Assembly (NCBI RefSeq): GCF_000002425.4
Contig: NC_037261.1
Span: forward strand, 9,600,701 to 9,664,700
DNA: 64,000 bases
DNA from: Physcomitrium patens
Lineage: Eukaryota > Streptophyta > Bryopsida > Funariales > Funariaceae
Reading direction: 5' to 3'
Position numbers and translations under genes: made by a program. Shown here piece by piece: positions 1 to 64,000 of the stretch. The notes below the pieces were generated by a model that had not been told where the DNA came from, did not search any database, and worked only from the letters and a program-made list of their open reading frames with translations. Position 1 is the first letter of the stretch, and the number at the start of each line of letters is the position of its first letter.

Positions 1-391
1 AAGGTTTGATTTAGGATTTGATTTAGGATTTAGAATTTGTCTAAGATTTGATTAAAATCTATTAGGATTTTAATTAGGATTAAATTAGAACTTGATTGAG
101 ATTTATTTAAGATATATTTTTAATTATTCTAATATTTTTTAGGACTTCTTAAGGATTCTTATAAGGTTTATTGTGGATTTTCTTTCAATTTTTTTAAGAT
201 TTTTTTATTATTTCTTTTGTAATTTCTTTAAAGTTTCTTTTAAATTTGATTAAAGATTATTTAGTATTCTTAAGGTTTAATTAGAATTTATTTAGTATTC
301 TATTAGGATTAAAATTTTATTGTTGCAATTTCCATTCTACCTTCTATAGCCAAGTGCCAAGTGCACTCTTGAGTAAGACTTAATGTAATAT
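1..391 (+). repeat. 3' part of an H-family LTR with telomere-like tract
   Basis: The window opens inside a degenerate run of TTTAGGATTTGATTTAGG-type words. The piece then runs into the same 3' LTR tail (TTGCAATTTCCATTCT... AATATGACA) seen in the full H-family LTR at 44403-45321 and, inverted, at 11052-12953. It is therefore the 3' part of an LTR of that family in plus orientation; the 5' part lies outside the window. Confidence 0.65.
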
Positions 392-392
392 G

Positions 393-1050
393 ACACATGT
401 TGCCAAGCTAGATTGAAATTAGACCTTGAGGCTCAAAACTGAGTACTTACATTGTTATTAAGGTTCTTTTGGATATTAAAGAGTAAGATTTGAGATCAAA
501 AATAGTTAAGCTTCTCTAAATATTGATTTTGAAGGATTTCAGTTTGTAATGACTTTATAAGAGCTTTGCAAAATCAAGATTGTTTTGAATGATTCTAGAT
601 TTAAAATTTAAAAATGTAGTTGTGTAAAATATGTATAATGAATTAGATTGAAGGTTATTGAAGTTCAAGTAGATTGAAGTCTCAAAAATTTATTATTAAG
701 GGTTAGTAAGAGTTTTTAAGATCTTTAGTAATTTTCTATTTAAATTGAAATAAAAATTACTTATATAGATAGGAGACTTAATTTTTAATATTTTATATAA
801 ATTTTGAGAGTACTTCGATGGTTTTCAAAAGAGATTCTAAGACAGAAAACTTGGCATTAAGGTCAGAAAAGGAGGCCATCCAACATCCAAATAGATTATC
901 ATATATTTCTTTTAATTAGTATGTGTGATTAATTTCATATTTTTATGCCTATTTTTAACTAAATTATTAAAAATTATGCAAAGTTTGAATCCAAATCCAT
1001 GATTTAATCATTAATTATTGATATTTTAACTTGTTATAGGATTTAGGATT
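393..1050 (+). repeat. Middle part of a second H-family LTR
   Basis: This segment is collinear with the middle of the inverted H LTR at 12050-12790. Shared stretches include AGACCTTGAGGCTCAAAACTG, ATAAGAGCTTTGCAAAATCA and AAAAGGAGGCCATCC, and the copy ends as the telomere-like TAGGATTTAGGATTTA words start. It abuts the end of the preceding LTR almost directly, giving an LTR-to-LTR junction. Both ends are incomplete. Confidence 0.55.
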
Positions 1051-1215
1051 TATTTAGAGCCTGTAAGTCAGTAAATTGACTCAATAGTTGTTTTAGGATA
1101 AAAAAATGTATTTAAGGTGCTTAAAATCAAAATATATGGTGAATAATATAGAACTCTTTAGAAAAATAGAAAATTAGAATTTTAGTTGTAGAAATGGAGC
1201 CTTAATAAGTCTTAC
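1051..1215. other. Unassigned AT-rich spacer
   Basis: I see no open reading frame, repeat or match to the other elements here. It is probably decayed LTR or internal sequence. Confidence 0.4.
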
Positions 1216-1765
1216 TGTCATAAACATATTTATTTACTTCAATAATTACTTATATGATTAGGTAGAAATAGGTAAATATAGATTAATTTTATAAAGTATC
1301 TTATTGAAGCTTCTTAGAAGCTTTATAGATGCGATTTTTACTTTAGATGTGTTTGTAGGTTAGAAACTTGGGCAATAAGTTAATAACGTATTGATAGCTT
1401 CTGGAACAAGTCAATTTCATGTAGTAGCTTATGAAACAAGTTAATTACATGGTACATACATTGATAACTTGCCTTACAAGTTAAGACATGTAGGTAGCAA
1501 AGTCAATAAGTTTTGGAGGTCCTATTGGACATCTCCACGTAGCTCCTAGTTAAGAGTATATATGGAGGCAAGAGTGAGGCCTTTTTCACTCTTATTAATG
1601 CCATTTTAGTCCTTAGTCTTGTTTCAAGACTTTCTAGTCTTCGGGTTTTTGATAATAGCCATTCTAATTAATATTACATTAACTTTTTGAATGACTTTTT
1701 AGTTCTCTTCAGTGATTTAAGAATGTATCAAGGATTCTCTTTCTTTGAAATTCATATCCCTGATA
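1216..1765 (+). repeat. E-family chromovirus LTR, plus orientation
   Basis: It starts TGTCATAAACATATT and ends CCCTGATA. It is collinear, in inverse orientation, with the E 5' LTR at 52928-53459: both have ATGATTAGGTAGAAATA near the start, GAAGCTTC/TAGAAGC heat-shock-type repeats, GCTCCTAGTTAAGAGTATAT with the TATA box, and a similar tail. At about 550 bp it is similar to the 532 bp of E. It may be the 5' LTR of the element whose 3' end lies at 53460-54163. Confidence 0.6.
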
Positions 1766-2171
1766 CTTAGAGGTAATTTTCTTAGTTGATTTAGTATTTT
1801 TTATTTATTATTGAGTATTAAGGATTATTTATTAAGATCAATATTTATTTTGGCTTTTTATTTATATATATATATATTAATTATAAAAAACTATAAATAT
1901 TAATTAGTAGCTAAAAAAAGCATGAGAAAGAATTTCATATCTTTTTAGTTATTCATTTAGAAAGTAGGATTTATAATAGATTTTAATTAATTTTATTATT
2001 ATAAAAAATCATCAAGATAGCTAGTATAATATCTTTTTGATATTATTTTATTATTTATCTTTTACTTTAAAGATTAAATTATTTATTAGAGCTTTGCCAA
2101 TAAGTTAAAACTAAATTTTTTATAGCTAGATACTCAATATATTTTTACATAAAAAACCATGCAATATGACA
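1766..2171 (+). repeat. Decayed LTR-like segment ending CAATATGACA
   Basis: This is very AT-rich, with a short (TA)n run near 1863-1882. Its right end ATGCAATATGACA resembles the A/H LTR terminus ACGTAATACGACA, and it interrupts the E 3' LTR after about 20 bp of that LTR. I read it as the 3' end of an A/H-type LTR inserted in E. Its left limit cannot be seen. Confidence 0.35.
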
Positions 2172-2191
2172 ACATATGTATATCCATGACA

Positions 2192-2486
2192 TAACCTTCT
2201 TTCTAGGGACAAGTTCCATGAGGAGCAGTCTTTATATATTGAAGAAATCGAAGATGTAGCAAATTATATTTGCTATATATTTTGATCTTTGTTCTCTTTG
2301 AAGATGGCTGATAGGTCTTCTAAGCTATCAATAGTGTTCCATATGAAAGCAAGAAGATCACTTTATTATTTGATCATTGTTGAGGCCTTTGTAACTTTCT
2401 TCAAATAAAACATTTGGAATACTATCAAGTTTTTTTTTCCTACCAAACATCAAGAGTCTCTTCCAAGGTCATGATACCAAAGATAT
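2192..2486 (-). pseudogene. E: 3' accessory-frame remnant and polypurine tract
   Basis: Reading leftwards this aligns by eye with the end of the small frame downstream of integrase in B2 (63379-63600). The stretch ending CTTCGATTTCTTC matches the B2 part around GATCTTCATTTTCTTG, and the purine tract AGAAAGAAGG at 2194-2203 lies directly before the 3' LTR start TGTCATGG. It is separated from the rest of E by the solo LTR at 2487-3413. Confidence 0.5.
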
Positions 2487-3413
2487 TATTGTATAGAGTG
2501 ATTTGCAATGTGAAAATAAAAAGAGTATTTAGTTTTAGATTTTGACTCAAAATTGCTCAAGATATAATTCAAAATATAGTTGTAGATTTGAATTTTGAGT
2601 CAATTTCAAATTGCTCAAGTTATAGTTCAAAATACAACCACTAGTAAATCAGGTGACTTACTACTATTAGATTTAAATCACTGACTTCAACTTTTAATAT
2701 CTCTTTTATTCCAACTTAAAATTCATCAGTAAGTATGTAAAAAATATAGACAAAAAAGTTTTTTTTTTTTTTTTCAAATCTAGTCGCAGATCCTTCATTG
2801 CTTTTTATATGCTTACGTTATATTCAAAAGAGTGATAATAGGTATAAAATCATCACCTTAACTTTGAGCCTCTATATCTCTTTCATATAAACTCCAAATT
2901 ACATTAAAGGTGTACTAAAATCATAGCCAAAAATCTAAAATTGTTGATTCTAGCCTTTAAAGTTCAAATGGCCTCTAAAGAATAATCCTAATTCCTAATA
3001 AGGCCTAAGGCAGCTTCCTTGAAGCCCATTGGACATGATTTTTGACCAATAAGAATAGAAATTTTTATCATCCATCTCCATTTATCTATATGGATGTTCT
3101 AACTTTTTTCTTTGCTACCAAGATCCCTCTCCAATCTTTTTTTTAATAAGATTTATATAATTTATGTCCTAAACATCAAATAAAAGAAACAAAATAAGAC
3201 TTCAAGAGATCACTAATGTCTAACAAAGGTGACTTTAAATATATAAAACTATTATCAATATAAAATCAATTTCAATAATAACTTTTTTAAATTAATTATA
3301 TTTTGTGACTAACTAAAATCTAATAATATGGCTTTTATTATATTATATAGTAAATTATACATTAAATATTTATATGCATTATTTTAATATAATAGCTGAA
3401 CTATAATATGATA
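2487..3413 (-). repeat. Solo LTR, A-like family, in E
   Basis: The left end TATTGTATAGAGTG and the right end CTATAATATGATA match the decayed inverted termini of A-type LTRs (TGTCGTATTACG.. and ..CAACACGACA). The four bases on both sides are ATAT (2483-2486 and 3414-3417), an exact 4-bp target duplication. The interior (repeated TCAAAATTGCTCAAG-type words, a T-run near 2760) is not coding. No internal region is present, so it is a recombined solo LTR. Confidence 0.65.
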
Positions 3414-3417
3414 ATAT

Positions 3418-3790
3418 TATATCTTGCCATTTATTTCAAGAAGAACATGTTGTTTTTGAGGATCTTCATCTCAGTTATGTCGTCTTGAAGGTTGTGACAA
3501 TTGTAATGTCTTGTTTGATAAGTTAAGAAATAAAAGTTCTTGAGTTGAATTTATTGGTTGTTAGTTCTTTATTTTTTTAGCATCACAAATATATAAAAGC
3601 TACAAAGAAGGATAGAAGGTAGAGTGTTATCTTCTTTCGATCTTATTTCTTTTATAGCAAAGATTTATTATTCTTCATCTTAGTTTTGATAAATATTGTC
3701 AATGAAAAGCTTCAATTCTCTTTACTATATTTATAAGATTTTTTACTGACTTCCATATGTATTTACTAATGTCATATCTGCGCTAATAAA
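3418..3790 (-). other. E: spacer between chromodomain and accessory frame
   Basis: This is collinear with 63066-63250 of B2: the region after the chromodomain, with a weak purine-rich run (AAAGAAATAAGATCGAAAG on the minus strand) where B2 has its second polypurine tract. I see no frame of its own. Confidence 0.4.
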
Positions 3791-5124
3791 TAAGATATTC
3801 TAATCTATTTTGATGTCGCCTTGAATCTAAGACTTCTTCTACCTCAAATTCTTGATTATTATCAACTTCTATAAGAAGAAGTGGCATTTTTTCCTTACAA
3901 TATGTATCTGCATTGATCTTTTGTCATTCTTGAATTTTCTTTAATTGTGCCTTTATTATTCTATATAGCTCTAATAAACAATTTATCAAATCTTTTGTTG
4001 AAAGATTATTAATTTTTGAAAAATAAAAAGTATTAAATCATAGATAATAATCATAATTGGCAAAAAAAAGGTGTTTGTTAAGTAGAAAAATATACCAAAT
4101 TATTGTACGTAAACTCTACTAATAATAAAAGAGTTGTCTAATCAACTTAATGATAATTTATCTTATACCTCAAGTATTACTCAAAAACTTGATTCACCTA
4201 TTTTATTTATCCATCAATTTGAAGATAAAAAGTCAAAGTGGGCTTTATATCTACCTTTAAAATCTTAAAAAGGATTTTCCAAAATCTTGATATAAATTGA
4301 GTCCATTTATCCAATATAATATCTTTAAGCAATCTGTTATAACAATAGATGTTAAGGAATAGTTTAGCCATTTTTTCATCTATAATAGATTTTTTATATA
4401 GTAGAAAATATGCCATCTTAATAAAATGATCTACTACTATAAATATAGAATCATACAAACCTAAGACTAAAAGATCCATGATAAAATCCATAGAAATGAA
4501 AGATCATGGTTGTTTTGAAATAGGTAATAGCTAAAATAGTCTATAATGTCAATGGCAAGGAATTTTGGATCTTGAATAAATATTACATGATTGTAAAAAG
4601 TTTTAGACCACCTTTTATATTTGAAGCCACTAAAAATCTCTTGATATTTGTTCCAAAATCTTGTTGTATCCAAAATATCTAGATATTAGATAATAATGAC
4701 AAGTTTAAAGAACATATAATTATATTCTACCTTTTGGAATGTATAATCATTCTTTAAAATGGAATAGATTATTTTTAAACACAAACTTGAAAGTATTATG
4801 AGACCTAGAAGAATTATTTTTGATATAAGTGAATCAAACGACATACTTGATTGAATTTGCTTGAAAAAGGTTGAATCAAAAATCAATGTTGATTTTATTG
4901 CTCAAAGATGAAAATGCTCTGGCTTCAAAAAAATCATTCTTTGTTGATCAAAAGATGCATCTCATTCTTTTGATGTAAGATAAGAATGTCTAAAAAGAGC
5001 ACCCAAGAAACGTTCTTATTTTTTGGATTAATAAATAATCTTAAAATCAAATCTTAATAAAAACATGTTCAAACAAGCTTAGCGACAATTCAAAACATGC
5101 TAATATGAAATACTCAAGTTTCTT
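3791..5124 (-). pseudogene. E: integrase and chromodomain remnants
   Basis: The minus-strand peptide at 4207-4491 starts MDFIMDLLVLGLYDSIFIVV and matches the integrase core of B1/B2 ([20 protein letters not shown]). The first catalytic Asp lies in MDFI, with KMAYFLLYKK after it and WKILFKILKVDIKPT further on. Around 3800-3900 the strand resembles the chromodomain start. 4500-5124 corresponds to the zinc-binding part and the RNase H-integrase connection. It is strongly decayed and AT-rich. Confidence 0.6.
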
Positions 5125-5129
5125 GTGAT

Positions 5130-5478
5130 TATTAGGGACTTCAATTCCTATATATACTAAGTCCTAAGAAGCTTTTGAGAAGTTTCTATAAAGCTTGGAA
5201 ACAAAGTAAGCCTAAGATCCTTCTTCAATAACTTCTTAAATCATACAAAGTCTCCTAGAATCTTCTAAGATCTTCTATGACCTTCTAGAACTTTCTTAGA
5301 ATCTATTGAAATCTTCTAGAACCTTCTTAAAATCCATTAGAATCTTTTGGAATCTTTTAAAACCTTCTAGATCCTACTAGAATCTATTAGAACCTTCTGA
5401 AATCTATTAAAATCTATTAAAATCTTCTGGAACCTTCTAAAACTTTCTAAAAACTTTTTTAGTAGTATGTCCATGTCA
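5130..5478 (-). repeat. D: 3' LTR
   Basis: Its plus-strand left end is TATTAGGGACTT and its right end is ATGTCCATGTCA (minus-strand start TGACATGG). It carries many AGAACCTTCTAGAA-type repeats and a TATATATAC box, as in the right-hand copy at 49398-49828. It is somewhat shorter than that copy. Confidence 0.65.
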
Positions 5479-5493
5479 TCACCTCCTCTTTTA
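5479..5493 (-). other. D: polypurine tract
   Basis: On the minus strand AAAAGAGGAGGTGA lies directly before the 3' LTR, at the place of GAAAGGAGGGGGTGA in B2. It is the expected primer for plus-strand synthesis in LTR retrotransposons. Confidence 0.6.
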
Positions 5494-5539
5494 GCTTTGC
5501 CTTCTCTAAGAAGCAATATTGTAATAACTTAGTATATGC

Positions 5540-5880
5540 ACAAGAAGTTGAAGATCTGTTGCATGATATCCATTATATATTCAAGTTATTTTTTGCAAGG
5601 TAAATGGTTCATAGGCTCTTGTAGCCATCAATAGTGCCCTAAGCCTTCCACTTGTGACCAAGCATAAACTTCAGTATCTTCATTGTGGAATTGTTCTACA
5701 AACACTTTATCTGGACGTCCTTCATAGGTAGATTCTATATCAAACACAATTATTAGCGACCTATTACTAGATATCCTTTGACGTCCTCGTGGTTAAGGCG
5801 ACTCTTCATCTGAGGATTATTTCCACAAGCTACTTGGTTGAGATGGTATGCAAGGCATCTATTTCTTAACTATCCATATC
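5540..5880 (-). pseudogene. D: accessory frame downstream of integrase
   Basis: On the minus strand this matches the B1 and B2 accessory frame at DNA level throughout. The stretch starts ATGGATAGTTAAGAAATAGA near 5880 and includes counterparts of EPIYDGQPEGVF, HNEDTEVHAWSEV and YRWLQEPMNYL. Function is unknown. The frame is broken here, but its presence in an older relative shows it belongs to the lineage. Confidence 0.6.
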
Positions 5881-5989
5881 ATATAAAGTAGACAAGGCTA
5901 AAAGAATTTAAAGAAGCTATGGTCATGAACTTGAGCTATTGACTTATAATATTCTAAACATTTGAAAAATACTAGCTCTTCATAGGTTG

Positions 5990-6005
5990 CCTCCTCCCTT
6001 TCTTT
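5990..6005 (-). other. D: second, upstream polypurine tract
   Basis: The minus strand reads AAAGAAAGGGAGGAGG, about 500 bp upstream of the 3' polypurine tract. B1 (16385-16399) and B2 (63154-63170) have a purine tract in the same place, between chromodomain and accessory frame. Confidence 0.5.
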
Positions 6006-6109
6006 ATGAAGCTAAGAACTAAGACTCTTCATAGTGAAGCCATCTTACTAAGTTATTATTTTTTATTTTGTCATTTTTGGTCTGAATGGATGTTGTAGAT
6101 GGAACCTTT

Positions 6110-6390
6110 AAATCTTCATTTAAGTATTTACAAGATTTCCAGCTAATTCTTGCATGCGATTGTTGATATTATATTTGTGCCAATCGACCAGATATTCAAG
6201 CCTTCTATGTCTTATCTTTGAATCAAATATCTCTTCTACCTCAAATTCAATATAATCATTGATTTCAACTATAGGAGGTGGAGGTTGTCTTCCACATGGT
6301 ATGTTTGATTCTTTACATCTTTCCAAAAGTAAAACATGAATGATTGGATGAATCTTCATGGATGAAGGTAATTCCAAGCCATAAGTTATG
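6110..6390 (-). pseudogene. D: chromodomain region
   Basis: The minus-strand peptide at 6120-6377 (85 aa) reads MKIHPIIHVLLLERCKES near its start and then EFEVEEIFDSKIRHRRLEYL and VDWHKYNINN. This is the integrase C-terminal link followed by a chromodomain (xVExILDxRxxxxxxxYLVxW). Chromodomains of this type can direct integration to modified chromatin. It is the best-preserved part of D. Confidence 0.75.
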
Positions 6391-6399
6391 TTATTAATT

Positions 6400-7420
6400 T
6401 ATTTCTAAATCACAAATAGTTCCAACCTTTGGTAGTCCAACTTATCACATAGCTTGTTGGTTTTTATATTGCATTAAAGAAGTCATACTTTGTTACTAAC
6501 TTAAAATGAAAGATGTTCCTTCTTCAATTCATTCGCTAGTAGCTTATAACGTTATTGAATCTTTTCTAAGTCAGTCTTCATGATTGCTTGAAGTTTGACC
6601 ATCTTCGTAGCAAACTCCTCTGTTGCTAGATTTACCAACTTTGAAGGCTCTATCATATCCAACTTTGGATGTTGATCGTAATTTGAGTAGAATAGGATTT
6701 GCTACATAGATGCATAGATTTTTTTGTTATATACAAACTCTGCCCATTAACAAGTAGGAAGTCCAATCGTCTTGTTAATAGTTGATGGTGCACCTCAAAT
6801 ATTATTCAAGAATTTAGTTGACTTGCTCTGTTTGGCCATCAGTTTGAGGGTGGAAGGCAAGAAAAAGATTGATGTCAATCTTAAGGATCTTGAAGAGTAT
6901 CTTTCAAAACCTTGTTATAAATTATGGTCCACGATCTGACACAATGTCGTCTGGTAATTCATGGTAACAATAGATATTATCAATAAAGAGTCTTGCTATC
7001 TCTTCACTAGTAATTGACTTCTTATAAAGTATAAAATTTCCCATCTTAGTCAATCAATCAACAACTATGAAGATAGTGTCAAATGAGTTTGATGGTGGGA
7101 GATCTGTAATGAAATCTATGAAGATAGATGATGAAGATTGTCTTGAAATAGGAAGGAGTTGAAGAAGTCCATATGGTCGATGTCAAGGATTCTTTGACCT
7201 TGAATAAGTATCATATGATAGTACGAATTTCTTAACGTTGTTCTATATTTTAGGCCATCAAAAATCTTTAGATACAAGTTGCAAGGTCTTATTGAAGACT
7301 CTTCAGAAAGATTATTGGTAAGACACTTGATATTAAAAACAAGAGGGTCTTTGTTTGTGGCTTTACAAACTTGATCAAGAAATGATAAATTCATAGGCAT
7401 TAATACATTGGTTGCTCAAA
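6400..7420 (-). pseudogene. D: integrase remnants
   Basis: Minus-strand sequence here matches the B1 and B2 integrase along its length. Examples are the counterpart of [16 protein letters not shown] near 6800, FDSIFIVVD-like sequence near 7060-7090, and the zinc-binding part near 7200-7290. It is much decayed; no long frame remains apart from short stretches such as 7116-7400. Confidence 0.6.
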
Positions 7421-7588
7421 GATGAAATTACTCAAGTTTTAACAAGGTTGCCTATTGTTGATCATATGTTGCCTTGCCTTCTTTTGATTCAAGGTAAGAA
7501 CATCTTAATAATGCATCTAATAATCCTTGTTGGGTCTCAAGTCGTTCTGTGATGCAAAAGTCAAATTATGATAAAGATATATTTCAGT
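7421..7588 (-). pseudogene. D: RNase H-integrase connection, left part
   Basis: The DNA is collinear with 26640-26760 of B1, including the counterpart of the LLKPEQ/FDQQCTMLL region. It ends at the C insertion: GCAT at 7589-7592 and GCGT at 46224-46227 are the presumed 4-bp target duplication. Confidence 0.55.
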
Positions 7589-7592
7589 GCAT

Positions 7593-8793
7593 TGTCATGT
7601 TACATTTGAGCATGATAAATAAAAAATAGATAAAAATTATTAAATCTATTAGTTCTTAGCTTATGTTTTTTTATTTAATAAAATATTTTTTAAAAATGAT
7701 TAGAAATTAGAATTAATTAATTAGATAATTAAGTATTATATTAGAATAAAGATTAATAAAAATATATATAGGTGAATGAATTCTATTAGCAATAAGTATT
7801 GTAGTTTTTAAAAATTAAAAATAAATTTATACAAGAAAAAATTAGGATTTAGGATAATATATTTTTTAAATATCTATTTAATGTAAAAATCTATAGATAT
7901 ATTTTTAATAGATCTGTAAATAGGTCTATAAATTTTTATAGAAAAATAAATTATGATTTGTGAGAAATAAAGATTTAAAGAAGGAGAAGAGGTCGGGCAG
8001 TAAGCTTACAGGGAGAAGAATTGAGGCTATTGACATTAAGTAGTGACTTGGACTTGTAGAGATGGATGGATGATATGGTGCTTGGATGGCACCTAAGAGG
8101 TCTAAAGTTTGAGTCTCCATGGTGGCACATGGAAGAAGATGGACAAAAAATATTCTTAAAAATCCTTAATTAATTTAATGAGGATATCTAAAGGGTTGGC
8201 TCTACAATGCTTGTATTAAGAGATTATGTTAGGTGACAAGAATACTTGTCACCTATGGGTAGGAGCAAGGAATCTCCCTTAATAGTAGCATGATGTATGT
8301 CTTTTGGATAGATTGGTATATAGCTTCCCCTAAAAAGGAAGAAGCTACAAGTTGGTAGTAGCTTAAAATAAGATGGCATCAATCCTTTAGAATCTTCAAT
8401 CCTAAATTTTTTCTTTTTTCTTTCAAGACATATACATACTCAAATAGAAATAGAAGTATTTAAGATTTAGGATTTGGGAATAGAATTTAGGATTTGAGAG
8501 TAGGATTTAGGATTTGGGAGTGGGATTTAGGATTTAGGATTGAGAATTTTGGAAAAAAGGGAGCAATCGTCTTAGGACGGAGATATAAGGACTCTTCAGG
8601 GGAATTTTGATTCTCTTAAGTTTTTTTTGCAAATATTTAAAGGAAAGGATTTCTTAATATGAGAGCAATTGAATTTTATAAAGAATTCATGTTTTATAGA
8701 GTATTATGAATGTTCTAGAGTAATAATATAGTAGAGCAATGAGTAGCAGTAAGAAATCCAATATTTTCTCAAGGCAACTCTCTTTCCACAACA
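7593..8793 (+). repeat. C: 5' LTR
   Basis: It begins TGTCATGTTACATTTG and ends TTTCCACAACA. It matches 44095-46223 on both sides of the solo LTR there. Near 8465-8555 it carries TAGGATTTGGGAATAG-type words, a short telomere-like tract also seen at 45905-45975. No real gene lies in it. Confidence 0.75.
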
Positions 8794-8796
8794 TAT

Positions 8797-8814
8797 TGGT
8801 GCTTCCATTGAGAG
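8797..8814 (+). other. C: primer-binding site, tRNA-Thr type
   Basis: TGGTGCTTCCATTGAGAG starts 3 bp after the LTR. Its complement CTCTCAATGGAAGCACCA fits the 3' end of a tRNA with acceptor GCUUCCA, which I associate with plant tRNA-Thr. The tRNA assignment is from memory. Confidence 0.55.
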
Positions 8815-8847
8815 ATCCTTGAGACACTTATTGCTTTGTTAGGGACA

Positions 8848-9890
8848 ATGGAGGATGTTGATTTAGATTTTAGAATGTCAAGAGGAATTGCTTTGAATGA
8901 CTTGTTTTGAGTATTTGCACAATTCTCAAAGCAACAACAATAAGTTCAAGAGTGTGGCAAAGGTACTATAAAAGCCTTGCAAGCTATTATTGACAAGATT
9001 GGAAGAATTGAAGGAAGAAATATCACCAACTTCTTTAGGATCTACATATACAAGGTGGAAGTACATCAAGTTCCAGAGGTAAAGATGATCTCTACTTTGA
9101 ATCTTGTTGTTATTCCCAAGATTAGAAAAAGAATGAAAGAGTTGCATGAAGATTCCATTTCTTAGAAAAAATTTGTAGAACAATTCAAAGATGAATTTTT
9201 TAAAGAAGATTTAGAAAGAATGACCAAGAAGTCATTTTTAGAATAGATTGAATAAAGGCCTGGATGTCAAATAGACCCAAGTGAGTTAATTAAGGATTTT
9301 GAGAAGAAATTCGGCCAATTATCAAGGTATGAAAGATAATTGTTAAATACAAAGAAAATTAAGTTATTTTTGCAAGCAGCAACTCATGATTTGGAGAACA
9401 AATTATTCTTTCATTTAGCAGATAAATCATTTAAGAATGGATTTATAAATGATTGAAGAAAGATAAAAGAAAAAATTGGACTTTTGGCTAAACAACAAAA
9501 ATTCAAGACTTAAAATTATTTGATACAAGTAGATCTAGCGCCCACTATCCAAACTTCTTCATCAATTCAAAAGATGAATAAGATTACTCAAGATGAAGCA
9601 TTAGAAGAATTAATCAAAAATATGAGAGATTTGAAGGTAGAAATGATAAAATTGAAAAGTTCTTAGAAACCTAGTACATCAAATGTTCCAGAAGGAGCTA
9701 GAGTATATATTGAAAGATGTATGTAGTATGATAGTCCAAGCCACAAGTGGGATAAATGTCACAACTATAAAGGAGCAATCAGAGAAGACATTATTTATTT
9801 CAAGGAAGGAAAGATAAGACTTTCAATCTCTAATAAACCTCTTAGGATCAACTTTGAAAAATGAGGTATAAAAATTTGGTGGACGAACAA
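8848..9890 (+). pseudogene. C: gag region
   Basis: The peptide at 8977-9165 (MQAIIDKIGRIEGRNITNFF) aligns with A1 gag MQAVVNKIDQFDGRNISRYL, and the DNA stays collinear through a zinc-knuckle counterpart near 9718-9760. Gag would form the particle shell. It is decayed, with only short open stretches left. Confidence 0.7.
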
Positions 9891-11051
9891 ATTAATAAGA
9901 GTAGTAGTATATCTAAAAAAGGAGTAGAGTCTTATATCATTAAAGTGGGACAAAGAGAAGTGAAGGTTGTAGATTCATCTACAATAGATGCTATAAAAAG
10001 AGGAGCTGAGGTTATTAGAAGAATATCTAGGTGAGGAGATTTGGTTGATGCTTTGAGTATTAGAGCATTTTTAGGAAAAAATCAACAATTTTTGGTCCAT
10101 ATGGTGTTTCCATTGAAGAAAAAAGAGGTAGAGCTACTCAACAAGAAAATTCTACTGAATTTTTGAACAAGAAAAGAACATGAGAGAAAAATAAAGAAAA
10201 TAAAAAAAATGCATCAAAGAAGGTCAAAGATAAAAATCTTGCTAATAAACTTTAATCTGGTATTGAAACATCTATTTATATAAAGAGTATTTTAGAAGAA
10301 AAAATTTTAGATGCCAAAATTGAGTTTACCTTGAGAGAAGCTTTTATTATAGCAAAAAAAACTTTCCATGAATTGATCATTGATGTAATAAAGAAAAAGA
10401 GAAAAATGACATTCGAGACTATTATGTTTGAGGCATTAGATACTCGGATGACTCAAGATGAAGAAGAAGAGATAGGACATGTATTTGCCCAATTTGCAAT
10501 ACTAAGAATAAGGAGAGAAGAAAACTTATAAAGATAAGACTTTGATCAATAATAATATGCTTATGGAAGTACATCAAGAACAAGAAGCTCTAGTTACAAA
10601 TTTTATTAAGTGTGATGATCAAAAAGAAGATGGAGTGAGTTATTCAAATTCTTAATGGGCTTAAGCAACCACAAAAAGACAAGTGAAGCTTAGCGATTTA
10701 AATGATGTAGTATTGGCATTGATTAATCATAGATCAAAAATTAACATCATGTCAAGCAAAGTGTATGAAAAGGGCAAAAGGCCAATTGACATGAATCATG
10801 GATGGATGATTAGAGCAACAAATAACCAACAGAGATATCTTTATGGAGCTTGTTCAGTAATAAAACACAAGAATTGGACATATGGAAGTAGAAAAAAAAA
10901 TATTTTGTACAAAATTTACCTATATATATAGTAATTTTTAGTCAATCTTATATCATTGTTATAAAAATAGAAACTAAAATTTTAAATGATGCTTCCTATC
11001 ATGCTAGAATTCATAGTTGTAATAAAAAGAAGGTAGTATAATTCCTTATAG
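9891..11051 (+). pseudogene. C: linker and protease region
   Basis: The peptide at 10331-10531 (MREAFIIAKKTFHELIIDVI) matches the A1 linker (KEVLGIAKKEFHDVIIDSI). The peptide at 10683-10931 includes VVLALINHRSKINIMSSKVY and matches the A1 protease stretch VALVDHGSEINLMSKDLY. It ends at the H solo LTR. Confidence 0.7.
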
Positions 11052-12953
11052 TGTCATAATACATGAAGTCTTGCTTGCAAATGCTCTAGATACTTGGCTG
11101 TTGAAGGTAGAATAGAAATTGAAACAACAAAATCTTAACTCTAATAGAATACTAATTAAATTCTAATTAGACCATAATAATACTAAGTAAGCTTTAATCA
11201 AATTCAAAGAAACATCAAAGGAATTATAAAGAAATAATAAAAAATCTCAAAAAAATATTAAATGATTACAAACATTTTTCAAATACATCTCAATTCAATC
11301 TTAATTTAATCCTAGTTGAAATCCTATTGGACTTCATTCAAACTTTAGGCTAAAAACTAATTAAATCTTAAATCCTAAATAAATTCAAATAAAATTCTAA
11401 ATCCTAAATCAAATCGTGATCAAATCCTAACCAAACCTTAAATCCTAAACCAAACCCTAAATCCTAAACCAAATTCTAACCCTAAATCAAATCCTAACCA
11501 AATCCTAATCCTAACCAAATCCTAACCCTAAATCAAATTCTAATCAAATCCTAATCCTAATCAAATCCTAATCCTAGCCAAATCCTAATCCTAACCAAAT
11601 CCTAATCCTAATCAAATCCTAATCCTAAATCAAATTCTAACCCTAAATCAAATTCTAATCTTAAATCAAACCCTAAACAAACCTAAATAAAATTCTAACC
11701 CTAAATCAAATACTAAATCCTAAACCAAATCCTAATCCTAAATCAAATCCTAATCAAATCTTAATCCTAAATCAAACCCTAACCATATTTTACACCAAAT
11801 CCTAACCAAATCCTAACCCTAAATCAAATCCTAAATCAAATCCTAATCAAACTTTAAATTCTAAACCATAATCTTAAATCCTAAATCAAATCCTAAATAG
11901 TAAATCAAATCCTAACCAAACCTTAATCCTAAATCAAATCCTAATCAAATCCTAATCAAATCCTAAATCCTAAACCAAATCCTAACCAAACCTTAAATCC
12001 TAAACCAAATCCTAACTAAATCCTAATAATTTCTACAACAGATTTAAACCTCAATAACTAATGAATGAACCATTGATCTTAACTCAAATTTTACACACTT
12101 CTTAAAAACTAACTTAAAAAAAAAGCACAAAATATCTAAAAAGAATCGAAATTATCAAATAGACGATAACCTCTAAAACGTGCTCAAGTATTGGTCGGCC
12201 TCCTTCTCCAACCTTGATGCCAATCTCCCAGAGCTAATATCTCTCCTTTATACCATTCGATTGATCTCAAAATTCTCATACACATAGAAAAATAATTTCA
12301 ATATCCTTTCAAACAAATTTCACTCCAATCCAACTAGAAGATTGCAAGAAATTTTAAAAACCTTTACTAAACCTAAAATTCTACTTTCTGAGACCTTGAC
12401 TCATTTAAACCTCAATAATCCTTAATTTATCTATTAGAGTAAGCTCAAATTCACAACACATATTGAACACAAGTATGACCATTAATCCACAAAATTTCAC
12501 TCATATATCCATTTAAAAACTCTTGAAATCATCCAAAATGTAAATCCTATTTTATTTCACAAAACCCAAGTCATCCAAAACAAACCTTGACTTTGCAAAG
12601 CTCTTACAAAGTTAATACAGATCCAAATCACCCAAAACTAATGTTCATTAAAACCTTATTAAGTTTTTTCTCTAATCCCTATCTTCGATCTGCCAAAGAA
12701 TCCTCGAGTTGTCATCGAGGCTCGGTTTTGTGCCTCAGGGTCTGATTTCGACCCAGGTTGATAATTGGCCCTTATTTTTGGTCCTACAAAGTAAGTAGAG
12801 GCTATTTTTTTTAAAAGGGCAGCAATACTACTAAAAGTTTTACTACCTACCTATCTTTTATCCACATTTTTCTACTTTTTCTTTTTACTTGGCTCTTCTA
12901 TAATAAGATCCATATTATTCTCTTTCACCATATAATTATATTACAACACAAAA
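11052..12953 (-). repeat. H-family solo LTR with long telomere-like tract
   Basis: This is a full-length inverted H LTR of about 1.9 kb: the left end TGTCATAATACATGAAG is the complement of the 44403-45321 right end, and the right end is ACAACACAAAA. It interrupts C between protease and the RT leader. About 640 bp (11390-12030) are degenerate CCTAAATCAAATCCTAACC words, the complement of TTTAGGG-like repeats. The flanks ATAG and ACGG may be a decayed 4-bp duplication. Ends are good to a few bases. Confidence 0.7.
11390..12030. repeat. Degenerate plant-telomere-like repeat array
   Basis: There are dozens of copies of CCTAAATC, CCTAACC and CCTAATCC words with irregular spacing, derivable from CCCTAAA by change and insertion of CAAAT. 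It lies wholly within the H LTR and has counterparts in the other H copies at 1-130 and 44698-45010, so it is part of the LTR and not a chromosome end. Confidence 0.75.
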
Positions 12954-14560
12954 ACGGTTAAGCCTATTCATGAGAGGCATCAAGATCAATTAAGGAAAAT
13001 ACCTTTGTAATCCAAAGGTAGATTTTTGGATTTTTAGAGAATACCTTGTAAAAAAAGGACACAAAGGTGCAGATGAAAATTATGGCAACTCCAATATAAA
13101 TATTTTGAATAATTTATTTTTAGATTTGAATGAAAGTGGAATTATGAATTTTAGAAAAATTAAAGATTTGAATTCAGTAGATAGAAGAAAGATGAAGAAA
13201 TAAGAGAAAAACTTTAAAAATATGGGGTTTAATTTCAAAAGAAGAGGTTATAGATGAAGTAATAGAAGAAGTAGGTTTAGAAGATGATTTGATGTTGATT
13301 TTGGAAAGAATAGCAACAAACAAAGAAGAAGAAGTATGGATAAATTTGCATTGAAGAGAAGTTGATAAAGAATTGAAGGAAGTAATAGGAAGTATGGAAG
13401 ATGGTACTACCTATGGACTAAAGCATGAGGCTATAGTTCAAATAAAGTATAAGATAGTGGCTAAGAAGGTTAAGCCGATAGCTACTCAATTACCACTTGA
13501 TACCATGAAACATATCAAGCAAGTACTTAAATAGCCAAGATTAAGGAAGAAACAAAAGATTGGACATCAGTTCACTAAGGAGTCATTGACTAAACTAAAG
13601 ATTGGAAGGAGTGAATTTTTAACATCAAAAAAGAAGATATTTCAAGAAATGCTTATTACACATGGTAAAGCATTTGCCTTGACTCCTAATGAGATAGATT
13701 GTGTGGATCCTAATATCATTGCCCCAATGGTGATTTTCACTAAGCCACATGTTCTATGGGATTTGAAGCCTATTCCAGTACCAAGAGCTTTACTTCTTAA
13801 ATTAATAGAATTATTGAAAAAAAAAGTGAAGGTGGAAATTTTAGAACCTTCAATTTCTCCCTATTTAAATAGATGGTTTTATAGTGGCTATGAAATCATG
13901 AGCATTGAGATTCATTCAAGATATGCAATTAGCAAATAATGTAACTATTAAAAATATGGAATCTGAATTGATTATAGATGAAGTAGCAAAATAATTTGTT
14001 GGTCATGCTATCTATTCTATTGAAGACTTATATTTACGATATGATCAATTCTAATTGGCAAAAGAAAGTAAAGATCTTATAACTATAAAAACTCCTTTCG
14101 GTTTAATGAGGATGTATACCTTACCTCAAGATACAACCAATTTAGTCGCTCATATGTAAAATATAATAAATTATATATTGAAAGAATTTGTGTTAGAAAA
14201 GACTATTCTATTTTTGGATGATATACCAATAAAAGATTATAAGTATTAAGAAAGAGATGAAACTATTGATGTAAATGGTTATAGAATACTTATTAAGAAA
14301 CATATTGAAGATGTGGCTCAAATATTGGAGAAGCTTCAATTAATAAATTTAATATTATTGTTAGAGAAATCAACTTTTGGAGTTGAAGAAATTCTAGAAG
14401 TGGGACATATGTATGAAAAATATGATAGAAAATCAAATCCGGATAAGGTTAATGCTATATCTAAAATGAAAGTATACAATAGTATTGTCGAAGTTAGAAG
14501 ATATTTGGGTGCATGTGTATTTTATCATATTTGAATGCCTCATTTTTCCCACATTTCAGA
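12954..14560 (+). pseudogene. C: RT leader and reverse transcriptase
   Basis: 12954-13580 corresponds to the A1 region 20230-20900. The peptide at 13586-13939 includes VDPNIIAPMVIFTKPHVLWD and VPRALLLKLIELLKKKVKVE, matching A1 RT (MDPNIITPMVIFTVPHVPWN). The RT active-site counterpart FLDDIPIK lies near 14213, and the peptide at 14313-14534 continues RT to VRRYLGACVFYHI. The element is broken here. Confidence 0.75.
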
Positions 14561-15575
14561 ACCACTACACAAGTTATTGAAAAAAAGATAAAAAAATTAT
14601 TTGGAAGGAGGAACATGAAGAAGGTACAGAAAATTTGAAGAAGATTTTAACTTCACCACCTATCATTAAAGAAGTGGATTATTAATGTAAAAGGCCAATC
14701 AAAGAAGTGAGTTGCAATAAAAGGATTGAAGCCTTCAAAAAAAATCTATATGAAAGGAGGCTTAAAGATATTGGAATTTATTTAAGCACAATGAAGAGGT
14801 AAAAATGTTGGTTAAATAAGTCTTTTAAGGATATTTGATATCAATCATATGATTATCTTTTTAAAGATGGATTTTTATAGAAGTGACCAAAGAGAGGTGA
14901 TAAGTTCCCATTAGGGGTGATAAGAAATCCAAGGATTAAAAATAAGATTCTAGAAGAATTTCATGACACACTTTGTACTAGTTATAGAGGAATTTGGACC
15001 ACTTATACCAAAATTAAGGAGAGGTATTGGTGGAAAGGACTATTCAAAGATGTAGAAGACTTTGTGGACTCTTATATAGATTGCCAAGTACAATTCAAGA
15101 TTTAATATAGAGATGGACTTCGACCTACCTATCTACCTTCTATAAATTTTTAATAGATAATCGATTTAGTAGCTACGCCATCTGGGCTTTGAAGCATGAA
15201 ATATTTGGTTTTGGCAAAAAAAACTATCAAATTTTATTAAAAGAAGGGCTTTAAGAACCAAGTCTACAAAAGGAGTATGTTGATTTATACTAGAAGATAT
15301 TTTTAGTCTATACGGGAGCATTGGAAGAATAAAAGTAGATAAAAGAGAATTAGATGTAATGAAAGCAAGGAAATTCTTCAAAAGATATAGAGTTCAATTG
15401 AAATTAACTACTTCTTATAATTCGGAAGCAAATAATAAAAGTGAAAGAAGTCATCCTCCTATCATTAATGCATTAGTGAAAGCTTGTAAAGATAAGTTAA
15501 TGCAATAACCAAAATTGCTTCCGTTTTTATTGTGGACTGATAGGACTATTCACAACATGGTAACCAGTTACATGC
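14561..15575 (+). pseudogene. C: integrase region, left part
   Basis: The peptide at 14917-15105 (EEFHDTLCTSYRGIWTTYTK then YWWKGLFKDVEDFVDSYIDC) is the integrase zinc-binding region seen in A1 (HDSLWAGHRGIWATFAKLKE). Further right lie the counterparts of ADRGELNAQEARKFF and EGNAKSERGHPPIVKALV of the DDE core. RNase H is scarcely represented. It ends at the B1 insertion. Confidence 0.7.
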
Positions 15576-15896
15576 TGTCACGGACACAGAAATACAGACT
15601 CGAGATCTAATAAGAAGTTCAAGAAGAACTGGCAAGAATTAGATTAATCAGATGAATACAAGAACAACACCAGAGAGGTGAGCTAGAGCTCCAAGAGATG
15701 TGTTGTCGAGACTGAAGAACTCTTTAGCCTTGATTCCAATATATACTCCTATTTAGGAAGCTTCTCAAGCAACTTCTACTAACTAAGAAGCTTCTAGAAG
15801 GTTCCAGAGACTTGCTTCTAGAAGGTTCCAGAGACTTGCTTCTAGAAGATTCTAGAAACTTGTCTCTAGAAGGTTCTAAGGACTATGTCCCTAACA
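15576..15896 (-). repeat. B1: 3' LTR
   Basis: On the minus strand it starts TGTTAGGGACATAG and ends TCTGTGTCCGTGACA; it is 321 bp. It has TTCTAGAAGGTTCCAGAG-type heat-shock motifs, a TATATATT box near 15740 and TCTCGACAA about 35 nt downstream of that box. It matches 43355-43752 and both B2 LTRs. Confidence 0.88.
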
Positions 15897-15910
15897 TCAC
15901 CCCTTCCTTC
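15897..15910 (-). other. B1: 3' polypurine tract
   Basis: GAAGGAAGGGGTGA on the minus strand directly precedes the 3' LTR. B2 has GAAAGGAGGGGGTGA in the same place. Confidence 0.75.
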
Positions 15911-15976
15911 AGCTTCGAGGTCTCTGAGAAGCGATGTTCTTCTTAATCAGGACCAATGTAAGAAAATGAAGATCTG

Positions 15977-16300
15977 TCATATAACGTTTGCTATGAACTC
16001 CAATTGTTGTTCACGAGGCAAGTAATTCATCGGTCTTTGAAGCCAACGGTAGTAGCCTACTTCTTCAACTTCTGACCAAGCATGAACTTTCGTGTCCTCA
16101 TTGTAAAATTGTCTTGCAAACACGCCTTCTGGCTGACCATCATAAATAGGCTCGAACTCAAATACAATCACCAGTGATCGGTTACTCGGTATCCTCCATC
16201 GTCATCGTGGTGTAGGCAGTTCTTCATCTCGGGGTCGCCTTCGTGAGCTAGTCGGTTGAGATAATCTGATTGGCATAGTATCTATCTCGTGGCTATCCAT
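15977..16300 (-). pseudogene. B1: accessory frame downstream of integrase
   Basis: The open minus-strand stretch at 15977-16171 encodes FEPIYDGQPEGVFARQF, NEDTKVHAWSEVEEVGYY and RWLQRPMNYLPREQQLEFI. The matching frame continues upstream to an ATG (MDSHEIDTMPIRLSQ) at 16300. It is collinear with B2 at 63250-63600, where the peptide is nearly the same. It is acidic, without signal peptide or membrane segment. I do not recognise the family. It stands after a polypurine run and before the 3' polypurine tract, so it would be a separate gene or a spliced product, not part of pol. Confidence 0.6.
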
Positions 16301-16523
16301 ATTAGAAGATCAAACTATGGCTACTGAAAAAATTCTATTTTATCTTAGAGAAAATAACTACATCAACTACGAATTTTGGTGGTGCTTTCCCCCTTTCTTA
16401 TATTCTTGGATGAACAAGCTTCAGAAGGAAGCTATCGTCGAACCGGCTTAGGTTTATGAAGATGCTGTTGATGAAACTTCTATACCTTTTGTGGCGCATT
16501 GGCGAGATTTTCAGCTGGCTCCC
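16301..16523 (-). other. B1: post-chromodomain spacer with second polypurine tract
   Basis: The minus strand reads AAGAAAGGGGGAAAG at 16385-16399, matching the B2 tract at 63154-63170. The rest is the chromodomain tail and a non-coding link to the accessory frame. ACGT at 16524-16527 is the left target duplication of A1. Confidence 0.6.
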
Positions 16524-16527
16524 ACGT

Positions 16528-17861
16528 TGTCGTGTTGTAACACGAGTATACAGTGAAAATAAAAAGAAAGGGGAATTTTATTAATATTCAGTTACCTCGA
16601 ATATTGGGAGCATCGACCAACTCCAGTACAAATACTGAGTGGTCAGATTCAGTGACTCCGTTACAGTCAGCCGGGGCATACTGAAATGCCCCGTTCGATT
16701 CCAATAACGGGAGTCAGCAGGAAGAGAAGGACCAATTCACACAACGGGTTCGAGGAGCCAATTGGATCCAATTTCGATAATCCAATCCGGGTCCTCTTAC
16801 CCAATATGAGACCTGTATTGGTGGGGCAACCCAATGCAGTCTAGTTACGGGAAATCCAGGTCTTACTACGGGTCTTAGCCAATCTGACGCGAGGACCAAT
16901 TTGACCCAATTACGGGAACATCCAGGTTACTACGGGCATCTTTACCAATATAGGACCTGAATTGGTCGGGCGACTCAATGTGGTCCCGATTACGGGGTTC
17001 GATTCTGTTTCAGGCTGTCTTGTTCTCTGTGCCGTCTCAGGGAACGTTGTTTTCGGTAAATGGATTTCTTAAAGGCAAAAACGGAGGAGAAAGCTTGACG
17101 GCGAGAGCCAATTTCGGATCCAAGCTTGAGGTGGGAGCCAATTCCGGATCTAAGACGGAAGATTGAAGAAATTCAGAGGATAAGGTTAGGTGGGATATAG
17201 TTTTGGGGGGGGTTTTTTTTTTTTGAGGAAAATCGAGGGGGGAGCTAGTTTTCAAGTTTTTGGAAGGTTACCAATTCGGTTTTCATTGGAGGTTTTTTTG
17301 AAGATCAAGGGAATTAGAGAGAGGAGCTTCATGCTTCGGGTCGGGGAAGGAAAGACATAGAATTTGGATTTTTCTTCTTCGTAGAGTTTTAGGAAGACTG
17401 AGGCAATCGCTGCTGAAGTCAGTGTTGTAATGGTGAATCGGGATTTTTAAATGAAGTGGGTTTGAATATTCTTGACTGTTTTGTGAAATCGAGTTACGTC
17501 TGTGATTGAAGGATTAAAAGGGCGTCTATAGGATTGAGTATGCGGAGTGAATGAAATTTATTGGGTTAATCTAACAAGACAGTCAGTGGATACAAGATCG
17601 TAAGTACAAAGCAGTATTGAAGGTTAACAGTTTGGGTTGTACGGGGTTCTCTGTAACGTCTAGAGACCTACCGGCTGGGGCAAAAAGGACTTCGACAAGC
17701 AGTCGAAGAGCACCCGTATAGATTTACGGTACATTGTTGCAATCGTTTATATTCTAGCAGTCAAAAACTGATAGACTGCTTGACTATCGGTGAATCTCCA
17801 TACTACCTTCTACAGCCAGACGCCCGGCGCGTTCTCGAGTAGGAAAGCACGTAATACGACA
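16528..17861 (+). repeat. A1: 5' LTR
   Basis: It is 1334 bp, TGTCGTGTTGTAACACGA to GCACGTAATACGACA, with termini TGTCGT/ACGACA. Bases 3-18 form an inverted repeat TCGTGTT-GT-AACACGA. The first third carries repeated modules around CCAATT, GGGAACATCCAGGT and TTACTACGGGC. No gene lies inside; the short open frames in it are by-products. Confidence 0.9.
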
Positions 17862-17865
17862 TAAG

Positions 17866-17883
17866 TGGTGAACCCGACGTGAA
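17866..17883 (+). other. A1: primer-binding site, tRNA-Trp type
   Basis: TGGTGAACCCGACGTGAA starts 4 bp after the LTR. The complement TTCACGTCGGGTTCACCA fits acceptor, T-stem and CCA of what I recall as plant nuclear tRNA-Trp. A2 (28847) and A3 (37495) have the same site with one or two changes. Confidence 0.7.
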
Positions 17884-17933
17884 AGCTTGAGGTAGAAGGT
17901 ATTGGATTTCGGTTGATTTTATCTTTATTTTTA

Positions 17934-19165
17934 TGGAAAACGAAAATAAAAATTTTGAAGGATTTTTGGGAGAAATTTCTGGTGGGGAGTCTTCTAAAGG
18001 ACAAGGTATGCACATGGATCCGTCTATTGCTAGTTTGTTTCAAGCCTTCTCATTGTCAATGTAGCAACAGCAAAGCAATGATCGAAAGGAAGCTTTTGCA
18101 ACCAAAGCATTGCAAGCAGTGGTCAATAAAATTGATCAATTTGATGGGAGGAATATTTCAAGGTATTTAAGATGTTATGTTCGTGAAATGGAATTAAATC
18201 GGGTTTCTGAGAAGAAAATGGTTGCACTATTTAGACTTGCCACGATACCGGAGATAAGGGACCACATTACATCGATTACGGATCGTTGTGGGAATTCATG
18301 GGAGGATTTTTCACATGCATTGAAAGACGAATATTTCTTGGAAGATGCTGATCGCGTTACTAAGAAGCTGTTTCTGGGATGGATTGAACGGCCCAATAAG
18401 AATTTACAAGCAACAGAGCTACTAAGGGAATTTGAGAGGCAGTACTCTCAATTATCGAAGGTAGAAAAATTGACATTGGAGCCGAACAAAGTTGATCTAT
18501 TTCTTCAAGCTGCTGATGGAGAATTGGAAGAGAAATTAGAACCCCTTCTTGAAGACAAAGAAGAAGATGAAGGATTGACAACGAAGTGGAAGAACGTTGA
18601 AGATGCGGTGGGGTTGCTTACAAAAAAAGAAAGGAGGAAGGATAGGAGTAATATTCCGAAACAAGTACAAGCACCCAAAGCTCCAGTACGTACTACACCA
18701 CCGACAATGCCTACAGTTCAACCTTCGACATCCTTGTCAAAGAAAACAGATATGGGTATGGAAGAAATTATACGAGGAATGCGAGATCTTCAAATCAAAT
18801 TGGCAAGACTTGAAGAGAATACTTCTATAAATAATTCGAAGAATGTTTCAAAACAAGGATATGTACAAAGATGCATTTGGTGTGATGATGCTTCACACAC
18901 TAGAAAAGATTGCAATGAATTTAATAATATGATACGGCAGGGAATTATTTGCTGGAAAGATGGGAAGATAGCATTGAAAGATAGGGAGGATCTTCTTCAA
19001 ACCAATTTTGGCAAGGGAGGAATGAGAGCATTGGTTCAAGATTACTTAAAAGAGCATGAAACAGTAGCACGAGAAAGTGCAAGTTATGGTGCTAGAGTAG
19101 ATGATGAAATTGGTGGAAGTACGGAAACTAGTGAGTTTTGGGCTTCTGTCGTTTCTACAATGTAA
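17934..19165 (+). CDS. A1: gag region
   Basis: Gag is the structural protein of the cytoplasmic particle and packages the element RNA. The main open stretch is 18110-19165 (351 aa); similarity among copies extends upstream to an ATG at 17934. The N-terminal two thirds (MQAVVNKIDQFDGRNISRYL, WIERPNKNLQATELLREFER) are helical and charged like other Ty3 gag capsids. A CX2CX4HX4C zinc knuckle (CIWCDDASHTRKDC) lies at residues 255-268 of the open stretch. A2, A3 and C carry homologous gags. Homology to the family is clear, the exact start is not. Confidence 0.8.
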
Positions 19166-19192
19166 GAAGGGAAATTACCTCGAGAAGCGTTA

Positions 19193-19816
19193 TTGAGAAC
19201 TGCAGCTACAATACGAGGAAGAACAGGTTGGGAGGATCCCGTTGAGTCTCTTTCAGTTCATGCATATATTGCTAAGAGCCAACATGAAGCTTTGATGGAA
19301 GAAAAAAGACGAGGAAATTTTGATGATACTAGAGAAGGAAATTCTTTTAAGAGGCAAACTCGAGGAGACAAGGCTCGAGAGGCAGCTTCACAAGAATTAC
19401 CTGTAAAGGATACCTCAGCATCATTAGGAGAAAAAACAACGGAGACAAAAGATAAGGGCAAATCAATTGCTTATAAGCTACTTTCTGACATTGAAGCGGC
19501 AACAAATTTGAAAGGGGTGTTGGAAGAACGTATATTAAACGCTAAGGTGGAATTCACATTGAAAGAAGTCTTGGGAATTGCAAAGAAGGAGTTTCATGAT
19601 GTTATCATTGACAGCATTAAGCGAAAGAGGCAATTAATGAGCGAAACTGGAATGAGTCATGTTATTGACGCAAGAATATGTAGAGATGAAGAAGAGGTTG
19701 ATATTGGTTACAAGCAACCAACAAATGAAAAGAATGGGTATAATCAGCAAGTACATTTCGAAGATTTTAGTGACAAGGAAATGGAAACTTTGAGCCATTA
19801 TACTCGAAAGCATTAG
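19193..19816 (+). CDS. A1: gag-protease linker
   Basis: A 207-aa stretch rich in Lys and Glu (SVHAYIAKSQHEALMEEKRR, TLKEVLGIAKKEFHDVIIDS) between the zinc knuckle and the protease. It is kept in A2 and, in part, in C. I recognise no domain; it may be a coiled-coil spacer of the polyprotein. Confidence 0.6.
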   Translation: MRTAATIRGRTGWEDPVESLSVHAYIAKSQHEALMEEKRRGNFDDTREGNSFKRQTRGDKAREAASQELPVKDTSASLGEKTTETKDKGKSIAYKLLSDIEAATNLKGVLEERILNAKVEFTLKEVLGIAKKEFHDVIIDSIKRKRQLMSETGMSHVIDARICRDEEEVDIGYKQPTNEKNGYNQQVHFEDFSDKEMETLSHYTRKH

Positions 19817-19837
19817 GCAAGGGCAACTACTGAGGTA

Positions 19838-20305
19838 TTGATGAAGATAAGAGATATAGAAGAACCAATAGTTGCTTTGGTGGACCATGGTTCTGAAATA
19901 AATCTCATGTCTAAAGATCTTTATAAGAAGCAAAAATGGCCAATTGATATGGAACATGGATGGGCAATACAAGCAGCTAATAACACACGAGGCGAATTAT
20001 ATGGAGCTTGTCCAGATGTCAAAATTCGGATTGGAGATGTTGCTACGGAGCAACATTTCTTCGTTTTAGATACAACGTCTTATCCGTTGATTTTAGGACA
20101 ACCTTATATCACGGCAACACGGATGGAAACAAAGGTACTTGACGATGGTTCTGCTTATGCAAGGGTACGGAGCGAAGATGGGAGGAAAGCTGTACAATTT
20201 CTAACAGTACCTCCTAACCATGAACGGAATCGAGATAGGTTGAGGGAGAAACCATTGCCAAAGATTGTTGAAGGATTTAAGGATTTTAGGGAGGTACCAC
20301 TGTAA
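19838..20305 (+). CDS. A1: aspartic protease region
   Basis: This is a retroviral-type aspartic protease that would cleave the polyprotein. The active-site loop is VALVDHGSEINLMS near residues 13-26 (Asp at 16), with hydrophobic flanks. The second motif of such proteases is represented by SYPLILGQPYI near residues 86-96. The D-H-G-S form also occurs in A2 and so is a feature of the lineage, not of one copy. It is followed by a link of about 600 bp before RT. Confidence 0.65.
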   Translation: MMKIRDIEEPIVALVDHGSEINLMSKDLYKKQKWPIDMEHGWAIQAANNTRGELYGACPDVKIRIGDVATEQHFFVLDTTSYPLILGQPYITATRMETKVLDDGSAYARVRSEDGRKAVQFLTVPPNHERNRDRLREKPLPKIVEGFKDFREVPL

Positions 20306-20382
20306 AGTGAGATTATGGAGGTACAAAAGAGGAGGTACTCTCGCAAGATGAAGGTACCTTTGATGCGAGTTTTATTGGTATA

Positions 20383-20880
20383 TTGGAGAATGGAAATATT
20401 ATGTATAAGAAAGTTGATGATTTTAAAAGAAAAGAAAGAAAAAGATTATATGATATTGAAGGACAGTTACGTAAGATAAGTACATTGCAAGATGATGAGA
20501 GGATTTTGGGTGTTTATGAAGAAAATGGGCTGGAAGATTCATTGGAATTGATTACATCTATTGGGTTAGGGGATAATGATAAGATTGTTGAGATTCATTC
20601 GAGAGAGGTTTATACCATGCTTGAATCTTTTCAAGCACCAGAAGTTATAGTAGAGACGAGATATAAAACGGTAGATAAGAAGGTAAAGCCTGTTGCCGGA
20701 CCATTACCAGAGGATTCTAAAGAACAAATGGGAGAAGCATCAAAAGAAGCAAGTTTAAGAGATCCAATGAGTACTGGACATCAATTTACTGAAGAGACTT
20801 TTGAAGAATTCAAGATTGGTTCTGATGGTTCTTTATTGCCGAAGGAAATTACTAGCTTCAAAAAGATGTTGGCGAAATAA
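20383..20880 (+). CDS. A1: protease-RT connection
   Basis: 165 aa with no recognised domain, ending EFKIGSDGSLLPKEITSFKK. The C-terminal part corresponds to the segment just before RT in other Ty3/gypsy elements. It is kept at high identity in A2 (31326-31865). Confidence 0.55.
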   Translation: MENGNIMYKKVDDFKRKERKRLYDIEGQLRKISTLQDDERILGVYEENGLEDSLELITSIGLGDNDKIVEIHSREVYTMLESFQAPEVIVETRYKTVDKKVKPVAGPLPEDSKEQMGEASKEASLRDPMSTGHQFTEETFEEFKIGSDGSLLPKEITSFKKMLAK

Positions 20881-20919
20881 GGTAGATCGTTTGCCTTCGA
20901 ATCTCATAAAATTGGGTGT

Positions 20920-21660
20920 GTGGATCCAAATATTATAACACCTATGGTTATCTTCACTGTACCGCATGTACCTTGGAATCTAAGACCGATTCTAGTACCG
21001 AGGGCACATTTACCTAAATTGATGGAACTATTAAAAGAAAAGATAAAGATGAAAATATTAGAACCTTCATTTGCGCCGTATTCTAGTCGATGGTTTACGG
21101 TACCTAAGAAGAATGGGTCACTGCGGTTTATTCAAGATATGCAGCCGGTGAATGCAGTAACTGTCAGGAATGCAGGAATTGGACCTATTGTGGATGAATT
21201 TGCTGAGGCGTTTGTTGGAAGGGCGATCTATTCAATGGGTGATTTGTATTCAGGTTATGATCAATTTCAACTTGCCGAAGGAAGTAGAGATATGACAACG
21301 ATGAGGACACCGCTTGGATTGGTTAGAATATGCACTCTTCCTCAAGGCGCGACCAACTCAGTTGTGCATATGATGAATGGGATGAATAAGGTATTGAGAG
21401 ATTTTATCCCGGAAAAGACTATGCCTTTTCTAGATGATGTTCCTATAAAAGGGTGCAAAGAAGGAGACAAGGATGAAACTTTAGATACGAGGGGGTGTCG
21501 CAGATATGTTGTTGATCATATACAAGATTGTGAAAAGATTTTAACTCGGCTTGGAGGTTCATCTTACATTATCGGGTATGAAGTCCGTATTTGGAGTGCG
21601 AGAGGTTGTAATTGTTGGACATTTATGCGGATCTTACGGAAGAAAACCAGATCCGACTAA
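20920..21660 (+). CDS. A1: reverse transcriptase
   Basis: The RT domain copies the element RNA into DNA. Visible motifs are EPSFAPYSSRWFTVPKKNGS (finger region), LRFIQDMQPVN, YSMGDLYSGYDQFQLAEGS (motif A with its Asp), TPLGLVRICTLPQGATNS (motif B), and the catalytic FLDDVPIKG (motif C). The F-L-D-D form and the following PIKG are shared with C (FLDDIPIK) and, as FVDD, with A2. They set this lineage apart from the B lineage. RNase H follows directly. Confidence 0.85.
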   Translation: MDPNIITPMVIFTVPHVPWNLRPILVPRAHLPKLMELLKEKIKMKILEPSFAPYSSRWFTVPKKNGSLRFIQDMQPVNAVTVRNAGIGPIVDEFAEAFVGRAIYSMGDLYSGYDQFQLAEGSRDMTTMRTPLGLVRICTLPQGATNSVVHMMNGMNKVLRDFIPEKTMPFLDDVPIKGCKEGDKDETLDTRGCRRYVVDHIQDCEKILTRLGGSSYIIGYEVRIWSARGCNCWTFMRILRKKTRSD

Positions 21661-22290
21661 AGTTGATGCAATTGGAAGGATGAAAGAGGATTGTGGTTCT
21701 TTAACAGAGGTTCGCAGGTTTTTGGGTGCATGTGTATTTTATCGAATCTGGATCCCTCATTTTGCTCACATAGCGGATCCATTATATGAACTGTTACGCA
21801 AGGATTACCGATTTGAATGGGAAGAAAGGCATATTCAGGCAATGCAAAGATTGAAGAAATTTTTGATGTCACCTCCAATATTGAGGAAGGTTGATTATAA
21901 GTGCAATAGACCAGTGATTCTTACTGTAGACGCTAGTCCAATTGCCGTTGGATGGGCTGTGGGTCAAGATGATTCGAATGGGAGTAGATTTGCAGTTCGA
22001 TTTGGGGCTAAAGTTTTAAGTATTCGTCAGCGTGCATATTCGCAAGTCAAAAGAGAACTTTGGGGAGTCGTTTCGGCTATGAAAGCTGAAAAGGACTATT
22101 TGATTGGGGCAGTAGTAGTAATTGAAACAGATTGCTTGCCATTGCTTGGAATGATTATTAACTGTTCAACGCCAGATATTGCAATGTTGAGATGGATTGC
22201 TTATATTAAGTCACTAAATCCAGAATTTAAGCATATCACTGGAAAGGACAATTTAGTAGCAGACATGCTATCTCGAGAAAGATACGAGAG
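21661..22290 (+). CDS. A1: RT end and RNase H
   Basis: RNase H removes the RNA strand during reverse transcription. After the RT thumb (EVRRFLGACVFYRIWIPHFA) comes ILTVDASPIAVGWAVGQDD with the first catalytic Asp, VKRELWGVVSAMKAEKDYL with the Glu, VVIETDCLPLL with a second Asp, and FKHITGKDNLVADMLSR with the last. All the usual anchors are visible in order. Confidence 0.85.
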
Positions 22291-23780
22291 GGAGGACGAA
22301 ATGGTTGAAGACATTGATGATGTCGGATTGAAATTCTATTCAATATCAAATCTCAACAAAGAAGACAAGCTATTTCTTGAAGAATCTTATGAAGGAGAAT
22401 TATTGGATATTGGTCATTATTTGAATACCTTGTCTAAGCAGGGGAATTGGTCTACAGAAAAATTCAAACAAATAAGAAAAATAGTATATGGATTTTTACT
22501 TCGAGATGGATTCTTATGGAAGAGACCGAAGAAAGGAATTAGGATGCCACAACGAGTGATAGGCAAAAGGGAAGAAAAACTAAAATTATTAAAGGAGTTT
22601 CATGATAGTTTATGGGCAGGGCATAGAGGAATTTGGGCTACTTTTGCTAAACTCAAGGAACGATATTGGTGGAAAAATATGTATCGAGATGTGCTTTCAT
22701 TTGTAGAGTCATGTGAAATCTGTCAATCGTATTCTAATATCCGACATCGAGATGGTCTTCATCCTACGTATTCTCTGACTATTCAGTTTAAATGGGTTGT
22801 TGATTTGGTTGTTATGCCGGTTGGGTTATGGCAGATGAGATATTTGGTTTTAGCTCGTGAAGATTTATCAAATCAAGTAGAAGGAAGAGCATTGAGGACA
22901 AAATCTACAGAGGGTATTTGTAGGTTTTTGCTTGAAGATGTCATTTGCCGTTACGGGTGCGTAGGAAAAATCACTGCAGATCGTGGAGAATTAAATGCAC
23001 AAGAAGCTCGTAAGTTCTTTGAAAAATGTGGAGTTAAACTATCACTAACTACTGCTTATAATCCGGAAGGGAATGCGAAAAGTGAACGTGGTCACCCGCC
23101 GATTGTGAAAGCATTGGTTAAAGCTTGTAATGGGAAGGTTAAAGAGTGGCCACGGCTTTTGTCATTTGCATTATGGGCTGATCGAACAACACATAGTTCG
23201 GTGACAGGATATATGCCAGTAGAACTTATGACCAGGTCAAAAACCAATTATGCCGATTGACGAAACGGTACTTATTTGGAGTATGCTACCATGGGAAGAT
23301 GGCTTGCCCAGAGAAGAACTTCTGGCTATTAGGATTCGACAATTGGAGCAAAGAATGGAAGATGTCCAGATAGCATTGGAAAGGTTAAAAAGAGCAAGGT
23401 TACAAAACAAGGTGCGATTCGATAAGCAACATCGATTGAGACCAAAAGCAATCGAGGAAGGTGACTGGGTACTTGTTTATGACAATAGTCTGGATAATCA
23501 ATATAGTACTTTGCGGAAATTTTCAAAACGTTGGTTTGGACTATATGTTGTAACAACTGTTCATGATAATGCGACTTACTCATTACGGGAGTTAGATGGT
23601 ACAAAATTGACAATACCAATTGCAGGGAAGAGAGTAAAAATATTTAAACGAAGACACGCAGAGATGAATATGGAAGACCTTAATGAAGGTACAGAGATTC
23701 CGCAGCAAGAAGATGAAAGTGATATGGATCATGAAGGTGACGAAGACGAACTAGACAAAGACGTAGGGGATATATTCTGA
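22291..23780 (+). CDS. A1: integrase
   Basis: Integrase inserts the DNA copy into the genome. The N-terminal zinc-binding region shows HDSLWAGHRGIWATFAKLKE and then VESCEICQ. The DDE core shows WVVDLVVMPVG (first Asp), ITADRGELNAQEA (second Asp) and EGNAKSERGHPPI (Glu). The C-terminal GPY/F-like part shows GDWVLVYDNSLDN, LRKFSKRWFGLYVV and HDNATYSLRELDG. It ends in an acidic tail (EDESDMDHEGDEDELDKDVG) where B carries a chromodomain. The known family role and the motifs agree well. Confidence 0.85.
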
Positions 23781-23828
23781 ATCAAACAGCAATTGGGTAA
23801 ATTGGTGCATACCGGAGGATGCACAAGT

Positions 23829-23842
23829 TTAGAGGGGATGGA
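23829..23842 (+). other. A1: polypurine tract
   Basis: TTTAGAGGGGATGGA immediately precedes the 3' LTR. A2 and A3 have CAGAGGGGGTGGA in the same place. Confidence 0.7.
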
Positions 23843-25303
23843 TGTCGTGTTGTAACACGAGTATACAGTGAAAATAAAAAGAAAGGGGAATTTTATTAAT
23901 ATTCAGTTACCTCGAATATTGGGAGCAACGACCAACTCCTGTACAAATACTGAGTGGCTAAGTTCAGTCACCCCGTTACAATCAGTCAGGGCATACTGAA
24001 ATGCTCCATTCAATTCCAATAATGGGAGTGAGTAGGAAGAGAAGGACCAATTCACACGACGGGTTCGAGGAGCCAATTGGATCCAATTTTGATAATCCAA
24101 TCCGGGTCCTCTTACCCAATATGAGACCTGTATTGGTGGGGCAACCCAATGCAGTCTAGTTACAGGAAATCCAGGTCTTACTACGGGTCTTAGCCAATCT
24201 GACGCGAGGACCAATTTGACCCAGTTATGGGAAATCCAGGTCTTACTACGGGTCTTAGCCAATCTGACGCGAGGACCAATTTGACCCAGTTATGGGAAAT
24301 CCAGGTCTTACTACGGGTCTTAGCCAATCTGACGCGAGGACCAATATGACCCAATTACGGGAACATCCAGGTTACTACGGGCATCTTTACCAATATAGGA
24401 CCTGAATTGGTCGGGCGACTCAATGTGGTCCCGATTACGGGGTTCGATTCTGTTTCAGGCTGTCCTGTTCTCTGTGCCGTCTCAGGGAACGTTGTTTTCG
24501 GTAAATGGATTTCTTAAAGGCAAAAACGGAGGAGAAAGCTTGACGGCGAGAGCCAATTTCGGATCCAAGCTTGAAGTGGGAGCCAATTCCGGATCTAAGA
24601 CGGAAGATTGAAGAAATTCAGAGGATAAGGTTAGGTGGGATATAGTTTTGGGGGGGGTTTTTTTTTGAGGAAAATCGAGGGAGGAGCTAGTTTTCAAGTT
24701 TTTGGAAGGTTACCAGTTCGGTTTTTATTGGAGGTTTTTTTGAAGATCAAGGGAATTAGAGAGAGGAGCTTCATGCTTCGGGTCAGGGAAGGAAAGACAT
24801 AGAATTTGGATTTTTCTTCTTCGTAGAGTTTTAGGAAGACTGAGACAATCGCTGCTGAAGTCAGTGTTGTAATGGTGAATCGGGATTTTTAAATGAAGTG
24901 GGTTTGAATACTCTTGACTGTTTTGTGAAATCGAGTTATGTCTGTGATTGAAGGATTAAAAGGGTGTCTATAGGATTGAGTATGCGGAGTGAATGAAATT
25001 TATTGGGTTAATCTAACAAGACAGTCAGTGGATACAAGATCGTAAGTACAAAGCAGTATTGAAGGTTAACAGTTTGGGTTGTACGGGGTTCTCTGTAACG
25101 TCTAGAGACCTACCGGCTGGGGTAAAAAGGACTTCGACAAGCAGTCGAAGAGCACCCGTATAGATTTACGGTACATTGTTGCAGTCGTTTATATTTCAGC
25201 AGTCAAAAACTGATAGACTGCTTGACTATCGGCGAATCTCCATACTACCTTCTACAGCCAGACGCCCGGCGCGTTCTCGAGCAGGAAAGCACGTAATACG
25301 ACA
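23843..25303 (+). repeat. A1: 3' LTR
   Basis: 1461 bp with the same ends as the 5' LTR. It is longer because a 66-bp module (GGGAAATCCAGGTCTTACTA... GACGCGAGGACCAATTTGAC) stands three times in tandem at 24157-24354, against once in the 5' LTR. Confidence 0.9.
24157..24354. repeat. 66-bp tandem triplication in the A1 3' LTR
   Basis: Three head-to-tail copies of a 66-bp unit, the inner two nearly identical. The unit corresponds to about 16846-16905 in the 5' LTR. Confidence 0.85.
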
Positions 25304-25544
25304 ACGTTCGCTCATTAATGTTGTAGCCCCACCAATGATCAAGATACTCCAACTTGCCCCATCTTCGTCGTGAATCCAGCACCTTTTCAACCTTGTATTC
25401 TTCATGGTTCTCGATCTCAATACTAGGTGGAGGACATTGCACTCTTCCAGGAAAAGACGACTCTCGATAAGGCTCCAACAGAGAAACATGAAAGACTAGA
25501 TGTACGATCATAGAAGCCGATAATTCCAGACGGTACGCCATTAG
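25304..25544 (-). pseudogene. B1: chromodomain
   Basis: The minus-strand peptide includes LELSASMIVHLVFHVSLLEP (integrase tail), SIEIENHEEYKVEKVLDSRR and LEYLDHWWGYNINERT. The last two are the chromodomain, whose end lies beyond the A1 insertion at 16501-16527. B2 has the matching [20 protein letters not shown]. It would bind histone tails and steer integration. Confidence 0.8.
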
Positions 25545-26681
25545 ATTGATTTACTTTTGGATGATAAATGGTCCCAATCTTCGATAGTCCAACTTATCAC
25601 ATGGTTGCTTGGTCTTGATATTCCGTCGAAGAAGCCATGCTTTATCTCCAATTTTGAAAGTAGGTACTTGATTCCGAAATCTATCTGCAGACGCCTTGTA
25701 GGATTCTTGAGCGGACTGTAATTGAAGCTTCAACACATTTTGAAGCTCTGATAGTTGTTTTATAAATCCTTCAGCTGCTGGATTGTTATTTGTTGACGGA
25801 CTCAATAAATCAAACTTCGAATGATACCCATAGTTGAAAAAGAATGGTATATAGTGAGTCGATGCATGGAGGGTGTTGTTATATGCAAACTCGACTAGCG
25901 ACAGATACGTGGTCCAATCGTCTTGCTGATAGTTGATGCTGCATCGTAAGTATTGTTCCAAGACTTGGTTCACCCGTTCCGTTTGGCAGTCAGTTTGAGG
26001 ATGAAAAGCCGAAGAAAGCTTGATATCCACCTTCAGTATCTCAAAGAGAGATCTCTAAAACTTTGATATGAACTAGGTTCCTTGATCTGATTTGATATCA
26101 TCTGGTAGTCCATGATATCGATACATATTATTGAGAAAGAGCCTTGGTAAGACTTCACTAGACGATGTCTTCTTGTAAGGGACAAAGTGCGCCATCTTTG
26201 TAAGCCGATCTACCACGACAAAGATGCTGTCAAATGAGTTCGATGATGGTAGGTCCGTGATGAAGTCCATGGAAATTGAAGACCATGGTCGACGTGGAAT
26301 CGGCAATAGCTATAGGAGTCCATAAGGGCGATGCCGAGGATTCTTGGATCTTGAACAGATGTCGCAGGAGAGGACAAAATCTTTCACATCCTTCCACATT
26401 TGGAACCACCAAAAATCTCAAGAAATAAGCTCCAAGGTCTTGTTCAATCCAAAATATCCCGCAACTGGAAAATCGTGGCGAGATTGAAGAACTCAGAGTT
26501 GTGCTGGTCCTTTTGGGATATATAACCACTCTTCAAAGTATAAAAGATCTCCTTCCACCTTGAAATTGTTGTCATTGGCATGCTGCTTAATATCAATGGC
26601 TACTGAATCTTCAATGGTCACGGCACGTACCTGATTCAAGAAGTCAGCATCAATTGGCACAATAGTAGCGCAAAGCTGAAA
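25545..26681 (-). pseudogene. B1: integrase
   Basis: The open minus-strand stretch at 26073-26306 has [20 protein letters not shown] (first catalytic Asp), [20 protein letters not shown] and [12 protein letters not shown] (second Asp). 25551-26030 has FHPQTDCQTERVNQVLEQYL (Glu), then [20 protein letters not shown] and TFKIGDKAWLLRRNIKT (GPY/F region). The zinc-binding part lies near 26330-26530. It is a typical chromovirus integrase with a few breaks. Confidence 0.85.
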
Positions 26682-27610
26682 TTACTCTAGCTTCAACAAC
26701 ATCGTACATTGTTGATCAAACGCTACTTCTTGAGCCTTTGGTATAAGATACGATCTCCTCGATAAGGCATCAGATAGTCCTTGCTGCTTTCCAAGTCGAT
26801 AAGTGATAACAAAATTGAACCTAGATAGCAACATACTCCACCAAGCTTGACGTCTATTTAGAACTTGAGCCGACATGAAATACTCCAAATTCTTATAAAC
26901 TGTGTATAGGGTCACTAGATGTGCAGCTCCTTAAAGAAAGTGACGCCATTCTTGAAAAGAATCCACTATAGCAAGAAGCTCCTTATCGTAGATATCATAA
27001 TTGATTTCAGTAGCAGAGAACTTTCGAGAATAGAATGCAACCGGATGGAGCTTCTTGTCTTCTCCCATTTGTGAAAGTACAGCTCCCAAAGCAAAATCCG
27101 AAGTATCAATTTCTAAATAAAAGGCCTTTGTAAAGTCTGGATGTACCAAGATTGGAACCGTAGTAAATGCGGTCTTCAGGTCTTGAAACGCCTTCTCTGC
27201 TAGAGGTCTCCATTTTAGCTTATCTTTGTATGTCAATCGAGTGAGAGGAGCAACAACTTGAGAGTAATTCTTGATGAAGATTTGATAGAAGTTGGCAAAA
27301 CCAAGAAAGCATTGTACGTCTCTAACCGTCTTCGGAACCTCTCAGGATACGATTGCTTCCACCTTCTTGGGGTCCATCTTCAAGCCTTCCGTAGTCACAA
27401 CGAACCCCAGAAACTCCATCTCTATTTAGTGAAATAAACACTTCTCCAACTTGGCATATAGTCCTTACTCGCGTGGTTTCTCTAAGATCAAACGAACGTG
27501 CTTTTCATGCTCTTTCTCATTTTTGGAGAATATCAAAATATCATCCAAATAGATGACAAAAAAATCATCAAGGTGCTCTCAAAAAATGTCATTCATCATA
27601 TGTTGAAAGA
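26682..27610 (-). pseudogene. B1: RT end and RNase H
   Basis: The minus-strand peptide at 26931-27236 includes KAFYLEIDTSDFALGAVLSQ (RNase H, first Asp), KLHPVAFYSRKFSATEINYD and YDKELLAIVDSFQEWRHFL (Glu). 26682-26915 includes ITYRLGKQQGLSDALSRRSY (last Asp). The RT YLDD-type active site counterpart lies near 27550. CCGC at 27611-27614 is the left target duplication of A2. Confidence 0.85.
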
Positions 27611-27614
27611 CCGC

Positions 27615-28842
27615 TGTCGTATTGTAACACGAGTATACCGTGAAAATATAAAGAAAGGGGACTTTTATTAATATTTAGTTACCTCGAATATTGGGGGCAA
27701 TGACCAATTTCACTGCAAATACTGAGAGGCCAAGGTCACTCACCCCGTTACAGTTAGCCGGGGCATACTGAAATGCTCCATTTGATTCCAATAACGGGAG
27801 TCAGCAAAAAAGAAAAAGGACCAATTCAACAACGGGTGAGCCTCGTTCGAAGAGCCAATTGGATCCAATTTCAAGACATCCAATTTGGGTCCTCTTACCC
27901 AATATGAGACCTGAATTGGTCGGGCAACCCAATGCAGTCTAATTACGGGAAAATCCAGGTCTTACTATGGGCCTCAGTCAATCTGATGCGAAGGACCAAT
28001 TTGATCCAATTACGGGAACATCCGGATCTTACTACTGGACTCTTATCCAATATGAGACTTAAATTGGTCGGGCGATTCAATGTGGTCCTGATTACAGGGC
28101 TCCGATTCTGTTTCAGGCTGTTCTATCTTTTGTGCCATTCCGGGAACATCCTTTCGGTAAAAGGATCTCTTAAAGGTAAAAACGGAGGAGAAAGCTCTAA
28201 CGGCGAGAGCCAATTTCGGATCCAAGATGGAAGATTGAAGAAATTCAGAATTAAGGTTAAGAAATGAGAGGGGGGAGAGGAGAGTTTTTTTTGAGAAGGA
28301 TTAGAGAGCTAGCTTCATGCTTTGGGTGGGGAAAAAAGACAAAGAATTGGGTTTTTTTTCTTCATAAGATTTTGGGAAGACTGAGGCAATTGTTGCTGAA
28401 GTCAGTGTTGTAATAGTGAATCAGGATTTTTAATAAAGTGGGTTTGATTACTCTTGACTGTTTTGTGAAATCGAGTAACGTTTGTGATGAAGAATTAAAA
28501 AGGTGTCTATAGGATTGAGTATGCAGAGTGAATGAAATTTATTGGGTTAATTTAAGGAGACAGTCGGTGGATACAAGATCGTGAGTATAAAGCGGTATCA
28601 AAGATTAGCAGTTTGGGTTGTTCGGGGTTCTCCGTAACGTCTAGAGACCTATCGACTGGGACAAAAAGGACTTTGGCGAGCAGTCGAAGGGCATCCGTAT
28701 AGATTTACGATATATTCTTACAGTTGTTTATATTTCAACAGTCAAAAACCGATAGACTGTTTGAATATTAGCGAATCTCCATACTACCTTCTACAGCTAG
28801 ACGCCCGGCGCGTTCTCGAGCAGGAAAGCACGTAATACGACA
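27615..28842 (+). repeat. A2: 5' LTR
   Basis: 1228 bp, TGTCGTATTGTAACACGAG to GCACGTAATACGACA. It has the same modular CCAATT/ACGGGAA/ATCCAGGTCTTACTA repeats as A1 with clear divergence. The primer site TGGTGAACTCGACGTAAA follows at 28847. Confidence 0.88.
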
Positions 28843-28846
28843 TAAG

Positions 28847-28864
28847 TGGTGAACTCGACGTAAA
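28847..28864 (+). other. A2: primer-binding site
   Basis: TGGTGAACTCGACGTAAA, the A1 tRNA-Trp-type site with two C/T and G/A changes. Confidence 0.6.
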
Positions 28865-28920
28865 AGATTGAGGTAGAAGGTATTGGATTTCGTTTGATTT
28901 TATTTTTATTTTTATTTTAT

Positions 28921-30466
28921 GGAAAACAAAAGTAAAAATTTTGAAGGATTTTTGGGAGGAGTTTCTGGTGGGGGTTCTTCTAAAGGACAAAATATGCACA
29001 TGGATCCGTCTATTACTAGTATGTTTCAAGCCTTTTCATTATCAATATAGCAACAGCAAAGCAATGATCGAAAGGAAGCTTTGGCAACTAAAGCATTGCA
29101 AGCAGTGGTCAATAAAATTGATCAATTTGATGGAAGGAATATTTCAAGGTATTTAAGATATTATATTCGTGAAATGGAATTAAATCGCATTTCTGAGAAG
29201 AAAATGGTTGAATTATTTGGACTTGCCACGATACCAGAGATAAGAGACCACATTACATCGATTACGGATCGTTATGGGAATTCATGGGAGGTTTCTTTAC
29301 ATGCATTGAAAGACGAATATTTCTTTGAAGATGCTGATCGCGTTACTAAGAAGTTAATTCTGGAATGGATTGAACGGCCTAATAAGAATTTGCAAGCAAC
29401 AGAGCTACTAAGGGAATTTGAGAGGCAGTACTCTCAATTATCGAAGGTAAAAAAATTGACATTGGAGTCAAACAAAGTTGATCTATTTCTTCAAGCTGCT
29501 GATGGAGAATTGCAAGGGAAATTAGAACTCCTTCTTGAAGACAAAGAAGAAGATGAAGGATTGACAACAAAGTAGAAGAACGTTGAAGATGTGGTGAGGT
29601 TACTTACAAAAAGAGAAAGGAGGAAGGATAGGAGCAATATTCCGAAAACAGTACAAGCACCCAAAGCTCCAGTACGTACAACACCACCAACAATGCCTAC
29701 AGTTCAACCTTCGACATCCTTATCAAAGAAAGTAGATATGGAGATGGAAGAAATTATACGAGGAATGCGAGACCTTCAAATCAAATTGGCAAGACTTAAA
29801 GAGAATACTTCTATAAATAATTCGAAGAATGTTTCAAAACAAGGATATGTACAAAGATGCATTTGGTGTGATGATGCTTCACACACTAGAAAAGATTGCA
29901 ATGAATTTAATAATATGATACAGCAGGGAATTATTTGCTGGAAAGATGGAAAGATAGCATTGAAAGATAGGGATGATCTTCTTCAAACCAATTTTGGCAA
30001 GGGAGGAATGAGAGCATTGGTTCAAGATTACTTAAAAGAGCATGAAACAGCAGCACGAGAAAGTGTAAGTTATGGTGCTAGAGTAGATGATGACCTTGGT
30101 GGAAGAACGGAAACTAGTGAGTTTTGGGCTTCTGCCATTTCTACAATGCAAGAAGGGAAATTACCTCGAGAAGCGTTATTGAGGACTGCAGCTACAATAC
30201 GAGGTAGAACAGGTTGGGAGGATCCTGTTGAGTCTCTTTCAGTTCATGCATATATTGCTAAGAGCCAACATGAAGCTTTGATGGAAGAAAAGAGACGAGG
30301 AAATTTTGATGATACTAGAGAAGGAAATTCTTCTAAGAGGCAAATTCGAGGAGAAAAGGCTCGAGAGGCAGCTTCACAAGAATTGCCTGTAAAGGATACC
30401 TCAGCATCATTGGAAGAAAAAACAAAGGAGACAAAAGATAACGCAAATCAATTGCTTATAAGATAA
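28921..30466 (+). CDS. A2: gag region
   Basis: Homologue of A1 gag. Capsid-like part at 29081-29575 (VVNKIDQFDGRNISRYLRYY, DEYFFEDADRVTKKLILEWI). The zinc knuckle CIWCDDASHTRKDC and the charged linker lie in 29591-30466. Protein identity to A1 is very high. The coding region is broken. Confidence 0.8.
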
Positions 30467-30492
30467 TTTCTGACATTGAAGCGGCAACAAAT

Positions 30493-31865
30493 TTGAAAGG
30501 GGTGTTGGAAGGACATATATTAAATGCTAAGGTGGAATTCACATTAAAAGAAGTCTTAGAAATTGTAAAAAAGGAGTTTCATGATGTTATCATTGACAGC
30601 ATTAAGCGAAAGAGGCAATTAATGGGCGAAACTGGAATGAGTCATGCTATTGATGCAAGAATATATAAAGATGAAGAAGAGGTTGATATTGGTTACAAGC
30701 AACCAACAAATGAAAAGAATGGTTATAATCAACGAGTACGTTTCGAAGATTATAGTGATAAGGAAATAGAAGCTTTGAGCCATTATACTCGAAAGCATTG
30801 GGCAAGGGCAACTATTGAGGTATTGGTGAAAGTAGGAGATATAGAAGAACCAATAGTTGCTTTAATCGACCATGGTTCTGAAATAAATCTCATGTCTAAA
30901 GATCTTTATAAGAAGCAAAAATGGCCAATTGATGTGGAACATGGATGGACAATACGAGCAGCTAATAACATACAGGGCGAATTATATGGAGCTTTTCCAG
31001 ATGTCAAAATTTGGATTGGGGATGTTGCGACGAAGCAACATTTCTTTGTTCAAGATACAACGTCTTATCCGTTGATTTTAGAACAACCTTACATTATGGC
31101 AACACGGATGGAAACAAAAGTACTTGACGATGGTTCTGCTTATGCAATGGTACATAGCGAAGATGGGAGGAAAGCTGTACAATTTCTAACAGTACCTCCT
31201 AACCATGAACGGAATCGAGATAGGTTGAGGGAGAAACCATTGCCAAAGATTGTTGAAGGATTTAAGGATTTTGGGGACGTACCACTGTAAAGCGAGATTA
31301 TGGAGGTACAAAAGAGGAGGTACTCTTGCGAGATGAAGGTGCCTTTGATGTGAGTTTTATTGGTATATTAGAGAATGGAAATATTATGTATAAGAAAGTT
31401 GATGATTTTAAAAGAAAAGAAAAAAAAAGATTATATAATATTGAAAGAGAATTACGCAAGTTAGGTACATTGCAAGATGATGAGAGGATTTTAGGTGTTT
31501 ATGAAGAAAATGGACTGGAAGATTCATTGGAATTGATTACATCTATTGGGTTAGAGGATAATGATAAGATTGTTGAGATTCATTCAAGAGAGGTTTATAC
31601 CATACTTGAATCTTTTCAAGCACCAAAAGTCACTGTAGAGACGAGATATAAAACGGTAGATAAGAAGGTAAAGCCTGTTGCCGGACCATTGCTAGAAGAT
31701 TCTAAAGAAAAAATAGGAGAAGGATCAAAAGAAGCAAGTTTAAGAGATCCAATGAGTACTGGACATCAATTTACTGAAGAGACTTTTGAAGAATTCAAGA
31801 TTGGTTCTGATGGTTCTTTATTGCCGAAGGAAATTACTAGCTTCAAAAAGATGTTGGCGAAATAA
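30493..31865 (+). CDS. A2: linker, protease and RT leader
   Basis: The open stretch 30493-31290 has the linker (TLKEVLEIVKKEFHDVIIDS) and the protease with VALIDHGSEINLMS near residues 125-138. 31326-31865 is the leader with LPKEITSFKKMLAK at its end. It is collinear with A1 19520-20880. Confidence 0.75.
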
Positions 31866-31904
31866 GGTAGATCGTTTGCCTTCAAATCTGATAAAATTGG
31901 GTGT

Positions 31905-33287
31905 GTGGATCCAAATATTATAACACCTATGGTTATCTTCACTGTACCGCATGTACCTTGGAATCTAAGACCGATTCTAGTACCGAGGGCACATTTACCT
32001 AAATTGATGGAACTATTAAAAGAAAAGATAAAGATGAAAATATTGGAACCTTCATTTGCACCGTACTCTAGTCGATGGTTTACGGTACCTAAGAAGAATA
32101 GGTCACTACAGTTTATTCAAGATATGCAACCGGTGAATGCAGTAACTGTCAGGAATGCAGGAATTGGACCTATTGTGGATGAATTAACTGAGGCGTTTGT
32201 TGGAAGGGCGATCTATTCAATGGGTGACTTCTATTCAGGTTATGATCAATTTCAACTTACCGAAGGAAGTAGAGATATGACAACAATGAGGACACCACTT
32301 GGATTGGTTAAAATTTGCACTCTTTCTCAAGGCGCGACCAACTCAGTTGCACATATGATGAATGGGATGAATAAGGTATTGAGAGATTTTATTCTAAAAA
32401 AGACTATGCCTTTTGTGGATGATGTTCCTATAAAAGGGTGCAGAGAAGGAGACAAGGATGAAACTTTAGATACGAGGGAATGTCGCAAATATGTTGTTGA
32501 TCATATACAAGATTGTGAAAAGATTTTAACTCGACTTGGAGAAGTTCATCTTACATTATCGGGTATGAAGTCCGTATTTGGAATACGAGAGATTGTAATT
32601 GTTGGATATTTATGTGGATCTTATGGAAGAAAACCAGATCCGACTAAAGTTGATGCAATTGGAAGGATGAAAGAGGATTGTGATTCTTTAACAGAGGTTC
32701 GTAGGTTTTTGGGTGCATGTGTATTTTATCGAATCTGGATCCCTCATTTTGCTCACATAGCGGATCCATTATATGAACTGTTACGCAAGGGTTACCGATT
32801 TAAATGGGAAGAAAGGCATATTCAGGCAATGCAAAGATTGAAGAATTTATTGATGTCACCTCCAATATTGAAGAAGGTTGATTATAAGTGCAATAGACCA
32901 GTGATTCTTACTATGGACGCTAGTCCAATTGCCGTTGGATGGGCTGTGGGTCAAGATGATTCAAATGGGAGTAGATTTGCAGTTCGATTTGGGGCTAAAG
33001 TTTTAAGTATTCGTCAGCATGCATATTCGCAAGTCAAAAGAGAACTTTGGAGAGTCGTTTCGGCTATGAAAGCTGAAAAGGACTATTTGATTGGGATAGT
33101 AGTAGTAATTGAAACAGATTGCTTGCCATTGCTTGGAATGATTATTAACTGTTCAACGCTAGATATTGCAATGTTGAGATGGATTGCTTATATTAAGTCA
33201 CTAAATCCAGAATTTAAGCATATCACTGGAAAGGACAATTTAGTAGCAGACATGCTATCTTGAGCAAGATATGAGAGGGACGACGAA
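31905..33287 (+). CDS. A2: RT and RNase H
   Basis: One open stretch (452 aa to 33263) carries RT with WFTVPKKNRSLQFIQDMQ, YSMGDFYSGYDQFQLTEGS, TLSQGATNSVAHMM and the catalytic FVDDVPIKG near residue 170. RNase H follows with LTMDASPIAVGWAVGQDD and VIETDCLPLLGM. It is near-identical to A1 in layout. Confidence 0.85.
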
Positions 33288-34766
33288 ATGGTTGAAGATA
33301 TTGATGATGTCGGATTGAAATTCTATTCAATATCAAATCTCAACAAAGAAGACAAGCTATTTCTTGAAGAATCTTATGAAGGAGAATTATTGGATATTAG
33401 TCATTATTTAAATACCTTGACTAAGCAGGGGAATTGGTCTACAGAAAAATTCAAACAAATAAGAAAAAAAGTATATGGATTTTTACTTCGAGATGGATTC
33501 TTATGGAAGAGACCGAAGAAAGGAATTGGGATGCCACAATGAGAAATAGGAAAAAGGGAAGAAAAACTAAAATTATTAAAGGAGTTTCATGATAGTTTAT
33601 GGGCAGGGCATAGAGGAATTTGGGCTACTTTTGCTAAACTCAAGGAACGATATTGGTGGAAAAATATGTATCAAGATGTGCTCTCATTTGTAGAGTCATG
33701 TGAAATCTGTCAATCGTATTCTAATATCCGACATCAAGATGGTCTTCATCCTACGTATCCTCTAGCTATTCATTTTAAATGGGTTGTTGATTTGGTTATT
33801 ATGTCGGTTGGGTTATGGCAGATGAGATATTTGGTTTTAGCTCGTGAAGATTTATCAAATCAAGTAGAAGGAAGAGCATTGAGGACAAAATCTACAGAGG
33901 GGATTTGTAGGTTTTTGCTTGAAGATGTCATTTGCCGTTACGGGTGCGTAGGAAAAATCACTGCAGATCGTGGAGAATTAAATGCACAAGAAGCTCGTAA
34001 GTTCTTTGAAAAATGTGGAGTTAAACTATCACTGACTACTGCTTATAATCCGGAAGGGAATGCGAAAAGTGAACGTGGTCACCCGCCGATTGTGAAAGCA
34101 TTGGTTAAAGCTTGTAATGGGAAGGTTAAAGAGTGGCCACGGCTTTTGTCATTTGCATTATGGGCTGATCGAACTACACATAGTTCGGTGACAGGATATA
34201 TGCTAGTAGAACTTATTACATGTCGAGAACCAATTATGCCGATTGAAGAAAAGGTACTTACTTGGAGTATGCTACGATGAGAAGATGGATTGACAAGAGA
34301 AGAACTTCTGGCTATTAGGATTCGACAATTGTAGCAAAGATCGGAAGATGTGCAGATAGCATTGGAATGGTTAAAAAGAGCAAGGTTACGAAACAAGGCG
34401 CGATTCGACAAGCAACATCGATTGAGACCTAAAACAATTGAAGAAAGTGACTGGGTACTTGTTTATGACGATAGTCTGAATAATCAACATAGTACTTTGC
34501 GGAAATTTTCAAAACGTTGGTTTGGACCATATGTAGTAACAACTGTTCATGATAATGCAACTTATTCGTTATGGGAGTTAGATGGTACAAAATTAAAAAT
34601 ATCAATTGTAAGGAAGCGAGTAAAAATATTTAAACGAAGACACGCGGAGATGAATATGGAAGACCTTAATGAAGGTATAGAAATTCCGCAACAAGAAGAT
34701 GAAAGTGATTTAGATAATGAAGGTGAGGAAGACAAACAGGACAAAGATGTAGAGGATATATTCTAA
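33288..34766 (+). CDS. A2: integrase
   Basis: A zinc-binding region (HDSLWAGHRGIWATF, near 33588), DDE core in 33666-34280 (WVVDLVIMSVG, ITADRGELNA, EGNAKSERGHPPI) and C-terminal GPY/F-like and acidic tail in 34350-34766 (DWVLVYDDSLNNQ, RKFSKRWFGPYVV). As in A1 there is no chromodomain. It is broken in a few places. Confidence 0.82.
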
Positions 34767-34815
34767 ATTAAACAGCAATTGGATAAATTGGTGCATACCG
34801 GAGGATGCACAGGTT

Positions 34816-34828
34816 CAGAGGGGGTGGA
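34816..34828 (+). other. A2: polypurine tract
   Basis: CAGAGGGGGTGGA stands directly before the 3' LTR start TGTTGTGTTGTAAC. Confidence 0.7.
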
Positions 34829-35900
34829 TGTTGTGTTGTAACATGAGTATACCGTGAAAATATAAAGAAAGGGGACTTTTATTAATACTTAGTTATTTCG
34901 AATATTGGGGGCAACGACCAATTCCAGTGCAAATATTGGGAGGCCAAGGTCACTCACCCTGTTACAGTCAGCCGGGGCATACTGAAATGCTCCGTTCGAT
35001 TCCAATAACGGGAGTCAGCAAAAAAGGAAAAGGACCAATTCAACAACGGGTGAGCCTCGTTCGAAGAGCCAATTGGATCCAATTTCAAGACATCCAATTT
35101 GGGTCCTCTTACCCAATATGAGACTTGAATTGGTCGGGCAACCCAATGCAGTCTAATTACGGGAAAATCCAGGTCTTACTACGGGCCTCAGCCAATCTGA
35201 TGCGAAGGACCAATTTGATCCAATTACGGGAACATCCGGGTCTTACTACTGGACTCTTATCCAATATGAGACCTAAATTGGTTGGGCGATTCATTGTGGT
35301 CCTGATTACGGGGCTCCGATTTCGTTTCAGGCTGTTCCATCCTTTGTGCCATTCCGGAACATCCTTTCGGTAAAAGGATCTCTTAAAGGTAAAAATGGAG
35401 GAGAAATCTCTGACGGTGAGAGCCAATTTCAGATCCAAGCTCTGACGGCGGGAGCCAATTTTGGATCCAAGATGGAAGATTGAAGAAATTCAGAATTAAG
35501 GTTAAGAAATGAGAGGGGGGAGAGGAGAGTTTTTTTTGAGAAGGATCAAAGAGCTAGCTTCATACTTCGGGCAGGGAAAAAAGACAAAGAATTGGATATT
35601 TTTTCTTCATAGGGTTTTGAGAAGACTGAGGCAATCATTGCTGAAGTCAGTGTTGTAATGGTGAATCGGGATTTTTAATGAAGTGGGTTTGATTACTCTT
35701 GACTGTTTTGTGAAATCGAGTTACGTCTGTGATGAAGAATTAAAAGGGTGTCTATAGGATTGAGTATGCGGAGTGAATGAAACTTATTGGGTTAATCTAA
35801 GGAGACAGTCGGTGGATACAAGATCGTTAGTATAAAGCGGTATCGAAGATTAGCAGTTTGAGTTCTTCGGGGTTCTCTGTAACGTCTAGAGACCTATCAG
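34829..35900 (+). repeat. A2: 3' LTR, left part
   Basis: Collinear with the A2 5' LTR up to TCTAGAGACCTATCAG, where A3 is inserted. The remaining 191 bp follow at 40793-40983. Confidence 0.88.
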
Positions 35901-37490
35901 TGTTGTGTTGTAACACAAGTATATTGTGAAAATATAAAGAAAGAGGACTTTTATTAATGTTCAGTTACCTCGAACATTGGGAGCAATGACCAATTCCAGT
36001 GCAAATACTCAGACGCTAGGTTTAGTCACCCCGTTACAATCAGCCGGGGCTCACTGAAATGCTCCGTTCGATTCCAATAATGGGAGTCAGCAGAAAGGGA
36101 AAGGACCAATTCAACGACGAGTGAGCCTGGTTCGAAGAGCCAATTGGATCCAATTTCAAGACATCCAATCCAGGTCTTACTCAATATGAGACCTGAATTG
36201 GTCGGGCAACCCAATGCGGTCCAATTGCGGGAACATCCAGGTCTTACTGCGGGCCTCTTATCCAATATGAAACCTGAATTAGTCGGGCGACTCAATGTTA
36301 TCCCGATTACGGGGCTTTGATTCTGTTTCAGGCTGTTCCGTCCTTTGTGCTGTTCCGAGAACGTCCTTTCGATAAAAGGATCTCTTAAAGGTAAAAACGG
36401 AGGAGAAAGCTCTGACGACGGAGCCAATTCTTGATCCAAGACAGCGGGAGCCAATTCCGGATCCAAGACGGAAGATTCAAGAAATTCAGAGGTTAGGGTT
36501 TGAAAGAGGGGAGAATTAAGGCTAAAGAGGAGGATAGGTTAAGAAATGAGGGGAGAAAAGAGTTTGGAGAGGGAGGGGGTTTCAGATCGGGTTTTTAGAT
36601 CGAAGAGCTAGCTTCAAGCTCTTTTCAAGGTCACTAGTTTGATTTCATTAGGGTTTGTGAGGGGAGAGCAATCGCTACTCAAAGTCAGTGTTTATTTTGG
36701 TGTTTCGGATTTATATAAAACATTGATGTTTTGCATTCTCAATCGGTTTGTGCAAGTCGTGTAGCATCTATAGGTCAAAATTTGGTATTGTCTGGATAGT
36801 TGGGCGTGCTAAGTGTATACAAAAATTTGTGTTAATCTAACAATGCAATCAAGAGATATCTGGGTTTTAGTACAAAGGGTTGTCGAAAGTTGGTAGTCTA
36901 GGGTTGGATAGGGTTTCTGTGATATCTAAAGATCTACTAGTTGGATCGACGTAATTTTTGGCTTGGTAATAGAAGATTTGGAGATCAAGCGGCTATTCAA
37001 TTTTGAGTTGGAGTTAACGGTTGACAAAGGAGAAATCACTTCTGGAGTTTCTACATCAAATTTCAAGGTTGCGGCCGAGTGTCATCAGTGCAGTTTTTGG
37101 GAGTTTTCTTGCAATCTGTAAGTTGAGTTGGGCTGAAATTTTTTGAGCATATAGAAGGCTTATACTGGTATTTAGGTGCAAAATTTCACACTAAGTGGAC
37201 GGTTGGATCAAAAGTTACAACTTGTCAAAGCTCACTGGCTAGGGTTAGGGCTTGTTAAAAAAAAAAAAAAAAAAACAACTTAATTATAAAAGAAATAAAG
37301 CAATTGGAATATTGTATGGTTAAAATGACTATGAGGAGTATTTTTAAATACTTGGAAATTGATATTTCGATTATATTCTTCATACATGGATAAAATCTAT
37401 TAGAGTTTCTTTGTTATTTGCAAAAACAACTATACCTTCTACAGCCAGATATCCAGTGTATTCCCGAACAAGACAACACGTAATACGACA
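35901..37490 (+). repeat. A3: 5' LTR
   Basis: 1590 bp, TGTTGTGTTGTAACACAAG to ACACGTAATACGACA. The first third shares modules with the A1/A2 LTRs. The rest (TCACTAGTTTGATTTCATT, a poly-A run at 37259-37275, AAGTGGACGGTTGGATC) is peculiar to A3. Confidence 0.88.
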
Positions 37491-37494
37491 TAAG

Positions 37495-37512
37495 TGGTGA
37501 ATCCGACGTGAA
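37495..37512 (+). other. A3: primer-binding site
   Basis: TGGTGAATCCGACGTGAA, one change from the A1 site and the same 4-bp offset from the LTR. Confidence 0.65.
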
Positions 37513-37744
37513 CGTTTGGGGTAGTAGGTATTGGATTTTGTATGTGGTTATTTGGATTGATGGTGCAAGATGACAAGGTTGATTTTAGAGTTTTTGGAAG
37601 ACTTGGAGCTTTGGAAGATATTTTGAAAAGCAATAGTGATATTTGGATTATTATGGAGTATATTATGGCTTTATAGACATCTTGGGGCATTTTGAGGTAT
37701 CATAAGTTATTTATTGGAGCATTTCAAGGGATATTTTTTTAACA

Positions 37745-38533
37745 TTGTGGAAGAAAATGGAAGATATTTCAATGAAGTCTTTGGATAGGTTGAATACTTT
37801 GGATGGACCAAATGTTAAAGAGTTTTTTGCGGCTTTTTATATATTTATGGAAGAACAACAAAAGATACAAGCAATTGAAAGGGATATCACAAAGGTATTA
37901 CAAGGAATTTTCAACAAATTTGGGAGGTTTAACAGATGCAACATCACTAAGTTTTTACAAGTTTATACATGTGAGATGGAGACATGCCAAATCCCTGAGG
38001 CAAAGATGATTTCAAGCTTTTATTTGGCTATTGAACTTGGGATTCATAAAAAGGTGAAGATATTACTTGAAAGGGGTGTAGAAACATGGTCAAAATTTCA
38101 AGAACTTTTGAAGAAAGAATTTATTGATGCAAATGAGTATAAAATTACCAAGCGACAGTTTTTGGATTGGATAGAATTACAACCAGGCACGCATATGGAT
38201 CTTTATGAATTCTTGAAAGAATTTGAAAAGAGGTTTTATCAACTGTCATCCTCAGAGAGACAATCATTGGATGCTATAAAAATAGAATTGTTTTTAAATG
38301 GTCTTCATGATGCCATGGGAGACAAACTTTTTATACTTCTTACAGATGAGTCTACGGAGAGTGGTTGTACTAACAATTGGGAAGAGTTGAAAGAAGCAAC
38401 AATTCTTTTAGCAAAGCAACAAAGAGCACAAGCTAAAGGAGTTGGAGTATGGTCTAAGAAATCTTCTACTTTGGCTTCTATATCATCTTTATCAATACAA
38501 GGGATTAATCTTGAAAAAAGAGAAATGGAATAG
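37745..38533 (+). CDS. A3: divergent gag
   Basis: 262-aa frame related to A1/A2 gag along most of its length: FNKFGRFNRCNITKFLQVYT against NKIDQFDGRNISRYLRCYV, KKEFIDANEYKITKRQFLDW against KDEYFLEDADRVTKKLFLGW, and LYEFLKEFEKRFYQLSSSER against ATELLREFERQYSQLSKVEK. The zinc knuckle region is not present. The N-terminus (residues 1-50) is extra. It would act as structural protein of the particle. The divergence suggests that A3 separated from A1/A2 long ago and kept its own gag. Confidence 0.75.
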   Translation: MWKKMEDISMKSLDRLNTLDGPNVKEFFAAFYIFMEEQQKIQAIERDITKVLQGIFNKFGRFNRCNITKFLQVYTCEMETCQIPEAKMISSFYLAIELGIHKKVKILLERGVETWSKFQELLKKEFIDANEYKITKRQFLDWIELQPGTHMDLYEFLKEFEKRFYQLSSSERQSLDAIKIELFLNGLHDAMGDKLFILLTDESTESGCTNNWEELKEATILLAKQQRAQAKGVGVWSKKSSTLASISSLSIQGINLEKREME

Positions 38534-38572
38534 CAACTGGAGGACTTCAAAGGAGGAGCCAATTTTTTGTAA

Positions 38573-39436
38573 ATGAAAGAAAGTGGATCTTTTATCAAGG
38601 ATGGTGAAGGAAAGAACAAAGACTTTGATCAAATTATTACTATGGAAGGTCAAAATATCAAAAAAATTGAAGGCAATATGGAACTCAAGGATTTAGAAAT
38701 TAATGACAATAAGGATGAAAATTATGGCTATTCTACATTGAATATGTTTATGCAAGTGGATGATGGCAATTTGGATGGAACATCTCATGGTGGTAAAAAA
38801 GATTATGGTGAAACTTACAAGATTTTTCAAGAACATGAGGTTTCACAAGGCTATGAAATTTTTCAATATTATGAAGTAATACAATATATTGAGATAACAC
38901 AAGGTTATGATGTTTCACAAGAATGCATTCAAGAAGAAATGAAGGATGTTTTACAATGATACATTTAAGAAGAAATGATAGATATTTCACAAGATAATGT
39001 GGTGAAAGAAGATTATGGAATCAAAGGTAAAGGTACTAAATCAATGGCTTTAATCAAGTTAATTGTGAGTACTAAGCTTTTGGACCAAGATCAAGGTTAC
39101 ATGCATAATGCACATGTATTTAGGGCACAATTGGATTTTGATAAGAAAAAGATTCATCATGAAGTGTGGAATTCAAAGGTTGAAAATCTAAAAATCTTCA
39201 AATATAAAGACATGGGCAATGGATTTAAGGATTATATGGACGTCTTAAATCAAGCATGGAATCAAAAGAACAAGAAAAAAGATGCAAGCAAGATGTATGT
39301 GGCCATATGGAAGAAGTTTCAATTAAATCTTTCCATTTCAAAATTTGTACCCCGCCAATGGTTTGGTCATGTACAAAGTTGGATGTTTCCAATTTACTTG
39401 TACAAGATGGATACATGGATTTTTGGTATTGGATAA
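38573..39436 (+). CDS. A3: frames of unknown function after gag
   Basis: Two open stretches (38573-38959 and 38975-39436). The first contains imperfect repeats around QGYEIFQYYEVIQYIEITQG and EVSQGYDVSQECIQEE, built from 15-bp DNA units such as TTTCACAAGGCTATG. I recognise no domain. They occupy the place of pol but show no pol motif. They may be repeat-expanded spacer. Confidence 0.45.
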
Positions 39437-39484
39437 AGAATAATGGTATAGTGAATTTGGCACATACCAGAGGATGTGCAAGTT

Positions 39485-39497
39485 CAGAGGGGGTGGA
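39485..39497 (+). other. A3: polypurine tract
   Basis: CAGAGGGGGTGGA before the 3' LTR, identical to the A2 tract. The preceding GGCACATACCAGAGGATGTG is also shared with A1 and A2, so the 3' internal end is common to autonomous and non-autonomous forms. Confidence 0.7.
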
Positions 39498-40792
39498 TGT
39501 CGTGTTGTAACACAAGTATATTGTGAACATTGTTTGGGCAACCCAATGCCGTCCAATTGCAGGAACATCCAGGTCTTACTGCGGGCCTCTTATCCAATAT
39601 GAAACCTGAATTGGTCGGGCGACTCAATGTTGTCCCGATTACGGGGCTCCGATTCCGTTTCAGGCTGTTCCGTCCTTTGTGCTGTTCCGAGAACGTCCTT
39701 TCGGTAAAAGGATCTCTTAAAGGTAAAAATGGAGGAGAAAGCTCTGACAACGAAGCCAATTCCGGATCCAAGACGGAAGATTCAAAAAATTCAGAGGTTA
39801 GGGTTTGAAAGAGGGGAGAATTAGGGTTAAAGAGGAGGATAGGTTAAGAAATGAGGGGAGAAAAGAGTTTGGGGAGGGGGGGGGGTTTCAGACCGGATTT
39901 TTGGATCGAAGAGCTAGCTTCAAGCTCTTTTCAAGGTCACTAGTTTGGTTTCATTAGGATTTGTGAGGGGAGAGCAATCGCTACTTAAAGTCAAGTTTAT
40001 TTTGGTGTTTCGGATTTATATAAAACATTGATGGTTTGCATTCTCAATCGGTTTGTGCAAGTCGTGTAGCATCTATAGATCAAAATTTGGTATTGTCTGG
40101 ATAGTTGGGCGTGCTAAGTGTATACAAAAATTTGTGTTAATCTAACAATGCAATCAAGAGATATCTGGGTTTTAGTACAAAGGGTTGTCAAAAGTTGGCA
40201 ATCTAGGGTTGGATAGGGTTTCTGTGATATCTAAAGATCTACTAGTTGGATCGACGTAATTTTTGGCTTGGTAATAGAAGATTTGGAGATCAAGCGGCTA
40301 TTCAATTTTGAGCTGGAGTTAACGGTTGACAAAGGAGAAATCACTTCTGGAGTTTCTACATCAAATTTCAAGGTTGCGGCCGAGTGTCATCAGTGTGGTT
40401 TTTGGGCGTTTTCTTGCAATCTGTAAGTTGAGTTGGGCTGAAATTTTTTGAGCATATAGAAGGCTTATACTGGTATTTGGGTGCAAAATTTCACACTAAG
40501 TGGACAGTGAGATCAAAAGTTACAGCTTGTCAAAGCTCACTGACTAGGGTTAGGGCTTGTTAAAAAAAAAAAAAAAACAACTTAATTATAAAAGAAATAA
40601 AGCAATTGGAATATTGTATGGTTAAAATGACTATGAGGAGTATTTTTAAATACTTGGAAATTGATATTTCGATTATATTCTTCATACATGGATAAAATCT
40701 ATTAGGGTTTCTTTGTTATTTGCAAAAACAACTATACCTTCTACAGCCAGATATCCAGTGTATTCCCGAACAAGACAACACGTAATACGACA
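39498..40792 (+). repeat. A3: 3' LTR
   Basis: 1295 bp, same ends as the 5' LTR and very similar to it, though shorter. The poly-A run recurs at 40563-40577. Confidence 0.85.
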
Positions 40793-40983
40793 CTGGCTGG
40801 GACAAAAAGGACTTTGGCGAGCAGTCGAAGGGCATCCGTATAGATTTACGATATATTCTTGCAGTTGTTTATATTCCAACAATCAAAAATAGATAGACTA
40901 TTTGAATATTAGCGAATCTCTATACTACCTTCTATAGCCAGATGTTCGGCGCGTTCTCGAGCAAGAAAGCACGTAATACAACA
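40793..40983 (+). repeat. A2: 3' LTR, right part
   Basis: Continues the A2 3' LTR from CTGGGACAAAAAGGACTTT to GCACGTAATACAACA. CCGC follows as the right target duplication of A2. Confidence 0.88.
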
Positions 40984-40987
40984 CCGC

Positions 40988-41821
40988 TGGAGCATTGGTA
41001 AGACCAAAGGGCATGAAATTATACTCAAAATGGCCATACCTTGTACAGAATGCTATCTTCCACTCATCTCCTTCCTTCATTCGTACGAGGTTGTAAGCTC
41101 CCCTTAGATCAATTTTTATAAAGATCCTTGCACGTCCAAGTTTTTCTAAGAGACCAGAAATCAATGGTAATGGATAACGATTCTTCTTTCTTATCTTGTT
41201 GAGGCCTCGATAGTCCACGCACATCTGCAACGAGCCATCTTTCTTCTTCACAAATGACATGGGTGCTCCAGCTGACGATTTTGAATGACGGATGAAGTTC
41301 TTGGCTAGATTCTCGTCGATGTACTTCCGCAACTCTACCAACTCCATCTGCGATAGATTGTAGATTGGGCCAAAAGGCGGTTGTGCTCCTTCCTGCAAGT
41401 CTATGGTGCAATCATATGGTCGGTGTTCTTGTAGCATGTCCGCATTCTTCTTTTGAAACAGGTCTTTAAAATCCTTATATTTCTCAGGTATACTTGTTGT
41501 CGAGATCTTCTCCCCGATAGTTGGAGTCGCATAAATGACAAACGGTGTACCTTCTTTGGACCATCTTATAAATGTTCTTGCTTCAATGAATAAGGATTTC
41601 TCTATTCGAGGTTTTCTACTAGGCTTGCTCTTGCATGGTTTTGTGGGAAAGGTCATCTTCCGCAATCTCCAATCTATGGATGGATTATGCTTTTCCAACC
41701 AGGGAAGACCAAGAATAATAGGATTTGATGAGGTTTTAATAATATAAAAAATAATATGACTACTATGGCCCTTAAACGTCACTTCTATTAGTTTTGATTC
41801 ATGGGTGACACTACCAAACAA
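40988..41821 (-). pseudogene. B1: protease end and reverse transcriptase start
   Basis: Open minus-strand stretch. [20 protein letters not shown] and [20 protein letters not shown] close the protease. [80 protein letters not shown] (motif A Asp) and [20 protein letters not shown] are RT. Its A2 counterpart is much more distant than B2, so this is the chromovirus lineage. Confidence 0.88.
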
Positions 41822-42061
41822 TAAAGGTCACCCATCTATGACCTCAATGTGAACAAATTTGGACTTTTGTACTGAAGGGATCTTGTGACACTTCGCAAAT
41901 TCTTCATCTAAGAAACAAGCAGATGCTCCTGAATCTAATAATACTAAGGTTCTTAGTTTCTGAGGGCCAATAATCAAAGGGATTGTAAAGCAAAGGCCAG
42001 GTTGAGTGGAAAGAAAGGAACCTGGTTGTTGTTGTGATATTTTACTGTCCAGCCGCACGGT
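41822..42061 (-). pseudogene. B1: aspartic protease
   Basis: The minus-strand peptide at 41828-42058 contains [20 protein letters not shown], with the D-S-G-A active site of retroviral aspartic proteases, then FVHIEVIDG. It would process gag-pol. B2 has the same site at 59735-59790. Confidence 0.85.
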
Positions 42062-43074
42062 TCCTATTGTGGCTGGGCATCCTTGTTTTTCTGAACAAAT
42101 GTGCCCTTAGTCCTGACAATACGTCGATTTTGCTTCTTGGGGTAGTTTTCAACTTTGTGGCCTTCTTCACCGCAATACAAGCATAGAGCTTCTTCCATAT
42201 GTCACTTTTTTTCTTCTAGGGTAAGGGATTTGACATGTACCACATCAATTTGCATGTCTTCTACCTCTGAATGTATATTCCCGCTGCTTGTCGACATAGT
42301 TGGCGCGTGTCTTGAACGTTGGTCTTCGCAGCATTGGAATAGGTGAATTTCACACTTCACAGCTTGGCTAATAGCTTCGTTGAGCGTTTGTGGATCAGGA
42401 AGAGTTAACAGCAAATCCTTCACATCATCCCTTAAATCCCAATAGAATTGACTCATCAACGCTTCTTCGTCCCAATTGATGTCGCATGCTAATTACCTAA
42501 AGTCCGATGCATAGACTGATGTAGAGTGCATGCCTTGTCGTAGTGACTGAATCTTTGTTGTAGCCCATCGAACCTTGTCGTGTTCACCAAATGCTTGTGC
42601 AAACGCCTCCAAAAAGGTTTCAAAGTTGTTTAGTATGGACGATCATTTTTCAAACAAAGGAGCAAACCATGATAGAGCTTGTCCTATAAGTAAGGTTCCA
42701 ACAAGCCTAACACGTGACTCCTCCGTTGGATAGTGTTCCGGCTGTAAAACTGTTATCAATCTGATTTGATTGATGAATCTTCAAAATTTGGAACGTGTAC
42801 CATCGAACTTGTCCGGAAGGCTAATTCGGGGCTCCTTATGTTGTAGAACCAACGGTGTTTGTTGAACCTGAGGCAAAGTTCCTTCTCCAAGTGCAGAAGT
42901 TTGAGGCTAGTGCAACCTAGATTGTGCCATCCCAGATGCTCCATCATTATGAAGCCTTGCCACGACTCCTTCAATCTCTGCAATTCTTTGCGATAACATA
43001 GCGAGGGCATTCATGATAGCATCCAACTTGAACTCCGAACTTTCTGTCATACTAATATCTTAGCGTTCGACCAT
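42062..43074 (-). pseudogene. B1: gag region
   Basis: On the minus strand a start ATG near 43074 is followed by SSEFKLDAIMNALAMLSQRI. Further on come QPEHYPTEESRVRLVGTL-type capsid sequence (42600-42750), FYWDLRDDVKDLLLTLPDPQ (42400-42459) and a zinc-knuckle counterpart near 42160-42200. It is the same gag as in B2. The sequence is broken. Confidence 0.78.
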
Positions 43075-43343
43075 TCTAAGAGAAGGACAGAAATGACTCT
43101 ATAAGAAGACAATATTGGTTTAGAAGAAGGTACTCCGCAACCTCTAAAATGCCTTAAGAGCTTCAAGAAAAGGGGTAATCCACTCTCTCCAAGAAGAATA
43201 AGACTCCAATATTGTAACAAAAGAAGTATCAGTTTAGAGGAGGGTAATCTGCAACCTCTAAAATTCTAGTACACTTCCAAGCAGAGGAGTAATCCGCACT
43301 CTAACGAGGAAGAAACTAACTCTGATATCTGAGGTGAGTGAAG
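43075..43343 (-). other. B1: untranslated leader
   Basis: Between primer site and gag. It holds repeated TTAGAGGAGGGTAATCTGC/CCTCTAAAATGCC-type words found in three imperfect copies (about 43110, 43220 and 43260), also present in B2 (58380-58610) and D (49280-49380). It has no convincing gene. It is probably the packaging leader. Confidence 0.55.
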
Positions 43344-43352
43344 TCTTGACAA
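43344..43352 (-). promoter_or_regulatory. B1: putative self-priming primer-binding site
   Basis: The minus strand TTGTCAAGA lies 2 bp from the LTR end. It differs by one G/A change from the exact complement of TCTCGACAA in the LTR (43482-43490). That LTR segment begins about 35 nt downstream of the TATA box (43518-43525), where the transcript should start. Confidence 0.6.
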
Positions 43353-43354
43353 AC

Positions 43355-43752
43355 TATTACGGACAAAGAAATACAGACTCGAGATCTAATAAGAAGTTCA
43401 AGAAGAACTAGTAAGAATTAGATTAATCAGATGAATATAAGAACAACACCAGAGAGGTGAGCTAGAGCTCCAAGAGATGTGTTGTCGAGATTGAAGAACT
43501 CTTCAACCTCGATTTCAATATATACTCCTATTTAGGAAGCTTCTCAAGTAACTTCTACCAACTAGGAAGCATCTAGAAGGTTCCAGAGACTTGCTTCTAG
43601 AAGATTCTAGAAACTTGTTTCTAGAAGGTTCTAAGGATTATGTCCCTAACATCTTCTACCAACTAAGAAGCTTTTAGAAGATTCCAGAGACTTGCTTCTA
43701 GAAGGTTCTAGAAACTTGTCTCTAGAAGGTTCTAAGGACTATGTCCCTAATA
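43355..43752 (-). repeat. B1: 5' LTR
   Basis: 398 bp, longer than the 3' LTR because the U3 start with its TTCTAGAA repeats is partly duplicated (43590-43670 and 43670-43752). A similar duplication is seen in the B2 3' LTR. Confidence 0.85.
43594..43613 (-). promoter_or_regulatory. B1: heat-shock element array
   Basis: TTC-ta-GAA-ga-TTC-ta-GAA: four perfectly spaced inverted pentamers, the consensus for heat-shock factor trimers. More partial copies lie on both sides. It stands in U3, upstream of the TATA box at 43518-43525. Confidence 0.7.
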
Positions 43753-43757
43753 CATGC

Positions 43758-44094
43758 CTATTGAGTTGATGGTAGGATAAAAACCAATTATGCTAATTGA
43801 GGAATCTTATCTTGCATGGACTTTTTTATCTTGGAAAGATGGAATAGATAGAGAAAGCCTATTGGAATTACGAATTCAATAATTAGGAAAGTTAGAAGAA
43901 GATTTAGAAGTGAGTGAAGGTCTTTAAGCAAAAAAATACAAGAGTCAATACAAAAGATAATATTGGCTCTTTATAACAATAAAAAGAAGGAGATCAAGAA
44001 GATGAAGAATTTAAGTTAATATTGATATAGTTTGAAGAAAGTGAAGAGGATTAATGGCACATTCCAAAAGATGTGCAAGATTGAAGGGAGTGGA
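43758..44094 (+). pseudogene. C: integrase C-terminal part and tail
   Basis: Continues C after B1. The counterpart of YMPVELMTRSKTNYADPIDE follows directly after the duplicated CATGC. Then comes decayed C-terminal sequence, the GGCACATTCCAAAAGATGTG stretch common to A elements, and the polypurine tract GAAGGGAGTGGA at 44083-44094. Confidence 0.6.
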
Positions 44095-44402
44095 TGTCAT
44101 GTCACGTTTGATGTCAATAAATAAAAACTAGATAAAAATTATTAAATCTATTAATTCTTAGCTTATATTTTTTTATTTAATAAAATATTTAAAAATAATA
44201 ATTAGAAATAAGAATTAAATAATTAAGTAATTAAGTATTATATTAGAATAAATATTAATAAAAAAATATATACATGAGTGAATTCTATTAGTAATAATTA
44301 TTATAGCTGTTAAAAATTAAAAGTAAGTTTATAGAAGGAAAAATTAGGATTTAGGATAATTAATTTTTAAAGTTTTTATTTAATGTAAAAATTTTTAGAT
44401 GT

Positions 44403-45321
44403 TGTCGTATTGTAACACGATAGATATTAGACTTGATTTTCTATGTGTTTAAGAATTTTCAGATCAATCGAATGGTGCTAAAGAGAGATATTGGCTCTGG
44501 AAGATTGGCATCAAGATTGGAGGAGGCCGACCAATACCTGAGCACATTTTTGAGGTTATCGTCAATTTGGTAACTTCGATCCTTTTCAATTATTTTTTGA
44601 TTTTTTTTAACTTATTTTTTTAGAAGTGTGAAAAATTTGAATTAAGATCGATGGTTTATTCATTAGTTATTGAGGTTTAAATCTGTTGTAGGAATTACTA
44701 GGGTTTGGTTTAGAATTTAGGATTTGGATTAGGATTTGATTTAGGGTTTAGGGTTTGGTTTAGGATTTAGGATTTAGGATTTAGGATTTGGATTAGGATT
44801 TGATTTAGGGTTTAGAATTTGGTTTAGGATTTGGAATTTAGGATTTATTTAGGATTTAGGATTTGGTTAGGGTTTGGTTTAGGATTTAGTTAGGGTTTTA
44901 TTTAGGATTTAGGATTTGATTAGGATTTGATTTAGGATTTGGTTAGGATTTGATTTAAGGTTTATTTAGGATTTGATTTAGGATTTAGGATTTTATTAGG
45001 ATCTAAGATTCAATTAGTTTTGGCCTAAAGTTTGAATGAAGTTCAATAGGATTTTAACTAGAATTAAATTAAGATTGAATTGAGATGTATTTGAGTGATA
45101 TTTGTGATCCTTCTAATATTTCTTTAAGAATTCTTATTATTTGTTTGAAATTTCTTTGAGGTTTTTTTGAATTTGATTAAGCTTGCTTAGCATTATTATG
45201 GTCTAATTAGAGCATTGTTAGTATTCTATTAGAATTAGGATTTTGTTATTGCAATTTCCATTCTTCCTTCCACAGCCAGGTGCTCGGAGCATTCTCAAGC
45301 AAGTCTTCACATATTATGACA
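44403..45321 (+). repeat. H-family solo LTR in the C 3' LTR
   Basis: TGTCGTATTGTAACACGA to CACATATTATGACA, flanked by exact ATGT duplications (44399-44402 and 45322-45325). It is a shorter version of the LTR at 11052-12953. The middle part 44698-45010 is a TTTAGGATTTGG/TTTAGGGTTTGG array. Confidence 0.82.
44698..45010. repeat. Telomere-like array in the H LTR
   Basis: Dense TTTAGG words, several of them the exact plant telomere heptamer TTTAGGG, spaced by TTTGG or ATTTA. Same place in the LTR as at 11390-12030. Confidence 0.78.
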
Positions 45322-46227
45322 ATGTCTTTTTAATAAGTCTATAAATAGGTATACAAAGTTTTATAGAAAAATAAATTATGATTTTTGAGAAATAAAGATT
45401 TAAAAAAGGAGAAGAGGTCCTGCTATAAGCTTATAGGGAGAAGAATTGAGGCTATTGACATCAAGTAGTGACTTGGGCTTGTGGAGATGGATAGATAATG
45501 AGATGCTTGAGTGGTACTTAGGAGGTTTTAAGTTCGAGTCCTCATGGTGGTACATGGGAGGAGATGGAAAAAAAATATTCTCAAAAATCTTTGATTAATT
45601 TATTAAGGATATCTAGAGGATTGGCCTTACAATGCTTGCATTAGGGGATTAAGTTAGATGACAAGGGTACTTGTCACCTATGGACAGGAACAAAAAATCT
45701 CTTTTAATAGTAGCATGATGTATGATACCCACACCTTTTATATATTCATCTTCATGATAGATTGATATATAGCTTCTCCTAAAAAAAAAAGAAGTTATAA
45801 GTTAGTAGTAACTTAAAGTGAGATAGCATCAATCATCTAGAATTTTCAACATTAATTTTTTTTTTTTTCTTTCAAGACATATACATACTCAAATAAAAAT
45901 AGAAGTATTTAGAATTTAGGATTTGGGAGTAGGATTTAGGGTTTGAGAATAGGATTTAGGATTTAGAATTAAAAATTTTAGAATAAAGGGAGCAACCGTC
46001 TTAGGAGGGAGATATAAGGACTCTTCAAAGGAGTTTTGGCTTTCTTATATTTTATTTTTTAAATATTTAAAAGAAAGAATTTCTTGAAATGAGAGCAGTT
46101 GAATTTTATAAAGGATTTATATTTTATAAAGTGTTATGAATTTTCTATAGTTTCAATATAGTATAGCAATCAACAGCAATAAAAAATCCAGTGTTTTTTC
46201 AAGGCAACTCTCTCTCCACAATAGCGT

Positions 46228-47690
46228 TTGGTGACAGTTCAAGATTCAGGCTGACATAAAATATTCAAGATTTTTGTGCTCTATATATACAATCACGTCA
46301 TAAGAGGTGCATTCAAGAAAGTGGCACCATTCTCGAAAAGAGTCTATGATAACAAGCAGCACTTTATTATAGATTTTATAGTTAATTTTTACCGCTAAGA
46401 ATTTTCTAGAATAGAATAAAATTGGATGAAATTTTTTATCTTCTCCATGTTACAATAAGTCTGCTCCCAATACAAAGTCTAAAGAATCAATCTCCATAAA
46501 TCAAGGCTTATTAAAATCTAGATGAATCAAAATTGGAGCTGTTGTAAAAGTATCTTTTAAGCTTTAAAAAGCTTTCTCTGTATCAAGACTCCAGTCAAGC
46601 TTATCCTTGCATATTAATTATGTAAGTAAAGTAGCAATCTTGGAGTAATTTCTAACAAAAAACTTGTAGAAGTTTGCAAATCCAAGAAAGCATTAGACAT
46701 CACGTACAGTTTTTGGCTTTGCCCAATCGATGATTGTTTATACCTTCTTTGGATCTATAAAAAGGCCTTTGTTGGAAATAATATATCCAACAAATTTGAC
46801 TTGAGGTGCATAAAATACACACTTCTCTAGTTTTGCATATATTCCAACACTTCATAGTTTTTCCAGCACAAGACAGACATGTTTTTTGTGGTCTTCCAGA
46901 TTCTTGGACAAGATTAGAATATCATCCAAATAGTTCACAATAAAGTTGTTGAGATGCTCACAAAATATGTCATTCATTAAGTATTGGAATATGGCTGGAA
47001 TATTGGTAAGTTCAAAAGGCATGACATTGTATTCAAAATATCCATTCTTAGTGCAAAATACTATCTTTCATTCATCTCCTTCTTTAATGCATACCAAATT
47101 ATACATGCCTCGTAGATCAATCTTTGTAAAGATCTTTGCTTAGCTAAGTTGATCAAGAAGTCTGGATATCAATGGCAATGGATATCAATTCTTTACCAAA
47201 ATTTTATTAAGACTATAATAATTGACACATATTTATAAGGATCCATCTTTCTTCTTTTCAAATAGTATTGGAGCACTAGCTAGTGACTTAGAATGTTGAA
47301 TATAATTCTTAGCTAGATTTTCCTCAATATACTCTTTTAAAGTTGCAAGCTCATTTTGGGATAAATTATAGATGGATCCAAATGGTAGTTGAGTGCTTTT
47401 TTGAAAGTAAATTGTACAATTATAAGGATGATATTTTGACAAGATATCTGCATTTTTTTTTTCAAATACATCTGCAAAATCTTTATATGCTTTAGGAATT
47501 ATTGTTGTAGCAACCACAGATTTTGATTATGGATTTGAATAGACAGTGAATGTAGTACCTTGTTTGGCCACCTTCAGAATTGCTCTAGCTCTGATAAATA
47601 AATATTATGTAAATTTTGGCTTATCGGGTGTTAGAAGCTTTTTCATAGATCTAGGAGTTCTATAATCTACTAGAAAAAATTCTAAATTTT
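46228..47690 (-). pseudogene. D: RNase H and reverse transcriptase
   Basis: The minus strand matches B1 RT and RNase H. The peptide at 47233-47517 has YKDFADVFEKKNADILSKYH, GSIYNLSQNELATLKEYIEE and NYIQHSKSLASAPILFEKKK (RT start). The RT active site counterpart lies near 46935, and the RNase H start near 46460-46520. It is decayed. Confidence 0.7.
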
Positions 47691-49200
47691 GAGATACCTA
47701 ATCTATCCATGGATTGTATTTTTCAAGCCATGAGAATCTTAAAATGACTGAACTTGATGGTGATTTAATGACGTTGAATACTACTTCATTTCTATGGTTG
47801 TCAAAAGTTATTTCTAATAGAATCGTTTCATGAGTGATGACTCTAGAGAATAAAGGTCGACCATCTATTATTTCTACATGTACAACTTTGGATTTTCTGA
47901 CCATACAGATTTTGTGTGATCTAAAAAATTCTTTGTCAATAAAACATGGAGAGGCTTTTGAGTCAATTAATGCATGACACTCTAGTTTTGTGACTCCTAA
48001 CTATATAAGTATAGTAAAACAATGGAAAGAGCTAGTAGAGAATATATGATTTTTTTTGGTTTGTGATAGTAAAGAATTCAACCGCACAATTCCTATTGTG
48101 ATTGGACACCCTTTTTTTTTTGTAATACTTTTGATGATGAGGCTGTACTCTTCATTTGATATATATGTTGGCGTTACTCCAAAAAATTATTTACCTTGTG
48201 GTCAAATTTTCTATAATATAAGCATAAACTAAGTTCCGTTTGATGTTTTTTTTTCTTATCTAAAAAGATGTTTGAAGTAAACTGCATCAATTTGCATATC
48301 TTCTACTTATAAATACTCATTAGAATTAGATGGTGAAGAAGCTATAGAATAATTGGTATATACATGTGGCATAATTGAAGAATATTTATCTTGTGATTGT
48401 TGAAATAAATGATTATTGCACTTTATAGCTTGACTATGGCTTCATTGAATGTTAGAAGATCTAGCATAGACAACAATAAGTCTTTGACATTATCTCTTAA
48501 TCTCCAATGAAATTGGCTCATCAATGCATCTTCTCTAAAAATTTATATCACATGCTAATTGTTAAAAATCTAAAGCATACGTTGATGCAAAACATATTTT
48601 TTGTTAAAGGCTTTGAATTTTAATTGTTGAAGAATGAACCTTATCATGTTCATGAAATGCTTCTATAAATGCTACCAAAAATGCTTCAAAATTGTGCAAT
48701 ATAGAAGAATTCTTTTCAAATAATAGAGCAAATCAAGATAAAGCTTAACATGATAGCAATATTCCAAATAAACCAACACAAGATGCTTTAGTGGAATATT
48801 GTTGAGGTTGAAGCAAGGTGATTAGTCATACTTGGTTTACAAAGCGACAAATTTTTGAGTAAGTGCCATTGAACTTTTTTGGAGGGCTGATCCTTAGTTC
48901 TTTTGCTGTTATTACTATGAGATCATTGCCTTGAGAGGGATGCACCTCCCATGTTTGAAGCAGATATAGTCGTTTGAAAATTTGGAACCTCTATTGCAAT
49001 TTGATGTGATACTTAAGGTACTTTGGCTCCTTTTCTATTATGTATGGTCATATATAGTTCTTTATTCTACTTTGACAAAGTCTTTGTGTTGATTCTCAAT
49101 GCTTCACGAGCATCAATAATAGAATCTAATTTGATCTCTTTAGAATTTGTTATATTGACTTTTCCACCTTTTGCCAAAGAAAATTAGAGAAATACATGCT
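47691..49200 (-). pseudogene. D: gag and protease
   Basis: The peptide at 47698-47904 has SKVVHVEIIDGRPLFSRVIT and [16 protein letters not shown], as in the B protease C-terminal half. The active-site counterpart lies near 47960. 48060-49200 is collinear with the B gag, including the zinc-knuckle counterpart near 48200-48240. No long frame is left. Confidence 0.6.
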
Positions 49201-49386
49201 TTCAAAGAAAAAAACTTGATCTATGGTATAAAAAAAAAATAAAAATAAAAGAATATTAAAAAAAAGAACAATATTAGTCTAGAGGAAGGTAATCTGCAAC
49301 CTCTAAAAGGCTATAGTACTTTCAAGAAGAGAAAGAATCTACTCTCTATCAAGAAAGATCAAGCTCTTAATATTGCTTTATGGCAA
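49201..49386 (-). other. D: untranslated leader
   Basis: Same CTAGAGGAAGGTAATCTGC words as in the B1 leader, and no frame. AT-rich and partly simple sequence (49230-49270). Confidence 0.45.
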
Positions 49387-49395
49387 TCTTGATAA
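49387..49395 (-). promoter_or_regulatory. D: putative self-priming primer-binding site
   Basis: The minus strand TTATCAAGA is 2 bp from the LTR end. It is complementary, but for one G/A-type change, to CTTGACAA in the LTR (49513-49520), which lies 34-36 nt below the TATATATAC box (49548-49556). Confidence 0.5.
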
Positions 49396-49397
49396 AC

Positions 49398-49828
49398 TAT
49401 TAGGCACCATATACAAGTCAAAGATTTAAGACGAAGAAATAGAGTTAGCTTGATATTAGAACAACAATTGGATACAAGACAAGAAGGTCTTGACTAAACC
49501 ACAAAAAGTGAATTGTCAAGCTTTAGGATCTCTTCAGCCTTGATTCTTATATATACTAGGTCCTAGAAAGCTTCTTGAGAAATTTCTATGAAGCTTGGAA
49601 ACAAAGCAAGCCTAAGATCCTTCTTCGATAACTTCTTAAATCATCCAAAGTCTCTTAGAACCTTCTAGGATCTCCTTTGACTTTCTAAAACTTTCTTAGA
49701 ATCTATTGGAACCTTTTAGAACCTTCTTAGAATCCACTAGAATCTTTTTGAATCTTTTAGAACCTTCTCAAATCTTCTAGAACCTTCTAGATCTTATTGG
49801 AACCTTCTTCAATTGTATGTCAATGACA
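49398..49828 (-). repeat. D: 5' LTR
   Basis: 431 bp; minus-strand start TGTCATTGACATAC. U3 is almost wholly made of AGAACCTTCTAGAA-type words (49640-49815), with perfect heat-shock pentamer runs such as TTC-ta-GAA-cc-TTC at 49775-49787. ATGAT follows as target duplication. Confidence 0.7.
49774..49788 (-). promoter_or_regulatory. D: heat-shock element array
   Basis: TTC-ta-GAA-cc-TTC, three perfectly spaced pentamers; more occur at about 49660, 49720 and 49800. It lies upstream of the TATA box at 49548-49556. Confidence 0.55.
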
Positions 49829-49833
49829 ATGAT

Positions 49834-51100
49834 TTGTATATACTATGACTACACTCGAGGCGTCTTCTAAATAATGATGCTATTCTTGAAATGAATCCAT
49901 AATTGCAAAGAGTTTTTTATTGTGAATCTTATAATTAATCTTGGCTGTTAGAAATTTTTTGAATGAGAAGCTATTAGATGGAATTTGTCATCTACTTCCA
50001 TTTTTAATAATACTACATGTAAGGCATAGTCTGATGCACTTATTTTCATAAAAAATACCTTAGAAAAGTCAATATTATATAAAATTGGTATAAAAATAAA
50101 TTCTTTTTTTAAAGCATCAAACAATGCTTTAGCTTCTTTACTCGAGTCAAGTTTGTCTTTATAAGTGAAATGTATAAGTGGAGCTACAACTTAAAAAAAA
50201 TTCTTGATGAAGATCTGATAGTAATTCGTAAAGCATAAAAATTATTGTACATCTCTAAGTGTTATTGGAATCTTCCAATCCATGATAGTCTGGACCTTTC
50301 TTTAGATCCATCATTAGTTCTTTGTTGGAAATAATATATCCTAGAAAGTCAACTTGAGTAATGTGAAATATACACTTTTTCAACTTGACATATAATCTTG
50401 CATCTCTAAATTTTTGTAATACATGACAAATATGAACTTCATGCTTTTTTATATTCTTAGATTAAATTAAGAAGTTAAAATAATATACAATAAAATCATC
50501 ATGAAATTCATGAAAGACATCATTCATTAGATATTCAAATGCAATTGGTATATTTGTGAATCCAAAAGACATGACATTATATTCAAAATACTCATACTTA
50601 CTTTGATATGTAATTTTTTATTTATTTCTTTTTTTAATATATACTAAATTATATGGTCTTTATAGATTTACTTTTTTATAAATCTTTTCTTGATTTAACT
50701 GATCAAAAAGTCTTAAAATCAAGGATAGAAGATATCTATTCTTGATGGTGATCTTGTTGAATCCTTGATAATTCATATATATATTTGTAAAAATTTATCT
50801 TTTTTCTTTACAAATAAGATAGGAGCTCTGGTTGGATATTTAAAATGACGTATAAAATTTTTAGCCAAGTTCTCATCAATGTATTTTTTGAGTTCAGCCA
50901 ACTCATTTTGTGATAGGCTATAAATTGGTCCAAATGGTAGTTGAGCTCTTTTAAGAAGATCAATGGCACAATCATAAGGACAATACTCAAGAAGAATATT
51001 TGCATTCTTTTTTTCAAAAACATCTTAGAAAACTTTATACTAGCTAAGAATATGACTTGAAATCTTTTTACTATTAAAAATGAATATGGAATATAAAACA
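49834..51100 (-). pseudogene. E: RNase H and reverse transcriptase
   Basis: The minus-strand peptide at 50808-51101 includes LVLMIVPLIFLKELNYHLD-like decayed sequence collinear with the B RT start ([17 protein letters not shown] and NFIRHSKSS counterparts). 49834-50250 is collinear with RNase H. Heavily decayed. Confidence 0.55.
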
Positions 51101-52720
51101 AAAGATAACCCTTCTTTTACAACATGCATAAAAGTTCTTGTACCTACAAGTAAAGGTTTGGATGTACTAGACTTATGTATTTCTACTTGACTAATAAAAT
51201 TTTGAATTAAACTATTAAAAAATCAAGGTCATGAGAAATCCAATCTATATAAAAATTATATTTTTTTAATTAAGATAAATTTAATTTAATAACCAAATTT
51301 AACAAAAATCTTATTATATTAAATATAACTAGGTTATTATGATCTTTAATTATTACATTTAATTATTACATCTTATATGTAATATTTCTAAAAGATAGCA
51401 AACAATCATCTATGACTTCTATATGTACATATTTAATCTTTTTGACTAATAACATCTCTTTTTTTTCATAAAATAATTATCTATAAAACAAGTTAAGGCT
51501 CTTAAATCTAGCAAAGCTAAGACTTTGTGATTTTTTAGTCCTAAATAAATTTCTATTATAAAACAAGATGAAGGGTATGATGAGAGAATATAACTTTTAC
51601 TAAGAATTATGCAAGATTCCTATCACATGGTTCTTATTGTAGCTGAAAAAACTTATTTTTTCACACATTATCTTCTTTGGTAACCATGCTTTTTATTTTG
51701 TGGTTGCATTGTTTCTTTGGACAATATTGAGTAGTGTATTTAGCTTTTCTATTATATAAGTATAAGTGTTCTTGATGCCATTAAGTCTTTTCCTACTCCG
51801 TAAAGAATTTAAAACATATTGTATCAATTTGCATTGGTTTTGGCCTTCATAAATGAGTTTTTGAAAACTTGAGAGCTATTGTCATCATTTGATTTATTCT
51901 TCTTTAGCTAAGTCTTTGTTCTTGATTTCTTTCAAATAATTAATTGTTGCATACAATAGCTTGAATAATAAATTAGTCAAAAGATTCTGCCTTTGGTATT
52001 GTCACTAATAAACCTTTCATATTATTCTACAATGCATATCAAAATTGATTGATAAGGGCTTTGTCATTCTAATCCACGTCACAAGAAAGGTTTTGGAATT
52101 TAGCAGCATATATGATGGCTGACTCAGATCCTTGTCATAAAGATAAGAGCTTGATTTCTACTATTATTTTTTGATCACTTTTTTCAAATGTGGCTCTAAA
52201 TACTTTTAAGAGTAAATTCAAATCATAAAAGAATTATAAATCATTTTCCATTATAGATGCAAATTAAGAGAGAACACTTCTTAATAAAAGTATACTTATC
52301 AATCCGACTTGAATAAATTGATCAGGATATTAGAATTAATGCAATCTTAGATAGAGCTTAACTTATTACAAAAATCCTTAAAGTTTTGATCTTGTTCTAT
52401 CAAACTTCTAGAGCATACTAATCCTTGTCCATGTCATACTTATAAAAGCAAAACTTCTTGGATTTAGTTGTGAGGTGAATCTATTTACTTCTTTCAACTG
52501 TACAACTTCTTGCTATAGACTTTGAACTTCTTCCATAGGTGTGGGAATTATACCTCCATAATTGATGTTAGAAATATGTGAAATTTTTATTCTTAAAGTA
52601 TTGACAAGTTCATAAAGATCTGTAATAGTTACAAATCTATTCTCACTTCCAGTGAGAGTAGCATCTATAATCTTTTCTTTTATAGACAACTCAAAAAAAT
52701 TCAAAAAATTAAATTAAAGG
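51101..52720 (-). pseudogene. E: gag and protease
   Basis: Only DNA-level collinearity with the B and D gag and protease remains, such as the protease DSGA counterpart near 51505-51530 and the gag FYWDLRDDVKDLL counterpart near 52020. The open frame at 52513-52704 (MNFFELSIKEKIIDATLTGS) sits at the place of the gag start. Confidence 0.45.
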
Positions 52721-52916
52721 AGAGTAATCTACAATCTCTAATATTAAATGAAAATTTCTATAGAAAAAGATAATCCACTATTTTTAAGGAAAAGATTAGT
52801 GTTTAAAAATTAGATTATTTATTTAAAGGTAGATAGTCTGTAAACTTTAAAATACAACAATAGAAGTAGAATAATCCACTTATTTCTAAAAAAAGATAAA
52901 AATAGTAAATTAGCAC
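52721..52916 (-). other. E: untranslated leader
   Basis: Same repeated AGGAGAGTAATCTACAATC-type words as in the B and D leaders, with no frame. Confidence 0.4.
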
Positions 52917-52925
52917 TCTTGTCAA
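52917..52925 (-). promoter_or_regulatory. E: putative self-priming primer-binding site
   Basis: The minus strand TTGACAAGA starts 2 bp from the LTR end. The LTR segment at 53093-53101 has TTAACAAGA on the plus strand, so it is complementary at 8 of 9 positions. It lies about 34 nt below the TATA box (53129-53135). Both members differ from the B pair in the same places. Confidence 0.5.
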
Positions 52926-52927
52926 AC

Positions 52928-53459
52928 TATCAAAGACTTGAATCTTGAAAAAAAAAATCTTCAATACACTCTTATGACACTGAAAAGAACTAAAAAGTCA
53001 CTCAAAGAAGATATATTATTGAACAAGAATGGATATTTCCAAAAACAAAAAGACTTAAAAGTCTTGAAATGAGATTAAGAATTAAAAAATTGTTAACAAG
53101 AATAAAGAAGGCTTCACTCTTGCTTCCATATATACTCTTAACTAGGAGCTATATGGCAATGTTCTACAAGACCTCTAAAACATGTTGACTTTGCAAGACA
53201 TGTATCTTAATTTGCAAGATAAGTTTTTTGTATGTATGCCACCTAGTTAGCTATTAACACATGGTTAACTTGTTGACCAAGTGTATATCATAAGCCTATC
53301 AATCAACTATAAATATATGTTAAGTCAAAGTAACATCTATGAAGCTTCTAGAAAGCTTTTCTAAAAGGTATTATGAGATTAATCTACTTTTATTTATTTT
53401 TATTTATTTCTACCTAATCATATAGGTATTTACTAGTATACATATGTATATTCATGACA
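52928..53459 (-). repeat. E: 5' LTR
   Basis: 532 bp on the minus strand from TGTCATGAATATACATATG to TTTGATA. It contains GAA-gc-TTC-ta-GAA at 53341-53353 and the TATATATGG box. It is the mirror image of the plus-strand LTR at 1216-1765. Confidence 0.65.
53341..53353 (-). promoter_or_regulatory. E: heat-shock element
   Basis: GAA-gc-TTC-ta-GAA, three perfectly spaced pentamers in the E LTR, upstream of the TATA box. Similar motifs are at 1306-1319 and around 53935-53953 in the related LTRs. Confidence 0.5.
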
Positions 53460-53835
53460 TTCTCAAAACCTTAAAAAAAAATCTATTTGTCTTCAAATAG
53501 ATGGTAAGACATAATATGTTTGATATCATGATCTTACAAGGGACACTCATTATTTGGTGATTTTATTAGAGGTTAGAATAATTTTTGATGATATAAAAAA
53601 AATTTATTTGAAAGAAGTTATAAAGGTTTCAATAATGATCAAATAACATGGGGATCTTTTTTCCTTGAAATAAGATATTATTGATGGTTAAAAAGACCTA
53701 TCAATTAATTTTGAAAGGAATGTTGATCAAAATATGTGATAATAATTTTTTGTTGTATCTTAGACTTCATTGATATGTAATTACAATTCTTTATGGAACT
53801 TATCCCTGTAAAGGAGGATTATATCACAAATATAT
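53460..53835 (+). pseudogene. E-family element: accessory-frame remnant, plus strand
   Basis: Inverse of 2192-2486 in order: TGATATCATGATCTTACAAGG, GTTATAAAGGTTTCAATAATGATCAAATAA, then GGAACTTATCCCTGTAAAGGAGG and an (AT)n run. It is the 3' internal end of another, plus-strand E-family copy, possibly the one whose 5' LTR is at 1216-1765, which would make E itself a guest. Confidence 0.45.
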
Positions 53836-54163
53836 ATATATATATATATATATATCTAGTCTAACAATTATTTAGGTAATATGAATAAATAAAAATAAAT
53901 AAAAATAAATTAATTTCATAATATCTTCTTGAAAAGCTTTCTAGAAGGTTCATAGATACAGTTTCACCTTTATACATCTAAATATGTGACAAGTAGATTA
54001 GAAACTTGACTAACAAGTTAACCATAAGTTACACATATTAATAGCTTGTGGTACAAACTAACAATATGACAAACATATAAAAAAATTGCCTTTCAAGTTA
54101 AGACATGTATCTCATAAATTAGAAATGTATTATAGGTTCTATAGAATATCACCATATTATTGT
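53836..54163 (+). repeat. E-family 3' LTR, incomplete
   Basis: After (AT)n at 53829-53855 comes AATAAATTAATTTCATAATATC, TTC-ta-GAA-gg-TTC, and words seen in the LTR at 1216-1765 (ACAAGTTAACCATAAGTTAC, CAAGTTAAGACATGTATC). It is cut at right by an A-type LTR start. Confidence 0.5.
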
Positions 54164-54800
54164 ATTATAACACAAATATATGGCAAAAATATAATCAAAA
54201 ATTAATTAATATCTAATCATCTTGATTCAATAATAATTCAAGATATTTAAACATAGGTTTTATTAAAGTCTCTTAGTTTATTTTATTATTTTAATAGCTA
54301 ATAGATTAAATTTTGGTTAGTAATTTTATCTTTTAGGCTATAGAAATTCTTTTATTGCCTTAAAAAGGCCATAAATTTTTTAAAAAAAATAGAATAAAAG
54401 AAATATATAATTAATATGATTGATACTAGGATTAAGATGAAAGTAGAATCAAGTTCAAAATTCTTAGAATAAGTTGGATTGATATCCAAGGATCGACCAT
54501 TTGTGGAATAAGGTCAAAATCAAACTTCTAACCACCAAAATGGCTGCTAGACGTAAAGTATGGAAAGACTCGAAAATTAGCAACTAGAATTAAAGAGCTA
54601 GTTTTAAGCTTATTTCAAAGGCATAAAGCTTGTTTTCTTAGAATTTGGAATTACATTAAAATTATTATTTAAAATTAAGATTTATATTAATGAATTTCAA
54701 TTTATTAATTCAAAATAAAGAAACACGTAAAACTGAATTTGCTAAAGAATTCAATTCAATATGATGCTACAATGTCATATTTTATTTTAAGGACTTATCT
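54164..54800 (+). repeat. A-like LTR, 5' part, plus orientation
   Basis: TATTGTATTATAACACAAATATATGG is a decayed form of the A3 start TGTTGTGTTGTAACACAAG. Further on ATTAAAGAGCTAGTTTTAAGC and CATAAAGCTTGTTTTCTTAG match A3 at 36600-36650. Right limit unclear. Confidence 0.45.
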
Positions 54801-55121
54801 TTACCATGGTGGAACCTAACTTCCTCACTTTTAGCCTTGCCAATTCCTTGAAGAAGTAAGTTGAGTTGTATTTTTTTCTTATTAAATATAAAATATTGTT
54901 ACTTTAAAATTAAATAAAAAATTAAAAAAAAAAAAAAAAATCTTTGTTGATTTATACATTTCACTTTCAACTTTGGTATTTTTTCTTATAAAATTCAATA
55001 AATTCTTCTAATATATTATTATATAATATTACATTTTCAGAGTAGAAAGAATTTCAAGAAAGCACTCGACTCTTAGCTGTTACTAATTGCTCAATCAAGT
55101 CTTGAGATAAGAAAGACCAAG

Positions 55122-55153
<32 letters not shown>

Positions 55154-55850
55154 TTTTAGGAGCAATTATACCAATCATGTAAGTCTTAAGTACCCAAAAA
55201 TATCCAAATTCTAAATAAAAATTCTAAATAAAAATTCTAAATCCTTATATATCCTTATAGGAAATTATTTCTAAACTTCAACAACTTATATCTCTCAATC
55301 GGATTATTCAAATACACTCAAATTATACATGAAGTTATGATGTACTTTTAACAACTACCTCTACAAATTTCAACTATAGATTCATAGCGGATCTTAAGAT
55401 ATCACTGAAATCCTAATTTTAGCTTTAAATCCTAGTTTTTATATACCCATGTTTAATTTTCTTTATATCTCACAAATTAAGGACTCAAATGCCACAAAAT
55501 TTGTATGTAGCCTGCTGAATGACTATTGGATATAGCCTTCGACCTATAGGGATAAAGTTCCTTACTTTTTGCTTTCATCCAACGATGCCTTGATTTCATT
55601 CCTTTCCATAAGCCTCTTAGTAGTTTAGATTTTCATCCTTAGACTTCTATCTTTTTTTAAAGCTCTATACTAAACATCTAAATCTTATATAATTTAAATA
55701 CTATAAAAAAATAGATAAAATTAAAAACAAAGTTTCTTATATCCACTTTCTTTAAATTAATTATTAACCATTCTAACACACAATAAGACTTATTAATATA
55801 AAATATATTTTAATTAATATTTATGTGCTATAAGCACTTACAGTACGACA
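54801..55850 (-). repeat. F: 3' LTR, left limit unclear
   Basis: The minus strand starts TGTCGTACTGTAAGTGC at 55850, preceded by the A-type internal end GAGATGGA. The interior resembles the solo LTR at 2487-3413 (shared TATATCTCTC/AACTCCAAATT-type words). It includes (AT)n at 55122-55151 and a poly-A run near 54925. The first 100-300 bp may be other sequence. Confidence 0.45.
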
Positions 55851-57100
55851 TCCATCTCTTCCAAACCTGCACATCCTCCAGCATGAACCAATCTAACCAT
55901 GCTTGACTTCTTCATCATCTTCATTCGTTTGTATATCTTCCATTTGATCCAAATCTATTGCTTCAAAATGTGAAAGGCTATTTAGAATAAACTTGCCATT
56001 TCTTCTTTTAAATATCTTGATTTACTTTCCAGCCACATGTATCTTCAACATCATACCATCTAACTCATAAAAAAAATGGGTAGCATTGTCATGTACTACT
56101 ACTATTATATATGGTCTAAACCGTCTTTGAGTAAACTTCCTAAGATTGCAATGTTGATGTTCCAAACTACTATCAAACATTAACACCCAATCTCCAACTT
56201 CAATTGATTTGAACCTCAAATAATGGATCTTGTCAAACTTCTTTTTATTATTCAACCTAACAACTTTGAATTTCTCTAATGCTATCTCTTTGAACTTTAG
56301 GTAATCTTTCAAGCTCGTGAATCTAGAGCTCCAATAATCCTTCTCTCATGATACCATCCTCCTAATTAAATAATATCCAAATAGGCACAAAATCATCTAT
56401 GGGCATGATTGGTTTTTGGCCCAACATTAACTTAATAGGCATATAACCAGTAACAATGCTATGAGTGGTTTTATTTGCCCATAAAGCAAATAGTAGAAGT
56501 CTTGGCCATTACTTTGGCTTACCTCTATAATTGTTGATAAAAGCATTAATAATAGAAGGATGGCCTCTCTTATGCTTGCCATTAGTTTCAGGATTATAAG
56601 TAATTATTAGCTTCAACTTCATACCATATCTTTGAAAAAAAACTTGGGCCTTTGTCACATTTAATTCTCCTTGATCAGCCTTCATCATTCTAATGCTACC
56701 ATATCTACTAAAGATATCCTCTAAGATAAAACTACATATTCTTTCAATAATTTTGGTCCTTAAAGTTCTTCCTTTGACATAATTTTAGAGCTCTTCTCTT
56801 GCCAAAATAAGATACTTCATACTCCATAATCCTAATGGCATAGACACTAAGTCAATCATCTATTAAAAATACATAGCAAATAGAAAGGTAGGATGTAATT
56901 CATCTCTGAATCTAACTTTGGTTTGCAATTGGCATTAAATACAAGAAGCTATAAATTCCTCCACATCTTTGTAGAAGCCCTTCTACTAATATTGCTCCTT
57001 GATTTTGTGGTAGATAGCTCAAAATTCTCTATGGTATACTCAAAGTATATCATAAAATTCCTTCAGAACTTGATTTTTGGCTTTTATATCATCTATCAGT
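55851..57100 (-). pseudogene. F: integrase
   Basis: The minus-strand peptide at 56022-56312 reads KKKFDKIHYLRFKSIEVGDW, VLMFDSSLEHQHCNLRKFTQ and VVVHDNATHFFYELDGMMLK. It matches A1 (RFDKQHRLRPKAIEEGDWVL, VHDNATYSLRELDG), the integrase C-terminus. The DDE-core counterparts lie at 56430-56850 and the zinc-binding part near 56930-57010. Confidence 0.7.
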
Positions 57101-58039
57101 CTCAATGGTACTCCATCCATTCTCTTTGGCTTCTCCATAAGAAACTATCTCTCAAAATATATTCATAAAATTGGTGTTTGATGTCTTTAAAAGCCTTCTT
57201 TGACCAACCTTCTTTTATCCTTATAGTACTCAAATAGATATCAATCTCTCTTAACTTGCCTCTATAAAGATCTTTTTTAAAAGCCACATCTTCATCTCTT
57301 ATACTTATTCTATTAATGGCTAGTACATAGCCATAGTCCTCATCTTCATCATCTTTATCAATCTCTTGTATTTCTATCTCTTTTTCACAAATATACTTGA
57401 CTTTGGATAATATATCTGCCATAGAATTTTTCTTGTCAAAAATATATACGAACATAAGATTGAGTGATCTAATATAGGCTATCGATCTCAACATAGCAAT
57501 ATGAAGAATAGAACAATTGGCAATCATATCTAATAATGATAAGCAATAATTATTAGTACTATATTGGTACCAATTAAGTGATTTTTGTTTGCTTTTATAG
57601 TTGTAAGTGCTTTCAAAAGCTCCTTCTTTATTTGTGGATATACTATTTATTTATTTGTAAAAATTCTTATTTCAAACTTGATAGCAAACTTCTTATTTTT
57701 TGCATCATCTTGACCAATAGTCCACTTAATAGCAATAAGACTTGTATCAACAATAACAACAACTGGTTTGCCACAATCATAGTCAACTTGCCTCAAGACT
57801 AGTGGCAACTTCAAAATCTCTTTGTCAAGAGACTATATAATGGCTCAACTATGTGAACAAAGTGAGAAATCCAAATTTAATAGAAGACACAAGCTCTTAA
57901 AAACCTCCTTACTTTAGTAATGCTACTACATATTTTCATCCTAGCAATAGCATCAATTTTTTCAAGGTTAGGTTTATTGCCATATCTTCCACATAAGTGT
58001 TCAACAACCACAATCTCATCAATTCCAAACTTGGACTTG
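57101..58039 (-). pseudogene. F: RNase H and RT end
   Basis: The minus-strand peptide at 57102-57527 (CSILHIAMLRSIAYIRSLNL, then ADILSKVKY) matches the A1 stretch CSTPDIAMLRWIAYIKSLNP and VADMLSRERY. RNase H start counterparts lie near 57690-57740, and the RT thumb near 57900-58030. It ends at the B2 insertion. Confidence 0.65.
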
Positions 58040-58082
58040 AGTTAGGGACATAATCCTTAAAACCTTCTAGAGACAAGTTTCT

Positions 58083-58126
58083 AGAACCTTCTAGAAGCAA
58101 GTCTCTGGAACCTTCTAGAAGCTTCC
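58083..58126 (+). promoter_or_regulatory. B2: heat-shock element array
   Basis: 58084-58096 is GAA-cc-TTC-ta-GAA. 58108-58125 is GAA-cc-TTC-ta-GAA-gc-TTC, four perfectly spaced pentamers. A further GAA-gc-TTC lies at 58148-58155. Together they stand 12-83 bp upstream of the TATA box, a normal place for heat-shock factor sites. Confidence 0.72.
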
Positions 58127-58166
58127 TAGTTAGTAGAAGTTGCTTGAGAAGCTTCCTAAATAGGAG

Positions 58167-58209
58167 TATATATTGGAATTGAGGCTGAAGAGTTCTTCAA
58201 TCTCGACAA
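58167..58209 (+). promoter_or_regulatory. B2: TATA box and probable transcript start with self-priming segment
   Basis: TATATATT starts at 58167. TCTCGACAA at 58201-58209 begins 34 nt downstream, where a plant TATA-driven transcript would start, and is the exact complement of the 9 nt at 58339-58347. Confidence 0.65.
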
Positions 58210-58338
58210 CACATGTCTTGGAGCTTTAGTTCACCTCTCTAGTGTTGTTCTTGTATTCATCTGATTAATCTAATTCTTACCAGTTCTTCTTGAACTTCTT
58301 GTTAGATCTCGAGTCTGTATTTCTGTGTCCGTGACAGT

Positions 58339-58347
58339 TTGTCGAGA
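58339..58347 (+). promoter_or_regulatory. B2: putative self-priming primer-binding site
   Basis: TTGTCGAGA, 2 bp after the 5' LTR. It shows no TGG start and no visible tRNA match, but is exactly complementary to the transcript 5' segment at 58201-58209. In Tf1/sushi-type chromoviruses the 5' end of the mRNA itself primes at such a site. Confidence 0.65.
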
Positions 58348-58616
58348 CTTCACTCACCTCAGATATCAGAGTTAGTTTCTTCCTCATTAGAATGTAGATT
58401 ACCTCTCTGCTTGGAAGTGTACTAGCATTTTAGAGGTTGCGAATTACCCTCCTCTAAACTGATACTTCTTTTGTTACAATATTGGAGTCTTATTCTTCTT
58501 TGAGAGAGTGGATTATCTCTTTTTTTGAAGCTCTTAAGGCATTTTAGAGGTTGTGGAGTACCCTCTTCTAAACCAATATTGTCTTCTTGTAGATTCATTT
58601 CTGTCCTTCTCTTAGA
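58348..58616 (+). other. B2: untranslated leader
   Basis: Repeated CATTTTAGAGGTTGCGAATTACC-type words (about 58430, 58540), as in B1. No gene seen. Confidence 0.5.
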
Positions 58617-59632
58617 ATGGCCAGAGGCCAAGACATTAGTAAGACGAAAAGTTCGGAGTCTAAGTTGGATGCTATCATGAATACCCTCGCTATGTTATCG
58701 TAAAGAACTGTAGAGATTGAAGGAGTCGTGGCAAGGCTTCATAATGATGGAGCATCTGGGATGGCACAATCTAGGTTGCACCAGCTTCAAACTTCTGCAC
58801 TTGGAGAAGTAACTTTGCCTCAGGCTTGATAAGCATCACTGATTCTATAACATAAAGAGCTCCGAGTTAGCCTTCCGGACAAGTTCGATGGTACACGTTC
58901 CAAGTTTTGAAGATTCATCAATCAAATCAGGTTGATAACAGTTTTACAGCCCGAATACTATCCAACGGAGGAGTCACGTGTTAGGCTTGTTGGAACCTTA
59001 CTTATAGGACAAGCTCTATCATGGTTTACTCTCTTGTTTGAGAAACGATCGTCCATATTAAACAACTTTGAAACCTTTTTGGAGGCATTTGCGGAAGCAT
59101 TTGGTGAACACAACAAGGTTCGATGGACTACAACAAAGATCCAGTCACTACGACAAGAGATGCACTCTACATCAATCTATGCATCGAACTTCAGGCAATT
59201 AATATGTAACATCAATTGGGACGAAGAAGCGTTGATAAATCAATTCTATTGGGATTTAAGGGATGATGTGAAGGATTTGCTGTTAACTCTTCCTGATCCA
59301 CAAATGCTCAACAAAGCTATTAGCTAAGCTGTGAAGTGCGATAATCACATATTCCAACGTCACCAAGACCAACGTTCAAGACATGTCCCAACTATGTCGA
59401 TAAGCAGCGTAAATACACATTCAGAGATAGAAGACATGCAAATTGATGCGGTAAGTGTCAAATTCCTTACCCTAGAAGAAAAAAAGTGACATATGGAGGA
59501 AGGTCTATGCTTGTATTGCGGTGAAGAAGGCCACAAAGTTGGAAAATACCCCAAGAAGCAAAATCGACGTATTGTCAGGACTAGAGGCACGTTTTTTCAG
59601 GAAAACAAGGATGCCCAGTTACAATAGGAACC
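58617..59632 (+). CDS. B2: gag region
   Basis: Starts MARGQDISKTKSSESKLDAI at 58617. The open stretch 58932-59327 has QPEYYPTEESRVRLVGTLLI, WFTLLFEKRSSILNNFETFL and FYWDLRDDVKDLLLTLPDPQ, a typical Ty3/gypsy capsid (retrotransposon gag domain). A zinc-knuckle region (CLYCGEEGHKVGKY) lies near 59509-59550. It would build the particle. Broken in several places. Confidence 0.8.
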
Positions 59633-59908
59633 GTGCGGCTAGATAGTGAAATATCACAACAACAACCAGGTTCCTTTCTTTCCGCTCAACTTGCCTTTTG
59701 CTTTACAATCCCTTTGCTTATTGGCCCTCAGAAACTGAGAACCTTAGCATTATTAGATTCAGGAGCATCTGCTTGTTTCTTAGACGAAGAATTTGTAAAG
59801 TGTCATAAGATCCCTTTAGTATAAAAATCCAAACCTGTTCATATTGAGGTCATAGATGGGCGACCTTTATTATCTGGTAGTGTCACCCATGAATCAAAAC
59901 CTATAGAA
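59633..59908 (+). CDS. B2: aspartic protease
   Basis: [20 protein letters not shown] with the D-S-G-A site near residues 42-45 of the stretch starting at 59633, preceded by [10 protein letters not shown]. The C-terminal part ([30 protein letters not shown]) runs into the next frame. It processes gag-pol in this family. Confidence 0.82.
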
Positions 59909-60898
59909 GTGATGTTTAAGGGCCATAGTAGTCATATTATTTTTTATATTATTAAAATCCCATCAAATCTTGTTATTCTTGGTCTTTCTTGGTTAGAAAA
60001 GTATAACCCATCCATAGATTGGAGGTTGCGGAAGATGACCTTTCCCACAAAACCATCCAAGAGCAAGCCTAGTAGAAAACCTCGAATAGAGAAATCCTTA
60101 TTCATTGGAGCAAGAGCATTTATAAGATCGTCCAAGGAAGGCACACCGTTTGTCATTTATGCGACTCCAACTATCGGGGAAAAGATCTCGACAACAAGTA
60201 TACCTGAGCAATATAAGGATTTTAAAGACGTGTTTCAAAAGAAGAATGCGGACATGCTACAAGAACACCGACCATATGATTGCACCATAGACTTGCAGGA
60301 AGGAGCACAACCGTCTTTTGGCCCAATCTACAATCTATCGCAGATGGAATTGGCGGAGTTGCGGAAGTACATTGATAAGAATCTAGCCAAGAACTTCATC
60401 CGTCATTCAAAATCGTCAGCTGGAGCACCCATCTTATTTGTAAAGAAGAAAGATGGCTCGTTGCGGATGTGCGTGGACTATCGAGGCCTCAACAAGATAA
60501 CAAAGAAGAATCGTTATCCATTACCCTTGATTTTTGGTCTCTTAGAACAACTTGGACATGCAAGGATCTTTACAAAAATTGATCTAAAGGGAGCTTACAA
60601 CCTCGTACGAATGAAGGAAGGAGATGAGTGGAAGACAGCATTCCATACAAGGTATGGCCATTTTGAGTATAATGTCATGCCCTTTGGTCTTACCAATGCT
60701 CCAGCGGTCTTTCAACATATGATGAATGACATTTTTTGAGAGTACCTTGACGATTTTGTTGTCATCTATTTAGATGATATTTTGATATTCTCCAAAAACG
60801 AGGAAGAGCATGAAAAGCACGTTTGTTTGGTCTTAGAGAAACTATGCGAGCAAGGACTATATGCCAAGTTGGAGAAGTGTTTATTTCACTAAATAGAG
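59909..60898 (+). CDS. B2: reverse transcriptase
   Basis: Open from 59909 to 60739. It has [80 protein letters not shown] (motif A), [20 protein letters not shown] (motif B) and, near 60755-60790, [18 protein letters not shown] with the catalytic Y-L-D-D. A standard chromovirus RT. Confidence 0.88.
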
Positions 60899-61840
60899 AT
60901 GGAGTTTCTGGGGTTCATTGCGACTACGGAAGGCTTGAAGATGGATCCCAAGAAAGTGGACCCCAAGAAAGTGGAAGCAATCGTATCTTGGGAGGTTCTG
61001 AAGATGGTTAGAGACGTACAATACTTTCTTGGTTTTGCCAACTTCTATCAGATCTTCATCAAGAATTACTCTCAAGTTACTACTCCTCTCACTCGGTTGA
61101 CATACAAGGATAAGCTCGAATGGGGACCTCTAGTGGAGAAGGCGTTTCAAGACCTGAAGACGGCATTTACTACGGCTCCAATCTTGGTACATCCAAACTT
61201 TATAAAGGCCTTTTATTTAGAAACTGATGCTTCGGATTTTGCTTTGGGAGCTGTACTTTCACAAATGGGAGAAGACAAGAAGCTCCATCCGATTGCATTC
61301 TATTCTCGAAAGTTCTCTGCTACTGAAATCAATTATGAGATCCACGATAAGGAACTTCTTACTATAGTGGATTCTTTCCAAGAATGGTGTCACTTTCTTG
61401 AAGGAGCTGCACATCCAGTGACCATATACACACATCACAAGAATTTGGAGTATTTCATGTCGGCTCGAGTTCTAAATGGACGTCAAGCTCGGTGGAGTAT
61501 GTTGCTATATAGGTTCGATTTTGTTATCACTTATCGACTTGGGAAGCAGCAAGAATTATCTGATGCCTTATTGAGGAGATCGTATCTTGTACCAAAGGCT
61601 GGAGAAGTAGCATTTGATCAACAATGTACGACATTGTTGAAGCCCGAGCAATTTCAGCTTTGCACTACTATTGTGCCAATTGATGCTGACTTCTTGAATC
61701 AAGTTCATGCCGTGACCATTGAAGATTCAGTAGCCATTGATATTAAGCAGCATGCCAATGACAACAAGTTCAAGGTGGAAAGAGATCTTTTATACTTTGA
61801 AGAGCAGTTATATATCCCAAAAGGACCAGCACGACTCTGA
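60899..61840 (+). CDS. B2: RNase H and connection
   Basis: 313-aa open stretch. It starts at the RT thumb (MEFLGFIATTEGLKMDPKKV, YFLGFANFYQIFIKNYSQVT). RNase H has KAFYLETDASDFALGAVLSQ (Asp), HPIAFYSRKFSATEINYEIH, DKELLTIVDSFQEWCHFLEG (Glu) and FVITYRLGKQQELSDALLRR (Asp). The connection ends ERDLLYFEEQLYIPKGPA. Confidence 0.88.
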   Translation: MEFLGFIATTEGLKMDPKKVDPKKVEAIVSWEVLKMVRDVQYFLGFANFYQIFIKNYSQVTTPLTRLTYKDKLEWGPLVEKAFQDLKTAFTTAPILVHPNFIKAFYLETDASDFALGAVLSQMGEDKKLHPIAFYSRKFSATEINYEIHDKELLTIVDSFQEWCHFLEGAAHPVTIYTHHKNLEYFMSARVLNGRQARWSMLLYRFDFVITYRLGKQQELSDALLRRSYLVPKAGEVAFDQQCTTLLKPEQFQLCTTIVPIDADFLNQVHAVTIEDSVAIDIKQHANDNKFKVERDLLYFEEQLYIPKGPARL

Positions 61841-62760
61841 GTTCTTCAATCTCGCCATGATTTTCTAGCTGCGAGATATTTTAGATTCAACAAGACCTTG
61901 GAGCTTATTACTTGAGATTTTTGGTGGCTCCAAATGTGGAAGGATGTGAAAGATTTTGTCCTCTTCTACGACATCTGTTCAAGATCCAAGAATCCTCGGC
62001 ATCGTCCTTATGGACTCTTATAGCCATTGTCAATTTCACATCGACCATGGTCTTCAATTTCCATGGACTTCATCACAGACCTGCCATCATCGAACTCATT
62101 TGACAGCATCTTTGTCGTGGTAGATCGGCTTACAAAGATGGCACATTTTGTCCCTTGCAAGAAGACATCGTCTAGTGAAGTCACAGCAAGGCTCTTTCTC
62201 AATAATGTGTATCGATATCATGGACTACCAGATGATATTGTATCAGATCGAGTAACCCAGTTCGTATCAAAGTTTTGGAGATCTCTCTTTAAGATACTGG
62301 AGGTGGATATCAAACTTTCTTCGGCTTTTCATCCTCAAACTGATGGCCAAACAGAACGGGTGAACTAAGTCTTGAAACAATACTTATGATATAGCATCAA
62401 CTATCAATAAGACATCTGGACCACATATCTGTCGTTAGCCGAGTTTACATATAACAACACCCTCCATGCGTCAACTCAATACACACCATTCTTTTCCAAC
62501 TATGGATATTATCTAAAGCTTGATTTATTGAGTCTGTCAACAAATAACAATCCAGTAGCTGAAGGATTTGTGAAACAACTATCAGAGCTTCAAAATACGT
62601 TGAAGCTTCAATTACAATCCGCTCAAGAATCCTACAAGGCGTCTGCAAATAGATTTCGGAATCAAGCACCTACTTTCAAAATTGAAGATAAAGCATGGCT
62701 TCTTCAATAGAATATCAAGACCAAGCTACCATGTGATAAGTTGGACTATCAAAGATTGGA
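61841..62760 (+). CDS. B2: integrase
   Basis: The zinc-binding part lies near 61850-62000. The DDE core is in 62027-62368: [20 protein letters not shown] (Asp), [20 protein letters not shown] (Asp), [13 protein letters not shown] (Glu). 62528-62710 has [20 protein letters not shown] and [20 protein letters not shown], the C-terminal GPY/F-type region. Broken. Confidence 0.83.
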
Positions 62761-63065
62761 ACCATTTATCATCCAGAAGCAAATCAATCCAGTGGCGTAC
62801 CATCTGGAATTACCGGCTTCTATGAAGATACATCCAGTCTTTTATATTTCTCTGTTAGAGCCTTATCGAGAGTCATCTTTTTCTGGAAGAGTGTAATGTC
62901 CGCCACCTAGTATTGAGATGGAGAACCATGAGGAATACGACATTGAAAAGATGATGGATTCATGGTGAAGGTGGAGCAAGTTAGAGTATCTTGTTCATTG
63001 GTGCAGCTACGACATTAATGAGCGAACGTGGGAGCCAGCTAAAAATCTCGCCAATGTGCCACAAA
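62761..63065 (+). CDS. B2: chromodomain
   Basis: The integrase tail ([20 protein letters not shown]) leads to a chromodomain around 62920-63050. [30 protein letters not shown] and [12 protein letters not shown] follow the YLVxWxxYxxxxxTWEP pattern. Chromodomains bind methylated histone tails and bias where such elements insert. Confidence 0.8.
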
Positions 63066-63153
63066 AGGTACAGGAGTTTCATCAACAACATCCTCATATA
63101 CCTAAGTCAATTCGACGATAGCTTCCTTCTGAAGCTTGCTTACCGAAGAATAT

Positions 63154-63170
63154 AAGAAAGGGGGAGAGGA
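63154..63170 (+). other. B2: second, upstream polypurine tract
   Basis: AAGAAAGGGGGAGAGGA, 17 purines, about 490 bp before the 3' polypurine tract. It is shared with B1 and D in position and type. Confidence 0.55.
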
Positions 63171-63249
63171 CCACTAAAATTTGTAGTTGATGTAGTTATT
63201 TTCTCCAAGATAAAATAGAATTTTTTCAATAGCCATAGTTTGGTCTTGT

Positions 63250-63600
63250 GATATGGATAGCCAAGAGATAGATACTATGTCAGTCAGATTATCTCAATCG
63301 ACTAGCTCATGAAGGCGACCCCGAGATGAAGAACTACCTACACCACGACAACGACGGAGGATACCGAGTAACCAATCAGTGGTGATTGTATTTGAGTCCG
63401 AGCCTATTTACGATGGTCAGCCAGAAGGCGTGTTTGTAGGACAATTTCATAATGAGGACACGGAAGTTCATGCTTGGTCAGAAGTTGAAGGAGTAGGCCA
63501 CTACCGTTGGCTTCAAGAGCCGATGAACTACTTGCCTCGTGAACAACAATTGGAGTTCATAACAGACATTATGCGACAGATCTTCATTTTCTTGCGTTGA
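63250..63600 (+). CDS. B2: accessory frame of unknown function
   Basis: From an ATG near 63250 (MDSQEIDTMSVRLSQSTSS) to the stop at 63600; the clean open part is 63379-63600 (73 aa) with VFESEPIYDGQPEGVFVGQF, HNEDTEVHAWSEVEGVGHYR and WLQEPMNYLPREQQLEFITD. B1 carries the same peptide with few changes, D and E carry decayed versions. It is acidic, rich in aromatic residues, without Cys, signal peptide or membrane span. It stands alone between chromodomain and 3' LTR. I do not recognise the family; it may be an accessory protein made from a spliced or internal message. Confidence 0.6.
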
Positions 63601-63641
63601 TACTGATTAATAACAACATTGCTTCTGAGAGACCTCGAAGC

Positions 63642-63653
63642 GAAAGGAGGGGG
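63642..63653 (+). other. B2: 3' polypurine tract
   Basis: GAAAGGAGGGGG, three bases before the 3' LTR start TGTTAGGA. Confidence 0.78.
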
Positions 63654-63656
63654 TGA

Positions 63657-64000
63657 TGTTAGGAATATAATCCTTAAAACCTTCTAGAGACAAGTTTCTA
63701 GAATCTTCTAGAAGCAAGTCTCTAGAACCTTCTAGAAGCTTCTTAGTTGGTAGGAGATGTTAGAGATATAGTCCTTAGAACCTTCTAGAAGCTTTCTAAT
63801 TAGTAGAAGTTACTTGAGAAGCTTCCTAAATAGGAATATATATTAGAATCAAGGCTGAAGAGTTCTTCAGTCTTGACAACACATCTCTTGAAGCTCTAAC
63901 TCACCTCTGTAGTGTTGTTCTTGTATTCATCTGATTAATTTAGTTCTTGCTAGTACTTCTTGAACTTCTTGTTAGATCTCGAGTCTATATTTCTGTGTTC
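63657..64000 (+). repeat. B2: 3' LTR, cut by window end
   Basis: Starts TGTTAGGAATATAATCC. It repeats its own start near 63747 (TGTTAGAGATATAGTCC), so U3 is partly duplicated, and ends in TATTTCTGTGTTC, about 8 bp before the expected LTR end. Heat-shock motifs run through 63680-63820, and TATATATT is near 63838. Confidence 0.85.

Follow-up and report, generated by a model that had tools for sequence, protein, structure and literature searches.

The self-primer of Tf1 of fission yeast consists of the first 11 bases of its RNA, which are complementary to a segment just inside the 5' LTR (PMC7175516, PMC10085805, PMC4600332). The RNA is cut between bases 11 and 12 (PMC7175516), and a pretzel structure of three duplexes has been described for it (PMC7175516, PMC10085805). 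Among plants, the survey by Neumann et al. (2019) predicted self-priming for most Tcn1-clade elements of mosses and club mosses, in contrast to other plant chromoviruses, under the rule that the complement is at least 10 bp long and starts 0-5 bp from the LTR (PMC6317226). Self-priming is predicted there for TAR-lineage plant elements too, but these belong to another superfamily, Ty1/copia (PMC6317226). Novikova et al. (2010) placed the chromoviruses of Physcomitrium patens with fungal Tcn1 and, in their account of SM-Tcn1 of Selaginella, reported no recognisable site (PMC2864245). Our search of the open-access literature for self-priming moss Gypsy LTR elements yielded only the work of Novikova and Neumann. 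RLG1, the chromodomain gypsy family that dominates the P. patens genome, has transcripts in protonema; its tree follows that of the plant species less closely, which the authors of that study take as a possible sign of transfer from fungi (PMC7466625). Self-priming in moss chromoviruses has likewise been cited as support for an ancient transfer of Tf1/sushi elements into plants (PMC6317226).

In this study, we analysed a stretch of 64,000 nt on contig C9 of P. patens (the window), which contains four related elements: two copies of family B (B1 and B2), one of family D and one of family E. It is highly probable, as judged from sequence comparison, that B, D and E belong to the Ty3/gypsy retrotransposons, B2 having a chromodomain, and that they prime reverse transcription with their own RNA in the manner of Tf1. 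B2 is a plus-strand copy that extends from about 58042 to beyond 64000. Its 5' LTR (58042..58336, left edge approximate) is repeated at 63658-63998, where the second LTR is cut by the window end, and its right end GTGACA (58331-58336) agrees with the LTR ends in the 3' LTRs of other copies. The coding remains lie in interrupted frames at 58911..63121 on the plus strand and comprise gag, reverse transcriptase, RNase H, integrase core, SH3_Tf2-1 and chromodomain, according to Pfam and the list of open reading frames. Pfam was run separately on eight open pieces, and six gave a family and two did not. Reverse transcriptase, RNase H and integrase in gypsy order with a C-terminal chromodomain identify B2 as a chromovirus; the frames of D and E were read by eye. 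The nearest solved reverse transcriptases by sequence were 4ol8_A and the Ty3 protein 7q5b_A.

The moss elements of the Tcn1 clade (PMC6317226, PMC2864245) and those of the window are alike in moss-type host, chromodomain, absence of a tRNA-type site and predicted self-priming. The 11-nt pair described below agrees with the rule of the Tcn1 survey (PMC6317226), and we see no essential difference from the clade. The pair very probably marks a Tf1-like self-priming site, in elements that are putative Tcn1-type moss chromoviruses. Three cage-aromatic positions have been described for the group I chromodomain (PMC3350952). By eye, these are kept in B2, as Y in EEYDIEK and as W and Y in VHWCSY, with a stop codon between the two motifs; since they are common to other clades of non-seed plants, they are not decisive for the Tcn1 clade. 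The organisms named among the 120 listed of 3003 protein matches were the fern Adiantum nelumboides and the fungus Absidia glauca. The Adiantum protein was 62% identical to the RNase H piece of B2, though the Tcn1 clade is described as confined, among plants, to mosses and club mosses (PMC6317226). A search for relatives in IMG/VR gave one pattern match and none that was confirmed. Family B looks like RLG1, which is likewise an abundant chromodomain gypsy family; the likeness is drawn from copy abundance and host. The family that carries the pairing is probably one with transcripts in a model moss.

We then determined the complementary segments of B2. The TATA box TATATATT of the 5' LTR is at 58167..58174, and the segment AATCTCGACAA, which we presume to be the RNA 5' end and the self-primer, is at 58199..58209, 32 nt from the TATA start. 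The primer-binding site TTGTCGAGACT is at 58339..58349, preceded by GT at 58337-58338; all three are on the plus strand. Primer and site form 10 of 11 Watson-Crick pairs, with A in place of G at primer position 2, and the counterpart of the primer in the 3' LTR is AGTCTTGACAA at 63869..63879 (plus strand). The preliminary description had reported an exact complement of 9 nt in B2, and this is present: TCTCGACAA at 58201-58209 begins 34 nt below the initial T of the TATA box and is complementary to TTGTCGAGA at 58339-58347. As a unit, however, the 9 nt did not hold, and the length in the family is 11 nt. Among 5000 random k-mers from the window, the score of the B2 11-mer was reached by 0.06% at 28 to 37 nt from the TATA start and by 1.8% anywhere in the LTR stretch.

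The same layout was found in the other three elements, all of which are on the minus strand. B1 is broken up by later insertions; its 5' LTR is near 43752-43355 and its 3' LTR near 15896-15576, and GCATG at both outer flanks represents a 5-bp target duplication. Its self-primer segment AATCTCGACAA is at 43482..43492, with the 3' LTR counterpart AGTCTCGACAA at 15703-15713, and its primer-binding site TTGTCAAGACT at 43342..43352 has one mismatch across the 9 nt. The relatives D and E lie near 49.4-49.8 kb and 52.9-53.4 kb, respectively; where bodies close by can be aligned with B, the match is about 65-68%. In D, the self-primer segment AAGCTTGACAA is at 49513..49523 and the site TTATCAAGATT at 49385..49395; in E, ATTCTTGTTAA is at 53093..53103 and TTGACAAGAGT at 52915..52925. 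The 9-mers of B1, D and E start 34, 34 and 33 nt below the TATA start. The best 11-nt complement in the examined LTR stretch lies 31-32 nt below the TATA start in all four window elements.

The pairing of the window's D is weak (7/9, or 9/11 as an 11-mer), and random k-mers matched its score in 67% of cases as a 9-mer anywhere in the LTR, in 3% as a 9-mer at this geometry and in 0.3% as an 11-mer at this geometry. With 5000 random window k-mers, the chance for the 11-mer at 28 to 37 nt from the TATA start was 0.04% for E, 0.22% for B1 and 0.3% for D, and anywhere in the LTR stretch it was 2.7%, 16% and 17%, respectively. For B1 and D, what is improbable is therefore less the match by itself than its location. 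An E-like LTR about 70% identical to that of E is present at 1220-1771 on the plus strand, with a promoter and the segment ACTCTTATTAA at 1588. No recognisable site matching this segment was found after the LTR end, which suggests that it is probably a 3' or solo LTR.

We next examined copies across the genome (470,438,890 bases in 101 contigs). Ninety-nine copies were measured and none was dropped. The 30 B copies were the best 30 of 40 scored, from 3658 first-look candidates for the B query, and are thus close relatives of the query; they include B2, and each was mapped individually onto B2 coordinates. The 30 D loci include the D of the window, and the 39 E copies were taken besides the window's own from 40 listed places. 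In B, 18 of 30 copies paired at 11/11, nine at 10/11 and three at 9/11, so that 27 of 30 had at least 10 pairs. Seventeen of the 18 fully paired copies carry AGTCTCGACAA with TTGTCGAGACT, and the remaining one (L021) is a variant matched on both sides. In D, no locus paired fully, and 10, 9, 8 and 7 pairs were found in ten, five, nine and six loci, respectively. In E, three copies had 11 pairs, eighteen had 10, twelve had 9, five had 8 and one had 7, giving at least 10 in 21.

The position of the pair is also fixed. The distance from the TATA start to the primer was 32 nt in all 30 B and all 30 D copies and 31-32 nt in all 39 E copies, and the primer-to-site spacing was 128 nt in 29 of 30 D loci and 176-180 nt in the 39 E copies. 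When the primer was slid along the sequence (41 offsets, -20 to +20), offset 0 gave the best mean pairing in each family, at 10.50 in B, 8.63 in D and 9.44 in E against 6.03, 4.63 and 5.85 for the next best offset. The base preceding the primer was C in 29 of 30 B copies; hence the outermost paired base is an A that follows a pyrimidine, which would be a plausible transcript start. GT separates the LTR from the site in 76 of 99 copies. Integrase removes two bases at the LTR end, and the GT spacer fits this. The expected place of the 3' LTR was fetched for 20 B loci and was usable in 11. In six of these 11, the 11-mer was identical in both LTRs and in the site's complement. The 3' LTR alignment ended exactly at TGACA in seven of the 11 and at most 2 bases off in the other four, indicating that the site starts two bases inside the LTR.

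The primer and the site differ between families in a matched manner. Two E copies (L082 and L093) carry ACTCTTGTCAA with TTGACAAGAGT, paired at 11/11; relative to B (e.g. L003), both members of the pair are changed at position 2 (G to C), position 6 (C to T) and position 8 (A to T). At position 2, 22 of 30 B copies have G on both sides, and 18 of 39 E copies have C there. At position 6, C was present on both sides in 27 of 30 B copies and T in all 39 E copies, and D is mixed, with 12 of 30 copies having T and 5 having C on both sides. At position 8, all 30 B and all 30 D copies have A on both sides, and 34 of 39 E copies have T there. Because the change at position 6 is a transition and is mixed in D, the weight lies on positions 2 and 8, which are transversions. 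When pairs were swapped, B primers with E sites gave a mean of 7.40 and E primers with B sites 7.38, compared with 10.50 and 9.44 for their own pairs. If three changes per side fell independently and evenly over 11 positions, the same places with complementary letters would be expected by arithmetic about once in 4,455. The difference between the B and E pairs is a compensatory change between families and counts as one divergence, not many events. For the window's own E, the preliminary description gave two differences from B in both members; this is right for the site, but the LTR segment has three, the third forming a G-U wobble.

Compensating change was thus borne out between families, at three positions on both sides, but was absent among copies within a family. 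Shuffling the sites among copies left pairing unlowered (P 0.30 in B, 0.44 in D and 0.43 in E), contrary to the copy-level covariation that had been proposed as a check. These results suggest that copies decay after insertion and that the matched change sits at the family level. Departures within families were mostly transitions (14/17 in B, 82/99 in D and 63/80 in E), and among the 30 D loci no pair clearly distinct from that of B was found. Three D loci (L034, L049 and L056) first appeared to carry an inherited double change. A genome search placed them and one further place on contig C7 at 6.17-6.46 Mb with 93-98% identity to L034, and they are most simply local duplications and were not counted as such a change. 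The C-to-T change of L021, matched on both sides, was also set aside, since the site is a CpG and two separate decays are possible.

From the sequence, we infer the following course for these elements. Transcripts would begin with the A that lies about 31-32 nt below the start of the TATA box, and their first 11 nt would fold back to pair with the complementary stretch of 11 nt located two bases inside the 5' LTR. RNase H would then cleave the RNA behind nucleotide 11, and the 3' end so released would serve as the primer for minus-strand DNA. The plus strand would later copy the attached primer, so that the site of a daughter copy would be partly written from the LTR; primer and site could therefore change together. 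Tf1-like self-priming is very probable because Tf1 uses 11 nt at the RNA 5' end, as presumed here, although in Tf1 the mechanism has been tested and here it is deduced. There is about an even chance that primer and site evolve in concert in this moss lineage, the site being rewritten from the LTR in each cycle and new primers, still of 11 nt, being reached by matched double changes. If so, the priming sequence would be free to drift, unlike a site that binds a tRNA. The self-priming reading of the preliminary description is well supported: in three families, 11 nt at the presumed 5' end of the RNA can pair with the site, TGG is absent, and B and E show matched differences. Its view that this would be unusual in a plant is weakened by the Tcn1-clade predictions (PMC6317226), and self-priming in this kind of element, even in this lineage, had already been described. 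What is added here is the exact 11-nt unit in single copies, the TATA spacing and the matched family differences. The 11-nt pairs and the family differences give the general prediction of the survey the form of a defined RNA pairing that can be checked.

Priming by an ordinary or half-molecule tRNA, with the LTR match as a by-product, would accord with the tRNA-Met sites that predominate in most plant chromoviruses (PMC6317226). As stated in the preliminary description, the sites do not start in the tRNA manner: TGG was absent from the first 12 nt after the LTR in all 99 copies. By contrast, TGG stands four bases inside the LTR in three other LTR copies of the window (after 17861, 28842 and 37490). 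The sites were also compared with 20 tRNA genes drawn from 63 listed matches in the same genome (Lys, Asn, Gln, Arg and Ile, initiator Met left out). The longest perfect run reached 6 nt in B and 7 nt in E, lengths that 75% and 29% of 300 random window 20-mers attained, so the runs are at chance level. The TGG-type contrast site at 17862 also gave a run of 6 nt, equalled by 82% of random stretches; this set of five amino acids is therefore unable to exclude a tRNA. A tRNA primer would leave the joint difference of LTR and site between B and E unexplained, and we consider this explanation improbable.

It is similarly improbable that the segments pair in the RNA for packaging, translation control or dimer formation while priming takes another route. 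Pairing by itself does not demonstrate priming, and Skipper chromoviruses, mostly without a TGG site, have no LTR complementarity and are described as possibly using other routes (PMC5006619). Against this, the site occupies the place required of a primer, two bases inside the LTR end, and as in Tf1 its partner lies at the presumed 5' end of the RNA. Chance, or common descent of sequence under no constraint, would fit the null shuffles within families and the lack of a clearly distinct pair in D. It is the least likely of these explanations and a very remote one, given the geometry-specific chance for B2 and the different yet equally complementary pair of the E copies, altered at three positions on both sides.

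We also examined RNA structure and conservation with regard to Tf1-like self-priming. The minimum-energy fold of B2 58199-58360 contains the 9-bp helix of primer and site (z only -1.0 against shuffles). In a folding model with slightly more context, the mean pair probability of primer on site exceeded 0.5 in 15 of 30 B copies, 10 of 30 D copies and the one E copy modelled, and was 0.06 for B2 in a slightly longer stretch. Counterparts of the two outer duplexes of the Tf1 pretzel did not rise above shuffled controls in B, D or E (mean z of 0.14 and 1.17, -0.52 and 0.40, and 0.31 and -1.04, respectively), an apparent difference from Tf1. No extra conservation of primer and site was seen among B and D copies: 180 and 99 of 290 windows in B, and 207 and 269 of 280 in D, were at least as conserved as primer and site, respectively. 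This is expected for dead copies and gives self-priming no support.

Two larger LTR elements, gypsy-like by eye and with TGG-type sites four bases inside the LTR, are nested in B1 at 16528-25303 and 27612-40983. In the first (16528-25303), TAAG is followed by TGGTGAACCCGACGTG. About 100 bases of the start of U3 in the B LTR are in tandem in some copies (43650-43750 in the 5' LTR of B1 and 63658-63759 in the 3' LTR of B2), and the LTR length therefore varies.
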